64,000 bases of DNA, taken from NCBI RefSeq assembly GCF_016901955.1, contig NZ_JACJLC010000001.1, positions 62,001-126,000 on the forward strand. The letters are read 5' to 3'. The notes under the pieces are model-generated. The model saw only the letters and a list, made by a program, of their open reading frames with translations, searched no databases and was not told the DNA's origin. The position numbers and the translations under genes are program-made. Source of the DNA: Pseudoflavonifractor phocaeensis. GTDB taxonomy: Bacteria > Bacillota > Clostridia > Oscillospirales > Oscillospiraceae. Below are positions 1 through 64,000 of this stretch, piece by piece. Position 1 is the stretch's first letter. Every line of letters starts with the position of its first letter.

Positions 1-588
1 GATCCAATAGAAGCCAACCATTAAGAGGGAGATGGCGGGCTTGAGGATCGTGCTGGGCAAAGAAAAGCCCACATAACCTGGAATCAGGTAGAAGATAATC
101 CCGTAATAGACGGCCATGACCAGACACATAAGCCACCAGCCCTGGCGAAGTTCCGGCAGGACACGAAGAAACAGAGGGCGCAGAAACCGGAGGAGAAACC
201 AGATCACCCCCGCAGTGAGTACGGCATAGGCCAGGCCCAATGCCAAGATGCAATTGCCGGACAGGTAAAAAATCAGCCCCGCGCCATGCTGAATCAACAC
301 GCAAAACAGGAAAGAGGATAAAAACTGAAAAACCAGCCGCCATCCACGATGGCGGCTGAGTGCTAAGAGAAGCAGCAAGGACGGAAGATGAACCACCAGG
401 GGATAGCTGCGAAAGACAGCATCCAGGCCAAAGATCCAGTACAGCCCGGCTACCGCCGCCATGATCAGAATCGTAGTGCTATAGAATACCAGAATGGTTT
501 GCCGCCTGGGATAGCGGCTGTCCAGAAACAGCTGTACGATGGTCATGCCAATCCCGGTCATATACTCCAGCATCAGCAATTCTAGCAT
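1..588 (-). CDS. Membrane sensor histidine kinase, N-terminal part (runs off the window)
   Basis: The minus-strand frame is open from an ATG at 588 to the window edge, giving 196 residues. It is almost entirely hydrophobic: about five or six membrane-spanning segments separated by short basic loops, as in the N-terminal sensor region of AgrC/LytS-like quorum-sensing kinases. The kinase core would lie outside the window and is not seen. The start overlaps the last 7 bases of the upstream response regulator gene, so the two are translationally coupled, which is the main support for calling it the partner kinase. It could instead be another polytopic membrane protein encoded in the regulator's operon. 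Confidence 0.6.
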   Translation of the reverse strand, partial: MLELLMLEYMTGIGMTIVQLFLDSRYPRRQTILVFYSTTILIMAAVAGLYWIFGLDAVFRSYPLVVHLPSLLLLLALSRHRGWRLVFQFLSSFLFCVLIQHGAGLIFYLSGNCILALGLAYAVLTAGVIWFLLRFLRPLFLRVLPELRQGWWLMCLVMAVYYGIIFYLIPGYVGFSLPSTILKPAISLLMVGFYWI

Positions 589-1316
589 GAAGGGCTCTCC
601 TCCAGCCAATATTGCCCCCAGGCCCGCTTGAAGTCGGCCGCAGACGTCCGGGGCAGGGTCACGGAGCTGCCGTCGTCCAGCTGGGCGGCCTGGCCCTGGA
701 CAGCGGTAACATGTTGAAAATTCAGTACAAAGCTGGCTCCGCACAGGGCAAAGCGAGGATCGGTCAACAGGGGGGCGACAGCTTCCCGGAAAGCGGTGCG
801 GATGGTCCGGGAGTCCACGGTCCCGTCGGTACAGTGGTATCGTATGCTTCGACCGGTCCGCTCCACATAGCGGATGTTTGCCAGCAGCACCCGGCGGACG
901 CCATCGGCGGTCTGTACCATTACCGCTTGATTCCGTCGCCGGTCCAGCTTGTCCACTGCCCGGTCCAGCACCTGGAAGAGCTTTTCCGGCTCAACGGGTT
1001 TGAGCAGATAGAAAAAAGCCCCCACCTCATAGCTTTCCACCGCATACTCATCGGAGGCGGACAGATAGATGATCTGACAGTCCTTCCCCAGGGCACGCAG
1101 GGCGAGGCCGGTCTGAATCCCGTTGCACCCGGGCATGAGAACGTCGAGCAGACACAGATCGAAGTTCTGGCCTGACCCCGCCAGCAGGGTCTCCCCGTCG
1201 GAGAAGACAGTAACCGTTCCATCCAAGCCCGGCCGGGCCAGCAGATAGGCGCGGAGCATCCTGGATATTTGTTCTAACTGCTCCTGATCGTCGTCGCATA
1301 CCGCGATCCTCAGCAT
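582..1316 (-). CDS. LytTR-family response regulator (AgrA/VirR type)
   Basis: A 244-residue two-domain regulator. The receiver domain (about 1-120) has the acidic triad start CDDD at residues 7-10, the phospho-acceptor Asp58 in LLDVLMPG and the conserved Lys in LLKPVEPEK. The C-terminal half (about 130-235) fits a LytTR DNA-binding domain, including the VERTGRSI stretch and a strand containing LNFQHV. It is expected to bind direct-repeat promoter sites after phosphorylation by the kinase encoded immediately downstream. The start has GGGAGGG 8 bases upstream. The MATE gene is transcribed divergently and is a possible target. Confidence 0.9.
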   Translation of the reverse strand: MLRIAVCDDDQEQLEQISRMLRAYLLARPGLDGTVTVFSDGETLLAGSGQNFDLCLLDVLMPGCNGIQTGLALRALGKDCQIIYLSASDEYAVESYEVGAFFYLLKPVEPEKLFQVLDRAVDKLDRRRNQAVMVQTADGVRRVLLANIRYVERTGRSIRYHCTDGTVDSRTIRTAFREAVAPLLTDPRFALCGASFVLNFQHVTAVQGQAAQLDDGSSVTLPRTSAADFKRAWGQYWLEESPSC

Positions 1317-1348
1317 GTTGGTTGCCCTCCCATTCTATTGCCAGCGCA

Positions 1349-1374
1349 AAATTTGCACATAAATGCGCAAATTT
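1349..1374. promoter_or_regulatory. Near-perfect inverted repeat between regulator promoter and gene
   Basis: AAATTTGCACAT and ATGCGCAAATTT form 12-base arms with one mismatch, separated by two bases. It lies in the 5' leader of the response regulator gene. An autoregulatory operator or leader hairpin is possible. It does not have the direct-repeat form expected for AgrA-type sites. Confidence 0.4.
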
Positions 1375-1411
1375 TTCAAAAATCACCCAAAATTATAATA
1401 AATTTAATATA

Positions 1412-1440
1412 AGAATAACATATTGGCCTAAAATCGTCAA
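1412..1440 (-). promoter_or_regulatory. Sigma-A-type promoter for the response regulator/kinase operon
   Basis: Read on the minus strand: -35 TTGACG (1440-1435), a 17-base spacer, -10 TATTCT (1417-1412). It lies about 95 bases before the regulator start in an AT-rich intergenic stretch (1317-1689). That stretch otherwise holds the 1349-1374 repeat and the divergent MATE promoter; I see no further gene in it. Confidence 0.5.
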
Positions 1441-1566
1441 GCTGGCTTCACACTGTGGCCGCCTATGGAACAGAAAAGCTGTTTCTGCCTGCTGTGCGGC
1501 CTCTATTGGATGGAATTTTTCCTGTTGCCGCAATAAATGTTTTTGTTTATTTGTTTAAAAGTTCCT

Positions 1567-1595
1567 TTGCGTATTTGGACCAAACTGGTTATAAT
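1567..1595 (+). promoter_or_regulatory. Candidate promoter for the MATE gene
   Basis: The -10 is a perfect TATAAT at 1590-1595. A weak -35, TTGCGT, sits 17 bases upstream (1567-1572). It leaves a leader of about 90 bases before the TTG start at 1690. Confidence 0.5.
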
Positions 1596-1689
1596 CAGAT
1601 TACAACGTGTAGCTCTCATGCGTAATTCCGGTTGCGTGGGGGCTGCGCGTTTTTTACATGGAAAAAAGATCATATCTGGGAGGTTTTTT

Positions 1690-3018
1690 TTGGAACAGAC
1701 CAATCAATTCCTGGGAACTGAACCGGTGGGAAAGCTGATGGGGCGGTATGTCGTACCCTGTGTGATTTCTCTGCTGGTGGGAGCTCTGTACAATATCGTG
1801 GACCAGATCTTTATTGCCAACGCCAGCTACCTGGGCTCTTATGGCAATGCGGCCAACACGGTAGTCTTTCCCCTGACAGTGGTAGCTCTGGCCATTGCGG
1901 TAATGGTGGGGGATGGCTGCTGCGCCTTTGTGAGCATTTGCCTGGGGCGGGAGGATTCCCAAACCGCACGGGCAAGCGTGGGGGGTGCGGTGGTCATGAG
2001 TCTGGGAAGCGGTTTGGCGTTGACAATAGTCTATCTGCTGTTTCAGACTCAAATTATTTCCCTGTTTGGAGGAACCGTAAATGAGGAAACTTTTCAGTGC
2101 GCTCGGGAGTATTTCTTTTATATTACTCTGGGTATCCCCTTTTACATGTTTGGCCAGGCCATGAATTCGGTGATTCGAGCCGACGGCAGCCCGAGGTTCG
2201 CCATGGCTTCTACCCTGGCAGGAGCGGCGGTAAACATCGTTCTGGACCCGGTGTTCATTTTTAACTTTCAGTGGGGGATGATGGGAGCGGCGGTAGCCAC
2301 CGTGTTGGGACAGATACTGACAGCCGCTCTGGCGGTGTGGTACCTGGCGCTGCGGATGAAGACTATCCGACCCGCCGCTGGGGACTTTTGGTTCCGCCGT
2401 CGGGTGTGGGGGAAGACCCTGCTGCTGGGGATTACCAGCTTCCTCTCCCAGATTTCCTTGGTGGCAGCCATGGCGGCTATCAATAATATGCTTCGGGTCT
2501 ATGGGGCGGCCGACCCCATTTTTGGGCAGGCTCAGTATGCCCAGATCCCCATGGCAGTAGTGGGTATCGTCATGAAATTTTTCCAGATTATTATCTCAGT
2601 GGTGGTGGGTATGGCCGCTGGGTGTATCCCAATCGTGGGGTTCAACATTGGCGCGGAGAAGCAGCAACGGGTAAAGACCCTGCTTACCATGCTGCTGTTG
2701 GCAGAGGCGACGGTAGGATTGGTGGGGTTCGTCCTGGCGGAAGGCTTTCCCCAGCAGTTAATCGCTATCTTTGGGGCGGCCAACGAGAGCGCCTGCTACA
2801 CTGACTTTGCCGTCAGGGCTTTTCGTACCTATCTGTGCCTGATGGTACTGGCCTGTGTGAATAAGGCTTGCTTCATTTTCCTCCAGGCTATGGGAAGGGC
2901 GGCAGCCTCCCCCGCTCTGTCCATGGTGCGGGAGGTGGTATTCGGTGTGGGCTTTGCCCTACTGCTTCCCCTGTTTTTCGGGCTGGACGGGGTGCTCTAC
3001 TCCATGCCGGTATTCTGA
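1690..3018 (+). CDS. MATE-family multidrug/Na+ efflux transporter, C-terminus frameshifted
   Basis: A polytopic membrane protein of the MATE family (MatE domains, twelve expected helices). It shows typical motifs such as PCVISLLVGALYNIVDQIFI in the first helix, ADGSPRFAM in the loop after helix 4 and VGFNIGAEK in the second half. I place the start at the TTG at 1690 because GGGAGG lies 6 bases upstream; the open frame continues further up but without a ribosome site. The reading frame ends abruptly after YSMPVF. One base later, in the next frame, the sequence resumes as SDLLTFLVALFLIRR and runs to a TAA at 3113-3115, which is the expected MATE C-terminus. The observed product is 442 residues and would lack the last helix. 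Confidence 0.85.
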   Translation: MEQTNQFLGTEPVGKLMGRYVVPCVISLLVGALYNIVDQIFIANASYLGSYGNAANTVVFPLTVVALAIAVMVGDGCCAFVSICLGREDSQTARASVGGAVVMSLGSGLALTIVYLLFQTQIISLFGGTVNEETFQCAREYFFYITLGIPFYMFGQAMNSVIRADGSPRFAMASTLAGAAVNIVLDPVFIFNFQWGMMGAAVATVLGQILTAALAVWYLALRMKTIRPAAGDFWFRRRVWGKTLLLGITSFLSQISLVAAMAAINNMLRVYGAADPIFGQAQYAQIPMAVVGIVMKFFQIIISVVVGMAAGCIPIVGFNIGAEKQQRVKTLLTMLLLAEATVGLVGFVLAEGFPQQLIAIFGAANESACYTDFAVRAFRTYLCLMVLACVNKACFIFLQAMGRAAASPALSMVREVVFGVGFALLLPLFFGLDGVLYSMPVF

Positions 3019-3120
3019 TCTGCTTACCTTTTTGGTGGCGTTGTTTCTCATTCGGCGTACCTACGCCGCCTTGAGGGGGCCGGAGACAGGTGGCCAGATA
3101 TGCACAACGGAATAAATATA

Positions 3121-3162
3121 AAAAACGGGGCGCTGTTCTGTTCAGAACAGCGCCTCGTTTTT
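3121..3162. terminator. Bidirectional terminator between MATE and LysR genes
   Basis: GCGCTGTTCTG pairs perfectly with CAGAACAGCGC, extended by G/C pairs and flanked by AAAAA on the left and TTTTTT on the right. It serves the converging MATE (+) and LysR (-) transcripts. Confidence 0.85.
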
Positions 3163-3172
3163 TGCGGTTCGG

Positions 3173-4099
3173 TTACAGTTCATCGTTAAGCTGGCGGGTC
3201 AGAGTCTCGTATTCCAGATCGATACTCCGAAAGTAGGATTGCACAAAGTCCCGGAATCGCTTGCCTTGGGCGTTCAGTGGCTTGCGGATGTTGTAGGCGA
3301 TGCCAAAGTAGGCCACTGGGGCTCCATCGGTATAAGGGCGGCATACCAATCCCTCATCCTTACCGGTCAGCACCAGCTCCCGATACTTGATGGCCGGGAC
3401 GATGGAGATGCACCGGTTGAGCTCCACCAGGGAGAGCAGCAGATCCAGATGGCGCACATCGTAGTCGATGATGGGAGTGTTACCCATCTTGCCCTCGGCG
3501 GCGTAAAAGGTATTTTTGTTGACCCGGGAACCGTCGATGGCAAGATGCTCTCCAGCCAACTCATCCCGGCTGAGGCTGGTTCGTTGGGACAGCGGGTTGG
3601 CCTTGTTGAGCAGGAGCATGAACTGACACTCGTACAGCCGCTCAAAGGCCAGGTTTTCTCCGGAGGGCTCCAGCACCGTAAAGGCCAGATCCACTTCCTG
3701 CCGTTCCAGCATGTCGGTAATGGTAGGCAGGTCGGCCCGCTGGTGGTTGAGGATGATATCCGGGTTTTCCAGCAGGAACTGCTGAAGGAGGATGGTGTCG
3801 TCCACCATGCAGGCAATGGACAGAGGCTCACACCGGCCCACGTTGAGGCCACGTACCTCCTGGATGCCCTTGTCCAGGGTGGCCAGGGCCTGCTCCACAT
3901 GGTGCAGGAAGCACTCGCCGCTCTGGTTCAGGATGATCTTGCCCCGGCGGCGCTCAAAGAGGGGGACGCCCACCTCCTCCTCCAGACGGGAGAGGGAGGT
4001 GCTCAGGTTGGGTTGGGAGACAAACATGGTTTCCGCCGCCTTTGACATGTTCCCCAACTGCGCCACGGCGGTAAAGTATCGAAGCTGTGAAAGTTCCAT
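3173..4099 (-). CDS. LysR-family transcriptional regulator of locus 1
   Basis: A 308-residue protein with a standard LysR layout: an N-terminal winged helix-turn-helix (about 1-60, with GNMSKAAETMFVSQPNLSTS as helices 2-3), then a periplasmic-binding-type effector domain (about 90-295). It is divergent from the MFS/DUF362/CoA run at 4290-16140, the classic LysR arrangement, so it is the likely ligand-responsive activator of that run and of itself. The effector is unknown; the substrate or a CoA intermediate of the locus is the natural guess. Confidence 0.9.
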   Translation of the reverse strand: MELSQLRYFTAVAQLGNMSKAAETMFVSQPNLSTSLSRLEEEVGVPLFERRRGKIILNQSGECFLHHVEQALATLDKGIQEVRGLNVGRCEPLSIACMVDDTILLQQFLLENPDIILNHQRADLPTITDMLERQEVDLAFTVLEPSGENLAFERLYECQFMLLLNKANPLSQRTSLSRDELAGEHLAIDGSRVNKNTFYAAEGKMGNTPIIDYDVRHLDLLLSLVELNRCISIVPAIKYRELVLTGKDEGLVCRPYTDGAPVAYFGIAYNIRKPLNAQGKRFRDFVQSYFRSIDLEYETLTRQLNDEL

Positions 4100-4130
4100 G
4101 CCAAGTATCCTCCGGGTAAGTATATGAGTT

Positions 4131-4148
4131 GTTTATACTGCTGTAAAT
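4131..4148. promoter_or_regulatory. Candidate LysR box in the divergent LysR/MFS intergenic region
   Basis: TTTA and TAAA arms separated by 8 bases (4132-4147) give a T-N11-A type dyad 32 bases before the LysR start. The whole 4100-4289 interval is AT-rich compared with its neighbours and must hold both divergent promoters. Confidence 0.4.
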
Positions 4149-4289
4149 ATTATATATTTTTCTAATTTACTTGTAAAGGTTATACTGATAATCGCTTCAG
4201 GGCGTTCCGGAACATGGGGCAGAACTTCAAATGCGGGCGCGGGCGGTACCCCCGGCCCAAAGGACTGTGTGCAAAAGGAATGTGAAAGT

Positions 4290-5561
4290 ATGGAACAAAA
4301 CAAGCGAGGTTTCGGAGCCTGGGGTTGGTTTCTGCTGATCTTCGGCTTCCTGATCTTCTTCAGCAACGGCGGTTTCTTCGCCGACGGCACCAATGTCATT
4401 GCCCCCGCCGTGGCCGCCAGACTGAACGTGGATCAGAGCGTGATCTTGGGCATGAACTCCGTTGCCGGTATCATCGGCGTGATCATTGCCCTGATCGCGG
4501 GTCAGGTCAACCAGCGCATCGGTCCCAGTAAGGTGGCGGCCGGCTGCCTGATCCTGGCGGGTCTGGGCCATATCGCCACCGGCAACGCTGTGAGCGTGCC
4601 GATGTACTTAATTGCCATGTGCTGCGTGGGCGGCGGCCTGAGTGCCGGTTCCTTTGTGGGTATTGGCACCCTGGTGGCCATGTGGTTTCCAAAGAAGCAG
4701 GGCCAGGCCATGAGCGTGGTGGCCATGGGCTCCAACTTCGGCACCATGGTTTTCGTCCCGCTGCTGACCGTACTGGTGGGCAGCCTCGGCATCGCCACCA
4801 GCTCCATCATCTGTGGCGCTGTGGCTGTTGTCGTCGGCATCATCGGCACGGTGCTGCTGCGCAACACCCCAACCGAACGGGGCCTCTATCCAGACAACGT
4901 GACCGAGGCTGAGTTCAAGGCCAACTACTCCACCAAGCCCCCCGAGGCCTCTGACGGAGGCTGGACCGTGGGTAAGCTGCTGCGTACCAAGGAGACTTGG
5001 CTGTGCGTGTTCTCTACCGGCCTGCTGATGCTGGTGCAGATGGGTCTGATGACCCAGCTGGTGGGCCGCAACATGGAGGTGGGCATGAGCCAGGCCCTGG
5101 CCACCGGCGTGATGAGCGCCATCGCCGTCATCGGTGTCATCGGCTCTGTGATTTTTGGCCGCATCGTGTTCAAGCTAGGCGTCAAGAAGGCTGGCGTGCT
5201 GACTGGCGGGCTGTATGTAGTGGCCCTGCTGCTTAACATCAGCGGCGTCATGCCTCTGGTGTGGGTATCCCTGGTGATCATCGGATTCCTGGGCGCTGCC
5301 GCCCCCAACCTGATGAATTCCATCCCCGGTTCCGTGTTTGGCCGGGTGGGCTATGCCAAGGTCAACAGCGTGGTTTTCCCCATCACAAGCATCATCTATA
5401 TGTGCAACTTCGCTGTCAATGGCATCGTGCAGAACATATTCCACAGCATCAGCGCCGCGTACGTTGTCTTCGCCGTGCTGTCCTTTATTTCCATCCTGCT
5501 GATCCTGGCCCTGCAGGACCATAAATACGATCAGGACTATATGGCCGCGCACAAGCGGTAA
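4290..5561 (+). CDS. MFS transporter, oxalate/formate-antiporter-like
   Basis: A 423-residue integral membrane protein with about twelve helices and major facilitator features. Examples are the loop after helix 2 (AGQVNQRIGPSK), WFPKKQGQAMSVVAMGSNFG in helix 5 and a repeated domain in the second half (IFGRIVFKLGVKKAG). The best match I recognise is the OFA/monocarboxylate-porter branch, so an organic acid is the likely cargo. I chose the ATG at 4290 (AAGGAA 9 bases upstream) over the in-frame GTG at 4269. It is the first gene of the locus 1 run and lies 31 bases before the DUF362 gene. It probably brings in the acid metabolised by the genes that follow. Confidence 0.82.
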   Translation: MEQNKRGFGAWGWFLLIFGFLIFFSNGGFFADGTNVIAPAVAARLNVDQSVILGMNSVAGIIGVIIALIAGQVNQRIGPSKVAAGCLILAGLGHIATGNAVSVPMYLIAMCCVGGGLSAGSFVGIGTLVAMWFPKKQGQAMSVVAMGSNFGTMVFVPLLTVLVGSLGIATSSIICGAVAVVVGIIGTVLLRNTPTERGLYPDNVTEAEFKANYSTKPPEASDGGWTVGKLLRTKETWLCVFSTGLLMLVQMGLMTQLVGRNMEVGMSQALATGVMSAIAVIGVIGSVIFGRIVFKLGVKKAGVLTGGLYVVALLLNISGVMPLVWVSLVIIGFLGAAAPNLMNSIPGSVFGRVGYAKVNSVVFPITSIIYMCNFAVNGIVQNIFHSISAAYVVFAVLSFISILLILALQDHKYDQDYMAAHKR

Positions 5562-5592
5562 GCGGCCGTAAGAAAGACAAGGAGGTAACCCT

Positions 5593-6870
5593 ATGAGCAA
5601 GAACTCTACCGTGGCACTGGCCCATGGCAAGGATGCCCAGGAAAACGTCACCCGGGTCTTTGACATGCTGGGCGGCGTGACCAAAATGATCGAGCCCAAC
5701 TCCACTGTGGTGCTCAAGCCCAACGCCGGTCATGCGGCTCCCCCGGAGTACGCCGTATGCACCAGCCCCGACACTGTCCGCGCGGTCATCCGTGAGGTCA
5801 AGAAGGCCAACCCCAAGCGCATCATCATCGCTGAGGCCGCCGCTGTGGGCTGCGACACCATCGAGTGCTACGAGGCCTGCGGCATCGCTGACGTGGCCCG
5901 GGAAGAGGGCGTGGAGCTGGTCGATATCAAGCGGGACAAAGACCTGATCAATGTGGCTGTCCGCGGCTACCGCTCCAACATCAGCCACGTAAAGCTGCCC
6001 CGGCTGCTCATCGAGGCCGAGCACATCATCAACCTGCCCATCCTGAAGGCCCATGCCAGCATGGTGTTCTCCGGTGCTCTGAAGAACATCAAAGGCGTGG
6101 TGCAGGACCAGGTCCACGTGCAGATGCATCAGCAGAACCTGACCATGGCTATGATGGACGTGTGGTGGGCCTGCCGGGCCGACATCAACATTATGGACGT
6201 GATGCATGCTGCCAGCGGCTACTCCCCCCACACCCCCGTGCCCATCGAGGTGGATTGTGTCATGGGTTCCTATGATCCCGTGGCCCTGGACCGCATTGCC
6301 TGCGAGCTGGTAGGCATCGATCCCGACGGCGTGGATTACTTCCGGGTAGCCCAGGAGGCCGGCCTGGGCACCACCGACCGGGACAAGATCGAGGTCATTG
6401 GCGACGATCTGGCCGCCTGCTCCACCAAGATGTGGGTGCCCTATCTGGAGGACATCCGCAGCCGCTGGCCGGAGTACGAGGTCCACTGTGAGGGCGCCTG
6501 CTCCAGCTGTCAGGCTCTGCTCACCCTGAATATGGAGACCCTGAAGGCCATCGGCGTGTATGACGATAATAAGGATCTGGTCATCGTGGCCGGCGGCAAG
6601 AACACCCTGTCCCCCGACACCCCCGACGAGAAGATTATGCTCCACGGCAACTGTGCCCGCAAGCACCTGAAGGATCACCCCAACGCCTTCTTCCTGCAGG
6701 GGTGCCCCCCCGGAGAGGGCTCCCTGTACATGTCCGTCCTCCGCAAGGAGGCCATGACCGGCAAGCCCGAGCAGATGGGCTGGATCCGGGAGCGGATGGA
6801 GATCGACGCCCCCGCCTGGCGTTCCTACGTGGAGAAAGAGGCTGAGAAGTTCTATGGAAGCAAACAGTAA
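5593..6870 (+). CDS. DUF362-family protein with Cys cluster
   Basis: A 425-residue soluble protein matching the DUF362 fold: VVLKPN near residue 43, INLPILKAHASMVFSGALKNIKG in the middle and DPVALDRIACELVG in the second half. Family members are often tied to iron-sulfur chemistry, but no general reaction is established. It adds a C-terminal region with C299-x3-C303-x2-C306 and later single Cys (HGNCAR, QGCPPGEG), which may bind a metal or cluster. AAGGAGG lies 8 bases before the ATG. It sits between the MFS carrier and a small overlapping gene within locus 1, so it may act on the imported substrate; the function is unknown. Confidence 0.75.
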   Translation: MSKNSTVALAHGKDAQENVTRVFDMLGGVTKMIEPNSTVVLKPNAGHAAPPEYAVCTSPDTVRAVIREVKKANPKRIIIAEAAAVGCDTIECYEACGIADVAREEGVELVDIKRDKDLINVAVRGYRSNISHVKLPRLLIEAEHIINLPILKAHASMVFSGALKNIKGVVQDQVHVQMHQQNLTMAMMDVWWACRADINIMDVMHAASGYSPHTPVPIEVDCVMGSYDPVALDRIACELVGIDPDGVDYFRVAQEAGLGTTDRDKIEVIGDDLAACSTKMWVPYLEDIRSRWPEYEVHCEGACSSCQALLTLNMETLKAIGVYDDNKDLVIVAGGKNTLSPDTPDEKIMLHGNCARKHLKDHPNAFFLQGCPPGEGSLYMSVLRKEAMTGKPEQMGWIRERMEIDAPAWRSYVEKEAEKFYGSKQ

Positions 6871-7135
6871 TCAGGGCTACGTGTCCCTGGCCAACGGTCC
6901 GGAGCTGATGAAGCTGCTGGAGGACGTATTCACTGACGAGTTCATGCGGCAGCACACCCGCTTTGACGACTTCGACGGGTTCCGGTTCTCCAGCGCGGTG
7001 ATGGTCAACTGGAAGGCCAACACCATTGTCTACGCCCCTCTGCTGCTCAACAGCTTTGTCAAGGAGAGCACCAACTTTTCCGACTGGGACGAGATGGTGC
7101 GCACGGCGGTAGACCTCCGTTATCATCGGAGCTGA
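6854..7135 (+). CDS. Small protein of unknown function, overlapping the DUF362 gene
   Basis: A 93-residue acidic/aromatic protein (FDDFDGFRFSS, ANTIVYAPLLLNSF) with no membrane segment, Cys motif or domain I recognise. It starts inside the last 17 bases of the DUF362 gene, so translation is probably coupled and the products may form a complex. Codon use matches its neighbours. The C-terminus ends at a TGA 250 bases before the next gene, after which the large hairpin at 7186-7227 occurs. Confidence 0.6.
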   Translation: MEANSNQGYVSLANGPELMKLLEDVFTDEFMRQHTRFDDFDGFRFSSAVMVNWKANTIVYAPLLLNSFVKESTNFSDWDEMVRTAVDLRYHRS

Positions 7136-7185
7136 GTGCTCCACTCCCTGAATCAAACCCTTCAACCCAATTCCCTCATCCCATA

Positions 7186-7227
7186 GGCATTCGCCGGGGT
7201 GTATCCCTCAACACCCCGGCGAATGCC
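7186..7227 (+). other. Perfect 17-bp hairpin in the locus 1 intergenic region
   Basis: The arms 7186-7202 and 7211-7227 are perfect 17-base inverted repeats (GGCATTCGCCGGGGTGT) around an 8-base loop. No T-run follows, so it is not a normal intrinsic terminator. It may be an mRNA-stability or attenuation element between the carrier/DUF362 genes and the dehydrogenase/CoA genes. The rest of 7136-7385 holds a second short GC hairpin near 7290 and no gene. Confidence 0.6.
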
Positions 7228-7385
7228 GGACCTATCGGTCAAAGGCCGAGGAGGTCCAGAGAACAGAGTCACCTTCCCCCCTGAAAGCCCCGGCTTTCCC
7301 GGGGGTATGGCTCTATTCTCCCATACGAGTCAGCCTGCCGGCGGGGCGAGCCGCCGGGTCACACAGTGAAAGGAGAGATCCAACC

Positions 7386-8348
7386 ATGAGACCGGAAGAG
7401 ATCAAGCGGGTCGCCTGTGTGGGCGGCGGCGTCATCGGTTCCAGCTGGGCCATTCAGTTTGCCATGAAGGGTCTGGATGTGACCTTGTACGATATCAATG
7501 AGGAGCAGCTGGCCAAGAGCAAGGCCCAGATGCACAAGAGCCTGGACGCCCTGGAACAGTTCAAGGCTATCACTCCGGAGCGCCGGGCGGAGATCGCCGG
7601 ACAGGTAAAGTTGACTATCTCCATGGAGGAGGCTGTATCCGGTGTCCAGTTCATCCAGGAGAGCGGTCCCGAGCGGTTGGAGATCAAGCAGTCTATCCTG
7701 GCTCAGGTGGAGGAGTACGCCTCCTCTGACGCCATTTATGCCAGCTCCACCTCCGGCCTGCTGGTCAGCGATATTGCCGCTCAGGCCGATCATCCGGAGC
7801 GGTGTGTTGGGGCCCACCCCTACAATCCCCCCCATCTGATTCCCCTGGTGGAGCTGACCTCCGGAGACAAGACTGATCCGGAGCTCCTCCAGACCGCCTA
7901 CGATTTTTATCAGTCCATCGGCAAGGAGGCGGTGCTTCTGCGGAAGGAGTGCCCGGGCTTTATCGCCAACCGGCTCCAGCTGGCCCTCTACCGGGAGGTA
8001 CAGGACCTGGTCATGCGGGGGGTGTGCTCCGTGGAGGACGTAGACAAGGCGCTGGTGTATGGTCCCGGCCTGCGGTGGGCTATCTTCGGGCACAACATGA
8101 TCATGCAGATGGGCAATCCCGGCGGCCTTACCGGCATGGTGCAGATGCTGGGCAATTCCGGCGACCGCTGGCTGGCCGACATGGCCTCCTGGACCCACCA
8201 GCCCGACAACTGGGCGGAAGTGGCTCAGCCCGGGGTAGATAAGGAGATGGCCAACTTCCCCGACTACGTAGGCCACACCAATGAGGAGTGCGCCAAGTAC
8301 CGGGATCAGATGCTCATCGAACTGCTCAAGCTCCACCGGAAGCTGTAA
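7386..8348 (+). CDS. 3-hydroxyacyl-CoA dehydrogenase-family NAD+ oxidoreductase (carnitine/gulonate dehydrogenase-like)
   Basis: A 320-residue protein with an N-terminal NAD-binding Rossmann fold (VGGGVIGSSWA, residues about 12-22) and the 3HCDH C-terminal helical domain. The catalytic block reads GAHPYNPPHLIPLVEL. The HPYNPP form is typical of the L-carnitine dehydrogenase/L-gulonate dehydrogenase/lambda-crystallin branch, which oxidises free beta-hydroxy acids rather than CoA esters. That fits a role in making a free beta-keto acid for the BKACE enzyme of the same locus. AAAGGAGAG lies 8 bases upstream of the ATG. A paralogue is encoded at 50925-51845 beside the second BKACE gene. Confidence 0.85.
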   Translation: MRPEEIKRVACVGGGVIGSSWAIQFAMKGLDVTLYDINEEQLAKSKAQMHKSLDALEQFKAITPERRAEIAGQVKLTISMEEAVSGVQFIQESGPERLEIKQSILAQVEEYASSDAIYASSTSGLLVSDIAAQADHPERCVGAHPYNPPHLIPLVELTSGDKTDPELLQTAYDFYQSIGKEAVLLRKECPGFIANRLQLALYREVQDLVMRGVCSVEDVDKALVYGPGLRWAIFGHNMIMQMGNPGGLTGMVQMLGNSGDRWLADMASWTHQPDNWAEVAQPGVDKEMANFPDYVGHTNEECAKYRDQMLIELLKLHRKL

Positions 8349-8360
8349 GGGAGGGACCGG

Positions 8361-9590
8361 ATGGATCTCTCTGCTGTACATACTTCCTTTACCCGGCGGC
8401 GCTGGGTGTGTCTTATCGCCGCCATGGTCATTTGTGTGTGTGCCGGCTTCGGCTACGCCTGGAGTGTGCTCCAGAACCCCATTATCACCCGCTTTGGCTG
8501 GGCTGACTCCGGCGTGGCCTTAGCCTACACCATCACGGTGCTGTGCTCCACCATGGCGCCGCTGATCTTCGGAGGGGTGATCCGCCGGCTGTCCACCCGA
8601 CTTGGGGTGGTGGTGGGAGCGGTGCTCTTCGGGGTGGGCCTCTTCCTCACCGGGCTGATGACCCAACTCTGGCAGCTCTACCTGTTTTACGGCGTGATCG
8701 CCGGCCTGGGGGTGGGCTTTATCTACCCCAGCATGATGGCCTATGTGGTGCGGCTCTTCCCCGACCGGTCGGGCATGGCCTCCGGCCTGGGCACCGCCGC
8801 CTACGGCTCCGGGGCCATCCTGTGGGCCCCCACCGCCGCCGCCCTCATGGAGGGGGTAGGCATGACCCGGGCCTTTCAGGTGCTGGGCGTTCTGTTTGCG
8901 GCGGTGATCCTGGTGGGCTCCCTCCTGCTGGCCGATCCTCCCGAGGGATTCCAGACCGCTATGGCCCCCAGCCCAAACGGCACCCAGGGGGGGATCTCTG
9001 ACCTCCGCCGGGGGCAGATGGTGAGGACAGGCACCTTCTGGATCATGGTGATCGTTTTTACCTGTGGCCTGGTGGCTGGGGTCATCGTTATCAGTCAGGC
9101 ATCACCCATTCTCCAGCAATCTCTGGGCTACTCCTCTGCTACCGCGGCAATTTTCGTCAGCGTGTTTTCCGCCTGTAACATGGCGGGTCGATTCCTGTGG
9201 GGGAGCTTGTCGGACAAGCTGGGACTGGTAAACACCGCCGGCGCGGTCTTTCTGCTGTGCATACTGTCCATGGGCCTGCTGGCCGTGGTGGGTGCTGAGG
9301 TGCCGGTGCTGATACTCATGGGGGTGGCCGCCTCATGCTACGGAGGGCTGGCCTCCATCCTCACCCCACTTACCGCCAAAACCTTCGGGCCCCGGTACAT
9401 TACTGAAAACTACGGAGTGATGTACGTGGTGTTCGGCCTGGCCAGTCTCATCGGACCTAGCCTGGCCACTACCTTCAAGTCTATGGCAGGCGGCAGCTAT
9501 ACCGGCGCCTACCTCACCGCCGCAGTGCTGGCGGTGGTAGGGCTGATCCTCTCCCGCTTTTTGAAACCTGTAACCTCCAAAGGAGAATGA
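8361..9590 (+). CDS. MFS transporter, second carrier of locus 1
   Basis: A 409-residue protein with about twelve helices. It has the MFS duplicate-loop motifs GGVIRRLSTRLG (first half) and RFLWGSLSDKLGLVNTAG (second half), plus YPSMMAYVVRLFPDRSGMASGLG, again closest to the oxalate/formate-antiporter branch. It starts 12 bases after the dehydrogenase stop, with GGGAGG before the ATG, and ends one base before the CoA-transferase start. It is therefore embedded in the catabolic operon. Having two OFA-like carriers in one run suggests substrate uptake plus product export or exchange. Confidence 0.85.
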   Translation: MDLSAVHTSFTRRRWVCLIAAMVICVCAGFGYAWSVLQNPIITRFGWADSGVALAYTITVLCSTMAPLIFGGVIRRLSTRLGVVVGAVLFGVGLFLTGLMTQLWQLYLFYGVIAGLGVGFIYPSMMAYVVRLFPDRSGMASGLGTAAYGSGAILWAPTAAALMEGVGMTRAFQVLGVLFAAVILVGSLLLADPPEGFQTAMAPSPNGTQGGISDLRRGQMVRTGTFWIMVIVFTCGLVAGVIVISQASPILQQSLGYSSATAAIFVSVFSACNMAGRFLWGSLSDKLGLVNTAGAVFLLCILSMGLLAVVGAEVPVLILMGVAASCYGGLASILTPLTAKTFGPRYITENYGVMYVVFGLASLIGPSLATTFKSMAGGSYTGAYLTAAVLAVVGLILSRFLKPVTSKGE

Positions 9591-9591
9591 C

Positions 9592-10245
9592 ATGGAACTG
9601 AGTAAAGTACGTACCATCGAGCAGATCGTGGCCAGCTTCAAGGACGGCCAGATCATTGCCATCGGCGGCCAGACCAACCATTATATGCCCGAGCGGCTGA
9701 TCCAGTGCGTGCTGGACAGCGGTGCCAGGCATCTGACCGTGTATTCCATCGACTCCAGCGATCCCAATATGGGGGTCAGCCGACTTATCGAGGCGGGGGC
9801 GGTGGACAAGATGATCACTACCCACGTGGGCACCAACCCGCTTACCAATGTCCGCATCCAGAATGGCTCCTTGAAGGCGGAACTCATCCCTATGGGTACC
9901 TTCATCGAGCGCATTCGCTGCGGTGGCATGGGCCTAGGAGGCGTGCTTACCAAGACCGGCCTGGGTACCGTGGTGGAGGAGGGCAAGCAGATCATTGAGG
10001 TAGACGGTCAGCAGTATCTGCTGGAAACTGCCCTCCATGCCGACGTGGCTCTTACCCGCTGCCGCAAGGCTGATCCCCTGGGCAATTTGGCCTACCGGGG
10101 GAGCAGCGGACACGCCTCCCACCCGGTCATCGCCACCTGTGCCGACCTGTCCATCGTGGAGTGCGATCACTTCTGCGACCTGGGAGAGATCGGCCCAGAC
10201 GAGGTCAAGGTGCCCGGTATGTTCGTGGATATGATCCTGGTGTAA
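9592..10245 (+). CDS. 3-oxoacid/acetate CoA-transferase, subunit A
   Basis: A 217-residue CoA-transferase family I alpha subunit. The CoA-binding Gly-rich stretch GGMGLGGVLTKTGLGT and the tail block LHADVALTRCRKADPLGNL are both typical (AtoD/ScoA-like). It pairs with the subunit B gene 15 bases downstream. The likely reaction is transfer of CoA from an acyl-CoA to a keto acid. Next to BKACE and thiolase genes, the obvious acceptor is acetoacetate, giving acetoacetyl-CoA. It begins one base after the MFS stop, with AAAGGAG inside the end of the MFS gene. Confidence 0.88.
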   Translation: MELSKVRTIEQIVASFKDGQIIAIGGQTNHYMPERLIQCVLDSGARHLTVYSIDSSDPNMGVSRLIEAGAVDKMITTHVGTNPLTNVRIQNGSLKAELIPMGTFIERIRCGGMGLGGVLTKTGLGTVVEEGKQIIEVDGQQYLLETALHADVALTRCRKADPLGNLAYRGSSGHASHPVIATCADLSIVECDHFCDLGEIGPDEVKVPGMFVDMILV

Positions 10246-10260
10246 GGAGGAGGCAAGCAG

Positions 10261-10911
10261 ATGGACAACAGAAACTTTATCGCAAAGCGGGCTGCCGCCT
10301 ACTTCCAGCCCGGCGATGTGGTCAACCTGGGCATCGGTATCCCCAGCCTGTGCGGCAGCTACGCCGTGGACGGGGTGTTCTTCCAGAGTGAGAACGGCTT
10401 TATCGGCATCGGTCCTACTGTGAAGGAGGGGCTGATGAAGACCGAACGCTTTGTCAACGCCGGCGGCATCCCCTTTATCCCTGTGCCTGGCGCAAGCGCC
10501 TTTGACGTAGCTATGTCCTTCGGGGTGATTCGGTCCGGCCGGCTGGCTGCCACCGTGCTGGGCGGCCTTCAGGTGTCCGCCAAGGGCGATTTGGCCAACT
10601 GGGCCTCTCCAGGCCGGGCCTTTGGCATGGGAGGCGCCATGGACCTGTGTAACGGCGCCCGGAAGGTGATCGTGGCTATGGATCTGGTAACTAAGAACGG
10701 TGCGCCCAAGGTGGTCAACCAGTGTACCATGCCCCTCACCGCCATCCACTGTGTGGACCACATTGTCACCGACCGCTGCGTCATCGACGTGACTCCGGAG
10801 GGGCTGCTGCTCTCCGAGATCCGCAAGGGTCACACTGTGGAGGAGATCCAGGCGGCGGTGGAACCCACCCTTCTGGTGGCTCCCAATCTCATTGAAATGG
10901 AGGAAGACTGA
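10261..10911 (+). CDS. 3-oxoacid/acetate CoA-transferase, subunit B
   Basis: A 216-residue beta subunit. The catalytic glutamate that carries CoA is Glu44 in QSENGFIGIGP, matching the SENG motif of AtoA/ScoB/Ctf proteins. VNLGIGIPSL and the GAMDLCNGARKVIVAMDL block are also typical. It has GGAGGAGG 7 bases before the ATG, and its 3' end carries the ribosome site for the thiolase gene, so the three are one unit. With subunit A it should activate acetoacetate released by the BKACE reaction. Confidence 0.9.
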   Translation: MDNRNFIAKRAAAYFQPGDVVNLGIGIPSLCGSYAVDGVFFQSENGFIGIGPTVKEGLMKTERFVNAGGIPFIPVPGASAFDVAMSFGVIRSGRLAATVLGGLQVSAKGDLANWASPGRAFGMGGAMDLCNGARKVIVAMDLVTKNGAPKVVNQCTMPLTAIHCVDHIVTDRCVIDVTPEGLLLSEIRKGHTVEEIQAAVEPTLLVAPNLIEMEED

Positions 10912-10912
10912 C

Positions 10913-12085
10913 ATGGCAAGACCTCTGAGCAAAACTGTGGTAGTGGCTTATGGCCGCTCCGCTGTGGCAAAATCCGGAAAGAAAGGCGCTCTGCGGGAAC
11001 TTCACCCCATCGATATGGGTGGACTGGTGCTGAAGGGGGTAATGGAGAAGATCCCCCAACTGGATCCCGCCATGGTGGAGGACGTGATTCTGGGCTGCGC
11101 CATTCCCGAGGCCAAGCAGGGCCTCAACCCCGCCCGTCTGGTGGCCGCCCGTGCCGGCCTGCCCTACACCGCCTGCGGCCTCACTGTGGATCGGTTCTGC
11201 GCCTCCTCTCTTCAGGCTGTGGCCCTGGCCGCCTGGCAGATTGAGGCCGGCCAGGCTGACTGCATTGTGGCCGGTGGCATCGAGTCCATGACTGCCCTGC
11301 CCATGACCCTGGATCGGAGCGGTGACCGGGACCCCTGGCTGGTGGAGCACGATCCTGCTCAGTACATCTCCAACGGCGAGACCGCTGAGAACGTGGCCGA
11401 GAAGTACAATGTCACCCGGGAGGAGATGGACGCTCTGGCCCTGGCCAGCCATCAGAAGGCAGCCCACGCCCAGGACGCCGGTTACTTTGACGAGCAGATC
11501 ATCCCCTTGCCCGGGGTGGACGCCGAGGGCAATCCCATTGTTTTTGACAAGGACCAGGGTATCCGTCGGGACACCACCCTGGAGAAGATGGCATCCATGA
11601 AGCCCTGCTTCAAAGTGAATGGCCGGGTCACCGCCGCCACCTCCTCCCAGACCAGTGACGGCGCCGCCTTCCTGGTGCTCATGAGCCGGGACAAGGCCGC
11701 CCAGCTGGGCATTCAGCCCCTGGCCTCCTTCCTGGGCTTCTGTGTGGGCGGTCTGGACCCCGCTTACATGGGACTGGGCCCCATCTACGCCGTGCCCAAG
11801 GTGCTGGAGTACACCGGCCTCACCGCTGATGATATGGACGTCATTGAGCTCAACGAGGCCTTTGCCGCCCAGGTGAGCCCTTGTATCAAGGAGCTGGGGC
11901 TGAACCCTGAAAAGGTTAACCCCAACGGCGGTGCCATGGCCCTGGGCCACCCCCTGGGGGCCACCGGTGCAGTGCTCTCCTGCAAGGCCATCTCTGAGCT
12001 GCGGCGCACCGGCGGCAAGTACGCTATGGTGACTATGTGCATCGCCGGCGGCATGGGCGCCGCCGGGATCTTCCAGGCGGAATAA
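10913..12085 (+). CDS. Acetyl-CoA C-acetyltransferase (thiolase)
   Basis: A 390-residue thiolase. The nucleophilic Cys96 lies in DRFCASS, the active-site His block is GHPLGATGA and the second catalytic Cys is in MCIAGGMGAAG near the C-terminus. The length is normal for the biosynthetic/degradative thiolase II family. I use the ATG at 10913 (GGAGGA 8 bases upstream) instead of the in-frame TTG at 10892, which lies within the CoA-transferase gene. It would split acetoacetyl-CoA, or a longer 3-ketoacyl-CoA, to acetyl-CoA and so regenerate the acetyl-CoA used by BKACE. Paralogue at 51842-53032. Confidence 0.9.
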   Translation: MARPLSKTVVVAYGRSAVAKSGKKGALRELHPIDMGGLVLKGVMEKIPQLDPAMVEDVILGCAIPEAKQGLNPARLVAARAGLPYTACGLTVDRFCASSLQAVALAAWQIEAGQADCIVAGGIESMTALPMTLDRSGDRDPWLVEHDPAQYISNGETAENVAEKYNVTREEMDALALASHQKAAHAQDAGYFDEQIIPLPGVDAEGNPIVFDKDQGIRRDTTLEKMASMKPCFKVNGRVTAATSSQTSDGAAFLVLMSRDKAAQLGIQPLASFLGFCVGGLDPAYMGLGPIYAVPKVLEYTGLTADDMDVIELNEAFAAQVSPCIKELGLNPEKVNPNGGAMALGHPLGATGAVLSCKAISELRRTGGKYAMVTMCIAGGMGAAGIFQAE

Positions 12086-12134
12086 TATAACAACCTTACT
12101 TGAATATAACAAATTATCATTGGAGGTAACTGAT

Positions 12135-13151
12135 ATGGGTAAGCCTTTGGCTGATTACGTGAAACTCCCCCAGCTGGATGAGTACAAGGAGTGGTTCAAG
12201 GATTTTGCCGACCTGTACCGGGAGGACGGCATTCTCCAGGTTACCTGGAAAACCAACGATGGTCCTATGCACCACAGCGGCATGTCCCACCGGGCCATCA
12301 GCCAGCTGGTGCGCATCCTTTCCCTGGACAACCAAAACGAGATCATCATCTTTACCCACATCGGCGACAGCTGGATGACCGAGTCCGATCCCAACGGCTG
12401 GGATACCTACTCCAAGCTGCCCACCGAGCGGTTCCAGCATCAGTATTTTGACGACACCAATCTCATCAAGAACATGGTATTTGACCTGGACGTACCCACC
12501 ATCGGCGTGCTGCCCGGCCCCGGCTTTCACTGGGACTCCGCCATGCTCAGCGACGTGACCATCTGCTCCGACGATACCTGGATTGAGGTCCCCCACGCCC
12601 ACGGCGGTCTGGTGCCCGGCGACGGCATGGGCTTGATGGCCCAGCACTACTTCGGCACCAAGCGGGGCAACTACTATATGATGACCGCCCGCCAGTGGAC
12701 CGCTCAGCAGATGCTGGACTGGGGCATGGTCAGCGAGGTGGTGCCCAAGGACCAGGTCATGGCCCGGGCCTGGGAGATTGCCCGGATGTGGAAAACCATG
12801 CCCTATGAGAACCGTACCATCATGTCCAACCTGGCCAAGCGGCCCCTGAAAAAGCTGCTGGTGGACGATCTGAAGCTGCACACCGTGTCCGAGCAGTACG
12901 GCTCCCTGCTGCGCATCGCCGCCGGCGATATGGGCGACCGCAACGCTGCCCAGCAGGACGAGAAGTACATCAGCCAGACCAACGACTGGCGCTATTGCCA
13001 CGACTGGATGCAGCAGCCTCCCACCCGGGAGAGTTGGGCCGGGTTCCGCACCAAGCCCATCGAGTGGTTCAAGGAAGTGGAGGCCGGCCGCGAGGTTAAT
13101 CCCTTTGATCCCAGCCGTCCCGTTAAGCCATACCGCCCCGACGAGAAATAA
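12135..13151 (+). CDS. Crotonase-superfamily beta-diketone hydrolase, 6-oxocamphor hydrolase-like (copy 1)
   Basis: A 338-residue crotonase-fold protein. The core VPHAHGGLVPGDGMGL, then GTKRGNYYMMTARQ and WGMVSEVVPKDQV...RAWEIAR, matches my memory of Rhodococcus 6-oxocamphor hydrolase, which cleaves a cyclic beta-diketone by retro-Claisen hydrolysis. Its reported active-site residues His45, His122, His145, Asp154 and Glu244 line up with His52, His132, His154, Asp163 and Glu253 here. It is about 80 residues longer than that enzyme, with an extra N-terminal stretch and a Trp/Pro-rich C-terminal tail. GGAGG lies 8 bases before the ATG at 12135. An ordinary enoyl-CoA hydratase is less likely because the usual paired acidic residues are not evident. 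The alignment is from memory. Confidence 0.72.
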   Translation: MGKPLADYVKLPQLDEYKEWFKDFADLYREDGILQVTWKTNDGPMHHSGMSHRAISQLVRILSLDNQNEIIIFTHIGDSWMTESDPNGWDTYSKLPTERFQHQYFDDTNLIKNMVFDLDVPTIGVLPGPGFHWDSAMLSDVTICSDDTWIEVPHAHGGLVPGDGMGLMAQHYFGTKRGNYYMMTARQWTAQQMLDWGMVSEVVPKDQVMARAWEIARMWKTMPYENRTIMSNLAKRPLKKLLVDDLKLHTVSEQYGSLLRIAAGDMGDRNAAQQDEKYISQTNDWRYCHDWMQQPPTRESWAGFRTKPIEWFKEVEAGREVNPFDPSRPVKPYRPDEK

Positions 13152-13192
13152 GGACCGGTTTGCCGAAAGAATAGATACAGGAGGTTACGATC

Positions 13193-14206
13193 ATGGGAAA
13201 GCCTATGGCTGATTACGTAAAGCTGCCCGAGTTTGACGAATACAAAGAGTGGTTCAAGGATTTTGCTGATCTGAAGCGGGAGGACGGCATTGTGCAGGTC
13301 ACCTGGAAGACCAACAACGGCCCCATGCACCACAGTGGTATGTCCCACCGGGCCATGAGCCAGCTCACCCGCTGGCTGAGCCTGGACTATAAGAACGAGA
13401 TCATCATCTACACCCATATCGGCGACAACTGGATGATCGAGTCCGATGCCAACGGCTGGGAAACCTACTCCAAGCTGCCCACCGAGCGGTTCCAGCACCA
13501 GTATTTTGACGACACCAACCTGATCAAGAACATGATCTTTGACCTGGACGTGCCCACCATCGGCGCCATCCCCGGCTCTGGCTTCCACTGGGATTCCGCC
13601 ATGCTGTGCGACATCACTCTCTGCTCCGAAGATACCAAGATGGAGGTGCCCCACGCCCAGGGCGGCCTGGTACCCGGCGACGGCATGGGCCTGATGTGCC
13701 AGCACTACTTCGGCACCAAGCGGGGCAACTACTACATGATGACCTCCCGCCAGTTTACCGCCCAGCAGATGCTGGAGTGGGGCATGGTCAACGAGGTCCT
13801 GCCCAAGGGCAAGGTGCTGGAGCGTGCCTGGGAGATCGCCCGGATGTGGAAGACCATGCCCTATGAGAACCGTACCATCATGTCCAACCTGGCCAAGCGC
13901 CCCCTGAAGAAGCTGCTGATGGAGGACCTGAAGCTGCACACTGTCAGCGAGCAGTACGGTTCCCTGCTGCGCATCGCTGCCGGGGAGCTGGGTGATGAGA
14001 ACTCCGCCCAGCAGGACGAGAAGTACATCAGCCGTGTCAACGACTGGCGCTATGCTACCTGCGATATGGAGGAGCCCCAGACGGCCGAGTCCTGGCGCAC
14101 CATGCCCAAAAAGGCTACCGAGTGGTGGCAGAAGGTCAAGGCTGGCGAGATTGAGAATCCCTATGTGTTTGAACACAGCAACGAGCCTGAGGACTACGAA
14201 TTTTGA
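13193..14206 (+). CDS. Crotonase-superfamily beta-diketone hydrolase, 6-oxocamphor hydrolase-like (copy 2)
   Basis: A 337-residue tandem paralogue of the previous gene, nearly colinear over its first 290 residues. It has the same putative catalytic set (His52, His132, His154, Asp163, Glu253). It differs mostly in the tail after about residue 290 and at scattered positions lining the core: GSGFHWDSAMLCD against GPGFHWDSAMLSD, and VPHAQGG against VPHAHGG. AGGAGG lies 8 bases before the ATG. Retention of both copies with an intact catalytic set suggests a hetero-oligomer or two related substrates or stereoisomers rather than a decaying duplicate. Confidence 0.72.
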   Translation: MGKPMADYVKLPEFDEYKEWFKDFADLKREDGIVQVTWKTNNGPMHHSGMSHRAMSQLTRWLSLDYKNEIIIYTHIGDNWMIESDANGWETYSKLPTERFQHQYFDDTNLIKNMIFDLDVPTIGAIPGSGFHWDSAMLCDITLCSEDTKMEVPHAQGGLVPGDGMGLMCQHYFGTKRGNYYMMTSRQFTAQQMLEWGMVNEVLPKGKVLERAWEIARMWKTMPYENRTIMSNLAKRPLKKLLMEDLKLHTVSEQYGSLLRIAAGELGDENSAQQDEKYISRVNDWRYATCDMEEPQTAESWRTMPKKATEWWQKVKAGEIENPYVFEHSNEPEDYEF

Positions 14207-14208
14207 TT

Positions 14209-14249
14209 GACAGCGGGAGGCGGGGGCGCTGCCTCCGCCTCCCGCTGTC
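14209..14249 (+). other. Perfect 15-bp hairpin between crotonase copy 2 and BKACE
   Basis: Arms GACAGCGGGAGGCGG (14209-14223) and its exact complement (14235-14249) enclose an 11-base loop, starting 3 bases after the crotonase stop. No T-run follows. As with the 7186-7227 hairpin, it looks like an RNA-processing or stability element, or a leaky terminator that lowers downstream expression. Confidence 0.55.
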
Positions 14250-14299
14250 CTCTCCCTGCCCAAGAGCAGGATATTACACTGTTAAGGAGCTGAACAGCT

Positions 14300-15184
14300 A
14301 TGGCAAAGACCATCATTACCGCTGCCCTCACCGGCGCCGTTACTCCCGCGGGCTACAAGATCCCTGAGACCCCTCAGCAGATTGCCGACGAGGCCTATGA
14401 TGCCTGGAAGTTGGGCGCTGCCGTGGTCCATCTGCACATGCGGGCCGACGACGGCCTGGGCGCCATGGACAAGGAGAAGTTCCGTGAGACTATCCGCCTG
14501 ATCCGCAGCCATAAGGACTGTGATGTCATCATCAACTGCACCTCCTCCGGCGCCTCTCCCCAGCACCCCGCCACCGACGAGGAGCGCATGGCCCACCACA
14601 AGGAGTTGGCCGGTATCGAGATGGGCTCCTACGACGCGGGCTCTTTCAACTGGATGCCCGGCGGCGTATTCCTCAACACTCCCCAGTTCCTCCAGCAGCT
14701 GGGCGACGTGTATATGGAGAAGGGCACCAAGCCGGAGATCGAGATCTTTGACGCCGGTATGCTGGGCGTTGCCGACTACTTTGTGAAGAAGGGCCACCTG
14801 CCCACACCCTGCCACTATCAGTTCTGCCTGGGCGTGCTGGGCGGCATGCCCGCCACTGTGGAGAACCTGCTCTACCTGGTCAATCACATCCCCGCCGGTT
14901 CCACCTGGTCCGCCTTTGGCGTGGGCAAGGGCCATCTGCCCATTATGTTCGCGGCGCTGGCCCTGGGCGGCCACATCCGTGTAGGCATGGAGGACAACGT
15001 GGTCTTCGGCGTGGACGAGAACGGCAAGAAGATCATGGCCACCAACCACATGCTGGTGGAGCGGGCTGTGGCCGCTGTCAAGGCCTTCGGCAACACCCCC
15101 GCCACCCCCGCCCAGGCCCGTGAGATGTTAGGTATCCCCGCCTTTGACGGCCAGAAGGTGCGCTCCGCCCTGGGGATCGACTGA
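14300..15184 (+). CDS. BKACE, beta-keto acid cleavage enzyme (DUF849), copy 1
   Basis: A 294-residue TIM-barrel protein of the BKACE/Kce family. Signatures are ITAALTGAVTP at the N-terminus, the metal-binding H44-x-H46 in VVHLHMR, INCTSSG, IEIFDAGM and GGHIRVGMEDN, whose acidic residue completes the Zn site. Family enzymes condense a beta-keto acid with acetyl-CoA and release acetoacetate plus a new CoA thioester. That matches the adjacent CoA-transferase and thiolase genes. AAGGAGCTG lies upstream of the ATG. Specificity (3-keto-5-aminohexanoate, dehydrocarnitine, triacetate or other) cannot be read here. A close paralogue is at 49225-50094. Confidence 0.9.
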   Translation: MAKTIITAALTGAVTPAGYKIPETPQQIADEAYDAWKLGAAVVHLHMRADDGLGAMDKEKFRETIRLIRSHKDCDVIINCTSSGASPQHPATDEERMAHHKELAGIEMGSYDAGSFNWMPGGVFLNTPQFLQQLGDVYMEKGTKPEIEIFDAGMLGVADYFVKKGHLPTPCHYQFCLGVLGGMPATVENLLYLVNHIPAGSTWSAFGVGKGHLPIMFAALALGGHIRVGMEDNVVFGVDENGKKIMATNHMLVERAVAAVKAFGNTPATPAQAREMLGIPAFDGQKVRSALGID

Positions 15185-15186
15185 CC

Positions 15187-16140
15187 ATGTACATCCAGAG
15201 CGTATTGGGTCCGGTGGACACGGCGGAGCTGGGGCAGGTGCTGATGCATGAGCACATCAGCTGCGCCGACTGGTCTATGCGGATGAACTTTGGCCCCCGA
15301 TTCTATGAAGAGGACAAGGTGCTGGAGATGGCCCAGGGGATGCTGGGCAAGGCGGCGGCTATGGGAGTGCGCACCGTGGTGGACGGCACTCCGGTGAATC
15401 TTGGCCGGGACATCCATCTGATCCGGGAGACCGCCCGTCGCACCGGTCTGAACCTCATCGCTTCCACCGGCTTCTACTACCAGGAGGAGCCCTGGCTGGC
15501 CTTCCGGGAGGAGGAGCAGATCTATGACCTGCTGATGGGGGACTGTACCGACGGCATCCAGGGTACCGACAGCAAGCCGGGCATCCTGAAAGCCGGGGTG
15601 GGCCGGGCAGGCATCACGCCCCTCCTCCAGAAGATCCTTCACGCCACCGGCCGGGTGGGAGCCAGGACCGGTCTGCCCGTATTCTGCCACCACGACCCCT
15701 CCATTTGCAACGGCGGGGAGATCCTGGATCTGTTTGCCAGCTGTGGCATGTCTCCCAACCGGGTCATCCTGGGCCATAGCGGCGATACCACTGACCTGGG
15801 CTATCTCACCGCCATGCTGGAGCGGGGCTGCTGGCTGGGCATGGACCGCTTTGGTTTCTGCGACCGGGACCTGGGGTTGGAGCCCCGGGTGGACACCATC
15901 GCGGCGCTGTGCGAGAGAGGGTGGGGGCATCGCCTTCTCCTCAGCCATGATCTGGCGGCCTATCTGGCTTTCTGGGACAGCTGGGAGACCACCAAGAACT
16001 GCGACTACCTCAACCTGGAAGAGGACTTCACCTTCATCCACCGGCGGGTGCTCCCCGCCCTGAAGGAGCGGGGCCTGGAGCCCGCCGCGGTGGACAGTAT
16101 GCTCACCGCCAACCCCAGAGCGTTTTTTGAAGGGAACTGA
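15187..16140 (+). CDS. Phosphotriesterase-family metal hydrolase (lactonase-like)
   Basis: A 317-residue amidohydrolase-superfamily protein of the PTE/Php branch. Metal-site elements are visible in order: H21-x-H23 in LMHEHIS, a Lys in GILKAGVG that would be the carbamylated bridge, CHHDPS, LGHSGDT and the catalytic Asp in LLSHDLA. The family includes lactonases and amidases; true organophosphate activity is unlikely. It starts 2 bases after the BKACE stop and is the last gene of the run before a strong terminator. A lactone- or ester-opening step on the same substrate is the likely role. Confidence 0.82.
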   Translation: MYIQSVLGPVDTAELGQVLMHEHISCADWSMRMNFGPRFYEEDKVLEMAQGMLGKAAAMGVRTVVDGTPVNLGRDIHLIRETARRTGLNLIASTGFYYQEEPWLAFREEEQIYDLLMGDCTDGIQGTDSKPGILKAGVGRAGITPLLQKILHATGRVGARTGLPVFCHHDPSICNGGEILDLFASCGMSPNRVILGHSGDTTDLGYLTAMLERGCWLGMDRFGFCDRDLGLEPRVDTIAALCERGWGHRLLLSHDLAAYLAFWDSWETTKNCDYLNLEEDFTFIHRRVLPALKERGLEPAAVDSMLTANPRAFFEGN

Positions 16141-16155
16141 ATACGCCTCCTTGTC

Positions 16156-16198
16156 AACAGGGGGCCTGCCGCGCAGTTTGCGCGGCAGGCCCCCTGTT
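16156..16198. terminator. Strong bidirectional terminator ending locus 1
   Basis: A perfect 19-base stem (16156-16174 with 16180-16198) around a 5-base loop, with A/T ends in both directions. It separates the + strand catabolic run from the convergent DUF1667/flavoprotein operon. Confidence 0.9.
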
Positions 16199-16212
16199 TT
16201 GATTCTTGACCA

Positions 16213-16557
16213 TTACAGATCCCGGGTGGCCACAAAGGCCGCGCCGGTACCGCATACGTCGGCCACCACCACGTCTCCGGTGCGGACGGGAGCGGTGAGG
16301 GTCACCTTGTTCAGACAGTCCATTGCCTGAAATACCAGTTCCTTGGGAATGGGGCGGTCGGTCTTCACCGGGCAGCGGGGATGGAGGCCGCCCACGCAGC
16401 GGACGGTGGAGGTGACCACCCGGGTGGGATGGGTCAGCTCCTGCTTTCCGTATTCCGCCCCTCTGGGGCAGCGGTTGCCGGTAACGGCGCAGTCATGGTC
16501 CTCGTCCACCCGCAGGGTACAGCCCTGGGGACAGACGATGCAGATCAGTTCCTTCAC
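16213..16557 (-). CDS. DUF1667 Cys-rich protein of the GlpA-type trio
   Basis: A 114-residue protein with the DUF1667 pattern: CIVCPQGC near the N-terminus, GNRCPRG and RCVGGLHPRCPVKT. The Cys pairs suggest a metal or iron-sulfur site. It overlaps the preceding flavoprotein gene by 4 bases (ATGA type). This protein is commonly encoded third after a GlpA-like dehydrogenase and an FAD/NAD oxidoreductase, and probably serves as their small electron-transfer subunit. Confidence 0.8.
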   Translation of the reverse strand: MKELICIVCPQGCTLRVDEDHDCAVTGNRCPRGAEYGKQELTHPTRVVTSTVRCVGGLHPRCPVKTDRPIPKELVFQAMDCLNKVTLTAPVRTGDVVVADVCGTGAAFVATRDL

Positions 16558-17813
16558 TGGGATCCCACCTCCTGAACGGAAAGGGTGATGCTGTCCCCGG
16601 CCTGGGCCAGCAGGGCGGGGGAGAGGGTGATATGCTCCATTTCCCCCGGGGCCAGGCGGGAGCGGGAAACGTCAGCCAGCAGCCGGTCTCCGGACCGGAC
16701 CAGGATCCGGCTCTGTCCCAGCACCCGGTCCACCCGGAAAAAGAGACCGCAGCCCTCCGCCGCCCGGTCCGGCCGGATGCGCTGGGGGACGGTATAGCTC
16801 ACCCCCGCCCCGGCGGCCACCTCCACCACAGGACCCTCCCCCCGGAGCGGATCGCGCACATGGTCGGCTGCCGCCGCCCCTGCCTTCCGGCTCTCGGCGG
16901 TGACGAAATCCACCAGATCGTGGACGTGGGCCACGTTGCCGCAGGCAAAGACCCCGGGCAGGGAGGTCTCCATATTCTCAAACACCACCGCCCCGTTGGT
17001 ACGGGGATCGATCCGGATGCCTACCTGGCGGGTGAGCTCGTTTTCCGGGATGAGGCCCACCGAGAGCAGCAGGGTATCGCAGTCAAAGACCAGTTCGGTG
17101 CCCGGGATGGGCCGGCGGTCCTGATCCACCTGGGCGACCACCACCTGCTCCACCCGGTCCCGGCCCCGGATATCGGTGACCGTGTGGGAGAGGTAGAGGG
17201 GGATATCATAGTCCTGGAGGCACTGGACCAGGTTCCGGGTCAGGCCGCCGGAGTAGGGCAGCACCTCCACGCAGGCCAGCACCCTGGCGCCCTCCAGGGT
17301 CATCCGCCGGGCCATGATGAGACCGATGTCCCCGCTGCCCAGGATGACCACCCGCCTGCCCGGCAGCCAGCCCTCCATATTCACGTAACGCTGGGCCGCT
17401 CCGGCGGTGAACACCCCGGCGGGCCGGGTGCCGGGGAGGGCGATGGCGCCCCGGGTGCGCTCCCGGCAGCCCATGGCCAGGATGACGGCCCGGGCCTCCT
17501 CCACCCGGTAGCCGGTCTCCTTTCCCACCATGTGGACCTGCCGCTGGGGGGTGATCTCCAGCACCGTGGTGTCCAGCCGGACCTCCACCCCGGTGCTCTC
17601 CAGCATACGGATGAACCGTCCGGCGTACTCCGGGCCGGTGAGCTCCTCACGGAAATAGTGCAGGCCGAAGCCGTTGTGGATGCACTGATTCAAGATGCCC
17701 CCCAGCTCCCTGTCCCGCTCCACAACGAGGATGCGGCGCAGACCGTGCTCCCAGGCGGCGCAGGCGGCGGCCAGCCCCGCCGGGCCGCCGCCGATGACGA
17801 TGAGCTCATACAT
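16554..17813 (-). CDS. FAD/NAD(P)-dependent pyridine nucleotide-disulfide-type oxidoreductase
   Basis: A 419-residue flavoprotein. The N-terminal FAD fold reads VIGGGPAGLAAACAAWEHG and the NAD(P) fold reads VVILGSGDIGLIMARRM near residue 160. A second FAD-contact motif, PGVFACGNVAHVHDLVDFV, lies at about 290. A C-terminal beta-rich tail of about 75 residues has no redox Cys. It sits between a GlpA-like gene (8-base overlap) and DUF1667 (4-base overlap), the usual order for a three-part dehydrogenase that passes electrons from the GlpA-like subunit to NAD or another acceptor. Confidence 0.85.
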   Translation of the reverse strand: MYELIVIGGGPAGLAAACAAWEHGLRRILVVERDRELGGILNQCIHNGFGLHYFREELTGPEYAGRFIRMLESTGVEVRLDTTVLEITPQRQVHMVGKETGYRVEEARAVILAMGCRERTRGAIALPGTRPAGVFTAGAAQRYVNMEGWLPGRRVVILGSGDIGLIMARRMTLEGARVLACVEVLPYSGGLTRNLVQCLQDYDIPLYLSHTVTDIRGRDRVEQVVVAQVDQDRRPIPGTELVFDCDTLLLSVGLIPENELTRQVGIRIDPRTNGAVVFENMETSLPGVFACGNVAHVHDLVDFVTAESRKAGAAAADHVRDPLRGEGPVVEVAAGAGVSYTVPQRIRPDRAAEGCGLFFRVDRVLGQSRILVRSGDRLLADVSRSRLAPGEMEHITLSPALLAQAGDSITLSVQEVGSQ

Positions 17814-19242
17814 GGCTTGCCCCTCCCTTGGTCTCCCGGGCCAGCAGCCAGCTGCCCGCCCGCTCCTGGACGATCTGCCCGGGGGACAGGTCCAGCTCCC
17901 GGGCCAGCAGCTCCACCACCCGGGGACCGCAGAAGCCTCCCTGGCACCGGCCCATGCCGGCCCCTACCCGGCGCTTGACGCCGTCCACCGACCGGGGCGG
18001 AATGGGTCCCCGGAGGGCGGCCAGGATATCCCCCTCGGTGACCGTTTCGCACCGGCAGATCACCCGGCCGTAGGCGGGCTCCCTGGCCACCAGCTCCGCC
18101 TTTTCGGCGGGGGAGAGGGTATGGAACCGGAGCCTGGTCCGGCGGCAGAGGAAGTCCGGCTTTTCCGTCAGGGAAAGGCCGTCGGCCTCCAGCAGCCCGG
18201 CGGCGTACTCGGCGATGGCGGGGGCGGCGGTAAGGCCGGGGGAGCAGATGCCCGCCAGGTCCAGGAACCGGGGCGCGGCCCAGCCGATGACAAAGTCGCC
18301 GGTATCGGCGGCAGCCCGCACCCCGGCAAAGTTGCGGATGGACTGGGAAAAGCGGATGGAGGGCACCGACTTCAGGGCGGTGTCCCGGACGAAGGCCAGC
18401 CCGTCGGCGGTGGTGGACAGGTCCTCTCCCGCCACCGGCACCGCGTTGGGGCCTGCAATCAGGTTGCCGTGGACGGTGGGAGCCACCAGCACCCCCTTGC
18501 CGGCGGGGCCGGGGCACTGGAAGATCACCCGCCCCACCCGGTTTCCTTCGCTTTTGTCCAGCAGGTAGTACTGCCCCTGAGAGGGATGGATGGTGAAGGT
18601 CTTGGGGGCGGCCATCTGGTGGACGGCCTGGGCGGATACCCCTGCGACGTTGAGCACGTAGCGGCTGGTGAGATCCCCCCGATCGGTGTGGATCAGCCAG
18701 CCCCCGGGCAGGGGCTCCAGGCCGGTGACGGCGGTCTCCAGGCGGAGCTCCGCGCCGTTGGCCACCGCAGTCTCCGCCAGGGCCAGACAGTACTCCCAGG
18801 GGGAGCAGATGGCGGCGGTGGGAGCCCACAGGGCGGCGGTGACCTGGGGGGACAGGTTGGGCTCTATGGCCCGGGCCTCCGCTCCGGAGAGCAGGGCCAG
18901 TTCCGGCACTCCGTTGGCCCGCCCCCGGTCATACAGGGCGCGCAGGGTGGCCTGATCCTCCGGGGAGAAGGCCAGCACCAGGGAGCCGCAGGGCCGGTAG
19001 GGCACATCCAGCCCGGCGCACAGCTCCCTGGCCAGCTGGGCGCCCCGCAGGTTGAGCTTTGCCATCAGGGTGCCGGGACGGGGATCATAGCCGGCGTGGA
19101 GGATGGCGGAATTGGCCTTGGTGGTGCCGGCGGCCACGTCGTTTTCCCGCTCCGCGATGGCGATCTTCAGCTGATAGCGGGAGAGGTGGAAGGCGGCCGC
19201 GGCGCCGGTGATGCCGCAGCCGATGATAAACACGTCGTACAT
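17806..19242 (-). CDS. GlpA/L-2-hydroxyglutarate-dehydrogenase-like FAD oxidoreductase with BFD-type [2Fe-2S] domain
   Basis: A 478-residue protein with a DAO-type FAD domain (FIIGCGITGAAAAFHLSRY; residues 1-370) followed by a BFD-like [2Fe-2S] domain with Cys in VICRCETVTEG and MGRCQGGFCGP. It would oxidise a 2-hydroxy acid or glycerol-3-phosphate. I place the start at 19242 because AGGAGG is 7 bases upstream and the FAD fold begins there; the open frame runs on to 19563 without a domain or a ribosome site. There is no glycerol kinase or glycerol facilitator nearby, so the substrate need not be glycerol-3-phosphate. Confidence 0.82.
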   Translation of the reverse strand: MYDVFIIGCGITGAAAAFHLSRYQLKIAIAERENDVAAGTTKANSAILHAGYDPRPGTLMAKLNLRGAQLARELCAGLDVPYRPCGSLVLAFSPEDQATLRALYDRGRANGVPELALLSGAEARAIEPNLSPQVTAALWAPTAAICSPWEYCLALAETAVANGAELRLETAVTGLEPLPGGWLIHTDRGDLTSRYVLNVAGVSAQAVHQMAAPKTFTIHPSQGQYYLLDKSEGNRVGRVIFQCPGPAGKGVLVAPTVHGNLIAGPNAVPVAGEDLSTTADGLAFVRDTALKSVPSIRFSQSIRNFAGVRAAADTGDFVIGWAAPRFLDLAGICSPGLTAAPAIAEYAAGLLEADGLSLTEKPDFLCRRTRLRFHTLSPAEKAELVAREPAYGRVICRCETVTEGDILAALRGPIPPRSVDGVKRRVGAGMGRCQGGFCGPRVVELLARELDLSPGQIVQERAGSWLLARETKGGASHV

Positions 19243-19284
19243 AGGCGACCTCCTGGGTGAGGAATGGGGAAAGCACCGGAAAAA

Positions 19285-19314
19285 GAACGCAAGGCGACCA
19301 TAGGTCGCCTTGCG
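19285..19314 (-). terminator. Terminator of the SLH surface-protein gene
   Basis: On the minus strand CGCAAGGCGACC pairs with its exact complement around a 3-base loop and is followed by TTCTTTTT. It lies 33-62 bases beyond the stop codon. Confidence 0.75.
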
Positions 19315-19346
19315 CAGACAGGATCCGGATGGTGCGGCGGGAAGGG

Positions 19347-20825
19347 TCACAGCTGGGTCTGAACGGCGAACCGCATCAGGATCACGGCTACCTCGGCCCG
19401 GCTGGCCTGGCCCTGGGGACGGATGGCTCCGGCGCTGTCCCCCTGGATAAAGCCGAAGTCCACCGCCCAGGCCATGGCGTCGGCGGCCCAGGAACTGACG
19501 GAAGCGCCGTCGGGATAGGATTCCAGTCCCGCGGAGGGGGCGGGGGAACCGGCCCGCCGCCACAGCATGACAGCCAGCTGTTCCCGGGTGATGGGATCGT
19601 TGGCACCGAAGGTGCCGTTGTCATAGCCGTTGATGATCCCCTGGGTGGAGGCCCAGGCCACGGCGTCGCTGTACCAGCTGCCCTGGGCCACATCGGAGAA
19701 GGAGGTCTGGGCGCTCACCTTGGGGCTGCCCGCCAGCCGCCAGAGGGTGGTGGCGATCATGGCCCGGGAGGTGGTGAGATCGGGGGAGAAGGCGGTGTCG
19801 CTGGTGCCCTCCATCAGGCCCCGCCGGTACACATAGGCCGCCCCGTCCTCATACCAGGCACCCTCCGGCACGTCGGCGAAGGAGAGGGTGTGATCCCGGT
19901 CGTCGATGGCGATGGCGTACTGGCCGCCGTGGGTCACGGGGAGGGCCACCGAGCCGTCGGCGGCGATGCGCACGGCCTGCTCAAAGACCAGGGCGCCGGC
20001 GGTCTGGTCATAGGCGTACACATTGGCCCAGCAGTTGCCGTACTGCGCCCCCATGGGGATGCTGAGGGTCAGGGGGAACCCATAGGAGCCGGAGTGGGCC
20101 AGGGTGATCTGTACGGCGGACCGGGCTCCGGTGACAGTGGCCATCAGCTGGGCGGGAATGGTGTCGGTGCCGAATTTCACCCCCATGTCCAGGCTGGGGA
20201 AGGAGGCGCCGGCGGTGAGGTCGCTGCCCCGGATGGTCCAGCTCAGGTTGTCGCTGAGGGCCAGGACCAGATTGACCTCCCGGGTGGACAGGGTGGTCAG
20301 CACGGAGCCGGGCAGCTGGGTGATCAGATACAGGTTGGCGGTGACTGTGTTGCCCAGGGTGCCGTTGAGCAGATGCTGCTCAATGATGGTCCAGTTGAGC
20401 TGGGTGGAGCCGGAGCCGCCGGAGGGGTAGGAGTCGTTGGTGTAGAGCTTGCTGACGATCACCGGGCAGGCGGCGGTCTTGCCTCCCACGGAGGCGGTGA
20501 TGATGGCGGTGCCCGCCGACCGGGCGGTGACCTGGCCGGTGCTGTTCACTGAGGCCACAATGGCGTTGCTGCTGGTCCAGGTGACGGCGGAGCCGTCCCC
20601 GCCGGAGGCCAGGGACAGCAGGCTGGTATCCCCCACGTGGAGGGTGAGAACAGAGCGGTTCAAAGTCAGCGCGGTGGCCCAGCGGGAAAAGATGCTCTGG
20701 GACTGGGCTTCCACCGCAGTCAGGTCATAGGATGGAACGGTTCCGCTTTCCGCCCCGGCAGCGCCGGGCAGCAGCCCCAGGCTCAGGGCCATGGCAAGAC
20801 ATATGCTGAAAAGCCGTTTCTTCAT
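19347..20825 (-). CDS. Secreted Ig-like/SLH-domain cell-surface protein
   Basis: A 492-residue exported protein. The signal peptide (MKKRLFSICLAMALSLGLLPG, cleavage near AGA-ES) is followed by a bacterial Ig-like (BIG2) domain at about 45-125 (LTLHVGDTSLLSL, STGQVTARSAGTAIITA). A beta-rich central region follows, then three C-terminal S-layer homology repeats starting at LSFADVPEGAWYEDG, TSFSDVAQGSWYSDA and the SYPDGASVSSWAADA unit. It should be anchored to the cell wall by the SLH domains. The start is the ATG at 20825 with AAGGAGG 7 bases upstream. It forms a single-gene unit; its cargo or ligand is unknown. Confidence 0.85.
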   Translation of the reverse strand: MKKRLFSICLAMALSLGLLPGAAGAESGTVPSYDLTAVEAQSQSIFSRWATALTLNRSVLTLHVGDTSLLSLASGGDGSAVTWTSSNAIVASVNSTGQVTARSAGTAIITASVGGKTAACPVIVSKLYTNDSYPSGGSGSTQLNWTIIEQHLLNGTLGNTVTANLYLITQLPGSVLTTLSTREVNLVLALSDNLSWTIRGSDLTAGASFPSLDMGVKFGTDTIPAQLMATVTGARSAVQITLAHSGSYGFPLTLSIPMGAQYGNCWANVYAYDQTAGALVFEQAVRIAADGSVALPVTHGGQYAIAIDDRDHTLSFADVPEGAWYEDGAAYVYRRGLMEGTSDTAFSPDLTTSRAMIATTLWRLAGSPKVSAQTSFSDVAQGSWYSDAVAWASTQGIINGYDNGTFGANDPITREQLAVMLWRRAGSPAPSAGLESYPDGASVSSWAADAMAWAVDFGFIQGDSAGAIRPQGQASRAEVAVILMRFAVQTQL

Positions 20826-20896
20826 GGCTATCCTCCTTCTGAATGTCCCGGCCCGGGGTCTGCCGGGGGTCTCCTTTTTGTTCTTGCTGCAATTCA

Positions 20897-20925
20897 AGTA
20901 TAGCGAATTGTGGGGCGGATGGCAA
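20897..20925 (-). promoter_or_regulatory. Promoter of the SLH surface-protein gene
   Basis: On the minus strand TTGCCA (20925-20920), a 17-base spacer, TATACT (20902-20897). It lies 72 bases before the start codon. Confidence 0.6.
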
Positions 20926-20961
20926 GTTTTTTCCTGAAAACGGCCGGTGGGCATCAACCCT

Positions 20962-21675
20962 TCAGAAGATACGCCGGCCGGCCAGCTCGTCCTTCTGGAT
21001 GTTGGTGTTGACCACCTCGAAGTGATTGAAGGTGGCACGGATGGCCTCCAGCTCGTCGTGCCTGGCAAGGGCCTCGGCCAGCCGGATGTGGGCCTGGTGG
21101 AGGGCATGGGCCTGTTCCTGGTCTGCCATGATCCGTTGGTAGACCGTGGTGATAAAGTCGTTCACCGTGGCCAGCATGGCCCCGAACACCGCCTGGATCA
21201 GCTTGTTTCCCGAGGCGTTGCACATCAGGTCGTGGAATTCCTGATCGTACTGACCCCCTTTCAGCGGATCAGGCTCCTCCTTCATTTTCACTGCCAAGTC
21301 CATCAGGCGGTTTGCCTGGCCGGGCAGGATGCGTCCTGCGGCCAGCCGGGCGGTTTCGCTTTCCAGACCCCGGCGGAGCTGGCTGACCTGGAGATAGTTG
21401 GTCTCTCCCAACAGCAGCATCATGCGAAAGCTGGCGCTGAGATTCTGCTCCAGGTCGCAGGTGAGGTAGTTGCCCGCCCCGTGGACGCTGGAGACAAAGC
21501 CCATCAGGCTCATGGTACGCAGGGCCTCCCGAACCGAGTTACGGCCTACGCCCAGCAGCTCCGCCAGCTCCCTCTCCGGCGGCAGCCGCTCCCCTCGCTT
21601 CAGGTTGCCCTTCCAGATTTCACTCTGGATGTAGTTGACTACTTTTTCATAGGTTCGTTCTGATCGATCATTCAT
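20962..21675 (-). CDS. FadR/LldR-subfamily GntR transcriptional regulator
   Basis: A 237-residue protein. The N-terminal winged helix (about 8-75) has LPPERELAELLGVGRNSVREALRTMSLMG, and an all-helical FCD effector domain (about 95-225) follows. FCD proteins commonly bind carboxylates such as lactate. I use the ATG at 21675 (AAGGAGAG 7 bases upstream) rather than 21717. It lies just beyond the 3' end of the lactate/Etf operon. Two exact TGGTnnnACCA sites, the known FadR/LldR core, occur at the divergent larA/lactate-permease promoters 6 kb away, making it their probable lactate-responsive repressor. Confidence 0.88.
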   Translation of the reverse strand: MNDRSERTYEKVVNYIQSEIWKGNLKRGERLPPERELAELLGVGRNSVREALRTMSLMGFVSSVHGAGNYLTCDLEQNLSASFRMMLLLGETNYLQVSQLRRGLESETARLAAGRILPGQANRLMDLAVKMKEEPDPLKGGQYDQEFHDLMCNASGNKLIQAVFGAMLATVNDFITTVYQRIMADQEQAHALHQAHIRLAEALARHDELEAIRATFNHFEVVNTNIQKDELAGRRIF

Positions 21676-21718
21676 GAATACTCTCCTTGCCGAGATGTCC
21701 ATTTGTAACCAAGCCATT

Positions 21719-21747
21719 ATTGTAGCACAAAAAAATTTCTCTTACAA
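21719..21747 (-). promoter_or_regulatory. Promoter of the FadR-type regulator
   Basis: On the minus strand TTGTAA (21747-21742), a 17-base spacer, TACAAT (21724-21719). A TGGT half-site lies just downstream of the expected transcription start, which could allow weak autoregulation. Confidence 0.55.
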
Positions 21748-21770
21748 CTGAAAGCCGGGGGAGAACAGGC

Positions 21771-21816
21771 GCGGCGGCGCAGACGGGGTTGGATCAGGCC
21801 CCGTCTGCGCCGCCGC
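21771..21816. other. Perfect 18-bp GC-rich hairpin downstream of the Etf/acyl-CoA dehydrogenase operon
   Basis: Arms 21771-21788 and 21799-21816 are perfect complements around a 10-base loop. It lies 67-112 bases beyond the acyl-CoA dehydrogenase stop. Neither side carries a T-run. A smaller 11-bp hairpin (21846-21873) follows that stop codon directly. Together they probably end or protect the operon mRNA. Confidence 0.5.
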
Positions 21817-21882
21817 AGTTGGAATATGGAGGGAGACAATTCCACTGAATAAACCGGGCAAGCGGTTTATTCACAAAGGTAA

Positions 21883-23025
<1,143 letters not shown>

Positions 23026-23162
23026 AATGCAGCACTCCTTATTACTGAGGGCAGCGGGCGGTCCGGAAACCGGCGGAAGGGTGAAGGGGAGGGGCGAGGG
23101 GACGCCCCGGCCGGGTGGGCGCCGGCGGCAGCCGCCGCTGTCCGATGGGTGGTGGAGGGAGC

Positions 23163-24167
23163 TTAGCCCTTCAGCTTCTTGATCTCAGCGGTGAGGGCGG
23201 GGACCACCTCAAAGAGGTTGCCAACGATGCCGTAGTCGGCCACCCCGAAGATGGGGGCGTCGGCGTCCTTGTTGATGGCCACGATCACATCGGAGGAGCT
23301 CATGCCGGCCAGGTGCTGGATGGCGCCGGAGATGCCGCAGGCGATGTACAGCTTGGGGCCCACGGTCTTGCCGGTCTGGCCCACCTGGTGGGAGTGGGAG
23401 ATCCAGCCGGCGTCCACGGCGGCGCGGGAGGCGCCCACGGTGGCGCCCAGGGCCTCGGCCAGCTCACGGATGGGGGCAAAGCCCTCGGCGCTGCCCACGC
23501 CGCGGCCGCCGGAGACGATGATGTCGGCGCCCTCCAGGTCCACCAGCTCCCCGGCGGTCTCCTTGATGACCTCCAGGATCTCGGTGCGGATGTTCTCAGC
23601 GGGGAAGGAGTAGTCTACCTTCACGGTCTCGGCCTTGGCTTCGCCGGCGGCGGGCTTCTTGAACACGCCGGGGCGGACGGTGCCCAGCTGGGGCCGGTGA
23701 TCGGTGCACAGGATGGTGGCCATCAGGTTGCCGCCGAAGGCGGGACGGGTCCAGGCCACGCAGCCGGTCTCCTCGTCGATGGCCAGGCCGGTGCAGTCGG
23801 CAGTCAGGCCGGTCTGCAGGCGGCTGGACAGCCGGGGCCCCATGTCCCGGCCGTTGGGGGTGGCCCCGATGAGCATGGTGGTGGGGCCGTAGGTGTCGAT
23901 CAGGTGATAGAGGGCGGCCACATAGGCGTCGGTGGAGTACTGGGCGAACTCGGGGCCGTCGATGTACAGCACCTGGTCGGCGCCGTGGGTGGCGGCGTCC
24001 TCCACAGCGGCGGCCACGCCGCTGCCGATGACCACGGCCACCAGCTTGCCGCCCTGCTTGTCGGCCAGCTCCCGGCCGGGATTCAGCAGCTCGATGCCCA
24101 CGTTCTTGGCGGAGCCGTCCTCTTTGGTCTCAACAAATACCCACAGGTCTTTGGTCTTCGCTTCCAT
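23163..24167 (-). CDS. etfA: Electron transfer flavoprotein, alpha subunit
   Basis: A 334-residue EtfA. The FAD-binding C-terminal domain is clear: [49 protein letters not shown] and [10 protein letters not shown]. It lacks the N-terminal ferredoxin-like extension that I recall in the Acetobacterium lactate-dehydrogenase Etf alpha subunit (LctC). It is 14 bases after etfB. With EtfB it would shuttle electrons between the FAD lactate dehydrogenase, the acyl-CoA dehydrogenase and NAD/ferredoxin. Confidence 0.93.
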
Positions 24168-24181
24168 ATTGCACGCCTCCC

Positions 24182-24988
24182 TTAAATCACGTGGGACTCG
24201 CTCAGCAGCGTGAACAGCTTCTGGGCGGACTCCTCGCCGGTCTCTTCCTTGATGATGACGCCGGCCTCCTTGCGGGGCGGCACAAAGGTCTTTTTCACCT
24301 TGGTGGGGGAGCCCTTCAGACCGGCCCGGGCGGGGTCGATGCTGGTGAGCTCGGCGGAAGTCAGCTTCTCAATGGTGGCCTTCCGGGCGGCCATCTTCCG
24401 CTTGATGGTGGGGAAGCGGGGGTCAAAGGAGGGCTTGGTGTAGGTGATGAGGCAGGGGGTCTTGACGCCCACCACATAGTTGCCGTCCTCGCCCTCCTTC
24501 AGGATGCGGAGGGCGCCCGCCTCGGCGGTGGCCTCCAGGGCGTAGGTCACCTGGGGATAGTCCAGGTACTCGGCCAGCTCGGGGCCCACCTGGGCGGTGT
24601 CGCCGTCGATGGCCTGCTTGCCGCAGAAGATGGCGTCAAACTTGGCCCCCTCCAGCTCCTCCACCTTGGTGATGGCGTTGTAGAGGATGTAGCTGGTGGC
24701 CAGGGTGTCAGAGCCGCCGAAGATGCGGTCGGTGACCAGATAGGCCTTGTCGGCGGCGATGGCCAGGGCCTCCCGCAGGGCGGCCTCCGCCTGAGAGGGG
24801 CCCATGGAGAGCACCACAATTTTGGTGTCGGGGTCCTTGTCCTTGATCCGGGCGGCGGCCTCCAGGGCATAGCCGTCAAAAGGATTGATGATGCTGGGGA
24901 CGCCGTCCCGGACCAGGGTATTGGTAACGGGATCAATCTTGATCTCCGTGGTATCGGGGACCTGCTTGATGCATACCAGAATATTCAT
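24182..24988 (-). CDS. etfB: Electron transfer flavoprotein, beta subunit
   Basis: A 268-residue EtfB with the N-terminal CIKQVPDTTEIKID, the adenine-nucleotide loop DRIFGGSDTLATSY, the IFCGKQAIDGDTAQVGPELAE signature and LPCLITY-like strand VKTPCLITYTKPSFDPRFPT. It has AAGGAG before the ATG and lies 22 bases after the FAD lactate dehydrogenase gene. Whether it holds a bifurcating FAD cannot be decided by eye. Confidence 0.93.
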   Translation of the reverse strand: MNILVCIKQVPDTTEIKIDPVTNTLVRDGVPSIINPFDGYALEAAARIKDKDPDTKIVVLSMGPSQAEAALREALAIAADKAYLVTDRIFGGSDTLATSYILYNAITKVEELEGAKFDAIFCGKQAIDGDTAQVGPELAEYLDYPQVTYALEATAEAGALRILKEGEDGNYVVGVKTPCLITYTKPSFDPRFPTIKRKMAARKATIEKLTSAELTSIDPARAGLKGSPTKVKKTFVPPRKEAGVIIKEETGEESAQKLFTLLSESHVI

Positions 24989-25010
24989 AGCAAAGCTCCT
25001 TTCTCAGCGC

Positions 25011-26432
25011 TTACAGGGTGCAGCAGACCTTGCCGGGGTTGAGGATCATCTTGGGGTCAAAGACCTTCTTGATGCCCTGCATGAGGGCCATGTTCACCGG
25101 ACCCACCGCCTCGGCCAGGAACTTCACCTTGCCCAGGCCGATGCCGTGCTCGCCGGAGATCTGGCCGCCAAACTCCATGGCCTTCTGATAGATGGAGCTG
25201 AGGAACTTGTCCACCTGGGCCCGGAACTCGTCCTCGGCCATATCGTTGGAGCAGGTGTAGATGTGCAGGTTGCCGTCGCCGGCGTGGCCGAAATACTTGA
25301 CCTCAAAGTCGTAGTCGCCCTTGATCTCGTTGACATAGGCCACGTAGGGGGCGATCTTGTTCACGGGCACCACCACGTCGCACTCGTCCAGCAGCTTGGT
25401 CTGCTCTTCGATGCCCTCCAGGAAGGAGGAACGGGCGGCCCAGGCGTCCTTCAGCTTGGGCGGGGTGTCGGCCACCAGCACGTCCAGGGCGCCTTCTTCC
25501 ACCAGCATCTCGGCGGCGCTCTCCACGATGGGATCCAGCTCGTCCATGGAGTCCCCATCGAAGGTGAGCAGCAGGTAGGCGCCGGCCTCCACGCCGTCGA
25601 TCTTGCGGGGGAAGACCTGCTTGCCCAGGTACTCCTCGGAGGAGATGAGAATCTCCTTCTCAAAGAACTCCAGGGCCTGGGGCTTGAAGTGGTTCATGAA
25701 CACCTTGGGCACGGTAGAGATGCAAGCGTCCAGATCCTCGAAGGGAGCGATGAGGCTGACAGTGGCCTTGGGGGCGGGAATGAGCTTCAGGGTGAGCTCG
25801 GTGATGATACCCAGGGTGCCCTCGGAGCCGATCATCAGGTTGGTCAGGCTGTAGCCGGAGCTGGTCTTGGACACGGTGCTGCCGAAATGGGTGATCTCGC
25901 CAGTGGGGAGGACCACGGTCATGGCCCGCACATAGTCACGGGTGGCGCCGTACTTTACGGCCCGCATGCCGCCGGCGTTGGTGGCCACGTTGCCGCCCAG
26001 GGTAGCCATCTTCTCGCCGGGATCGGGGGGATACAGGCAGTCGTGGGTCAAGGCGTCGTCAGCCAGCTGCTGAAGCAGCACGCCGGGCTGGACGGTAACG
26101 GCGAAGTTCTCCAGGTCGTAGCCCAGAATTTTGTTCATCCGCATGGTGCATAGCACCACGCCGCCGCAGATGGGGGTGCAGCCGCCTACCAGGCCGGTGC
26201 CGGCGCCACGGGTGGTGACGGGGATGTTGTTTTCGTAGCAGATCTTGACGATGCCGGCCACCTCCTCGGTGGTGAGCACGTCGATGGAGACCTCGGGCAT
26301 TTTCACGCCGTAGATGGGCATCTCATCCCGGGCGTAATCGGGATTGACGTCGTCGCCCACCACCACGCGGCCGGGAACGATCTGCTCCAGCTGGGCGATG
26401 ATCTCAGGGGTGACCGGATTGTACGTAGCCAT
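25011..26432 (-). CDS. FAD-linked 2-hydroxyacid (lactate) dehydrogenase, GlcD/LctD type
   Basis: A 473-residue flavoprotein: an N-terminal FAD-binding PCMH domain (about 40-220; TTRGAGTGLVGGCTPICGG, PDPGEKMATLGGNVATNAGGMRAVKYG) and a C-terminal FAD-oxidase domain (about 230-470; KYFGHAGDGNLHIY, SGEHGIGLGKVKFL). It oxidises D-lactate or glycolate. The gene order racemase, dehydrogenase, etfB, etfA closely matches the Acetobacterium woodii Lct system, where this enzyme works with Etf to drive lactate oxidation with NAD and reduced ferredoxin. GGAGG lies 8 bases before the ATG. Confidence 0.88.
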   Translation of the reverse strand: MATYNPVTPEIIAQLEQIVPGRVVVGDDVNPDYARDEMPIYGVKMPEVSIDVLTTEEVAGIVKICYENNIPVTTRGAGTGLVGGCTPICGGVVLCTMRMNKILGYDLENFAVTVQPGVLLQQLADDALTHDCLYPPDPGEKMATLGGNVATNAGGMRAVKYGATRDYVRAMTVVLPTGEITHFGSTVSKTSSGYSLTNLMIGSEGTLGIITELTLKLIPAPKATVSLIAPFEDLDACISTVPKVFMNHFKPQALEFFEKEILISSEEYLGKQVFPRKIDGVEAGAYLLLTFDGDSMDELDPIVESAAEMLVEEGALDVLVADTPPKLKDAWAARSSFLEGIEEQTKLLDECDVVVPVNKIAPYVAYVNEIKGDYDFEVKYFGHAGDGNLHIYTCSNDMAEDEFRAQVDKFLSSIYQKAMEFGGQISGEHGIGLGKVKFLAEAVGPVNMALMQGIKKVFDPKMILNPGKVCCTL

Positions 26433-26496
26433 ACTGTAGAACCTCCTCCAATATTCGCATCAGGTTTGTTGATTTGTATGGATCCTGAAACGGGGC

Positions 26497-27771
26497 TTAC
26501 TCCCGTACCATAACGGAAATGCCGTTGGGGATGACCACCAGGTGGGCGTCCTCCCCCTTGTCCGCCCGGGCCATGGCCAGGGCGGCGTCCACATCGGGGG
26601 CCCATTCCATCTTCATGTCCAGGATGGTCTGGCGCTGCTCGGGGACGGTGACGTAGATTACCCGGTGCTTGCACAGCACCCGGGCCAGGATCTGGAACTC
26701 CCACTGGTCGGGTTTGGTGTGCTCCTGGGGGGTAGCCAGGATCTCTTGGGTCAGGGCCTGGGGGGAGGAGGCGTCCCGCAGGGCGTGATAGAAGCTGTCC
26801 CCGCCGGCCCCGTCCATGCAGGAGCTGACCATGATGAGCACCCCGCCCTCCGCCGCGGCGCTCTCGGCGGCGGTGAGGCCCTTGACGCTCTGGTAGATGT
26901 TCTGATCCAGGGGGTAGCCGCCGTTGCTGGAGATGACGATATCGCCCCGGCGCTCCGGCTTGACCTGGCAGTAGCCCAGCAGGAAGTCACAGCCCTTGCG
27001 GTGAGCGGTCTCCGGGTCGCCGGCAAAGGCGGCCACTACCTTTTTGTCCTCGTCGATGATGACGTTTACGATGTAAGCCAGCTTGGCCATTTTGGCCGCC
27101 GCCAGCATGTCGGCGTGGAGGGGATTGCCGTCCAGCACGCCGGTGCGGGCATAAGGAGAGGCGATGAATTTGGAGCAGTGGTTGCCCAGTACGGTGACCT
27201 GGTCGCACACGCCGGGGAGCACGCTCTTGCGCCCGCCAGAGAAGCCGGCGAAGAAGTGGGGCTCAATGAAGCCCTCGGCTACCAGCAGGTCGGTGTCCAC
27301 CGCCAGCCGGTCGATGACGCAGTCGGCGCCGGAGGGGAGCACCCCGATCTTCACATTGGCGGCGGCATCCCGGCTGTCGTGGATGACGATGGCCTCGTTG
27401 GCCACAATGTCCTCCCCCAGCTTACCGATGAGCTCCTCCTTGGTGGTGGGGCGGTGGAAGCCGGTGGCCACCAGCAGGGTGATCTGGATGTCGGGGCTGC
27501 CCTTCCGCAGCTCAGCCAGCATGTGGGGCAGGATATGCTTGCTGGGGACGGGGCGGGTGTGGTCGCTGATGATGATGGTGCAGGTCTTTTTCCCGGCGGC
27601 CAGCTCGGCCAGTGGCTTGGAGCCGATGGGGGCGGCCATAGCCGCCAGTACCAGGCCGTCCTCGGTGTCGGCGGCGGTGAGCTCCCCGATGTGGGAGGTG
27701 AGGACCTCCGCCTGAGACAGGTCGGCGTGAAGGGTCATACCGGCTTTGCCAAAGGGAATGGTAAGTGCCAT
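26497..27771 (-). CDS. larA: Nickel-dependent lactate racemase family protein
   Basis: A 424-residue LarA-family protein. Key blocks are all present: SDHTRP (69-74), TGFHRP with the catalytic His about residue 106, EPHFFAGFSGGRK with the second catalytic His and the Lys that carries the nickel-pincer cofactor, and the later GNHCSKF His that ligates nickel. It interconverts L- and D-lactate or a related 2-hydroxyacid. Start at 27771, with AGGAGG 8 bases upstream. It is first in the operon ahead of the FAD lactate dehydrogenase. The cofactor genes larB, larC and larE are not in this window. Confidence 0.87.
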   Translation of the reverse strand: MALTIPFGKAGMTLHADLSQAEVLTSHIGELTAADTEDGLVLAAMAAPIGSKPLAELAAGKKTCTIIISDHTRPVPSKHILPHMLAELRKGSPDIQITLLVATGFHRPTTKEELIGKLGEDIVANEAIVIHDSRDAAANVKIGVLPSGADCVIDRLAVDTDLLVAEGFIEPHFFAGFSGGRKSVLPGVCDQVTVLGNHCSKFIASPYARTGVLDGNPLHADMLAAAKMAKLAYIVNVIIDEDKKVVAAFAGDPETAHRKGCDFLLGYCQVKPERRGDIVISSNGGYPLDQNIYQSVKGLTAAESAAAEGGVLIMVSSCMDGAGGDSFYHALRDASSPQALTQEILATPQEHTKPDQWEFQILARVLCKHRVIYVTVPEQRQTILDMKMEWAPDVDAALAMARADKGEDAHLVVIPNGISVMVRE

Positions 27772-27810
27772 CTGGATTACCTCCTTGGTCTGTGGTGGTG
27801 TGCATCGGAT

Positions 27811-27821
27811 TGGTGTGACCA
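27811..27821. promoter_or_regulatory. FadR/LldR-type operator in the larA leader
   Basis: TGGTGTGACCA is an exact TGGTnnnACCA palindrome, the core bound by FadR and LldR regulators. It lies 40 bases before the larA start and just downstream of the predicted promoter, a position suited to repression. Confidence 0.6.
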
Positions 27822-27836
27822 CTTTTTACTGACAAC

Positions 27837-27864
27837 ACTTTATCACACTTTCGGAAAATTGCAA
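27837..27864 (-). promoter_or_regulatory. Candidate promoter of the larA/lactate dehydrogenase/etf operon
   Basis: On the minus strand TTGCAA (27864-27859), a 16-base spacer, TAAAGT (27842-27837). It is the best match in the 27772-28144 intergenic region, which has no gene of its own. Confidence 0.4.
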
Positions 27865-27953
27865 TCCCCAGTTTGCATTTTCTCACAAATGCCCAAAAAA
27901 CAAGAGGGCGTTTTGACGTATTGACGATTTTAATCTGTGTAGTAGAAAAAAGA

Positions 27954-27982
27954 TAGACATTTCTCACAGAAAATCCTATAAT
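27954..27982 (+). promoter_or_regulatory. Promoter of the lactate permease gene
   Basis: TAGACA (27954-27959), a 17-base spacer and a perfect TATAAT (27977-27982). The transcript would have a leader of about 155 bases. Confidence 0.65.
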
Positions 27983-28081
27983 GACAGTAACCAATAGCAG
28001 GGGGAGCCCGAGTGTGCTGCCCCCTGATCTGCGCTGGCAGGAGGGGGGCGGACCGGCAAGAGCATCTTTTTTTATTGAAAG

Positions 28082-28092
28082 TGGTAGCACCA
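28082..28092. promoter_or_regulatory. Second FadR/LldR-type operator, in the lactate permease leader
   Basis: TGGTAGCACCA is a second exact TGGTnnnACCA palindrome, 53 bases before the permease start. With the site at 27811-27821 it brackets the divergent promoters. A short hairpin (28103-28121) follows, just ahead of the ribosome site. Confidence 0.6.
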
Positions 28093-28144
28093 AAAAACGA
28101 GAGCGCCGAATATTCCGGCGCGAGACGAAGGAGGTCCCGTTTCC

Positions 28145-29698
28145 ATGGAATTGCTCATGTCCGTACTTACCCTGCTGCCCATCCTGTGGCTGGTCATTGC
28201 CCTGGCGGTGTTGAAAATGCCGGGACACCGGGCCTGCCTCATTGCCCTGGTCATTGCTGCCGTCCTGGCCCTGACTCTGTGGCAGATGCCGGCGATAGAC
28301 TGCGCCACCTCGGCGCTGGAGGGCTTTGCCGCTGCCCTGTGGCCCATCATTCTGGTCATCATCGCGGCCATCTTTACCTACAACCTGTCCCTGCGCACCG
28401 GCGCAATGGACGTAATCAAGCGGCTGCTGTCCAACGTATCCGGGGATAAGCGGGTGATCATCCTGCTCATCGGCTGGTGCTTTGGTGGCTTCCTGGAAGG
28501 CATGGCGGGCTTCGGTACCGCTGTGGCTATCCCCGCCGGTATGCTGGCCGGCATGGGCATGGACCCGGTGCTCTCCTGCCTGGTGTGCATGTTGGCAAAC
28601 GCTTTCCCCACCGCCTTCGGGTCCGTAGGCATCCCCACCACCACCCTGGTGAACGTCACCGGCCTGGAGGCCATCCCACTGTCCTTTACCACCGTGGTGG
28701 AGATGACTCCCTTCATGATCCTGATGCCCTTCCTGATGGTCATTGCCGGCGGCGGCGGGATCCGTGCCCTGAAAGGGGTGGTAGGCATCACCCTGGCAGC
28801 GGGACTGTCCTTCGTGATCCCTGAGCTGCTGGTCTCCCGGTTCCTGGGCCCCGAGCTCACCGTGGTGGTGGGCAGCGTGGTGTCCCTGGCCTGCACCCTT
28901 TTCCTGGCTGGGCTGCGCAAAGGCAAAGCGGTGCCCAAGGAGTATGACATGACCGGCGGCGCGGTGCAGAAAGCTAAGCCGGGAGAGATGTCCCCTATGG
29001 TGGCCTTCCTGCCCTTCGTGCTCATCTTTGTGCTCCTCCTGCTCACTTCCAAACTGGTGCCGCCGGTGAACAGCTTCCTGGCTCAGTTTGCCTCCTCGGT
29101 GAAGATCAGCACCTCCGCCAACGCCGGCCTCACTTCCTTTAGTTGGGTAAATACCCCTGGCGTGGTCATTTTTGTGGCAGCCATCATTGGCGGCATTGTG
29201 CAGAAGGCCGGCGGCAAGCTGATGTGGCAGACCTTCCTGGCCACCCTAAAGCAGATGAGCCGCACCATCGTCACCATCATGGCGGTGCTGGCGGTGGCCA
29301 AGATCATGACCTACTCCGGTATGATTTCTGATATGGCCGGTCTGTTTGTCTCCCTCACCGGAGTGTTCTATCCCTTCGTCTCCCCCATCATCGCTGCCAT
29401 CGGGGCTTTTGTCACCGGCAGCGGTACCAACACGGAGGTGTTGCTGGGCCGGCTTCAGTCGGAGGCGGCAACCGCCATCGGGGCCTCTCCTTACTGGCTG
29501 GCAGCAGCCAACTCGGTGGGTGCTGGCATCGGCAAAATTCTATCCCCCCAATGCATCGCCACCGCCGTGGCGGCGGTGGATCTGGTGGGCCAGGACAGCA
29601 AGGTGCTCTCCGCCGTGCTGAAATGGGCCCTGCTCATGTTGGTGCTGGCCTGTATTGTCGTAGGCTGCTTCCAGTGGCTGGCTCCCTATGTCATTTAA
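28145..29698 (+). CDS. lctP: L-lactate permease (LctP family)
   Basis: A 517-residue protein with about twelve or more membrane segments and the LctP family blocks: FLEGMAGFGTAVAIPAGML, NAFPTAFGSVGIPTTTL, GAFVTGSGTNTEVLLGRLQ and NSVGAGIGKILSPQCIATA. It imports lactate or glycolate with protons. It is divergent from the larA operon with shared operators, so uptake and oxidation are probably co-regulated. AAGGAGG lies 10 bases before the ATG, and a strong terminator follows at 29709. Confidence 0.92.
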   Translation: MELLMSVLTLLPILWLVIALAVLKMPGHRACLIALVIAAVLALTLWQMPAIDCATSALEGFAAALWPIILVIIAAIFTYNLSLRTGAMDVIKRLLSNVSGDKRVIILLIGWCFGGFLEGMAGFGTAVAIPAGMLAGMGMDPVLSCLVCMLANAFPTAFGSVGIPTTTLVNVTGLEAIPLSFTTVVEMTPFMILMPFLMVIAGGGGIRALKGVVGITLAAGLSFVIPELLVSRFLGPELTVVVGSVVSLACTLFLAGLRKGKAVPKEYDMTGGAVQKAKPGEMSPMVAFLPFVLIFVLLLLTSKLVPPVNSFLAQFASSVKISTSANAGLTSFSWVNTPGVVIFVAAIIGGIVQKAGGKLMWQTFLATLKQMSRTIVTIMAVLAVAKIMTYSGMISDMAGLFVSLTGVFYPFVSPIIAAIGAFVTGSGTNTEVLLGRLQSEAATAIGASPYWLAAANSVGAGIGKILSPQCIATAVAAVDLVGQDSKVLSAVLKWALLMLVLACIVVGCFQWLAPYVI

Positions 29699-29708
29699 AC
29701 ACAGACAC

Positions 29709-29744
29709 AAAATGCCCGCCGCGGTTGTCCGCGGCGGGCATTTT
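29709..29744. terminator. Bidirectional terminator after the lactate permease
   Basis: Perfect 16-base arms (AAAATGCCCGCCGCGG and complement) around a 4-base loop with A/T ends on both sides. It serves the permease (+) and the molybdenum hydroxylase operon (-). Confidence 0.9.
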
Positions 29745-29748
29745 ATGT

Positions 29749-30261
29749 TTAGGTCAGGATTTGGTCAGCCTCAGCGTGTTTGCCAAGACGGCGGAGCATA
29801 GTCTTTTTCACCGCCCGGAAGATGTTCTCATAGCCAGTGCACCGGCATAGATGGCCCGACATGAGTTTGCGGATCTCATCGTCGGTATACTCCCGGCCGG
29901 ACTCCAGGATCTCGGCGGCGCTCATGATAAAGCCGGGGGTGCAGAAGCCGCACTGGACCGCCGCCTCGTCGATGAAGGCCTGCTGGATGTCCGAGATCTC
30001 GCCATTGGGACCGGCCAGTCCCTCCAGGGTAAGGATCTCCTTGCCGTCGGCCCAGATGGCCAGATAGATACAGGAGTTGAAACACTCCCCGTTGATGAGT
30101 ACGTTGCAGGCACCGCACTCCCCCACCTCGCAGCCCTTCTTTACGCTGGTGAGGCGGTAGTCGTCCCGCAGCATATCGGTGAGGGAGGCCCGCACGTCGA
30201 TCATCTTTTCCACCTGCTTGCCGTTGATGGTGCAGCGCACCAGCTTGTACTGCTTACTCAT
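29749..30261 (-). CDS. Molybdenum hydroxylase (xanthine dehydrogenase family), [2Fe-2S] subunit
   Basis: A 170-residue subunit with both expected clusters: the plant-ferredoxin type (GCEVGECGACNVLINGE, then NSC) in the first half, and the C-terminal helical type (QCGFCTPGFIM and GHLCRCTGY) in the second. It passes electrons from the Mo site to FAD. I use the ATG at 30261 (GGAGG 8 bases upstream), which overlaps the FAD subunit gene by 8 bases. It is the last gene in the order Mo, FAD, Fe-S. Confidence 0.92.
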   Translation of the reverse strand: MSKQYKLVRCTINGKQVEKMIDVRASLTDMLRDDYRLTSVKKGCEVGECGACNVLINGECFNSCIYLAIWADGKEILTLEGLAGPNGEISDIQQAFIDEAAVQCGFCTPGFIMSAAEILESGREYTDDEIRKLMSGHLCRCTGYENIFRAVKKTMLRRLGKHAEADQILT

Positions 30262-31141
30262 GGACCGCACCTCCTGCCAGTTGGATGGATTGGGTCAGGG
30301 CCCGCTGGGCCATGGTCACGGCGATGTGCTGGCGGAAATCTTTGGCGGCCCGCCAGCTGTCCCGGGGGTGGATATCCTCCAGCACGGCTTTGGCCACTTC
30401 TTCTACCGCTTGGATGGAGGTGGGTTTGCCCTTGGCCAAGGCCTCGGCGGTGGGGGCCCGCATGGGTACCGGTCCTGCCACACCGTAGGCAATGCGCACG
30501 TCCTCCATGGTACCCTTGTCTGCCGACAGCTTCACATTCACAGAGCAACCGGTGGTGGCAATATCCATAGCCTCTCGCATAGCGTATTTGATGTAGTGGC
30601 CCTGGTAGCCCTCATAGGCCGCCCTGGGGATGAGGATGCCGGTCTGGAGCTCCCCGGGACGCAGGTCCACCTGGCCGGCTTTGATGTAGAAGTCCTGGAT
30701 GGGGAGCTGCCGCACACCCCCCGGGCCGGTGAGCTCGATGATGGCGTCCCAGGCGAAGAGGGTAGAGGCCGAGTCGGCGGAGGTGACGCCGTTGCAGGTG
30801 TTGCCGCCAATGGTGCCGATGTTGCGGATCTGGGGGCCGCCCACCTGGTCCACCGCCTGGCCCAGCACGTTGATGTGGGTCTGGATGATGGGGTCTCTGG
30901 TGATGTGGGAGAAGCTGGTGAGGGAGCCGATGCGGATGGTACCGTCGGCCTCGAAGGACACCCCTCTCAGCTCATCCAGGCCGTAGATGCTCACCAGCTC
31001 CACGCCGGCCTGCTTGCCCTCCCGGATCTGCACCAGCACGTCGCTGCCGCCGGCAATGATCTGGGCCTGGGGGTGCTCCATCAGCAGCTGGACGGCGTGT
31101 GCTACGCTCTCCGCCTCGTAAATGGCTTTGATGTCATACAT
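30254..31141 (-). CDS. Molybdenum hydroxylase, FAD subunit (CoxM/XdhB type)
   Basis: A 295-residue subunit with the PCMH-type FAD domain: QIIAGGSDVLVQIREGK, then GPQIRNIGTIGGNTCNG and SADSASTLFAWDAIIEL. A CO-dehydrogenase flavoprotein C-terminal domain follows. It lies 16 bases after the Mo-subunit gene and overlaps the Fe-S gene, so the three form one enzyme. Confidence 0.92.
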   Translation of the reverse strand: MYDIKAIYEAESVAHAVQLLMEHPQAQIIAGGSDVLVQIREGKQAGVELVSIYGLDELRGVSFEADGTIRIGSLTSFSHITRDPIIQTHINVLGQAVDQVGGPQIRNIGTIGGNTCNGVTSADSASTLFAWDAIIELTGPGGVRQLPIQDFYIKAGQVDLRPGELQTGILIPRAAYEGYQGHYIKYAMREAMDIATTGCSVNVKLSADKGTMEDVRIAYGVAGPVPMRAPTAEALAKGKPTSIQAVEEVAKAVLEDIHPRDSWRAAKDFRQHIAVTMAQRALTQSIQLAGGAVHE

Positions 31142-31157
31142 GGCCGGGAGCCTCCTT

Positions 31158-33443
31158 TCAAATCAAACCCGCTTGTTTGAAATAGCGGAACAGGTTGTGG
31201 GGATTCAGGGGGGCCTCCTCCACAAAGACGCCGGTAGCCTGATAGACGGCGTTGCGGATGGCGGGGGCTACCGAGCAGGTGGGGGGTTCCCCCAGGGCCT
31301 TGGTGCCGAAGGCGCTGGTGGGCTCCGGATTTTCCACAAAGAAGGCCCGCAGCCGAGGGTGGTCCATAAAGGTGGACAGCTTGTAGTCCAGTAGGTTGTC
31401 GTTTAGGGCCCTGCCGGTCTTGGGGTCGAAGAGCAGCTTCTCCGACAGGCCGAAGCCGATGCCCATGCTCATGCCGCCGTGGACCTGGGCCTCCGCCAGG
31501 GCGGGGTTGATGATGGTGCCCGCGTCGTGGACGTTCACCAGGTCCAGCAGCTTCACCTTGCACATGGGAATATCCACCTCCACCTCGGCAAAGGTACAGC
31601 CGAAGGAGTAGGCGTTGGACTTGATCTGGGCGGTGCTCTCGGCGGTGAGGTGCTGGCTGTGGGTGAGGGAGTAGAGAGCCTCGGTGGCCAGATCTCCCAA
31701 GCTCATGAGTACCCGGCTGTCGGTGGACCGGACGATCTGCCCGTCCACGATATCCAGGTTGTAGGGGGGCATCCGGGTGAGTTCCTGGGCGTAGTTCAAA
31801 ATGCGCTCCTTCAGCAGGGCACCGGTCTGGCGGATGGAGAAGCCGGCGGTGTAGGTCTGCCTGGAGGCGTAAGCCCCGGTGCCGAAGGGGGTGACGTCGG
31901 TATCCTGGCAGGAGACGATGTGGATCTTGTCCATGGGCACTCCCACCACGTCGGCGGCCATCTGGGCAAAGGCGGTGTCGGCTCCCTGGCCGATCTCGGT
32001 CTCACCCACCTGGACCTGGAGGGAGCCGTCCTGGTTGAGTACCATCCGGCAGGAGGAGGTTTCCAGGGAGATGGGCCACACGGCGGTGTTGTACCAGAAC
32101 ACCGCCATGCCGATGCCCCGGCGCACGTCGCCGGTCTGGTTCTGGTATTCCTGATACTTGCGGGCGTAGTCGGTGACCTCCATGCCCTTGTCCATGCACT
32201 GGTTAAAGGTGTCGGCGTACAGCTCATTTTTGGAGAAGGGGTCGGTAAAGCCCACTGGCATCAGGTTCTTCCGCCGGAATGCGATGGGGTCCATGCCCAG
32301 CCGGGCGGCCACCTCCTCAGTGTGGCATTCCACCGCCCACATGGCCTGGGGAATGCCGTAGCCCCGCATGGCGCCCGCCACCGACTTGTTAGTGAACACG
32401 GTGTAGGCGTCCACCTCCACATTGTCGCAGGGGTAGAGCTGGGGAAAGGCCCCCGCCCCCTTGGCGCAGATGCTGTGGCCGTGGGAGGCGTAGGCCCCCT
32501 GGTCGGAGAAGGCCTCCAGCTTTCGGGCGGCGTAGGTGCCGTCAGGCCGTACCCAGGAGATGATATGGCTGCGGATGGCGTGGCGCACTCGGGTGGATAC
32601 GAAGGTCTCCTCCCGGGGCACATCCAGCTTCACCAGGTGGCCTCCCACCTGGGTGCATAGCCAGGCGCACAGAGGCTCGTAGAGCACGTCCTGCTTATTG
32701 CCAAAGCCGCCGCCGATGTAGGGCTTGACGATCTGAATTTTGCCCCACTCCATCCCTAGGGCCTGGCCCACCACACGGCGGACGATGTGGGGGATTTGGG
32801 TGGAGGAGACGATCTTAATACGGTCGCCTGTCATCTCGGCAAAGCAGATGAAGTTTTCCAGGTGACAGTGCTGAACGGTGGGGGTGGAATACCAGCCCTC
32901 CACCTTGATGAGGCCGGGCTCTTTGATAGCCTCCTCATAATTGCCCTTGCGGATGGTGGTATGCTTGAGAATGTTGTTGGGGTAGTTGTCGTGGAGCTGG
33001 GGGGCGCCATCCTTCATGGCCTCCATTACATCCAGTACGAAGGGCAGTTCCTCATATTCCACCCGGATGGCCCGGAGGGCCTGGGCGGCGGCCACCTCGT
33101 CCTCGGCCACCACGGCGGCAATGTCGTCCCCGTAGAATCGGACCCGGTCGGTGAGCAGCAGCCGGTCGGCCACGTCCTGGTGGCTCTCATCGGTGGACCA
33201 GGGATGGCCGGCGGTGGGGAAGTAGTGCTTTTCTTTCAGATCAAAGCAGGTGAACACTCCCACCACGCCGGGAATGGCCAGGGCGGCGGAGGCGTCGATA
33301 GACTTCACCCGGCCGTGGGCGATGGTGGCGTGGACCACCCGGGCTACATAGGCACCCTTGTCGCACAGGTCGTCGGTATACCGGGTGCGCCCGATGACCT
33401 TGTCATAGGCGTCCACACGGGTGGCTCTTTTTCCTACATACAT
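31158..33443 (-). CDS. Molybdenum hydroxylase, molybdopterin-binding catalytic subunit (XdhA-like)
   Basis: A 761-residue subunit of normal length. It has the aldehyde-oxidase a/b hammerhead domain at the N-terminus (RVDAYDKVIGRTRYTDD) and Mo-cofactor blocks GGGFGNKQD, AMRGYGIPQAMWAVE, GQGADTAF and GTGAYASRQTYTAG. The catalytic glutamate lies in ALGEPPT near the C-terminus. The family hydroxylates purines, nicotinate and aromatic heterocycles, and some gut members work reductively as dehydroxylases; the substrate cannot be assigned. A Crp-type regulator gene lies 13 bases upstream in the same direction. Confidence 0.9.
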   Translation of the reverse strand: MYVGKRATRVDAYDKVIGRTRYTDDLCDKGAYVARVVHATIAHGRVKSIDASAALAIPGVVGVFTCFDLKEKHYFPTAGHPWSTDESHQDVADRLLLTDRVRFYGDDIAAVVAEDEVAAAQALRAIRVEYEELPFVLDVMEAMKDGAPQLHDNYPNNILKHTTIRKGNYEEAIKEPGLIKVEGWYSTPTVQHCHLENFICFAEMTGDRIKIVSSTQIPHIVRRVVGQALGMEWGKIQIVKPYIGGGFGNKQDVLYEPLCAWLCTQVGGHLVKLDVPREETFVSTRVRHAIRSHIISWVRPDGTYAARKLEAFSDQGAYASHGHSICAKGAGAFPQLYPCDNVEVDAYTVFTNKSVAGAMRGYGIPQAMWAVECHTEEVAARLGMDPIAFRRKNLMPVGFTDPFSKNELYADTFNQCMDKGMEVTDYARKYQEYQNQTGDVRRGIGMAVFWYNTAVWPISLETSSCRMVLNQDGSLQVQVGETEIGQGADTAFAQMAADVVGVPMDKIHIVSCQDTDVTPFGTGAYASRQTYTAGFSIRQTGALLKERILNYAQELTRMPPYNLDIVDGQIVRSTDSRVLMSLGDLATEALYSLTHSQHLTAESTAQIKSNAYSFGCTFAEVEVDIPMCKVKLLDLVNVHDAGTIINPALAEAQVHGGMSMGIGFGLSEKLLFDPKTGRALNDNLLDYKLSTFMDHPRLRAFFVENPEPTSAFGTKALGEPPTCSVAPAIRNAVYQATGVFVEEAPLNPHNLFRYFKQAGLI

Positions 33444-33456
33444 GGCGCGTTCCTCC

Positions 33457-34158
33457 TTAGCCGTTGATATGGTGTTCGATGTGGTCTTTCATCCGGAGGT
33501 AGCCCTCTCGGGGAAGGACGATCTTGCCACGCTGGAGCCAAATGAGCCCCAGCTCCTCCAGCTTCTGAATGCTGCGGTTAAGAGTTTTGATGGAAAAGCC
33601 GATCTCTTCCGCCAGCTGGGGTCTGGTCTGCCGCAGCTCCAGCAGGCGGGGAGGGGGCATATGCTGCTCGTATTTTCGGATCAGATGGACCATCAGCCGG
33701 TCCTTACCTTCCATAAAGAGGTATTTCCTGGCCTCGGCGGTCTGGGTGATGAGCCGGCGCATGTTTTCCTGGGCACGGAGGAACAGGGCGTCTACATCCA
33801 TCCGCATCCACTCCATATAGACATCCGCCGGGATGGAGAGCACCCGGCACCGTGTGGAGGTGATGATGCTGATACGGTACTGAGTCAGTCCGGCAAAGCA
33901 TTCGATCTCTCCAAAAAAGTCACCAGGACCAAAGTCCTTGAAAGGATAGGGCCGCTCGTGCATGGGCCACTCCACTCCGGTAACCTTGCCGGAGAGGATG
34001 ATAAAGATATGGGTGCAGTCGGTCCCTGCCTTGATAAAGGTCTGACCGGCCTCGATCTCCAGCAGGGTCATGTAGTATTTGACTTCCTCGGTACAGTTTT
34101 GGAACAACAGCTCCAGCTCGCGGCGCTTCTGCAGCGGGAGTGCGCTGAATATATCCAC
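33457..34158 (-). CDS. Crp/Fnr-family transcriptional regulator
   Basis: A 233-residue protein with a cyclic-nucleotide-type beta barrel (about 25-130; FIKAGTDCTHIFIILSGKVTG, FGPGDFFGEIECFAG) and a winged helix (about 165-225; TRPQLAEEIGFSIKTLNRSIQKLEELG). There is no N-terminal Cys cluster as in Fnr, so it probably senses a small molecule. It lies 13 bases before the molybdenum hydroxylase genes and appears to head that operon. Confidence 0.88.
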   Translation of the reverse strand: MDIFSALPLQKRRELELLFQNCTEEVKYYMTLLEIEAGQTFIKAGTDCTHIFIILSGKVTGVEWPMHERPYPFKDFGPGDFFGEIECFAGLTQYRISIITSTRCRVLSIPADVYMEWMRMDVDALFLRAQENMRRLITQTAEARKYLFMEGKDRLMVHLIRKYEQHMPPPRLLELRQTRPQLAEEIGFSIKTLNRSIQKLEELGLIWLQRGKIVLPREGYLRMKDHIEHHING

Positions 34159-34273
34159 AGGACCGCACCTCCTTATTCTCTATTATATCTGGAATGCCTC
34201 GCAAAAGAAAAGGCCATATGTCCTTTTTCTCTATTTTTTTCTTAGGAATCTGCTGCGCCTGGGCCGTCTATGC

Positions 34274-34301
34274 AAAAACGGCCGCCCGAGGGCGGCCGTT
34301 T
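34274..34301 (-). terminator. Terminator of the L-lactate dehydrogenase gene
   Basis: A 12-base GC stem (AAACGGCCGCCC and its complement) followed on the minus strand by TTTTT. It starts 9 bases after the dehydrogenase stop. Confidence 0.75.
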
Positions 34302-34309
34302 CGCGGATC

Positions 34310-35266
34310 TTATAGCTCCAGGGTGGCGGCAACCTGCCGCAGGGTCTCCGCCGAGCGGCGCAGCTGTTCCTGTTCCTCCTGGTCCAGCACGATGGGCACA
34401 TGGGTCTCCACCCCGTCCAGTCCCACGATGGCGGGCATGCTCAGGGCGATACCGTCGATGCCATATTCCCCGTGCATCATGGTGGACACGGGCAGGATGG
34501 ATTTTTCGTTGCGTACGATGACCTCGCAGATCCGTTTTACCGACATGGCGATGCCATAGTAGGTAGCGTGTTTTTTGGAGATGATCTCATAGGCGCTGGT
34601 TTTGACCTTTTCGGCAATTTCTCTGGTGGAGGCGGCGTGGTCATAGTGTCCCCGCATCTCGCAGAAATCGTTGAGGGGGATGCCGGAGACGTTGGAGCTG
34701 CTCCACACGGCGATTTCGCTGTCCCCGTGCTCGCCGATGATAAAGGCGTGGACGCTGCGGCTGTCCACGTGGAGGTGCTGACCCAGCTGATACTTGAGCC
34801 GGGCGGTGTCCAGCACGGTGCCCGAGCCGATGACCCGGTGCTCCGGCAGGCCGCTGAGCTTTAAAGCAGCGTAGGTCAGGATGTCCACCGGGTTAGACAC
34901 AATGAGGAGGATACCCTGGAAATCCCGCTTGGCAATCTCCGGGATGATCCCCTTGAAAATGGCTACGTTCTTATGGACCAGATCCAGCCGGGTCTCCTCC
35001 GGCTTCTGGTTAGCCCCGGCGGTAACGATAATCACCGCCGCGTCGGCAATGTCGTCGTAGGTGCCGGCGTAGATGTTCATGGCCCCGGCAAAGGGGATGC
35101 CGTGGGCAATGTCCTTGGCCTCGCCGTCAGCCTTTTCGAAATTCACGTCGAGGAGCACCAGCTCGGAAAACAGGTGGCTCTGCATGAGGGCAAAAGCGGT
35201 GGCGGAGCCTACAAAGCCGCAGCCGATGATGGCGGCCTTCCGGGGATTGAGGTTGGGATGCGTCAT
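34310..35266 (-). CDS. ldh: L-lactate dehydrogenase (NAD-dependent)
   Basis: A 318-residue LDH/MDH-family protein. It has the NAD fold IIGCGFVGSATAFAL, an LDH-type coenzyme loop (TAGANQKPEETRLDL, with Gln before Lys-Pro favouring lactate over malate), ISNPVD-like VSNPVDILTY and the catalytic histidine in IGEHGDSE. It reduces pyruvate to L-lactate. It is a single-gene unit with its own terminator. Having both this enzyme and the Lct-type oxidation module means lactate can be made or consumed. Confidence 0.93.
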   Translation of the reverse strand: MTHPNLNPRKAAIIGCGFVGSATAFALMQSHLFSELVLLDVNFEKADGEAKDIAHGIPFAGAMNIYAGTYDDIADAAVIIVTAGANQKPEETRLDLVHKNVAIFKGIIPEIAKRDFQGILLIVSNPVDILTYAALKLSGLPEHRVIGSGTVLDTARLKYQLGQHLHVDSRSVHAFIIGEHGDSEIAVWSSSNVSGIPLNDFCEMRGHYDHAASTREIAEKVKTSAYEIISKKHATYYGIAMSVKRICEVIVRNEKSILPVSTMMHGEYGIDGIALSMPAIVGLDGVETHVPIVLDQEEQEQLRRSAETLRQVAATLEL

Positions 35267-35422
35267 ATCTGTCTCCTTTTCTCATACAAAGCGGTCCGGT
35301 GATACGGCCGCCGGGTGGTTTTGGTATGGCCTCATCATACCAAATCTTGCTTGGAAGTTCTGTTGTTTTTGCAACGGAATCTCAGTTTTCCCCGGCGTCC
35401 CCGCATTATCCCTGCTTGAGGG

Positions 35423-37360
35423 TCATAGAGGGAGAATTTTGACCTGAAAGGGGTCCAGCGCCTGGCCCAGGGCGTGGACGGAGACGTCATTGTGGTTGAG
35501 AAGGATGCGTACCCGGCAGTCCCCTTCGCCGCGGAGCATCGACTCCACCCCCTGAGGCAGGTCCAGCCGCTCCATATCTGCCCGAGCCATGGCCTCGGTG
35601 AGCACCTGTTCCAGGACGGTTTGGTCTGGGGCGGTGCCCAAATAGTAGGCGATTCCCTGGCCGTAGGGGTTTCGGGTGATGGCGGCGTACTGGCGGTAGA
35701 AGGGATCGTCATACCGCCACAGCACCTGAGCACCCTGGGGCACGATCATGTCCCGGAAGACGCCGGCAGAGCCGCCACCAGTTTCCCCGACAATGGGGAT
35801 GCAGTCAGATTCCTGAAGACTCTCGCTCTCCTCCACGTACAGTCCCAGCAGATCTCCCAGATCCACGGGAATGGTCTTGCCGAAGACCAGGTTGTTGTCC
35901 CGATCTTTCACCGCTGTGCGGTAGGTCACCACCGCCACCCCGCCGGCGGCCACAAAGGCTTTCAGACGGGCGGCAAAATCAGGGTCAGTCACGATCATGT
36001 TGGGCGCCAGCACCAGCTTGTACCGGGAAAAGTCCCGGCTGGCGGGGATCACATCCACGCTCTGGCCCGCCTGGAAGAACACTGCGTGGAGCCGCTTCAT
36101 CTCAGCCTGGCAGTTCAGCAGGATGCTCTGCCGCTGGATACGGAAGGAGGCCAGGGCGTCGTAATCGTACAGGATGGCGGCCTCACTGCGGACAGGTGTG
36201 GAAAGCGCTTCCTCATAGGGGCGGACCTCCCGGAAGAAGCTCTGCGCCTCCAAGAACCGGCGGCGTGGGATATTGTCGGCGTCCAGAAGGCCGTAGCAAA
36301 ACTGCTCGGCTCCCTTGGTTGCACCCCGGTAGCGGAAGTACATCAGCCCATCGCAGCCGTGGGCCATGGCCTGCCAGCTCCACAGCTTGGCCTGATTGGG
36401 ACGGGGAAGAAAGCCGGTGATGTCGTGGCCCTGGGCTCCCATAATGGCCTCGGTGATCCAGAAATTTTCACCCTTCAGGCCGCGAATGTAGTCCAGTCCA
36501 AAGGCGATCTCACTGGGAGGCAGGGGTTCCTTTTGACCACCCCACACCGGATAATTGTTGTAGGCCACGCGGTCCAGGCAGGCGGCCAGGTCGGCGTAGC
36601 TCACGTGCTTGCTCAGGCCGCCGCCGGGGAAGTCGTGGATCACCACCGCCCCGGGAATGATCTCTCGGAGCAGATCAGCCTGGAAGGCGGCGAAGGAGCG
36701 GAGGTTTTCACTGCAAAACCGCTCCCAGTCCAGCCGCAGGGCGGGATTGTGGGTGGTGATGGTGGGGGATGGGAGTGGGATATCCTCAAAGCGGTCGTAC
36801 TCCTGGCTCCAGAAGACGGTGCCGTAGGTCTGGTTAAGGGCCTGAATGTCCCCGTTGAACTTTTCTTTCAGGAAGTTATGAAAGGCCGCCCGGCACCGGG
36901 GACACCAGCACTGGTCGCTGCCCTCGTGGCCCAGCTCGTTGTCAATCTGCCAGGCCGCGATGGCGGGCTCATTCTTGTAATGCTCTGCCAGATGGGTAAT
37001 GATCTGGGCACAGTGCGCCCGGTAGGGGACGCTGCTGTAGCAAGAAACATGGCGGCCGCCGAAGGCACGGGGAGTACCGTCCTCAAACTGAGAGAGGATA
37101 TCGGGGTGTTTACGAATGAGCCAGGCGGGAGGCGTAGCGGTGGGAGTACCCAGGATGACCTGGAGGCCCTTCTTTCTGGCCATGGCGATGACGCCGTCGA
37201 AATAGGAGAAGTCGTACTGATTCTCCACTGGCTCCATCCGACACCAGGCGAACTCACCGATGCGGATCACATTGCATCCCAACTCAAGAATACGGTCCAT
37301 ATCGGCCTCCAGCATATGAGAGGGCCATTGCTCGGGATAATAATCAACACCTAACAGCAT
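35423..37360 (-). CDS. Beta-galactosidase, glycoside hydrolase family 42
   Basis: A 645-residue GH42 enzyme without a signal peptide, so cytoplasmic. The catalytic barrel begins at LGVDYYPEQWP. The acid/base glutamate is in QIDNELGHE and the nucleophile in ENFWITEAIMGAQG. The zinc site typical of the family is kept (QCWCPRC with an upstream Cys). The trimerisation and beta-sandwich domains follow. It hydrolyses beta-galactosides brought into the cell. The LacI regulator nearby is a candidate controller, although an unrelated reductase gene lies between. Confidence 0.9.
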   Translation of the reverse strand: MLLGVDYYPEQWPSHMLEADMDRILELGCNVIRIGEFAWCRMEPVENQYDFSYFDGVIAMARKKGLQVILGTPTATPPAWLIRKHPDILSQFEDGTPRAFGGRHVSCYSSVPYRAHCAQIITHLAEHYKNEPAIAAWQIDNELGHEGSDQCWCPRCRAAFHNFLKEKFNGDIQALNQTYGTVFWSQEYDRFEDIPLPSPTITTHNPALRLDWERFCSENLRSFAAFQADLLREIIPGAVVIHDFPGGGLSKHVSYADLAACLDRVAYNNYPVWGGQKEPLPPSEIAFGLDYIRGLKGENFWITEAIMGAQGHDITGFLPRPNQAKLWSWQAMAHGCDGLMYFRYRGATKGAEQFCYGLLDADNIPRRRFLEAQSFFREVRPYEEALSTPVRSEAAILYDYDALASFRIQRQSILLNCQAEMKRLHAVFFQAGQSVDVIPASRDFSRYKLVLAPNMIVTDPDFAARLKAFVAAGGVAVVTYRTAVKDRDNNLVFGKTIPVDLGDLLGLYVEESESLQESDCIPIVGETGGGSAGVFRDMIVPQGAQVLWRYDDPFYRQYAAITRNPYGQGIAYYLGTAPDQTVLEQVLTEAMARADMERLDLPQGVESMLRGEGDCRVRILLNHNDVSVHALGQALDPFQVKILPL

Positions 37361-37484
37361 GGTTTGCGCTCCGTTCTTCAGGATTCTCCCTGGGTGTGGC
37401 GGTTGGTGTGGGAGGGTGAGAAAACTATACTAGAATTTCGGGCGGATGGCAAGGATAGAACGTCCGTGCTCCAACCTTTACATA

Positions 37485-37518
37485 GCAAAAGGCCGACCCA
37501 GACAGGTCGGCCTTTTGC
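37485..37518. terminator. Terminator between the enoate reductase and GH42 genes
   Basis: Perfect 14-base arms (GCAAAAGGCCGACC and complement) around a 6-base loop. The stem contains the T-run for the minus-strand reductase transcript. Confidence 0.75.
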
Positions 37519-37560
37519 CAGATGGATGAAGAAGAGAACAATGGGCTTTGTCTGAATGGC

Positions 37561-39525
37561 TCAGAGCTCCACCGCAATATTGAACGCGTCATGATTTGCG
37601 GTGGTAACAGTGCCGGGCTTGACGCAGTCGCCAGCAAGATAGGTTTCGCCTGGAAGAACATCCTTGAACTGATCCAGCATCTCCTGATCCGCCTTGAAGC
37701 CGGTGGACAGAATGACGGTATCGGCCTCCAGCAGGGTGCTCCGCCAATTTTTATCCTCGATAGATACGCCCTGCGGGGTGATCTCTTTCAGACAAACGCT
37801 GCCCAGCATATTGCATCGGTAATCCTCCAGCTTAAAGGCGAGGCCCCGGGGATAATTGGGGGTAATGCTGTCAAAGGGCAGCATATCGATCATGGTGACC
37901 TGGTGGCCGTCCATCAGCAGCTGGAGAGCTGTTTCAGCGCCTGAGGTGCCGCCGCCGACCACCACTACCTTATTGCCTACCTGGACCGCACCGGTATCCA
38001 CATCACCCACCCAGACCACGTGGGGCAGATCAACGCCGGGAACCTTGGGCATGATGGGCTTGGCGCCTACCGCCGGGATCAGGGCATCCGGATTTTCCGC
38101 TTTTACCAACTCGGGGGTGGCTTCGGTGTTGAGCTTTATGGTCAGGCCAGGGGTGTTCATGGCCTTTTCAACCTGCCAATTGAAGTACTTGCGTAGGTCG
38201 AATTTAATGCTCAGCCCGGTGGCGTAACGGAGCGTGCCTCCCAGTTGGGCGGATTTTTCAAACAACACGACCTCATGCCCACGCTGGGCGGCTACGATGC
38301 CGGCCTCCATACCGGCGGGACCGCCGCCCACGATGACCACTTTCTTTTTGGAACGGGCGGCGGGGATGGGATCGTAAAAGAGTTCCCGGCCGATGACCGG
38401 ATTCACGGTGCAGCGGATGGTAAACATATCCCGGCAGCGGTTGTTGCAGAACTGACAGCGGATACATGGAGTGGTGCGTTCGGTATGGCCCAGCTGAGCG
38501 TTTTTCACCATATAGGGATCGGCGATCAGAGAGCGGCCGATGGCCACGACGTCCGCCTTGCCGCTGGCGATGATATCCTCGGCGTCCTCCATGGTTTTAA
38601 TGGAGCCCACGGTGACCACCGGAATATGCAGGACCTTTTTGAAGTCCTCGGCAAAGTGGACCAGGTAATTGTGGGGCCAGTACTGGGGTTGAATGGTCTC
38701 TGCCGCCGCTCTCCAGTCCTGGTGCATCCCTGCGGAGATGTGGATGAGGTCGATCTTATCCTGGATCATCTGGGCGAATTCCAGGGACTCTTCCTCGGCG
38801 AGACCGCCCTTGACCAGCTCGTCGGCGCAGTGGCGGTATTCAATGATGAAATCGGGGCCCACGGCTTTGCGCACCGCGTCCAGAAGATCGATGGCGTACC
38901 GGGCCCGGTTTTCCAAACTGCCGCCGTACCGGTCGGTGCGGTGGTTGGTAAAGGGGGAGAGGAACTGGCCGATCAGGTGGCCCTGAGCGCCGTGGATCAT
39001 GACCATTTCCAGTCCAGCCCGCTTGCACCGCAGTACGGCGCTGACGAAATCCTCAATGGTCTGGTCGATCATGTCCTGATCCATGGTGCGGATGTGGGTG
39101 AACTTTCCGCCGTTCTTTTTGACTGCCAGGACCTCCATCTCTCCGTGAATGGGACTGGGGGCCCAGGTATCCCGATTGAGCAGAGAGTGCCGCCCGGTGT
39201 GATTGAGCTCCAGAGAGAGCTTGGCGCCATAGCGGGTGACCTCCTCGTTCAGGTCGGCCAGTCCCTTGATGACGTGATCGTTGCCCAGATCCAACTCAAA
39301 CAGATGGCCCTTAGCCTCGCGGTAGTTGACCGGGGATTCTCCCAGCGTAATGATGCCGGCGCCGCCTCGGGCGATATGGCGGTAATAAGCGATCATCTCG
39401 TTGGTAACCATGCCGTCCATTGTGCCCAGGGTATTGCACGAAGGGGCGAATTCAATGCGGTTTTTAAAGGTGACCTTTCCTACCTTCAGGGGGGACAGAA
39501 CATGCTCATAGTTTCCCATTTTCAT
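37561..39525 (-). CDS. Old-Yellow-type NADH-dependent enoate/2,4-dienoyl-CoA reductase with [4Fe-4S]
   Basis: A 654-residue three-part flavoenzyme. An FMN TIM barrel spans about 1-330 (FKNRIEFAPSCNTLG; HGAQGHLIGQFLSPFTNHRTDRYGG). A [4Fe-4S] motif, PCIRCQFCNNRC...RCTVNP, lies near 345. FAD and NAD Rossmann folds follow (VVIVGGGPAGMEAGIVA; KVVVVGGGTSGAETALQLL). It reduces conjugated C=C bonds in enoates, dienoyl-CoA, bile-acid or flavonoid-type substrates, the class that includes BaiCD and clostridial enoate reductases. I use the ATG at 39525 with AAGGAG 6 bases upstream. The LacI gene lies 154 bases upstream. Confidence 0.85.
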   Translation of the reverse strand: MKMGNYEHVLSPLKVGKVTFKNRIEFAPSCNTLGTMDGMVTNEMIAYYRHIARGGAGIITLGESPVNYREAKGHLFELDLGNDHVIKGLADLNEEVTRYGAKLSLELNHTGRHSLLNRDTWAPSPIHGEMEVLAVKKNGGKFTHIRTMDQDMIDQTIEDFVSAVLRCKRAGLEMVMIHGAQGHLIGQFLSPFTNHRTDRYGGSLENRARYAIDLLDAVRKAVGPDFIIEYRHCADELVKGGLAEEESLEFAQMIQDKIDLIHISAGMHQDWRAAAETIQPQYWPHNYLVHFAEDFKKVLHIPVVTVGSIKTMEDAEDIIASGKADVVAIGRSLIADPYMVKNAQLGHTERTTPCIRCQFCNNRCRDMFTIRCTVNPVIGRELFYDPIPAARSKKKVVIVGGGPAGMEAGIVAAQRGHEVVLFEKSAQLGGTLRYATGLSIKFDLRKYFNWQVEKAMNTPGLTIKLNTEATPELVKAENPDALIPAVGAKPIMPKVPGVDLPHVVWVGDVDTGAVQVGNKVVVVGGGTSGAETALQLLMDGHQVTMIDMLPFDSITPNYPRGLAFKLEDYRCNMLGSVCLKEITPQGVSIEDKNWRSTLLEADTVILSTGFKADQEMLDQFKDVLPGETYLAGDCVKPGTVTTANHDAFNIAVEL

Positions 39526-39679
39526 ACTGCTCCTTTCATGATTCCAACTATGGCGCAAAGGGGGGAAACGCAAGTGGAACAGAAATGAAGGCTGAATATG
39601 GGAATGGGGTATGGGGAAGTTTCAATAGAGGCGGCGCGTCATGGGCGGGACGGGCCGCCGGTATGACCTGACTGGGGGA

Positions 39680-40678
39680 TCAGGTGCTTTCTCTGACAAT
39701 CAGCTCCGGGGTGACCTTAATCAGGTGGGAAGGAGTGGAGCCATTTTCCAGCTGCTTGACCGTGCTGATCATGGCCTCCACCGTGGAGGTGAGATTGGCG
39801 TTTGTGGTGGTCAGCGTGGGGGTGCAGCACTGAGAGGAAATGCTGTTGTTGAAGCCGATGACCGCGATATCCTCCGGAATGCGATAGCCTTTCCGCTGGA
39901 AGTATTTCATACCACCAATGGCGGTGATATCGCCCCCGAAAATGACGGCGGAAAAGGGCCTGCCGGTATTCAGGAGCATCTCCGCGGCCTGCTGACCACC
40001 GTCCAGGCCGCGGGGAGATTCGACGATCAGCTGCTCATCCAGCATGGCGCTGTCCCGGAGCAGGAGGTTGTTTTTGAACGCCCTCAGTTTGTTCTGGCCG
40101 CTGAAGGAGGAGGCGTCCTTTACATAGGCGATGTGCTGATGTCCCTTACGCATCAAATGATCAATGCACAGCTTAATGGCATATTCCTCATCGTTAATCA
40201 CGGAATAGACGTTATCCGCCACAATCACGCAGTTGCTGATGATGTAGTTGACGTTGGTGTGCGCTGATAAGGCGGAAGTTTCCTGGAAAACATCTCGAAA
40301 TACGGATCCTACGCAGAAAATAATAGTACAGCCCAGGCTGATCAGCATTTCGATGTGTTTCAGCTTGCTGGCTACGCTGGGGCCGGTGCTGCAAAAAACC
40401 GGGGCGTAGCCGATTTCAGGAAGGAAATGAGAAAGCCGGTCGATCTCTCTGGCGTAATGGGGAGAAAGGATATCCGTGGTGACGATACCTACAAGGGAGG
40501 GCTTTGTCCCCCGATTGGCGACGGAGGAGGGCAGCTCATAATTCAACTCCTTGATTACGCTGAGTACTCTATTTCGGGTCTCTGAGGAGACCCGGTTTTT
40601 ATTGTTGATCACACGAGAGACAGTGGCAGCAGATACGCCGGCTGCATCGGCGATGTCATAGATGGTCTTTGATTTCAT
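39680..40678 (-). CDS. LacI-family transcriptional regulator
   Basis: A 332-residue repressor. The HTH is at residues 4-25 (TIYDIADAAGVSAATVSRVINN), then the hinge helix and a ribose-binding-type effector domain (VGIVTTDILSPHYAREI; AVIFGGDITAIGGMKYF; IAVIGFNN). It probably controls the downstream reductase gene, the GH42 gene or both, in response to a sugar or glycoside. I use the ATG at 40678 with GGGAGAG upstream. Confidence 0.9.
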   Translation of the reverse strand: MKSKTIYDIADAAGVSAATVSRVINNKNRVSSETRNRVLSVIKELNYELPSSVANRGTKPSLVGIVTTDILSPHYAREIDRLSHFLPEIGYAPVFCSTGPSVASKLKHIEMLISLGCTIIFCVGSVFRDVFQETSALSAHTNVNYIISNCVIVADNVYSVINDEEYAIKLCIDHLMRKGHQHIAYVKDASSFSGQNKLRAFKNNLLLRDSAMLDEQLIVESPRGLDGGQQAAEMLLNTGRPFSAVIFGGDITAIGGMKYFQRKGYRIPEDIAVIGFNNSISSQCCTPTLTTTNANLTSTVEAMISTVKQLENGSTPSHLIKVTPELIVREST

Positions 40679-40819
40679 AGGCGCTCTCTCCCAAACAAAA
40701 TAATTCAAAATTCACAGAAAACCATCTCCGCTCTCAGCGGAGCTTGGCGCTGATGCATAAGTTCCGTGATGCGTAAGGGAATGATTGACAGAGAAAGCGT
40801 GGGCTGTATGGTTGACCCT

Positions 40820-40848
40820 ATTATAACATGCTTGTGGAATGGATGCAA
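40820..40848 (-). promoter_or_regulatory. Promoter of the LacI-family regulator
   Basis: On the minus strand TTGCAT (40848-40843), a 17-base spacer, TATAAT (40825-40820). It leaves a leader of about 135 bases. Confidence 0.65.
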
Positions 40849-40958
40849 GCAAAACGAAAGTTGATTGCAATATTTCAAATAAGTTTCACAGGAAGTCGGA
40901 GTGCATAATAAAGTTTCATAAAATTTAATTCGTCAAAATAAACATATAAACAATATTA

Positions 40959-41020
40959 AGTTTGTCATAAACTGATAAACTTGTATTTCTACTTGAAAAA
41001 ATAGCGCCACGGTATATACT
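40959..41020 (+). promoter_or_regulatory. Promoter and dyad of the truncated ABM gene
   Basis: TTGAAA (40993-40998), a 16-base spacer, TATACT (41015-41020). An AGTTT-N5-AAACT dyad lies just upstream (40959-40973). The element TTCTnCTTGAAA...GGTATATAnTTT is shared with the intact ABM gene's promoter at 43016-43044. The rest of 40679-41136 is AT-rich and holds the LacI promoter; I see no other gene. Confidence 0.5.
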
Positions 41021-41136
41021 TTGACTAACAAAGTGGGGAAATAAGTGGTAAATAACAAGTGCAATAAAATGAAATAAAAAGACTGAAGAGTAAGTGGTAA
41101 CACAAAAAGTAACTTTTTGGAAAGGAGGAGAAAGCG

Positions 41137-41256
41137 GTGTGGGTGGTGAATGGTACCTATGTGATCCTGCCGGGGCAGCGGGAACACTTTACCAGTGCTG
41201 CCGCGGAGCACAGGATCGTGGAACAGATCCGAAGCGAACAAGGCAACGTAAGCTAG
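41137..41256 (+). pseudogene. Truncated antibiotic-biosynthesis-monooxygenase (ABM) domain gene
   Basis: A GTG-started frame of 39 codons behind a perfect AAAGGAGGAG site. Its product (MWVVNGTYVILPGQREHF, ending in EQGNVS) lines up with the first 39 residues of the intact ABM protein encoded at 42590-42889 (MWIVSGTYVIKPGKRDAF). It stops where that protein continues into its second beta strand. The gene therefore keeps promoter, ribosome site and 5' end but has lost the last 60 codons. Its end overlaps the 3' end of the convergent MmgE/PrpD gene by 4 bases, which marks the break point. Confidence 0.65.
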
Positions 41257-42404
41257 GCGACCTCGCCCACATAAGTAGAGCCGTCCTCCATGGTGACGGT
41301 GACCTTGGCGGGATACCGGTCGGGATAGACTGCCTCAAACTCCGGATTGATCTCCCAGGTTACCAGATCGCAAAGATGGTTGATCCGCTCGTCTTTGATG
41401 GCCTCCTCCGTAAAGCTTTCGGGAATTACCCGCCCTTTCACCAGTCCGCAGGCGATTTCGTAGAACAGGGAGAACTGCGCGTTGACGGTGTTCTGAGGAT
41501 GACGCTTCATATCTACTGGCTGACACAGCTTGGTGTCGGTGAAACGGTTGCACTCGGCGTGGATTGCCTTGACCTTTGTCCAGTCGAATCCAGGCTGGTT
41601 GTGGATATCGATGGCACAGTCGCAGAAATTATTGGTAAAGCGGCAGCAGGAGTGGAGTTTGATGGAGTTGTCGGCCATTTCCCACTTCTTGCCGAAATTC
41701 TCAACCAGCTTGCTGCCGTCCTGGATGCCGTCGGGGAGGACGGGGTCGTAGCCGACAGAGCCGCCCTTGTAGGAGAAGCAGTTGAGCCAGCCGTCCTTGT
41801 CCTCGTAAACGGCTGCGGGAGCGAAATAGCCCGCCTTGCCCATCTCGGCTGCCAGTACACCGTTCATGGCGGACTGACCGGCATGGAACCGCTTGGTCCA
41901 GGAGCCGTTGGAGTTAAAGGCGCCCAGACCGCCGGCGGCAGAGCCGGCCACGCCCAAGACGTCCACTGTCTGCTGGACATCCAGCCCCATGACCTTTGCT
42001 GCGCCTGCCGCCGCGCCCATAACGCCGCAGGTGCCGGTCAAATGCCAGCCGGCGTAATAGGAGGTGCCAAGGAAGGCCTCGCCGGAGCGGATGGTCACGT
42101 CGGAGCCGATGATGTACGCCAGGAGGACCTCGGCCCCGGATTTACCGTACTTTTCGGCCAGTGCCAGAACCGCAGGCAGTACAGCGACGGAAGCGTGCTG
42201 GGTACCTTCCCGGTGGTCGTCGTCATAGTCCTGGCTGTGGCCGGTGGTGCCGTTGATCAGGGCGGCCATCATGGTGTTGGTCTTTTCGCCGGTGCCGAAA
42301 ATAGTGCAGTCGCCGTCGGGGGCGATGTGCTTTACCGCTTCACGAATGACCTTGGCGTTGATGATCTGACTGCCGGAGAGAATGCAGCCCAGACAGTCCA
42401 GCAT
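41253..42404 (-). CDS. MmgE/PrpD-family protein, N-terminus lacks a normal start
   Basis: A 383-residue protein from the first available ATG, matching MmgE/PrpD (2-methylcitrate dehydratase/aconitate decarboxylase/iminodisuccinate epimerase family): GTGEKTNTMMAALINGTTGHSQDYDD, then GVMGAAAGAAKVMGLD and NGSWTKRFHAGQSA. The homologous frame continues 33 codons upstream (YSQQIAEISTKLSLSD...NAKVFMLDCLG), the standard N-terminal helix, to an ACG at 42503. That ACG is preceded by GAGGTGA at ideal distance. The true start is probably that ACG, or a mutated ATG. It follows the ABM gene by 86 bases in the same direction. Confidence 0.75.
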   Translation of the reverse strand: MLDCLGCILSGSQIINAKVIREAVKHIAPDGDCTIFGTGEKTNTMMAALINGTTGHSQDYDDDHREGTQHASVAVLPAVLALAEKYGKSGAEVLLAYIIGSDVTIRSGEAFLGTSYYAGWHLTGTCGVMGAAAGAAKVMGLDVQQTVDVLGVAGSAAGGLGAFNSNGSWTKRFHAGQSAMNGVLAAEMGKAGYFAPAAVYEDKDGWLNCFSYKGGSVGYDPVLPDGIQDGSKLVENFGKKWEMADNSIKLHSCCRFTNNFCDCAIDIHNQPGFDWTKVKAIHAECNRFTDTKLCQPVDMKRHPQNTVNAQFSLFYEIACGLVKGRVIPESFTEEAIKDERINHLCDLVTWEINPEFEAVYPDRYPAKVTVTMEDGSTYVGEVA

Positions 42405-42589
42405 GAAGACCTTTGCGTTGTCAAGGGTGCGCTGATCGATGTCGGAAAGGCTCAGCTTGGTGCTGATCTCCGCGATCTGCTGGGAGTAGGTTTTGTTTTC
42501 CGTTGCGGTATCACCTCAAATTAAAAATATTTATCTTCTGATATGTGGTGGAAGCGTCCTTGTGAGGAAGCTGCCCTCCTTAATACTGT

Positions 42590-42889
42590 TTATTGCTCGG
42601 TCAGTTCGCCCAAAACGCCCGGATAAAAACCGGTCTGATAGGATTCCTTCAATGATTTCAGGTCTTGCGCCACGTGGGGTGCCTCCAGATGGGCCTTCCA
42701 TGCGGCCTCGCTGGTCCACCGCTCTACGAAAAAGACCTGATCCGCATCCTCCAGGGGATAGTAGTAGTCATAGCCTATATTGCCGTCTTCTTTCAGGATT
42801 TTATCCAAGATTCCCTGGGCGATGACCTGCTCCACGAACGCATCGCGTTTGCCGGGCTTTATGACATAGGTGCCGCTTACAATCCACAT
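42590..42889 (-). CDS. ABM-domain (putative quinol monooxygenase/YgiN-like) protein
   Basis: A 99-residue ferredoxin-like alpha+beta protein: MWIVSGTYVIKPGKRDAF, the NIGYDYYYPLEDADQVFFVERW core and HLEAPHV, typical of ABM family small oxygenase-like or heme/ligand-binding proteins. In an anaerobe it is more likely an isomerase or detoxification protein than an oxygenase. GAGGAGGG lies 6 bases before the ATG. It heads a unit with the MmgE/PrpD gene. Confidence 0.82.
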   Translation of the reverse strand: MWIVSGTYVIKPGKRDAFVEQVIAQGILDKILKEDGNIGYDYYYPLEDADQVFFVERWTSEAAWKAHLEAPHVAQDLKSLKESYQTGFYPGVLGELTEQ

Positions 42890-43015
42890 GACGATTCCCT
42901 CCTCTTAATTTGTGTAGAAGTGAAGGGGTGAAACTTGATTGCAAATTTTACTCCCAATTTGTTTCATTGAGTTTTACAACAAACTAAGACGGTGTTTCAC
43001 CCGCTTGATAGGTAA

Positions 43016-43044
43016 ATTATATACCTGCTCAAAAATACTTTCAA
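43016..43044 (-). promoter_or_regulatory. Promoter of the intact ABM gene
   Basis: On the minus strand TTGAAA (43044-43039), a 17-base spacer, TATAAT (43021-43016), preceded by TTCTTC and containing GGTATATAATTT. The element matches the promoter of the truncated ABM gene. The 42890-43285 interval is AT-rich, holds this and the divergent ferredoxin promoter, and has no gene. Confidence 0.6.
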
Positions 43045-43195
43045 GAAGAAAAAAGAAATTTGTACATAAACTCCAAATAGATAGAAAGAGGGACAATAGT
43101 GCATAAAGGCAAAATAGCGCATATATTTGGAAATTATAGATAAAACAACTTGCGAAATTTAAACAACAACTTACAAATTATTTTACTTGTGCTTA

Positions 43196-43225
43196 TTGTG
43201 TTTTGGTGGGGATGTGTGATATAAT
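43196..43225 (+). promoter_or_regulatory. Promoter of the ferredoxin/AOR unit
   Basis: TTGTGT (43196-43201), an 18-base spacer and TATAAT (43220-43225), 61 bases before the ferredoxin start. Confidence 0.5.
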
Positions 43226-43285
43226 TGTGAAAAAATTCTGGCACTTTCATGGGAGCTATCTATAAATCAGGGAGGGGCTGATGTC

Positions 43286-43831
43286 ATGGAAGACAAGAAA
43301 ACGGCGGTACGGGAAGAGCTGAAGCATTATGGCAATCATGTGGTACAGTATGCGCCTGATTATTCCATCTGCGCGGGCTGCGTTTCCTGTTCCATCATGT
43401 GCGGACTGCTCCATGAGGGATTTACCGGTCCGGGCAACAGCAGGATCAAGGTGGAGATCGACCGGCGGCACATGCTCCACCGTGTGCTGACCTGCTATCA
43501 CTGCAAGGATCATCCCTGCTATGACGCCTGTCCGAAAAAAGGGGCGGCGATGAAGATTGACGACAAGCTTGGTGTGGTCTACATTGACGAGGCGTACTGT
43601 ATTGGGTGCGGATTGTGTGCCAAACACTGTAAATTTACGCCATCACGTATTACTATGATAAAGGATAAAGTCCGCAAGGAGTGGAAGGCGGCCAAGTGTG
43701 ACCTATGCCGCGGACGGGAAGAGGGCCCTGCCTGCGTGCAATATTGCCCTGTGCGGTGCCTGGGCCTGAGCGACAATTCGCAGTATGTGGACGAGCAGCT
43801 GGTGCCCGGAGTGAAGGGGGAGGAGTGCTGA
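43286..43831 (+). CDS. Polyferredoxin-type 4Fe-4S protein partner of AOR
   Basis: A 181-residue DMSO-reductase-subunit-B-like iron-sulfur protein with four Cys groups: CAGCVSCSIMC, CYHCKDHPCYDAC, CIGCGLCAKHC and CDLCRGREEGPACVQYC. These can bind about four [4Fe-4S] clusters. It is encoded 1 base before the aldehyde:ferredoxin oxidoreductase gene, the usual place for its electron-transfer subunit. With the AOR broken, it may have no partner. Confidence 0.88.
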   Translation: MEDKKTAVREELKHYGNHVVQYAPDYSICAGCVSCSIMCGLLHEGFTGPGNSRIKVEIDRRHMLHRVLTCYHCKDHPCYDACPKKGAAMKIDDKLGVVYIDEAYCIGCGLCAKHCKFTPSRITMIKDKVRKEWKAAKCDLCRGREEGPACVQYCPVRCLGLSDNSQYVDEQLVPGVKGEEC

Positions 43832-43832
43832 C

Positions 43833-45532
43833 ATGCCGAATTTCAAGGTAAAGGACATACTGGACAATCCCGAAAACAAAATGGGTCTGTATGGCTTCTG
43901 CGGAAAGATCCTCCGCATCAACCTGACGGAGCGGCGGGTCAGTACGGAGAGCATCTATCCTTATGTGCCGGAGTACATCGGCGGGCGGATGATCATCAAC
44001 CGCATTTTCTGGGACGAGGTGCCCATGGGGACAGGACCCTTTGACGAGGAAAACAAGTTTATCTACATGACCGGTCCCACTACGGGAACAGGTATTCCCG
44101 CCGGAGGCAGGAGCGCCGCCTGTTCTATTGGCTGCGCCAACAATCCGGAGATGTTTACCTGGGGCAATATCGGCGGATATTTTGCCACGGAGCTGAAATA
44201 CGCGGGCTATGATGGTTTTATCCTGGAAGGGCGGGCCGACCAGCCAACCTATGTAAAGATCGAGGATGATAAGGTGGAGTTTTTGCCCGCCGGCGAGCTG
44301 TGGGGGCTGAGGGTGCATCCCACGCAGGATAAACTGGAGCAGCTCCACGGACGGGAGTTCCGCAGTCTGGTAAGCCGGATACTTCCGACCCTTATCTGGA
44401 GCAGCTGAATCAGTCCATTCCTCCGGATGTGCTCAACTACTGGGGGCCTGACTATGACCGGGCCACTATTGTCAACGACATGTGCAACGACTATGGCATT
44501 GACAAGTGGGAGATCCTGATCTGGCTGCAATCCTGGCTGTCCATGTGCAAAAAGGAGCACCTGCTGGACGGAAACGACCTGGGCACCGGGATGGAAGTGG
44601 ACGTGGACAATGTGGAGTTCATGAAGCGGTTCATCACCAATCTGGTCTACCGCAAGGGATACTATGGCGACCTTTTCGCGGAGGGCATGTCCAGGGCTAT
44701 CCGGACAATGGGGTATGAGACCTTCAGCGAGACCATTTATCACGGACGATATTCCATGGCGCTGGGCGGCAAGCGCATTGATCTGCCGGTCAGCCTGGAG
44801 GCGGCGTGGGGACAATCGGTGCACTGGCAGGGGAGAGGATTCCAGGGCGCCATTGATAAGCCTACCTGGCTGGCCATGAATCTGATCAATATGACCTCCA
44901 GCCGGGACGCGCAGACAGTGGAGCATTTCCATTGCGAATTCAAATACCATGCCGAGGCGGTCAAGGATCCCTACCACTGCCGCCATATCATTGACGCGAT
45001 CATCCACACGCAATATTTTTCTGAGATCAAGGATTCCATTATGAGTTGTGAGTGGCAAAGCCCTGATTTTCGCTGGCCTACCATGGAGTGTGAAATGTAT
45101 CAGGCCGCTACCGGCTATCAACTGACGGTGGAGGAGTTGGAACGGGCTGCCTATCGCTCCAAGCTCCTGTTCCGGGCCATCCTGATCCGGGACAGCCACC
45201 GCAGCCGAAAGCAGGAGATGGAGGCCATCTGGCGAACCATCAGTATTCCTGATTCCTATAATGAGACCGCCGATTGGACGCTGTGGAATGAGATGGTGGA
45301 TGCCTATTATGAGGCCAGGGGCTGGGATTTGGAAACCGGCTGGCCCTATCGGGAGACCTATGAGAAATATGGCCTGAAAGATGTGGCGGACACCATGGAA
45401 AAGCTGGGCCTGCTGCCGGTTCGTCCTGAGAAGCGGTGGAGGGACTATGGCCAGCCTCCATATGTAAAATTTGTAGAGAACAGAAGGTTGGAACCGGACT
45501 TCATATCCGCATCGTCATCCGAACCAGGATGA
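43833..45532 (+). pseudogene. Tungsten aldehyde:ferredoxin oxidoreductase, internally deleted and frameshifted
   Basis: The 5' frame (43833-44408) encodes a normal AOR N-terminal domain (GFCGKILRINLTERRVS, TGPTTGTGIPAGGRS, GNIGGYFATELKYAGYDGF) and then hits a TGA. The 3' frame, open from about 44360 to 45532, gives the C-terminal domains (MCNDYGIDKWE, YHGRYSMALGGKRID). The stretch normally between them, about 150 residues with the IGPAGEN-type block and the CxxCxxxC [4Fe-4S] ligands, is missing. The junction lies near 44360-44400 and also changes frame. No active enzyme should result. An alternative is an assembly artefact. Confidence 0.8.
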
Positions 45533-45561
45533 ATAAAGAAAAAGTATTATAAGCAACGAAA

Positions 45562-45588
45562 AACGGCTGCCTCTGGCAGCCATTTTTT
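45562..45588 (+). terminator. Terminator after the AOR pseudogene
   Basis: A 7-base stem GGCTGCC/GGCAGCC with a 3-base loop, followed by ATTTTTT. It lies about 30 bases beyond the stop. Confidence 0.7.
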
Positions 45589-45634
45589 GCGAAATATTTT
45601 TTGTGGAGATGGCAGCCGCTTTGCACGGCTGGCG

Positions 45635-46333
45635 TTACAGCCTGAGAACCGGGGCCTGTGGGTACTCGTTGCACAGCAACCGATAGGGAGGCTCGTCCTC
45701 CTCTATGGCCGGGAAGCGGCCCATGGGGGGATTGAACCGGTTGTCGGTGTTGTCGTTGTTGCACTGACTCACTTCCCCCAGCAGCACAGGGCCGGTACCA
45801 GGTTCCACGGAAAAATCATGGTACAGGCGCTGTGGAATGTAAATGCTCTCCCCAGGCGTGAGGCGGATCTGAGTACCTGCCGGTACAGTGCGGGTAAGTC
45901 CATCGGTGTGGACGGTCACATCGGTGTGTCGGTCCATCTCCTCATCGGGCAGAGAGCCGTACACCCGGATGAGTACATTACCTCCCCCACGGTTGATGAT
46001 GTCCTCGGTCTTGAACCAGTGAAAATGATTGGGGGCGTACTGCCCTTCCTTCAGATAGAGTAGCTTCTCGGCATACACCTTGGGGTATTTGTCCGCTTTG
46101 GCCCGGTTGCCGTTGCGTATGGTGACCAGGGAAAAGCCCAGCTTGTCAAAGTTACCCATACCGTAGTCGGTGATGTCCCAGCCCAGCATACACTCTCGCA
46201 CTTCGTCGTACTCTTGGCCAAGATGCCGCCATTCCTCCGGCGTGATATGGCAGAAGGGAGGCAGGTGGCAGCAGTGTTTCCGGCACATGGCCTCCATTTC
46301 TCTCAGCGCCCGGTTGATTTCAGATCGTTTCAT
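45635..46333 (-). CDS. D-lyxose ketol-isomerase-family cupin
   Basis: A 232-residue cupin matching the YdaE/D-lyxose isomerase family. It has metal ligands in PNHFHWFKTEDIINRGGG (two His and a Glu) and the later His in IPQRLYHDF, plus GEVSQCNNDNTDNRF near the end. It would interconvert D-lyxose and D-xylulose, or act on a related ketose. I use the ATG at 46333, with AAGGAG 5 bases upstream. It is a stand-alone minus-strand gene between the AOR remnant and the locus 2 LysR gene, with no sugar kinase beside it. Confidence 0.82.
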   Translation of the reverse strand: MKRSEINRALREMEAMCRKHCCHLPPFCHITPEEWRHLGQEYDEVRECMLGWDITDYGMGNFDKLGFSLVTIRNGNRAKADKYPKVYAEKLLYLKEGQYAPNHFHWFKTEDIINRGGGNVLIRVYGSLPDEEMDRHTDVTVHTDGLTRTVPAGTQIRLTPGESIYIPQRLYHDFSVEPGTGPVLLGEVSQCNNDNTDNRFNPPMGRFPAIEEDEPPYRLLCNEYPQAPVLRL

Positions 46334-46502
46334 TTGCACTCCTTCCTGGCGGCCCGTGGGGTCTTCTTAGCGGAACCGCTCATGCTGGCCGGCTTGGCCC
46401 TGTATTTTATATCTGCATGAGTCGCTCGTTGCCTGTGTTCCCGCTCTCATGGTACGCCAGACGGGCGGAACCGTAAATCCCGGACAGGCCTCGCCTCCCG
46501 CC

Positions 46503-47414
46503 TTAACAGGTCAGGTCCATCCAGTGCTTCATCTCCTCAATAAACAGTGGAATGGCCGGGTTTGGATCGTCCGCCCGCCAGGCGGCCACGATATCCAGGC
46601 CCACCTTGCAGTCCACCACCGGCAGGCATTGGATGGATGGGGTGCCGTCCAGCCGGCTCTGCCGCAGAATAGACATGGGAGCCAGCGCAATCCCTTCCCC
46701 GGTGAGGATCAGAGGAGCCAGCAGCTCCGCGCTGGAAACCACCTGCACATGCTTCAGGGGGAAACCGCTGTTGGTAAAAAAGGCATAGATGATATCGTCG
46801 CTGAGAGCCGACAGATTCACCCCCGGCAGCAGGATCCGGCTGCGGGTGAGATCCCGCATATGTAGGCAGTCCCTGTGGCTTAGGGGGTGGCCGGCGGGGA
46901 GGACCGCCATGACCATATCCGGGCTGATAGCCTCATAGGTCACGTTACTTTTTCCCTTCACGTCGTAGGCAAGGGTAAATACCACATCGCAGCTTTTCCG
47001 GCTGCTCAGCAGGGATTCTTTCACCGAGGCGTATTCCCGAATAAAGACGGTAATGTTGGGGTGTTTCACCGTCATGCTGCGCAGGCATTGCATCAGTGCC
47101 GGGGACAGGGCGGAATCCAGATGGTGATAGCTGATACGCAGAGAGGCGGAACAGGAGTCCTTGCACTGCTCCATGGCGGTGGATAACTCATGCACCGCGC
47201 AGAGCACAGATTGGGCCTTATCGTAAAAGACCTGGCCCGCGCTTGTGAGGGAAACGCCCTTTTCCCGGTAAAACAGCTGCACACCCAGCTCCTCTTCCAG
47301 GGCCACAATGGCGCGGCTGATGGTGGGCTGAGCCCGAAACAGCTCGGCTGCCGCCTTGGAAAAACTGCCCCGCTCTACAATTTTCAGAAAGTATTCCATT
47401 TGCAGCAGCGTCAT
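46503..47414 (-). CDS. LysR-family transcriptional regulator of locus 2
   Basis: A 303-residue LysR protein: winged HTH about 1-60 (GSFSKAAAELFRAQPTISRAI) and an effector domain about 90-295. I use the ATG at 47414 (AAAGGAGGG upstream) because the fold starts there. It is divergent from the GPH carrier/BKACE run at 47768, mirroring the LysR/MFS arrangement of locus 1. It is probably the substrate-responsive activator of that run. Confidence 0.9.
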   Translation of the reverse strand: MTLLQMEYFLKIVERGSFSKAAAELFRAQPTISRAIVALEEELGVQLFYREKGVSLTSAGQVFYDKAQSVLCAVHELSTAMEQCKDSCSASLRISYHHLDSALSPALMQCLRSMTVKHPNITVFIREYASVKESLLSSRKSCDVVFTLAYDVKGKSNVTYEAISPDMVMAVLPAGHPLSHRDCLHMRDLTRSRILLPGVNLSALSDDIIYAFFTNSGFPLKHVQVVSSAELLAPLILTGEGIALAPMSILRQSRLDGTPSIQCLPVVDCKVGLDIVAAWRADDPNPAIPLFIEEMKHWMDLTC

Positions 47415-47581
47415 AGCGCCGCCCTCCTTTCCGGTGCGCCGTCGTCGGACGCATTTTTTGCGCAAATTCGACACAGACGTGATTTCATGGATTTTAACTT
47501 AATATAACATAGTTCAGCAATATAATGTTGCACAAATTGACCTATACATTTTTGTAATGACTATCCATGAAAACTAACTGT

Positions 47582-47611
47582 TTTACGGCGCGCCCGACAT
47601 TGTTTTATAAT
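47582..47611 (+). promoter_or_regulatory. Promoter of the locus 2 run
   Basis: TTTACG (47582-47587), an 18-base spacer and TATAAT (47606-47611). The 47415-47767 interval is otherwise AT-rich non-coding DNA. It contains an unused AAGGAGGGG stretch near 47656 with no start codon at a usable distance. Confidence 0.5.
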
Positions 47612-47767
47612 TAACACACAGTGGATGTGGTTAATTTGCCCATATAATGTAAAAAAGGAGGGGTAAAATCAGGAAAAAATAACGGGCATCTCCCGCGCGG
47701 TCCATATTCGCACAAGGAGACGTCCATATTGGACAACGAGGAATCTGAGTAGGTTGGAGGTTTGAAT

Positions 47768-49192
47768 ATGAATCAGCAAACAGAGATAGCGGGCAAGCCG
47801 GCCGTGAATATCAATAAAATATCCTGGCTCTACTTCATCGCGCTCACCTGCCAAATGATCGGCAACTCCGTCATCAATTCCTTCGTATCCTTCTATGCCA
47901 CAGAGCGGCTGCTGCTCAGTGCGGCGATGATGGCGGGCATCCTCACTGCCTCCCGGGTTTGCGACCTGGTCATCGGCACTTTGAGCGGTCTGGTGGTACA
48001 GAAGGTGTGTCCCCGGTTCGGCCAGTACCGCTCCTGGCTGCTCTATGGTCCGTTGATGGTGTCGATTGGCTCCACGCTCTGCTTCATTAACCTGGACGTG
48101 CCCATGGGCGTAAAGCTGTTCATGGTGTTCATCGGCTATATTGGCTACGGTACCGGCATGAGCTTTGTCCAGCTGGGACAGAACGGTCTGATCCCCAAGA
48201 TCGCCGGCGCTGACGGTAGGGCCAGACAAAAGATCGCCTCCCGTATTACCCAGGGACAGAACGTGGCCCGGCTGCTATCCTCCGCCATGCTGGTGCCCAT
48301 GGTGCTTTTCTTTGATTCTCTGGGCAAGGTGGACGGCTATACCATGGTGCAGATCATCTTCTCGGTCATCGCTCTGGTAGGTCAGGCATTTCTCTTCGTG
48401 GCCCTGCGGGAAGTGGACAAGTATGATCCCCACTTCAAGGCCGAGGGCATGGGCGGCAGTGTGAAAATCACCAAGATCCTAAGCACCGCCGTCACCAACA
48501 GTCAGTTGCTTATCCTGCTGCTGTCTGACGTGATCCGTTTTACCGCCATGCAGGTCATTTCCGCTCTGGGCGCTTACTATTTCACCTATGCCACCGATAA
48601 TTACAGCATGCTGACGGTGTCTATGACGGTGCAGGGCTTTGCCTCCGCGGCAGCGGCGTTCCTCTGCCCTCCCTTCTCCCGAAAGATCGGTAAGAAGAAC
48701 TCCGCCATTCTGGCCGGGCTGGGCTGTATGCTCCCCATGATCTACCTGGGCTTCTTCTCCGGCGGGTCCTGGCTGGTGTACATCATCTGCAACAGCATTG
48801 CCCAGTTTACCTTCGTCATCCTGGCATGCAACGGACCCACCCTTTATATTGACGCCGGTGAATACCAGCTGTATAAGACCGGCGTGGACAACCGTACCTT
48901 CGTGACCTCCATTTTTGGCATCGCCTCCAAGTTCTCCTGGATCTTCGTGGGCGGCCTCACCGCCGTGGTGCTCATTGGCTGCGGCTATGATGAGGTCAAC
49001 AAGACGGTGGCGGACGTGGATATGATGATCAAGCTGGTGGGCGGCTTGCCCGCCGCCATGTTCCTGGTGTTCACCCTGCTGATGGCCTTCGGCTATCGCC
49101 TCAGCGAGGACCGGGTCAAGGTGGCCTATGAGGCCAACATTAAGACCATGCAGGCCCGGGCAGACGCCGCCGCGAAAAACGATAAAGGTTAA
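47768..49192 (+). CDS. MFS carrier of the GPH (glycoside-pentoside-hexuronide:cation symporter) type
   Basis: A 474-residue protein with about twelve helices. The Asp-containing first-half loop (SRVCDLVIGTLSGLVVQK), the GQYRSWLLYGP motif and the VALREVDKY linker point to the MelB-like GPH branch. However, the Asp-rich sugar/Na+ motif is only partly kept, so the cargo may not be a sugar. The ATG at 47768 has GGAGG 7 bases upstream. It is first in the locus 2 run and the counterpart of the MFS carriers of locus 1. Confidence 0.8.
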   Translation: MNQQTEIAGKPAVNINKISWLYFIALTCQMIGNSVINSFVSFYATERLLLSAAMMAGILTASRVCDLVIGTLSGLVVQKVCPRFGQYRSWLLYGPLMVSIGSTLCFINLDVPMGVKLFMVFIGYIGYGTGMSFVQLGQNGLIPKIAGADGRARQKIASRITQGQNVARLLSSAMLVPMVLFFDSLGKVDGYTMVQIIFSVIALVGQAFLFVALREVDKYDPHFKAEGMGGSVKITKILSTAVTNSQLLILLLSDVIRFTAMQVISALGAYYFTYATDNYSMLTVSMTVQGFASAAAAFLCPPFSRKIGKKNSAILAGLGCMLPMIYLGFFSGGSWLVYIICNSIAQFTFVILACNGPTLYIDAGEYQLYKTGVDNRTFVTSIFGIASKFSWIFVGGLTAVVLIGCGYDEVNKTVADVDMMIKLVGGLPAAMFLVFTLLMAFGYRLSEDRVKVAYEANIKTMQARADAAAKNDKG

Positions 49193-49224
49193 TCCTTTCA
49201 ATTTTTCAGAAACAGAGGTTGATT

Positions 49225-50094
49225 ATGAATAAAACCATTATTACTGCGGCGCTTACCGGCGCCATTACACCGCCGGGCTACCAAATCCCGGAGACTCCTC
49301 AGGACATCGCTGAGACCGCATACCAGTGCTGGAAGCTGGGAGCGGCGGTGGTCCATCTGCACATGCGGGACGAAAACGGTATGGGCGTTATGGATCCGGA
49401 GCGGTTCCGGGAGACCATCCGGCTCATCCGTGCCCATGAGGACTGCGACGTCATTATCAACTGCACCTCCTCCGGCGATCACCGGGTGTCCGACGACAGC
49501 GATTACGGCAACGGCAGGCGGATGGAGCACCACCGCACGGTGGACGGCATCGAGATGGGAACCTTTGACGCGGGAAGCTTCAACTGGGGCGTGCCGGGCG
49601 GCATCTTCTGCAACAGCCAGAAGTTCCTCATGGATCTGGGGAAGCTATACCAGGAGCGGGGCATCAAGCCGGAGATCGAGATCTTTGATGCCGGCATGAT
49701 GCGGGCGGTATCCGCCTATGTGAAAAACGGCACCTTGAAAGCGCCCCTCCACTTCCAGTTCTGCCTGGGGGTACTGGGCGGCATGGGAGCCACTCCCGCT
49801 GAGCTGCAATATCTCATCGACCAGTTGCCCCCGGGCTCCACCTGGTCGGCCTTTGGCATCGGCAAGGGGCATATGCCCATCCTTTTCTCCGCCCTGGCCA
49901 ACGGCGGCCACATTCGGGTGGGCCTGGAGGACAATGTAGTCTACGGCGTGGACGAAAACGGCAACAAGATCATGGCGACCAACCAGATGCTGGTGGAACG
50001 GGCAGTCCGGGCGGTGCGGGCCTATGGCAATGAGGTGGCTACCTCCGCCGAAGCCCGGCAGATCCTGGGGCTCAAGCCGCTGGTCAGGTCATAA
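49225..50094 (+). CDS. BKACE, beta-keto acid cleavage enzyme (DUF849), copy 2
   Basis: A 289-residue paralogue of the locus 1 BKACE with the same signatures: ITAALTGAITP, H44-x-H46 in VVHLHMR, INCTSSG, IEIFDAGMM and GGHIRVGLEDN. The main differences are an insertion after INCTSSG (DHRVSDDSDYGNGRRM in place of a shorter loop) and a shorter C-terminus. That loop borders the substrate site in the family, so specificity probably differs. It follows the carrier by 32 bases and precedes the SDR by 21. Confidence 0.9.
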   Translation: MNKTIITAALTGAITPPGYQIPETPQDIAETAYQCWKLGAAVVHLHMRDENGMGVMDPERFRETIRLIRAHEDCDVIINCTSSGDHRVSDDSDYGNGRRMEHHRTVDGIEMGTFDAGSFNWGVPGGIFCNSQKFLMDLGKLYQERGIKPEIEIFDAGMMRAVSAYVKNGTLKAPLHFQFCLGVLGGMGATPAELQYLIDQLPPGSTWSAFGIGKGHMPILFSALANGGHIRVGLEDNVVYGVDENGNKIMATNQMLVERAVRAVRAYGNEVATSAEARQILGLKPLVRS

Positions 50095-50115
50095 CACACG
50101 GAAAGGAGTATCTTC

Positions 50116-50910
50116 ATGAAAAATCTGTGGGACATTACGGGGAAAGTAGCGGTAGTCATCGGCGGCGGCGGCGGCATCGGCGGCGCGATTGCCAAGGGGT
50201 TTGCCTTTTCCGGGGCCAATGTGGTCATTACCGGCCGCACCCAGGCCACGCTGGAGGAGACCGCCGGGAAGATTTTTGAGGAGACCGGCAAGCGGGTCAC
50301 CTGCATGACCGCTGACTCCACCAATGTGGAGAGCGTGGAGGTTCTGTGCAAGGCCGTGGTGGAACAGTTTGGCACGGTGGATATTCTGGTGAATTCCCAG
50401 GGCTTCAACAAGAAGTTCCCCGCTCAGGATGCCCTGGAGCATCTGGACGAGTGGGACGACATGTACGCTACCAATGTTAAGAGCATCATGATCTGCTGCA
50501 ACGTGTTCGGCAAGGTAATGATCGAGAAAAAGTACGGCAAGATCATCAACATTACCTCCATCCGGGGAGCCCACGCGCTGAAGGGTCCCGGAAACATCGG
50601 CTATGGCTCCACCAAGGGTGCCGTGGATATGCTCACCAAGTATCTGGCCGGCGAGTGGGGACGCTACAACATCACAGTCAACGCCATCGGCCCCATTGCC
50701 ACCTGGACGCCCATGATGCTCAAGATGGGTCCGCCTCCCGAGATCATCGAGAAGATCAACAACGAGTTCGCTGAAAAGGTACCCATGTGCCGCTGGGCGG
50801 AGTCGGATGACAACATCGGGCCCGCTCTCTTCCTGGCCTCCGACGCCTCCGGCTTCGTTACCGGCCAGATCATCTATCCTGACGGCGGGCTCCACTGCAT
50901 CGGCGGCTGA
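50116..50910 (+). CDS. Short-chain dehydrogenase/reductase
   Basis: A 264-residue classical SDR. The nucleotide loop is GGGGGIGGAIA (about 17-27), with NSQG in place of the usual NNAG, ITSIRG for the catalytic Ser region, and Y-x-x-x-K in GYGSTKGAVDML. The closest class by eye is gluconate-5-dehydrogenase-like. It probably interconverts a hydroxyl and a keto group on the substrate before BKACE cleavage. GGAAAGGAG lies 8 bases before the ATG. Confidence 0.88.
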   Translation: MKNLWDITGKVAVVIGGGGGIGGAIAKGFAFSGANVVITGRTQATLEETAGKIFEETGKRVTCMTADSTNVESVEVLCKAVVEQFGTVDILVNSQGFNKKFPAQDALEHLDEWDDMYATNVKSIMICCNVFGKVMIEKKYGKIINITSIRGAHALKGPGNIGYGSTKGAVDMLTKYLAGEWGRYNITVNAIGPIATWTPMMLKMGPPPEIIEKINNEFAEKVPMCRWAESDDNIGPALFLASDASGFVTGQIIYPDGGLHCIGG

Positions 50911-50924
50911 CGGAGGTGTCCTGG

Positions 50925-51845
50925 ATGGGAAAGGGAAAACTGGCCTTTGTGGGCGTGGGCATGATTGGCGCCGGGCTGGCGGTCAATGCCATGCTCCAGG
51001 GCTTTGAGACGGCACTGTACGATATTCAGCCGGTGGAGCACAATATCTGGGCCGCGCTCCATGCCCTGGTGGACGCCGGGGTATGCACCCGGGCTCAGGC
51101 TGAGGAGGCCTTCAACCGGGGACACTACACCGACGACCTGGCCCAGGCGGTGGCCGGAGCTCAGTTCGTCCAGGAGTGCGTGGCGGAAAATCTGGAGCTG
51201 AAGCAGCAGATGTATCGGCAGATCCAGGAGATCACCGGGGACGGGGCGGTCATTGCCAGCTCCACCTCCATGCTGCTGCCCAGCAAGCTCCAGGAGGGGG
51301 CGCTCCATCCCGAGTGTATTCTGGTGGGCCACCCCTATAACCCCTCCTATCTGCTGCCTCTGGTGGAGGTGTGCGGTGGGGAGCGGACCAGCCAGGCCAA
51401 TGTGGACAAGGCGGTGGAGCTCTATACCGCCATGGGCAAGATGCCCATCGTTTGCCGGAAGGAGGCCTTCGGGCTGATCGTCAACATGGTATCCTGGGCA
51501 GCCCTGGACGCGGCCAAAAAGGCCATCCTGGGGGGCGTATGCACTGTGGAAGAGATGGACAAGGCCCTGATGTTTGGTCCCGGCCTGCGCATGGCGGTGA
51601 CCGGTCAGGTACTTACCATCAGCCTGGGTGTCAAGGGCGGTATGCGGGCCATGGGGGCCAAATACGGCCAGGCAAACCCGGAGGACCTGATCCTGGCCGA
51701 CGGCCTGGATGAGGAACTGGCCCACAGGCCGAAGGCCCTTGGACAGGACCATGAGAGCGTGGCGGTGTTCCGGGACAGGGCTATTGCCCGTATCCTCCGG
51801 GATCAGGGTGTGCTGGAGCTGCATGGGGAGGATGACGCGCCATGA
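50925..51845 (+). CDS. 3-hydroxyacyl-CoA dehydrogenase-family oxidoreductase, copy 2
   Basis: A 306-residue paralogue of the 7386-8348 protein: NAD fold VGVGMIGAGLAVNAML, catalytic region GHPYNPSYLLPLVEV, then the helical C-terminal domain (TVEEMDKALMFGPGLRMAVTG). As in locus 1 it is of the carnitine/gulonate dehydrogenase type, so a free beta-hydroxy acid is the likely substrate and a beta-keto acid the product. I use the ATG at 50925 with GGAGGTG upstream. It overlaps the thiolase gene by 4 bases (ATGA). Confidence 0.85.
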   Translation: MGKGKLAFVGVGMIGAGLAVNAMLQGFETALYDIQPVEHNIWAALHALVDAGVCTRAQAEEAFNRGHYTDDLAQAVAGAQFVQECVAENLELKQQMYRQIQEITGDGAVIASSTSMLLPSKLQEGALHPECILVGHPYNPSYLLPLVEVCGGERTSQANVDKAVELYTAMGKMPIVCRKEAFGLIVNMVSWAALDAAKKAILGGVCTVEEMDKALMFGPGLRMAVTGQVLTISLGVKGGMRAMGAKYGQANPEDLILADGLDEELAHRPKALGQDHESVAVFRDRAIARILRDQGVLELHGEDDAP

Positions 51846-53032
51846 GAGAGGCTGTCATCGTGGCCTATGGCCGCACGCCGGTGTGCAAGGCCCGCAAAGG
51901 CTCCTTCGCTGGAGTGAATCCACTGGAATGGGGGACCCAGGCGCTGCTGGGGACCCTGGACAAGGTGCCCCAGCTGGATGTGAAAGAGATCGACGACCTG
52001 GTGGTGGGCACTGCCACCCCCGCCAACGAGCTGGGGGGCAATGTGGCCCGGCTGCTCATCAACCGGGCCGGTCTGCCCGAGTCCATCCCTGGCCAGACCA
52101 TCAATCGGTTCTGCTCTTCCAGCCTTCAGGCCGTCGCTACCTGCGCCTGCGCCATTCTGGCCGGACAGGCCCAGGTCATGGTGGCGGGGGGCATTGAGTA
52201 CATGTCCTCCGAGGGACCGCCCCAGTCTATGGAATATGCCAACCCCTGGCTGATGGAGCACTACCCAGGGGCCTATATGCCTATGGGGATCACCGCGGAA
52301 AATGTGGTCAGGCGATACGGGATCACCCGGGAGGAAATGGACCGCATGGCGGTGGAGAGCAACCGGAAAGCCTGGGCTGCCCAGCAGTCAGGTGGCCTCA
52401 ACCAGGCCATCATCCCAATTACCATATCCACCCCGGAAGGGGAGCGGGTGGTGACCCTGGACGAAGGGATCCGCCCGGACACCAGCCTGGAGATCTGCGC
52501 CGGGCTCAAGACTGCCTTCCTGCCCCCGGAGGAGGGGGGGACCGTGACAGCGGCCACTTCCTCCCAGACCAGCGACGGCGCCTCCTTTGTGGTGCTGATG
52601 AGTGGAGAAAAGGCCGCCGCCCTGGGTGTGACGCCCATTGCCCGCTTTATTTCCTTTGCCGCGGCGGGGTGCCCGGCGGAGATCATGGGGGTGGGCCCCA
52701 TCTATGCTGTGCCCAAGGCCCTGGAGCTGGCCGGGCTCACCATGGACCAGATGGATGTGATCGAACTCAACGAGGCATTTGCCTCCCAGGCCCTGGTGTG
52801 TATCCGCACCCTGGGTATGCCGGAGGAGAAGGTCAATCCTTGGGGCGGCGCCATGGCACTGGGCCATCCCATGGGGGCTACCGGCGGCTTCCTGCTGAGC
52901 AAAGCCCTGGACTATCTGCGGCTCAACGGCGGACGCTACGCCCTGGTGACCATGTGCGTGGGCGGCGGTATGGGAGCCGCGGGTGTCTTTGAACTGCTGG
53001 ATACGCCCCGACAAGGAGGGAATACCCAATGA
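51842..53032 (+). CDS. Thiolase, copy 2
   Basis: A 396-residue thiolase with nucleophilic Cys91 in NRFCSSS, GHPMGATGG and the second Cys in MCVGGGMGAAG. It overlaps both neighbours by 4 bases, so it is tightly coupled to the dehydrogenase and the PduL gene. There is no CoA-transferase in locus 2, so acetoacetate from BKACE would need the locus 1 transferase or another route to become its substrate. Confidence 0.9.
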   Translation: MREAVIVAYGRTPVCKARKGSFAGVNPLEWGTQALLGTLDKVPQLDVKEIDDLVVGTATPANELGGNVARLLINRAGLPESIPGQTINRFCSSSLQAVATCACAILAGQAQVMVAGGIEYMSSEGPPQSMEYANPWLMEHYPGAYMPMGITAENVVRRYGITREEMDRMAVESNRKAWAAQQSGGLNQAIIPITISTPEGERVVTLDEGIRPDTSLEICAGLKTAFLPPEEGGTVTAATSSQTSDGASFVVLMSGEKAAALGVTPIARFISFAAAGCPAEIMGVGPIYAVPKALELAGLTMDQMDVIELNEAFASQALVCIRTLGMPEEKVNPWGGAMALGHPMGATGGFLLSKALDYLRLNGGRYALVTMCVGGGMGAAGVFELLDTPRQGGNTQ

Positions 53033-53625
53033 CAAAGGAGATCAAAATTCTGGCTGAGGCCTCCGGACGCCATGTGCACCTGTGTCAGGCCGACCTGAAA
53101 GCTTTGTTCGGCCCGGAAGCCGAACTGGAGCCCAAACGATTGCTGGGTGACGGCGGCGGCGGCTATATCTCACAATACAAAGTAACGGTGGAAGGAGCGG
53201 ACGGGAAATCCTGTCTGTGCACCGTGCTGGGACCGTTGCGGAAGGAGTCTCAGGTGGAGTTCTCCTTCACGGAGGCCAGAGCCATCGGCCTGGTGCCTCC
53301 CTTGGGGGATAGCGGGGTGCTGGGGGGTACCGCCCCGGTGCGGCTTACCGGTCCTGCCGGTACTGTGGCGCTGGAGCGAGGGCTCTTTGTGGCCCGCCGC
53401 CATGCCCATGTTTGTGTAAAGGACGCCCAGGAGCTGGGTATCCAGGATGGAGACCCCATTCGTGTCCGGGTGGCGGGGCCAAGAGCAATGGTATTTGACG
53501 AGGTGGTGGCCCATGTGCCCCCGCCCTTCGTTCCCATGACCCTGTCGGCTTTCCATGTGGATTATGACGAGTGGAATGCCGCGGCTCTTTTCCTGGAGCC
53601 CTATGTATACATGAGCAAACCATAA
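53029..53625 (+). CDS. pduL: PduL-type phosphate acyltransferase (phosphotransacylase)
   Basis: A 198-residue two-domain PduL protein with both Zn-site motifs: GRHVHL (His15 and His17) near the N-terminus and ARRHAHV before KDAQELGIQDGD. The GPLRKESQVEFSFTEAR core is also kept. It exchanges CoA for phosphate on short acyl groups. No encapsulation peptide or microcompartment shell genes are seen, so it should act free in the cytoplasm. Together with the butyrate kinase at 62015 it can make ATP from an acyl-CoA. Confidence 0.88.
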   Translation: MTKEIKILAEASGRHVHLCQADLKALFGPEAELEPKRLLGDGGGGYISQYKVTVEGADGKSCLCTVLGPLRKESQVEFSFTEARAIGLVPPLGDSGVLGGTAPVRLTGPAGTVALERGLFVARRHAHVCVKDAQELGIQDGDPIRVRVAGPRAMVFDEVVAHVPPPFVPMTLSAFHVDYDEWNAAALFLEPYVYMSKP

Positions 53626-53641
53626 GAAACGGGGTGGAGAC

Positions 53642-55777
53642 ATGTGCGCGATCCAGCTGCACATCGACGGTGTGGCGGTGGAGGCGGAGCAGGGGCAGTC
53701 CATACTGGAGGCCAGCCTGGCGGCGGGCATCTATATTCCCCATCTCTGTTCTCATCCATGCCTGCCGGTGCAGAGCACCTGCAAGCTGTGCGTAGTTGAG
53801 GTGGCGGGCCGGGAAGGGCCTTTCACCGCCTGCAATACGCCGGTGGAGCAGGATATGGAAGTGACCACCAAAGGGGAGCGGCTGGACCGGATCCGGCGGA
53901 TCGCCATTGAGCTGATGCTGGCGGGCCATCCCAAGGACTGCATGGGCTGCCGCTCCTACACCAACTGCGAGCTGCAATCCCTGATCCAATACCTGGGCGT
54001 GACCCACGGCCGGATGCACACCATTCACCGCTATACCAACCGCATCAACATTGAAAATCCCCTCATCGACCGAGAACTGGAACGCTGTGTCCAATGCGGG
54101 CGCTGCGTTCGAGTATGTGAGCAGGTTCGGGGGGTGGGGGTGCTGAAATACCGGAAGGCCCCGGAAGGGGAGTGCTACATCGGCACCCTGGACGACAAGC
54201 CCCTGATTGAGACGGATTGCCGGTTCTGCTCAGCGTGTGTGGAGATCTGCCCCACCGGGGCCCTTCAGGATCGCACAGGTATTTTTGATCCCGACCTGCC
54301 CCGCACTGAGCGGCTTATCCCCTGCCAGGCCGAGTGCCCCGCCCACATCGATATCCCCCGGTATGTGCGCCTGGTCAATGAGGGCAGGTATTCCGAGGCG
54401 GTGGGCGTCATCCGGGAGAAGGTGCCCTTCCCCCACGCCCTGGGCTATGTGTGTAACAATCGCTGTGAAAACAAGTGCAAGCGGGCCGGCCTGGATCTGG
54501 CGGTGTCCATCCGGGACCTGAAGCGGTACGCGGTGGAGCATGACCGGGAACAGAGCTGGAAGCCGGCCTATCTGGCCCGGAAAGCCTCTACCGGCAAGCG
54601 GGTGGCGGTGATCGGCGCCGGCCCCTGTGGTTTGACGGCGGCCTACTACCTCAACCGCCAGGGTCATGAGGTGACCGTGTACGAAAAGCAGCCCGTTCCC
54701 GGCGGGCACATGACCGGCGGTATGCCGGAGTACCGCATCCCCACCGCCGACGTGCTGGCGGAGATCGACCTGATCCGGGAAGCGGGCGTACGCCTGCTGT
54801 GCGGACAGGCGGTGGAAAACGCCGCCCAATTGAAGGAAGAATATGACGGAGTGCTCATTGCGGTGGGCACCAGCGAAGGGAAAAAGCTCCGCTCCCTGCC
54901 GGGATGGGATCTGCCCCGGGTGTACACGGCGGTGGAGCTGCTGCGGGCCAGCCGCCGGGGGGAGGCGCTGGAGCTGGGAGAGCATACGGCGGTCATCGGC
55001 GGGGGCAACGTGGCCTTCGACGTGGCTGGTACCTTGATTCGCATGGGCAAGCGGGTCCATGTGGTGTGTCTGGAGAAGGATGCCAGCCAGGCCTCGCCGG
55101 AGGAGCGGGACCTGGCCGTGGCCGAGGGGGCGGTGCTGTGGGACAGCTGCTCCAGCGAGGCCATCCTGGGCGGGCCGGAGGGCGTGACCGGCCTTCGGCT
55201 CCACCGGATCCGGGATTTCCGGTTTGATCCGGAGACCGGAGCGGTGGTGGAGGAGCCTGTGCCGAATTCCACCCAGATTCTCCCCTGTGACAGCGTGGTC
55301 TTTGCCGCCGGTCAGGTCACCGGCCTGACTGAGGCCTTCGGCGTGGCGCTGGACCGCCGGGGGTACCCCCTTTCCCCGAAGGAGGGCCAGGAGGGACGGT
55401 ATCTGACCAGCGTGGAGGGGGTCTTTGCCGCCGGCGATGTGACCACCGGGACCCGGTTCGTCATCGACGCCATCGCCGCGGCCCGGGAGGCGGCGGCCCG
55501 GATGGACCGCTGGCTGGGCGGAGACGGAGACATCACGCTGGAGCTGGTGCCTCCCGAGCCTCCCCAGCCCCGCATCGGGATCGTGGAGGGCTTTGCCCGG
55601 CTGCCCCGGCAGGAGATGGAGCTGCGGCCCCCGGAGGAGCGCAGAGAGGATGCTCTGCCGCTGTCCCAGGGATTTACCTGCCAGCAGGCTAAATGTGAAT
55701 CGGGCCGCTGTCTCCAGTGCGACCTGAGATTGCAGATCCAGCCGGAAAAGCTGTGGTCTGCCTATGGGGGAGGTTGA
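53642..55777 (+). CDS. NuoG-like iron-sulfur/GltD-like flavin oxidoreductase fusion
   Basis: A 711-residue fusion. The N-terminal [2Fe-2S] domain has Cys36, 47, 50 and 64. A NuoG N5-type His-Cys site follows: His96, Cys100, Cys103, Cys109. Two [4Fe-4S] motifs are CVQCGRCVRVC and CRFCSACVEIC (about 150-215). A GltD/NfnB-type half (about 230-640) has Cys ligands in CQAEC and CNNRCENKCK, an FAD fold (VAVIGAGPCGLTAAYYL) and an NAD(P) fold (TAVIGGGNVAFDVAGTL). The C-terminus carries extra Cys (CQQAKCESGRCLQC). It is built to move electrons between NAD(P)H and ferredoxin or a partner reductase. Confidence 0.85.
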   Translation: MCAIQLHIDGVAVEAEQGQSILEASLAAGIYIPHLCSHPCLPVQSTCKLCVVEVAGREGPFTACNTPVEQDMEVTTKGERLDRIRRIAIELMLAGHPKDCMGCRSYTNCELQSLIQYLGVTHGRMHTIHRYTNRINIENPLIDRELERCVQCGRCVRVCEQVRGVGVLKYRKAPEGECYIGTLDDKPLIETDCRFCSACVEICPTGALQDRTGIFDPDLPRTERLIPCQAECPAHIDIPRYVRLVNEGRYSEAVGVIREKVPFPHALGYVCNNRCENKCKRAGLDLAVSIRDLKRYAVEHDREQSWKPAYLARKASTGKRVAVIGAGPCGLTAAYYLNRQGHEVTVYEKQPVPGGHMTGGMPEYRIPTADVLAEIDLIREAGVRLLCGQAVENAAQLKEEYDGVLIAVGTSEGKKLRSLPGWDLPRVYTAVELLRASRRGEALELGEHTAVIGGGNVAFDVAGTLIRMGKRVHVVCLEKDASQASPEERDLAVAEGAVLWDSCSSEAILGGPEGVTGLRLHRIRDFRFDPETGAVVEEPVPNSTQILPCDSVVFAAGQVTGLTEAFGVALDRRGYPLSPKEGQEGRYLTSVEGVFAAGDVTTGTRFVIDAIAAAREAAARMDRWLGGDGDITLELVPPEPPQPRIGIVEGFARLPRQEMELRPPEERREDALPLSQGFTCQQAKCESGRCLQCDLRLQIQPEKLWSAYGGG

Positions 55778-55781
55778 CGCC

Positions 55782-56426
55782 ATGGAACGAATTTGTCAGC
55801 TGGAGGTCTGCCCTCTGCCCACGGTGGAGGAGATCCGAGCGGAAGCCCCGGGCCAGTGCCCCGTCTGGCGGCTGCGGGAGCTGGTGGGCCAGGCCCACCG
55901 GGCCTCCTGCGGACTGGGGGTCATGTGCCGGGACGGGATCTATCAGGTCTATACCATTCTAAATCACATTGTACAGGGCAAGGGTTCCAGCGGGGACCTG
56001 CCCCTGCTGCGGGAGCTGTGTCAGGTCATGGAGCTGTGCAACGAGTGCGAGCTCTCCGCCTCTGTGGCCAGACTGGTGCTGGCATCCCTGGAGGCCCATC
56101 CGGCCGACTGGGCAGAGCATGTTGACACGCACAGCTGCAAGGAGCTGGTGTGTATGTACACCCTCTATGTGGCGCCCGACAGATGCACCGGCTGCGGCGC
56201 CTGCGCCGCGGCCTGTTCCCAGAAGGCCATCCAGGGAGGGGCGGGGCTGATCCATGTGCTCAACAGCCGGCTGTGCAGCCGCTGTGGGGCCTGTGTGGAA
56301 GCCTGCCCTGCCGGCAGCATCCGTCGGGCGGGCCATGTGCTCCCCCGCTGTCCCGAACAGCCTGTACCTGTGGGCTCCTTTGCCACCGGAGGGCTGCGCA
56401 AGCGCAGCCGGATTCCCCGGGGGTAG
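55782..56426 (+). CDS. NuoF C-terminal-domain/2x[4Fe-4S] ferredoxin protein
   Basis: A 214-residue protein. Residues 35-105 resemble the C-terminal iron-sulfur domain of NuoF/HydB (SCGLGVMCRDGIYQVYTIL...VQGKG), without the FMN/NADH-binding part. Of the four expected ligands Cys43, Cys49 and Cys89 are present, but the second position is Gly46. Two ferredoxin motifs follow: CTGCGACAAAC and CSRCGACVEAC. I use the ATG at 55782 (GGGGGAGG upstream), 4 bases after the preceding stop. It probably docks with the NuoG/GltD-like fusion as an electron-transfer subunit. Confidence 0.75.
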   Translation: MERICQLEVCPLPTVEEIRAEAPGQCPVWRLRELVGQAHRASCGLGVMCRDGIYQVYTILNHIVQGKGSSGDLPLLRELCQVMELCNECELSASVARLVLASLEAHPADWAEHVDTHSCKELVCMYTLYVAPDRCTGCGACAAACSQKAIQGGAGLIHVLNSRLCSRCGACVEACPAGSIRRAGHVLPRCPEQPVPVGSFATGGLRKRSRIPRG

Positions 56427-56470
56427 GGCCCATTCCATCCACCCACTGTCATGTAAAGGAGGAAACTGCT

Positions 56471-57712
56471 ATGCCATACGGCGCACTTGGTACCGATCGG
56501 CTCAAGACTATCAATTATGAACGGATGCGGGCTTACCGTCTGGAGCGCACCAAGCGGCTCATGGAGGAGGAAGGACTGGACGTCCTGATCACCTGGGAGC
56601 CCTGGAACCTGCGGTACATTGCCTCGGCCTATGTGCCCATGTCCACCCGCTGGAGCAGCCAGCAGTTTGCCGTGCTCCCCCGAAACGGAGATCCCCATCT
56701 GTTCTCCTATACCTGCTACAACACCGAGGCCCTGCGGGAGGAGATGCCCTGGCTCAACGGTAAGGTATGGGCGGCCCCCGAGGGGGGCAAGCTGATCACT
56801 CGGTCCCACCAGCTGGAGCCCTTTATGAAGCGGGTCAACAGCATTATCGCCGACCACAGCCTCACCGGCGGCAGGGTGGGCCTGGATGCCTGCCCTAACT
56901 ATTACCTGTATGAGGCGGCCTTCAAAAAGGACGGCTACACCGTTACCGACCCGGCCCTGATGATGTTCAAGGCCCGGATGATCAAGAATGAGGACGAACT
57001 GGCCTGCACCCGTTACGCCTGCTATGCCGCCGACGCGGCCTTCAGCGCCATCCAGCAGGCCATCCGCCCCGGCGTGAAGGAGTGCGAGCTCCAGGGCATC
57101 GGTATGCAGGCCCTCTATGAGCTGGGCGCCGACGAAACCATGGATTTCGTGGTGGCCAGCGGCCCCCGCACCTCGCCGCTGCACATCGACTTTACCGACC
57201 GCATCGTGCGCCCCGGGGACTATGTGGTCATCGACATCAACGGCAACTCCTTCAACGGCTATAAGTCCTGCTATTACCGCACCTTCATCTGCGGCAGCGC
57301 CACCGAGGAGCAGAAGGAGGGCTATGAGATCTGCCGCAAGATGATGTATGATGGCATGGCCCAGATGCGGGCGGGCAGCACCACCGACGACGTGCTGGAC
57401 GCCTGGCCCAGCGACCCGGCCTACTGGGGCTATGACAGCGTCCGCTGGCTGGGCGGCCACGCCCTGGCCCACGGCATCGGCCTGTCGCTCCACGAGTACC
57501 CCATGTTTGGCGTGGGCGGCCCCAACGGCGGCCGGCCCCCCTGCGTCACCTTTGAGGAGGGTATGGTCATCGCCATCGAGACCTATTACGGCAACCGCCA
57601 TAGCCCCAGGCCCTACGGCACCCGGTTGGAGGAGTGTGTGGCCATCACCAAGGACGGCTACGAGCTGTTCACCAAATATCCGGTGGGCCAGATCATCGAA
57701 TGCCCGCTGTAA
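56471..57712 (+). CDS. M24-family (aminopeptidase P/creatinase-fold) protein, altered metal site, copy 1
   Basis: A 413-residue pita-bread-fold protein with an N-terminal creatinase-type domain (about 1-165). Compared with aminopeptidase P, the first Asp (VVIDINGN), the His (HGIGLSLHEYP), and the two Glu (GMVIAIETYYG; TRLEECVAI) are kept. The second Asp ligand is Cys in GYKSCYYRTF. That argues against a standard two-metal peptidase and for a creatinase-like or other hydrolase. The ATG at 56471 has AAAGGAGG 8 bases upstream. It is followed 30 bases later by a paralogue. Confidence 0.8.
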   Translation: MPYGALGTDRLKTINYERMRAYRLERTKRLMEEEGLDVLITWEPWNLRYIASAYVPMSTRWSSQQFAVLPRNGDPHLFSYTCYNTEALREEMPWLNGKVWAAPEGGKLITRSHQLEPFMKRVNSIIADHSLTGGRVGLDACPNYYLYEAAFKKDGYTVTDPALMMFKARMIKNEDELACTRYACYAADAAFSAIQQAIRPGVKECELQGIGMQALYELGADETMDFVVASGPRTSPLHIDFTDRIVRPGDYVVIDINGNSFNGYKSCYYRTFICGSATEEQKEGYEICRKMMYDGMAQMRAGSTTDDVLDAWPSDPAYWGYDSVRWLGGHALAHGIGLSLHEYPMFGVGGPNGGRPPCVTFEEGMVIAIETYYGNRHSPRPYGTRLEECVAITKDGYELFTKYPVGQIIECPL

Positions 57713-57742
57713 ACCTTAGTGAATCGAAAGGGAGGTCATAGT

Positions 57743-58975
57743 ATGCCATACGGACAGATCGGAACCGACCGGATGATCGGCATTGATTACGCGTCCATGC
57801 GGGAGTATCGTCTGGCCCGGGTCCGGGAGATGATGGACCGTGAGGGCTACGGGATATTCATTACCTGGGACGCCTGGAACATGCGCTACATCAACGGCGG
57901 CTACCCCACGGTCCCCTGCCGCTGGGCGGCCACCATGTTCAGCATCCTCTGCCGCAACGACGAGCCCCTGCTCAGCGCCACCACGGTGATGGATCCCTTC
58001 CGGTTGAAGGATTACTATCCCTGGATGCCTGCTGATCACGTCACCAAGGACATCGGCGGCGGCAAAATGTCCTTTACCCGGCCCATGTGGGAAAACTTTG
58101 TCCAGACCATTCTGGACATGATGGAGAAAAACGGCGTATCCGGTATGCCCATCGCTCTGGATGCCTGCCCCGCCCCCGAGTTGGTGCGGGACATGTTCCA
58201 GGAGCGGGGAGCCACGGTGGTGGTGCCGGTGGAGCAGCTGTATGAGCTGCGCTCCATCAAGAGCAAGGACGAGCTGGCCTGTATCAACATCAGCGCCGCC
58301 ATTGCCGAGAGCGCCATGTACGATGTGCACAAGGCCCTGCGGCCCGGGGTGCCCGAGTACATGATGACGGCTCTGGGCATCAAGCGCCAATATTTCCACG
58401 ACACCGACGAGGTGGTGCCTCCCGCCATCATCTCTGGTAAGCGGACCAATCCCATGCACTGCGACTATACCGACCAGCTTATCATGGCCGGGGAGACTGT
58501 GGCCGTCCACATGGACGCGGTGTGCTTCAACGGCTATAAGACCAGCCTGGGCCGTACCTTCGTAATCGGAAAGGCTACCCAGGCGCAGAAGGATGCCTAC
58601 GCCGTGGCGCTCAAGCTCATGAAGGACGCCATGGCCGCCATCAAGGATGGGGCCAGCACCAGCGATATCGTGGCCGCCTGGCCCGATTCTCCCTCCTTCT
58701 GGGGCTACGACGATTGGGATGAGTGTCGTCGGTTTGCCCATGGCAACGGTATCGGCCTGATCTTTGAGGAGGGTCCCTTCTTCAGTTGCGCCGACCGGGA
58801 CCGGGAGGGCCAGACCCTCAGAGAGGGCATGGTACTGGCTCTGGAGACCTGGTATGGCCCCAAAGGCGCCGACTTTGGCGCCAGCATCAAGGAAACTGTG
58901 CTGGTCACCAAGGAGGGCTGCAAGCCCATCACCTGTTATCCGGTGGATCAGATTATCGAGTGCCCGCTGCGGTAA
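57743..58975 (+). CDS. M24-family (creatinase-fold) protein, metal site largely lost, copy 2
   Basis: A 410-residue paralogue of the previous protein, sharing the MPYGxxGTDR start and ITWDAWNMRYI. Both metal-ligand Asp positions are replaced (His in VHMDAV, Ser in GYKTSLGRTF). The second His of HGxGxxxHE is Phe (HGNGIGLIFEE). The Glu in GMVLALETWYG and SIKETVLV remain. It may be a non-metal creatinase-like enzyme or a partner subunit of copy 1. GGGAGG lies 8 bases before the ATG at 57743. Confidence 0.8.
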   Translation: MPYGQIGTDRMIGIDYASMREYRLARVREMMDREGYGIFITWDAWNMRYINGGYPTVPCRWAATMFSILCRNDEPLLSATTVMDPFRLKDYYPWMPADHVTKDIGGGKMSFTRPMWENFVQTILDMMEKNGVSGMPIALDACPAPELVRDMFQERGATVVVPVEQLYELRSIKSKDELACINISAAIAESAMYDVHKALRPGVPEYMMTALGIKRQYFHDTDEVVPPAIISGKRTNPMHCDYTDQLIMAGETVAVHMDAVCFNGYKTSLGRTFVIGKATQAQKDAYAVALKLMKDAMAAIKDGASTSDIVAAWPDSPSFWGYDDWDECRRFAHGNGIGLIFEEGPFFSCADRDREGQTLREGMVLALETWYGPKGADFGASIKETVLVTKEGCKPITCYPVDQIIECPLR

Positions 58976-59050
58976 TCGGCCGAAGGGCACCGCGGAGGGC
59001 AGGACCTGTCCTTTGTTTGCCACAATTATCACCCGGAAGGAGCGGCTTAT

Positions 59051-60298
59051 ATGTTGCAGACACTCTCAAACGAAGGTGATTTCAAATCGGGATCCTCTCC
59101 CCAGCAATATCAATCAGGCTATCGCTATCTGATCATCGGCCTTCTGATGTACCTGATCGTGGGAGTGGTCAACACCTGGACCAACTTTGCCACCCCCATT
59201 GCGGAGGACCTGGGGTGGACGGCTGCCACCACCTCCACCAACTACACCATTGTGTCCCTGTGCATGGGCTTCGGCGCCATCCTGGGCGGCTATCTGGCCA
59301 AGCGCAAGCCGGTCCGCTTTGTGATGCTGCTGGCGGCTGTGATGTACGGCGCGGGTTACGTGGGCTCTTCCCTGACCCAGAGCGACACGCCCTTTGTCCT
59401 CTATCTCTGCTATGGCGTGTTCACCGCCGCCGGCTGCGGCATGACCATGAACGCCATGAACAATTGCGTGGTGCAGTGGTTCCCCAACAACGTGGGCACG
59501 GTATCCGGCGTCATGATGCTGGGTTCCGGCCTCAGCTCACTCTTCCTGGGCACCGCCACCTCCTATCTGGTGGCGGCGGTGGGTTGGCGGCAGGCCTTCC
59601 AGATCGCCGGGGTGGCCTCCTTCTGTGTGCTGGTGCTGTGCTCCTTCCTGATGCGTTTGCCGCGGGTTGGAGAGGTGCCGCCTAAGAAGGGCCCTGGCCG
59701 CAAGCTAGTGGGAGGGGACCGGGAGTATTCCCCCCTGCAAATGCTCCGCCGTCCCTCCTTCTATATGTTCTTTGTTTGGACCGGCCTGATGTTCGGCGTC
59801 ACAGTAGCCCAGACCGGCTGCGCCCGCCAGGTGGCCGACTCTATCCAGACGCCTACCTTCCTGGCCACTTTGGGCATCGGTTTTATCATGCTGTTCAACG
59901 GCGTGGGGGCCATCATTGCCGGGCGGATCTATGACCGGCTGGGCCGGAAGATCATCATGGTGTGCCAGAATATCGGTTGGCTGGTGGGCATTTTCATCGC
60001 CTTCCTGGGTATCCGCTATGCCTCGCCTCTGCTGCTGGTGGGGGGCTGGATCGTGATGGGGCTCACCGGAGGGGGCGTGGGAGCCACCAACGCGGCCTTT
60101 GTGGCGGAGTTCTATGGAATGGAGAACTTTGCCATGAATTTGAGTATTGTAAACATGCGTTCTCTGCTGGCCTCCCTGTTCTCCAGCGCGTCGGGGGCCC
60201 TGTTCATGACGTATGGATCTTACATTCCTGTTTACTACATGATGATGGCGATGGCGGCCGGGGCCCTGGTCCTGGGGCTGTGCATCCGCAAGCCGTGA
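59051..60298 (+). CDS. MFS transporter of locus 2
   Basis: A 415-residue carrier with about twelve helices: GGYLAKRKPVRF in the loop after helix 2, NNCVVQWFPNNVGTVSGVMMLGSG in helices 4-5 and GRIYDRLGRKII in the second half. This is the monocarboxylate/OFA-like branch, as in locus 1. GGAAGGAG lies 8 bases upstream. It lies between the M24-fold pair and the flavoprotein, so an organic acid or amide substrate or product is likely. Confidence 0.85.
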   Translation: MLQTLSNEGDFKSGSSPQQYQSGYRYLIIGLLMYLIVGVVNTWTNFATPIAEDLGWTAATTSTNYTIVSLCMGFGAILGGYLAKRKPVRFVMLLAAVMYGAGYVGSSLTQSDTPFVLYLCYGVFTAAGCGMTMNAMNNCVVQWFPNNVGTVSGVMMLGSGLSSLFLGTATSYLVAAVGWRQAFQIAGVASFCVLVLCSFLMRLPRVGEVPPKKGPGRKLVGGDREYSPLQMLRRPSFYMFFVWTGLMFGVTVAQTGCARQVADSIQTPTFLATLGIGFIMLFNGVGAIIAGRIYDRLGRKIIMVCQNIGWLVGIFIAFLGIRYASPLLLVGGWIVMGLTGGGVGATNAAFVAEFYGMENFAMNLSIVNMRSLLASLFSSASGALFMTYGSYIPVYYMMMAMAAGALVLGLCIRKP

Positions 60299-60346
60299 GA
60301 CCGGCGGGCCTGTTCCCGCGCAGGACGTAAGAAAGGAGATTCATCC

Positions 60347-61960
60347 ATGGCCAACGCGAACAATGAGGTAGTCATCGTAAAAGCCGACGACTGGCGCCAG
60401 CCCCCCGTGCCCATACCGGAGGAGCTCTATGCCCAGACCTATGAGGCCGACGTGGTCATCATCGGGGCCGGGCAGAGCGGCACCGCCGCCGCCCGTTCCG
60501 CCGCCGAGCACGGGGCCTCCGTCATCGTCATTGAATCCCAGGGGGAGGAAAAGCAGCGCATCCTGGGAGGGCAGATCGGCCATATCAATTCCGAGTTCGG
60601 CCGCTCCAGAGGAGTACAGCGCTATGACCCCATCGAGCTGGTGCGGGAGATTATGCGCCGCAACCAGTACCGCCCCAACGTGGAGCTCATCCATCAATAC
60701 GCTTACAATTGCGGCGACACCTTCGACTGGTTTATTGAGCCGCTGTCTGAGGAGCAGAAGTCCTATATCCAGATCTTCTTCAATCCGCCGCCCAAGCACG
60801 CGCCCGAATCGGTGAACGGGGCCAAGTCCTTCTGCGGTACCGCCATCATGCCAGGGGGCGACGGCAGCGACGGCAAGACGGAGCACGGCTGCTCCATGCG
60901 GGAGACCGTTAAGCTCAACCAGGAGCTGGCCAAGTCTATGGGAGCCAGATTCTTCTTTGAAATGCCCGCAGACCAGCTGCTCAAGGAAAACGGCAGGGTG
61001 GTGGGCGTGGCCGCTCAGTCCACTGACGGTACCTATGTGAAATTCCTGGCCAAAAAGGGCGTCCTGCTGGCGGCCGGCGACTTCTCCGCCAACCCCCAGA
61101 TGGTAAAGGATCTGATGCCCGAGGTGGACCGGGTATGCGGCGGCCAGCCTGTGCGGGGTATGGGCTGGGATGGCCGGGGCATCCGCATGGGCCTGTGGGC
61201 CGGCGGTCGGCTGGATCCGGGACCCATCGGCGCTGAGGGCGGTAACTATGTGCCCATCGGCGGTCCCTTCGGCGGCATGTTCTCGGTGGCTATGAACCGT
61301 ACCGGCAAGCGATTCTGCGACGAGTGCAACGGCCGGGTGCTGGGCAAGCGCCAGCCGGGCAGTCATATCTATTTTGTGTGGGACGCCAACTGGCGGGAGC
61401 GGCTGGAGTACCAGGCCATTGAGCACGGCACCGCCGACGCCCGCTCTCCCCAAACCATGGAGCTGCTGTCCAAGATCGACGGCGCCCGGGGCAGCGGCAA
61501 GGAGGGCTATATGGTCAAGGTGCCCCATCCCCCCTATCTGCCTCTGATCTATTGCGGCGAGACCTATGAGGAGCTGGCGGAATACATGGGCTTTGAAGGG
61601 GAGGCCAGGGACAACTTTGTGGCCACCATGGAGCGGTACAACCAGTTTGCCTACCAGGGGAAGGACGACGACTTCGGCAAGGAGCCCGCCATGCTCAAGC
61701 CTCTGGATCATCCGCCCTACTACGGTTGCTCCATGGAAATCAAGCGGCCCCATATGGCGGTGACCAACGGCGGACTGTGGATCGACAGCGACCAGCGGGT
61801 GCTGGATGAGGAGCTGGAGCCTATCCCCGGCTTGTTTGCCACCGGCAACTGCTCCGGTTGCCGGTTCGGCGCGGAGTACTGGCCGGCGCTCCCCGGCCAG
61901 AGTATCGGCATGTGCCACACTTTGGGCCGCATCGTGGGCCGGTATATGGCCCAGCTGTAA
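60347..61960 (+). CDS. Fumarate reductase/succinate dehydrogenase-type FAD oxidoreductase
   Basis: A 537-residue FAD_binding_2 flavoprotein. The FAD fold is VVIIGAGQSGTAAARSAAEHG (about 36-57), a second FAD contact is VLLAAGDFSANPQM, and the C-terminal LFATGNCSGCRFGAEYWPALPGQSIG closes the site. There is no signal peptide, heme motif or FMN-binding domain, so it should be cytoplasmic and take electrons from a soluble donor such as the NuoG/GltD-like fusion. It could reduce an enoate, or dehydrogenate the substrate. AAAGGAG lies 8 bases before the ATG. Confidence 0.85.
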   Translation: MANANNEVVIVKADDWRQPPVPIPEELYAQTYEADVVIIGAGQSGTAAARSAAEHGASVIVIESQGEEKQRILGGQIGHINSEFGRSRGVQRYDPIELVREIMRRNQYRPNVELIHQYAYNCGDTFDWFIEPLSEEQKSYIQIFFNPPPKHAPESVNGAKSFCGTAIMPGGDGSDGKTEHGCSMRETVKLNQELAKSMGARFFFEMPADQLLKENGRVVGVAAQSTDGTYVKFLAKKGVLLAAGDFSANPQMVKDLMPEVDRVCGGQPVRGMGWDGRGIRMGLWAGGRLDPGPIGAEGGNYVPIGGPFGGMFSVAMNRTGKRFCDECNGRVLGKRQPGSHIYFVWDANWRERLEYQAIEHGTADARSPQTMELLSKIDGARGSGKEGYMVKVPHPPYLPLIYCGETYEELAEYMGFEGEARDNFVATMERYNQFAYQGKDDDFGKEPAMLKPLDHPPYYGCSMEIKRPHMAVTNGGLWIDSDQRVLDEELEPIPGLFATGNCSGCRFGAEYWPALPGQSIGMCHTLGRIVGRYMAQL

Positions 61961-62014
61961 AATCGAATGACCCGCCCGCTCCCCCTGGGGGCGGGCGTGG
62001 GAGGAGGAACTGCT

Positions 62015-63187
62015 TTGAGCTATCACATTCTCGCCATCAACCCGGGCTCCACCTCCACCAAGATCGGCTATTACGAGAACGATACCTGTGTGCTGGAGGA
62101 AAACACCCCCTTCCGCAAGGAGTTCGTCCCAGGTAAGGTCCACGTACTGGACGAATTTGACGCCCGGATGGAGACCATTCTGGCCTTCCTGGACAAGGTG
62201 GGGAAAAAGCCGGAGGATATGGATCTGTTCGTTTCCCGGGCGGGGGCCCCCTGTCCGGTGGAGTACGGAGCCTACCGCATCGACAAGGAGATGGTGAGCG
62301 CCATCTGCTTTGCCGACCGGCCCACCTATCACGCCTCTCTGCTGTCGGTGGTTATGGCTTTCTGCCTGGCCCGGCAGGCAGGCAAACAGGCCATCTTCTA
62401 CGATGCCATCGACGCAGACCAGGCGCCCCCCATCGCCCACGTATCCGGTATCCCCGGGAAGCGCCGGGGAGTGGGCTGCCATAACCTGAACACCCGCATG
62501 GTGGGCCGGGAGGTGGCCCAGACCCTGGGCAAGGCCTATGAGGACTGCAAGTTCATTATCGCCCATCTGGGCGGGGGCATGTCCATCTCCGCCCACGACC
62601 ACGGGATCATCACCGACGCCTGTACCAGCAGCGAGGGGCCCATGTCTCCTCAGCGGTGTGGCCGGGTGGACTTTGTTCAGCTGGTGCGCATGTGCTTCTC
62701 CGGGGAGTATACCCTGACGGATATGCAGCGGCTCACCGACAGCGGCGGCCTGCTGTCCTATCTGGGGGCCAAGGACATCCTGGAGGTGGAGGCCCGGATC
62801 GCCCAGGGGGACGAGAAGGCGGAATTCATGTACAAGGCTATGGCTTACCAGGTGTGTAAGGCCATCGGCGAGCATTTCGCGGTGCTGGAGGGAGAGGCGG
62901 ACGCCATCATCCTCACCGGCGGCATCGCCAATTCCAAGCTGTTCACCGGCTGGATCGAGGAGCGGGTGGGCCGGATGGCCCCGGTGCGGGTGGTCCCCGG
63001 CGAGCGGGAGATGCTGGCCCTGGCTAGAGGAGGCGTCCGGGTACTCCGCGGGGAAGAGAAGATGAAGACCCTGTCCTTCCTGCCCGACGGCTGCGAGAGC
63101 CTGGAGGAGCTGAAGACGGCCTTCATGGCCCGACGGCCCGACCTGTTGGACAAGCCTGCGGTGCAGGCCATCCTGGCCCTTTCCTGA
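62015..63187 (+). CDS. buk: Butyrate kinase
   Basis: A 390-residue ASKHA-fold acyl kinase. The N-terminal phosphate loop is NPGSTSTKIG, with FADRPTYHASLLSVVMAFCLAR and AHVSGIPGKRRGVGCHNLN in the middle. The ADP-binding block is IIAHLGGGMSISAHDHG and the tail has LTGGIANSKLF. It converts butyryl- or another acyl-phosphate plus ADP to the acid and ATP. The start is the TTG at 62015, where the fold begins, with GGAGGAGG upstream. No phosphotransbutyrylase gene is nearby; PduL (53029) is the candidate partner. Confidence 0.9.
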   Translation: MSYHILAINPGSTSTKIGYYENDTCVLEENTPFRKEFVPGKVHVLDEFDARMETILAFLDKVGKKPEDMDLFVSRAGAPCPVEYGAYRIDKEMVSAICFADRPTYHASLLSVVMAFCLARQAGKQAIFYDAIDADQAPPIAHVSGIPGKRRGVGCHNLNTRMVGREVAQTLGKAYEDCKFIIAHLGGGMSISAHDHGIITDACTSSEGPMSPQRCGRVDFVQLVRMCFSGEYTLTDMQRLTDSGGLLSYLGAKDILEVEARIAQGDEKAEFMYKAMAYQVCKAIGEHFAVLEGEADAIILTGGIANSKLFTGWIEERVGRMAPVRVVPGEREMLALARGGVRVLRGEEKMKTLSFLPDGCESLEELKTAFMARRPDLLDKPAVQAILALS

Positions 63188-63232
63188 CAGCGGGGCTGTC
63201 AGACCACCAAGTATTTAAGGAGGAGATCGGAC

Positions 63233-64000
63233 ATGCGTCAGATCGAGGCTGATATCATCATCGTTGGCGGCGGCGCGTCCGGCCAGGCTGCGGCGGTGCA
63301 GGCCGCAGAGGCGGGAGCCTCTGTCATTATTCTGGAGAAATCCACCACCACTGGCGGGGCGGCCAATATGGGCAACGGCTTTTTCGCCGTGGAGTCCCAT
63401 CATCAGCTGGCGGCCATGGATACCCTCACTGTACAGCAGGCCTTTGAGGAGTTTATGGAGTATAGCCACTGGAAGGTCAACCCATTACTGGTGCGCCGGT
63501 TCATTGGCATGTCCGCCTCCACCATCGAATGGGTGGAGAAGATGGGCGTGCAGTTCGTGGGAGTGTACAAGTACTTCCACGATAGCCGACAGACCTGGCA
63601 TATCATCAAGGTGCCTGGCTCTGACAAGCCCACCGAGCGGGCGGGGGCCATCTGCCAGAAGGCCCTTACCGAGCGGGCCCAGGCCCTGGGGGTGCAGTAC
63701 GAGTTTGGCGTCACCGCCAAGGAGATCATGCTGGAGGACGGCAGAGCCATCGGCGTGCGGGGCGTGGACGCCGACGGGGAGGAGCTGGAGGCCTACGGCG
63801 ACGCCGTCATCATCGGCTGTGGCTGCTTTGTCAACTGTCCGGAGATGGCCCAGCTCTGCTTCGGAGACGACGGTACCCAGGACGGCGTGGGCCTGGGCAT
63901 CCCCGGCCTGACCGGCGATGGTATGCGCATGTGCTGGCAGGCCGGCGGCGGTAAGACCCACCTGTTCAAGCGGGGCGACTGCTTTGTGGTGGGCATCACC
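63233..64000 (+). CDS. FAD-dependent fumarate-reductase-type oxidoreductase, N-terminal part (runs off the window)
   Basis: An open frame of 256 codons from an ATG at 63233 (AAGGAGG 8 bases upstream) to the window edge. The FAD fold IIIVGGGASGQAAAVQAAEAGASVI is followed by TTTGGAANMGNG and AVIIGCGCFVNCPEM, typical of the FAD_binding_2/fumarate reductase family. It is a different branch from the flavoprotein at 60347. It lies 45 bases after butyrate kinase and appears to continue the locus 2 run. Confidence 0.85.
   Translation, partial: MRQIEADIIIVGGGASGQAAAVQAAEAGASVIILEKSTTTGGAANMGNGFFAVESHHQLAAMDTLTVQQAFEEFMEYSHWKVNPLLVRRFIGMSASTIEWVEKMGVQFVGVYKYFHDSRQTWHIIKVPGSDKPTERAGAICQKALTERAQALGVQYEFGVTAKEIMLEDGRAIGVRGVDADGEELEAYGDAVIIGCGCFVNCPEMAQLCFGDDGTQDGVGLGIPGLTGDGMRMCWQAGGGKTHLFKRGDCFVVGIT

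Follow-up and report, generated by a model that had tools for sequence, protein, structure and literature searches.

We lean towards the view that two tandem crotonase-family proteins, OCH1 and OCH2, open a six-membered cyclic 1,3-diketone by a CoA-independent retro-Claisen reaction, in an anaerobic pathway that resembles the one for phloroglucinol. Both are encoded in a 64,000-nucleotide stretch of Pseudoflavonifractor phocaeensis DNA, which was analysed as a whole and is called the window here. By analogy, the pathway would look like an oxygen-free route from plant phenols to short fatty acids.

OCH1 and OCH2 as putative beta-diketone hydrolases

OCH1 (12135..13151, + strand; 338 aa from the ATG at 12135) is a crotonase similar to 6-oxocamphor hydrolase and beta-diketone hydrolase, and OCH2 (13193..14206, + strand; 337 aa) is its paralogue, with 79% identity across residues 1-324. 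The two open reading frames are thus present as the tandem of 6-oxocamphor-hydrolase-like crotonases proposed in the initial annotation. Their best solved relative by sequence is the Anabaena beta-diketone hydrolase (ABDH, alr4455; PDB 2j5g, 2j5s; E 3e-32), the second is 6-oxocamphor hydrolase (OCH; PDB 1o8u, 1szo; E 1e-28), and the next family follows at 2e-7. When the predicted structure is superposed, as had been proposed, OCH is the closest fold (Z 29.9, rmsd 1.6 over 238 residues). Hence, the likeness to OCH is far beyond chance, even with identities of 27% to OCH and 31% to ABDH (structural alignment), and both sequence and fold place OCH and ABDH nearer than the CoA-dependent crotonases.

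The five residues previously named as active-site counterparts, His52, His132, His154, Asp163 and Glu253, occupy the same positions in both proteins and align with OCH His45, His122, His145, Asp154 and Glu244, numbered by counting from the alignments. None of the five varies among the 69 full-length sequences, OCH1 and OCH2 included, that are left in an 85-row alignment after removal of 16 rows shorter than 310 aa. Glu253 is not diagnostic, since Glu stands in this column also in two ordinary crotonases that the genome encodes, but the other four residues do discriminate OCH1 and OCH2 from these crotonases. The ABDH catalytic residues D153, H144, E243 and H43, as given in the accessible portion of PMC3584854, have counterparts in OCH1 and OCH2 as well, E243 lying just beyond the stretch aligned. 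Unlike OCH and the 263-residue chain of ABDH, both proteins have a C-terminal extension of about 75 residues, which is mostly well predicted and partially conserved. The N-terminal extension claimed together with it shrinks to about 6 residues (residue 15 of the query pairs with OCH residue 9).

Pfam assigns both proteins to ECH_1, and a 3-hydroxyacyl-CoA-dehydrogenase (3HCDH)-family dehydrogenase, a thiolase and a CoA-transferase adjoin, as in a beta-oxidation run with ordinary CoA-dependent enoyl-CoA hydratases (ECH) or isomerases. This explanation is highly improbable. CoA-independent hydrolases are much closer than any ECH in sequence and are the closest in fold, the columns of the ECH catalytic residues Glu144 and Glu164 are occupied by Asp134 and His154 in both copies, and the NCBIfam crotonase models among the matches listed all score far under the required values (best 25, against 48 and 56). 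The operon also includes a beta-keto acid cleavage enzyme (BKACE), to our knowledge not an enzyme of beta-oxidation. A plain beta-oxidation crotonase pair was rejected on the replacement of ECH Glu164. The assignment of OCH1 and OCH2 as CoA-independent cyclic beta-diketone hydrolases (retro-Claisenases), predicted from sequence, modelled fold and active-site residues, is well supported.

Each paralogue is found without the other in some genomes. There is a single OCH match in two genomes of 100% completeness (G078 and G125) and in 9 of the 18 genomes of another search, for which completeness is not given and which include Olsenella, Propionibacterium and a Treponema MAG. OCH2 is split in two pieces in different frames in Flavonifractor plautii ATCC 29863, and in Flavonifractor AGMB03687 just a C-terminal piece of it is present. 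Since several genomes have one copy, the action of OCH1 and OCH2 only as a pair is unsupported, and an obligate heteromer was rejected.

Organization of the OCH operon

The genes on the + strand ahead of OCH1 follow a divergent LysR-type regulator (3173..4099, - strand). They encode an MFS transporter (4269..5561), a DUF362 protein (5593..6870), which recurs next to OCH genes (at 15 of 68 loci), a 93-aa ORF with no Pfam match (6854..7135), which shares all of its 16 loci, the window included, with the DUF362 gene, the 3HCDH-family dehydrogenase (7386..8348; 320 aa), an MFS transporter of the lactate/oxalate-formate type (8361..9590), subunits A (9592..10245) and B (10261..10911) of an acetate/3-oxoacid-type CoA-transferase, and a thiolase (10913..12085; scanned from 10916). 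OCH2 is followed on the same strand by BKACE (14300..15184; PF05853, E 1e-87) and a phosphotriesterase/lactonase-like metal hydrolase (15187..16140; PF02126, E 1e-60; best PDB match 4if2, E 2e-54). The start of the thiolase comes from the gene caller, which uses a simple composition score, so that start positions, and some of the small genes, are to be taken as approximate. The domain scan recovers all the neighbours listed earlier, namely the dehydrogenase, CoA-transferase, thiolase, BKACE and lactonase-like hydrolase. At 25 of the 68 OCH loci the available flank, short in several cases, has no pathway partner.

The anaerobic phloroglucinol pathway of Clostridium scatologenes consists of PGR-DPGC-TfD-TAL, thiolase and CtfAB (PMC10470551). 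As there, a 3HCDH-family dehydrogenase, BKACE, CoA-transferase and thiolase are joined in one operon, and we propose a TfD-like role for the dehydrogenase, which shares 33% identity with the TfD homologue that this genome carries. Unlike there, an OCH-type crotonase takes the place of the unrelated Mn-dependent cyclase (DPGC), and no short-chain dehydrogenase (SDR) is found among the genes of the window's OCH operon that were scanned. The DPGC family, PF04199, is confined to contigs C191 and C270 of the genome, with none on the contig of the window. With the phloroglucinol-like gene logic and OCH in the ring-hydrolase slot, we propose that OCH-type crotonases replace DPGC.

The window contains a second operon on the + strand. 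It comprises a GPH-type cation symporter (47768..49192), a second BKACE (49225..50094), whose nearest homologues (69-72%) belong to OCH clusters of other genomes, an SDR (50116..50910) that is 51% identical to the SDR linked to OCH in Flavonifractor AGMB03687 and 32% identical to the PGR homologue of its own genome, a second 3HCDH-family dehydrogenase (50925..51845), a second thiolase (51842..53032), a PduL-type phosphotransacylase (53029..53625) and an iron-sulfur/NAD(P) oxidoreductase (53642..55777). This operon may be tied to the OCH operon, through homology only.

BKACE type and its co-occurrence with OCH

Where the lysine-fermentation enzyme (KCE) has Glu14, the BKACE of the OCH operon has Val and the second BKACE has Ile, whereas TAL, the triacetate enzyme of the phloroglucinol pathway, has Trp16 according to the accessible portion of PMC10470551. 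In a comparison that includes further rows, this pocket residue is W with PGR and DPGC neighbours (4/4), V/I/M with OCH neighbours (21/21) and G/A with neighbours of the OCH-linked SDR group plus cyclase (6/6). It is a sequence marker that seems to separate three parallel pathways.

In a survey of 200 family genomes, 16 with the OCH clade and 184 without it, the window-type BKACE is present in 15/16 and 2/184, respectively (Fisher p 1e-19, relatedness ignored). By genera the counts are 10/11 with the OCH clade and 2/95 without, and the contrasts within three genera are concordant. A separate control set the OCH genomes against 14 unrelated named genomes, not against OCH-less relatives.

The dehydrogenase of the operon matches PRK06129 (256 bits) and then carnitine dehydrogenase models (211 and 204 bits), all below cut-off, and BKACEs act on dehydrocarnitine. 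One could think of a carnitine-like pathway: carnitine or another 3-hydroxy acid would be oxidised by the dehydrogenase, its 3-keto product would be split by BKACE, and OCH1 and OCH2 would have an unrelated, auxiliary role. We regard it as extremely improbable, as it leaves unexplained both the co-occurrence of OCH with the window-type BKACE and the exchange of OCH for cyclases described below.

The BKACE type bears also on the possibility that the substrate of OCH1 and OCH2 is dihydrophloroglucinol, which would make them an additional, metal-free DPGC next to the ordinary one. In its favour, phloroglucinol genes are present in the genome and the downstream genes agree with those of that pathway, but we find this possibility quite improbable. 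The BKACE linked to OCH has V/I/M instead of the Trp of the triacetate enzyme, the linked SDR has an identity of just about 33% with the PGR homologue, and the genome already carries an ordinary phloroglucinol cluster of cupin-PGR-TfD-DPGC-TAL homologues on contig C191. Because of this cluster and of the pocket residue unlike that of the phloroglucinol enzyme, the substrate of OCH1 and OCH2 is probably a cyclic diketone other than dihydrophloroglucinol.

Hydrolase exchange in related clusters

In other genomes, OCH lies beside related reductase genes at nine loci. At two loci a DPGC paralogue (68-69% identical) is found beside related reductases instead, and elsewhere a distant cyclase, with pyrogallol-hydroxytransferase homologues at four loci. 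One more locus has a remote OCH (34%) in the gene order SDR-OCH-thiolase-BKACE-dehydrogenase. Gene labels such as 'PGR (26-28%)' in these clusters denote nearest matches only. Cupin-SDR pairs occur in phloroglucinol clusters and in OCH clusters alike. The OCH-linked SDR, called at E 1e-60, shows no significant association with OCH over the 200 genomes (5/16 and 41/184; Fisher p 0.53, relatedness ignored), at a cut-off that missed SDRs of 57% identity in two genomes. Four loci carry an alternative downstream set of an acetoacetate-decarboxylase-like protein and a CoA-acylating (methyl)malonate-semialdehyde dehydrogenase (MMSDH), which would also fit a 3-hydroxy-5-oxo acid, through retro-aldol cleavage.

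Homologues of pyrogallol hydroxytransferase (PDB 4v4c; E 8e-251) flank related SDR/BKACE clusters in the family genomes. Pyrogallol transhydroxylase (PGTH) or DPGC is present in 14/16 OCH genomes and 52/184 others, a union chosen only after both counts were known. At E 1e-100 PGTH is absent from the window's genome, and it is absent from all six OCH genomes with the full window-type operon; in the ten OCH genomes with PGTH, OCH is mostly away from such an operon. Hence, PGTH bears on the related clusters and not directly on this operon. No crotonase is mentioned in the accessible portion of PMC12203004, on phloroglucinol and pyrogallol genes in soil, and the titles and abstract openings of open-licence PMC papers, preprints aside, gave no paper linking OCH-type proteins to anaerobic or gut catabolism.

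The initial annotation had left the origin of the diketone as terpenoid, polyphenol-derived or alicyclic. The phloroglucinol gene logic and the related reductases beside PGTH homologues favour, short of proof, a polyphenol-derived one. The terpenoid option was dropped, as no gene pointing to such a substrate is found among those scanned, a part of the window's genes.

The same retro-Claisen chemistry could serve a diketone from an alicyclic polyol (inositol, deoxyinositol, quinate-like) that other enzymes have oxidised and dehydrated. The SDR would then be an oxidising enzyme like gluconate 5-dehydrogenase, and the product a deoxy-keto-hexonate. The best matches of the OCH-linked SDR are indeed a gluconate 5-dehydrogenase model, with a score below cut-off (215 vs 279 bits), and PDB 1vl8, the second operon has a sugar-type GPH symporter, and the full-operon genomes are without PGTH. 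Classical inositol degradation includes a CoA-acylating (methyl)malonate-semialdehyde dehydrogenase, the enzyme present in the cluster at the four loci above. Against the polyol origin, the related SDRs adjoin pyrogallol-hydroxytransferase homologues and cyclases, OCH genomes have PGTH or DPGC more often than the others do, and inosose dehydratase IolE is above cut-off in 4/200 family genomes and in 0/16 with OCH, on which the classical myo-inositol pathway was rejected. We consider an alicyclic polyol source unlikely.

Proposed mechanism

Step 1: A hydroxylated cyclohexane-1,3-dione would be formed by an SDR, through reduction of a polyhydroxybenzene or oxidation of a related ring. In the window this enzyme might be the SDR of the second operon; elsewhere it might be the gene adjacent to OCH.

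Step 2: OCH1 and OCH2 would add water to the dione with cleavage of the ring C-C bond, giving a 3-hydroxy-5-oxo acid.

Step 3: The 3-hydroxyl would be oxidised by the 3HCDH-family dehydrogenase.

Step 4: The resulting beta-keto acid and acetyl-CoA would be converted by BKACE, with cleavage of the acid, to an acyl-CoA and acetoacetate.

Step 5: Acetoacetate would be turned into acetyl-CoA through the CoA-transferase and thiolase.

Taken further, and at roughly even chances in our judgement, the OCH clusters may stand for a third way of opening polyhydroxylated rings anaerobically, where metal-free OCH-type crotonases act on a cyclic 1,3-diketone instead of Mn cyclases, in parallel to the phloroglucinol and the transhydroxylase-linked cyclase routes. 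Its carriers would be gut relatives of Flavonifractor, Intestinimonas and Coprococcus, and Olsenella and Propionibacterium would have this enzyme as well. If this is true, the operon marks a catabolic pathway of gut bacteria, OCH-type crotonases would gain a role in anaerobic gut catabolism, and unrelated enzyme families would have solved the ring-opening step within the same gene context.

Active site and predicted fold of OCH1 and OCH2

OCH1 (12135-13151, + strand) and OCH2 (13193-14206, +) were found where the initial annotation placed them, and the five active-site residues it claimed for both proteins (His52, His132, His154, Asp163 and Glu253) are all present. In phmmer searches of the PDB the closest match of these crotonases is the Anabaena beta-diketone hydrolase 2j5g (E 3e-32), and 6-oxocamphor hydrolase (OCH, 1o8u/1szo) is matched at E 1e-28 and 7e-28; the next family, hydroxycinnamoyl-CoA hydratase-lyase, is far weaker (E 2e-7). 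The five residues are invariant in 69/69 full-length rows of the alignment (of 85 rows, 16 shorter than 310 aa were left out). When remote members are added (34 sequences), no variation is seen at His132, His154, Asp163 and Glu253, and at least 90% of the set have His52. Comparison with two ordinary crotonases encoded elsewhere in this genome places His154 in the column of ECH Glu164; where the window proteins have Asp163, these two have Phe. Glu253 is common to them and the window proteins and hence has no diagnostic value. For the Anabaena enzyme, PMC3584854 lists D153, H144, E243 and H43 among the established residues of the active site that take part in catalysis.

The AlphaFold2 model of OCH2 (mean pLDDT 86.8) was superposed on 6-oxocamphor hydrolase, as the initial annotation had proposed, with Z 29.9 for 1o8u and 1szo. 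The model gives Z 28.6 with 2j5g and 2j5s, enoyl-CoA hydratases rank behind (26.1 and below), and the Foldseek ranking is concordant. Of the terminal extensions expected beyond the known enzyme, the C-terminal one stands, with 75 extra residues, mostly well predicted, while the N-terminal one shrinks to about six residues. Judged by sequence and model, OCH1 and OCH2 are almost certainly OCH-type enzymes.

Distribution of the paralogues

In the tree of 80 rows OCH1 belongs to a separate clade of 28 (SH-aLRT 99), with two Actinomycetota inside; the rest is the OCH2 type. A single OCH match at E 1e-30 occurs in 9 of the 18 genomes searched whole, their completeness not being given. Among these nine, Olsenella profusa and Propionibacterium australiense carry the OCH1 type and a Treponema MAG carries the OCH2 type. 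G078 and G125, each 100% complete, likewise have one match, of OCH1 type. Thus, each paralogue can do without the other.

In Flavonifractor plautii ATCC 29863 (L058) OCH2 is split over two frames, and in Flavonifractor AGMB03687 (L044) it is reduced to a C-terminal piece; OCH1 is intact in both. In four Oscillospiraceae MAGs (L015, L016, L018, L019) OCH2 lies, by eye, immediately 3' of apparent ribosomal protein L13 and S9 genes. For L015 and L019, an OCH1-type gene is found at another place in the assembly (L059 and L037, respectively); the assembly of L016 gives no second OCH match. A remote OCH-like subfamily (L085:8841-9689, L091:8162-9064, L095:3369-4247, L098:7420-8280; 34-37% identical) is without the long C-terminal extension, and one member lies in an SDR-thiolase-BKACE-dehydrogenase run.

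Comparison with the phloroglucinol pathway

By Pfam and NCBIfam, the window operon (7386-16140) encodes in order a 3HCDH-family dehydrogenase, an MFS protein, CoA-transferase A and B, thiolase, OCH1, OCH2, a beta-keto acid cleavage enzyme (BKACE) and a phosphotriesterase-family hydrolase. LysR, MFS and DUF362 genes lie upstream. The DUF362 gene and a 93-aa ORF (5593-7135) recur together next to OCH genes, in an identical set of 16 loci.

In C. scatologenes, phloroglucinol is degraded anaerobically by a pathway that consists of PGR, DPGC, TfD, TAL, thiolase and CoA-transferase (PMC10470551). There, DPGC is a Mn-dependent cyclase that performs retro-Claisen ring opening, TfD carries the annotation 3-hydroxyacyl-CoA dehydrogenase and TAL is a BKACE. 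The window operon shares the downstream parts and has OCH where the pathway has DPGC. The operon likely serves an anaerobic ring-degrading pathway of the phloroglucinol type in which OCH-type crotonases open the ring. The same genome has a cupin, a PGR-like SDR, a TfD-like 3HCDH dehydrogenase, a DPGC-like cyclase and a TAL-like BKACE in a row (L083:7597-11805, contig C191), which we read as an ordinary phloroglucinol cluster; its BKACE has the Trp of TAL.

Unrelated enzymes in the ring-hydrolase slot

A scan with six peptide patterns over 84,980 species, one genome each, gave 68 OCH loci, mostly from Oscillospiraceae, Lachnospiraceae and unplaced Clostridia. At least one pathway partner lies in the available flank of 43 and none in 25, several of these with short flanks. 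The partners are BKACE (22 loci), dehydrogenase (21), thiolase (17), CoA-transferase AB (15), another CoA-transferase type (14), SDR (15), cupin (11), ADC-like protein (7) and MMSDH (4); DUF362 occurs in 15.

One SDR group holds 33 of the 52 rows of the SDR tree (SH-aLRT 94). Its stretches contain OCH in 15 cases, a cyclase, recognised by a 27-34% match to DPGC, in 7, and neither in 11, although L111, counted among the latter, carries a cyclase that shares 68% identity with the L104 cyclase. In G054 a remote OCH (34%) lies inside an SDR-OCH-thiolase-BKACE-dehydrogenase run. A cupin-SDR pair lies near a DPGC paralogue (68-69%) in G075 and G151, and its SDR groups with that of the second operon of the window (SH-aLRT 91). 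Hence, within similar gene neighbourhoods, unrelated enzymes occupy the ring-hydrolase slot; this is our main argument for the proposed OCH function.

Pyrogallol hydroxytransferase homologues are present in 5/7 cyclase stretches (L102, L104, L105, L108, L115; L104 query against PDB 4v4c, E 8e-251) and were not found within the stretches taken for L103 and L110. Most of these cyclase clusters also carry genes for a dehydrogenase, BKACE and thiolase. Large and small subunits lie near BKACE genes in these five and in L106, L109 and L111, some of the eight with two sets, and most also have cyclase and dehydrogenase nearby. Such clusters are perhaps a separate undescribed trihydroxybenzene route.

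Co-occurrence in family genomes

An OCH match at E 1e-30 is present in 18 of 200 family genomes; G026 and G042, with matches only 36-37% identical, were left out, giving 16. Window-type BKACE (E 1e-90) is found in 15/16 OCH genomes (exception G054) versus 2/184 others (G032, G047), with Fisher p 1e-19, and by genus in 10/11 versus 2/95 (p 2e-11), relatedness being ignored in all tests of this section. The contrast recurs inside genera g1 (G182 is without both), g14 and g36. BKACE-family genes in general occur in 16/16 OCH genomes and 0/14 unrelated control genomes.

Pyrogallol hydroxytransferase homologues (E 1e-100) occur in 10/16 versus 45/184, DPGC in 6/16 versus 30/184, and either in 14/16 versus 52/184. 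Six OCH genomes were observed to carry the complete window-type operon (G000, G022, G069, G078, G118, G125); none of them has the transhydroxylase at E 1e-100, and four have DPGC. IolE exceeds the cut-off in 0/16 and 4/184. SDR (E 1e-60) has no significant association with OCH (5/16 versus 41/184), at a cut-off that missed the 57%-identical SDRs of G033 and G163, which lie less than 3 kb from window-type BKACE.

Other loci of the window

The second operon (47768-55777), about 31 kb beyond the first, encodes a symporter, BKACE, SDR, dehydrogenase, thiolase, PduL and an NAD(P)/iron-sulfur oxidoreductase. This operon may provide the reductase step, since the BKACEs (69-72%) and thiolases (60-63%) nearest its type sit in OCH clusters elsewhere (L029, L032, L033, L034, L047), a link of homology only. 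Genes for acyl-CoA dehydrogenase, EtfAB, FAD-linked oxidase and L-lactate permease (21883-29698) suggest an electron-bifurcating lactate-use locus. A xanthine-dehydrogenase-family molybdoenzyme gene (31158-33443) and an aldehyde ferredoxin oxidoreductase piece (44429-45532) are also present.

BKACE pocket and the OCH substrate

The residue aligned with Glu14 of the lysine-fermentation BKACE, a position that PMC10470551 names as the exception distinguishing TAL, was compared in rows of 250-400 aa. It is Trp in 4/4 BKACEs whose stretches carry PGR and DPGC homologues above 60%, Val, Ile or Met in 21/21 with OCH in the stretch, and Gly or Ala in 6/6 with both a member of the 33-row SDR group and a cyclase. 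The remaining locus rows have Val (L061, L092, L094), Ile (L084, the second BKACE of the window again) or Gly (L093, L097, L106, L109, L111, L113). Seven of eight further BKACEs from OCH genomes have Val; the eighth, adjoining a transhydroxylase homologue, has Gly.

We infer from these residues that the pathways run in parallel and differ in side chains; the OCH substrate is therefore probably other than dihydrophloroglucinol. Loci L010, L012, L050 and L051 have an alternative downstream set, an acetoacetate-decarboxylase-like protein, with a lysine motif that can be aligned to decarboxylases, and a CoA-acylating semialdehyde dehydrogenase. This set would fit a retro-aldol cleavage that yields malonate semialdehyde from the 3-hydroxy-5-oxo acid proposed as the product of ring opening.

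Phloroglucinol-type anaerobic ring degradation is already known; the novelty would lie in OCH-type crotonases as its likely ring-opening step.
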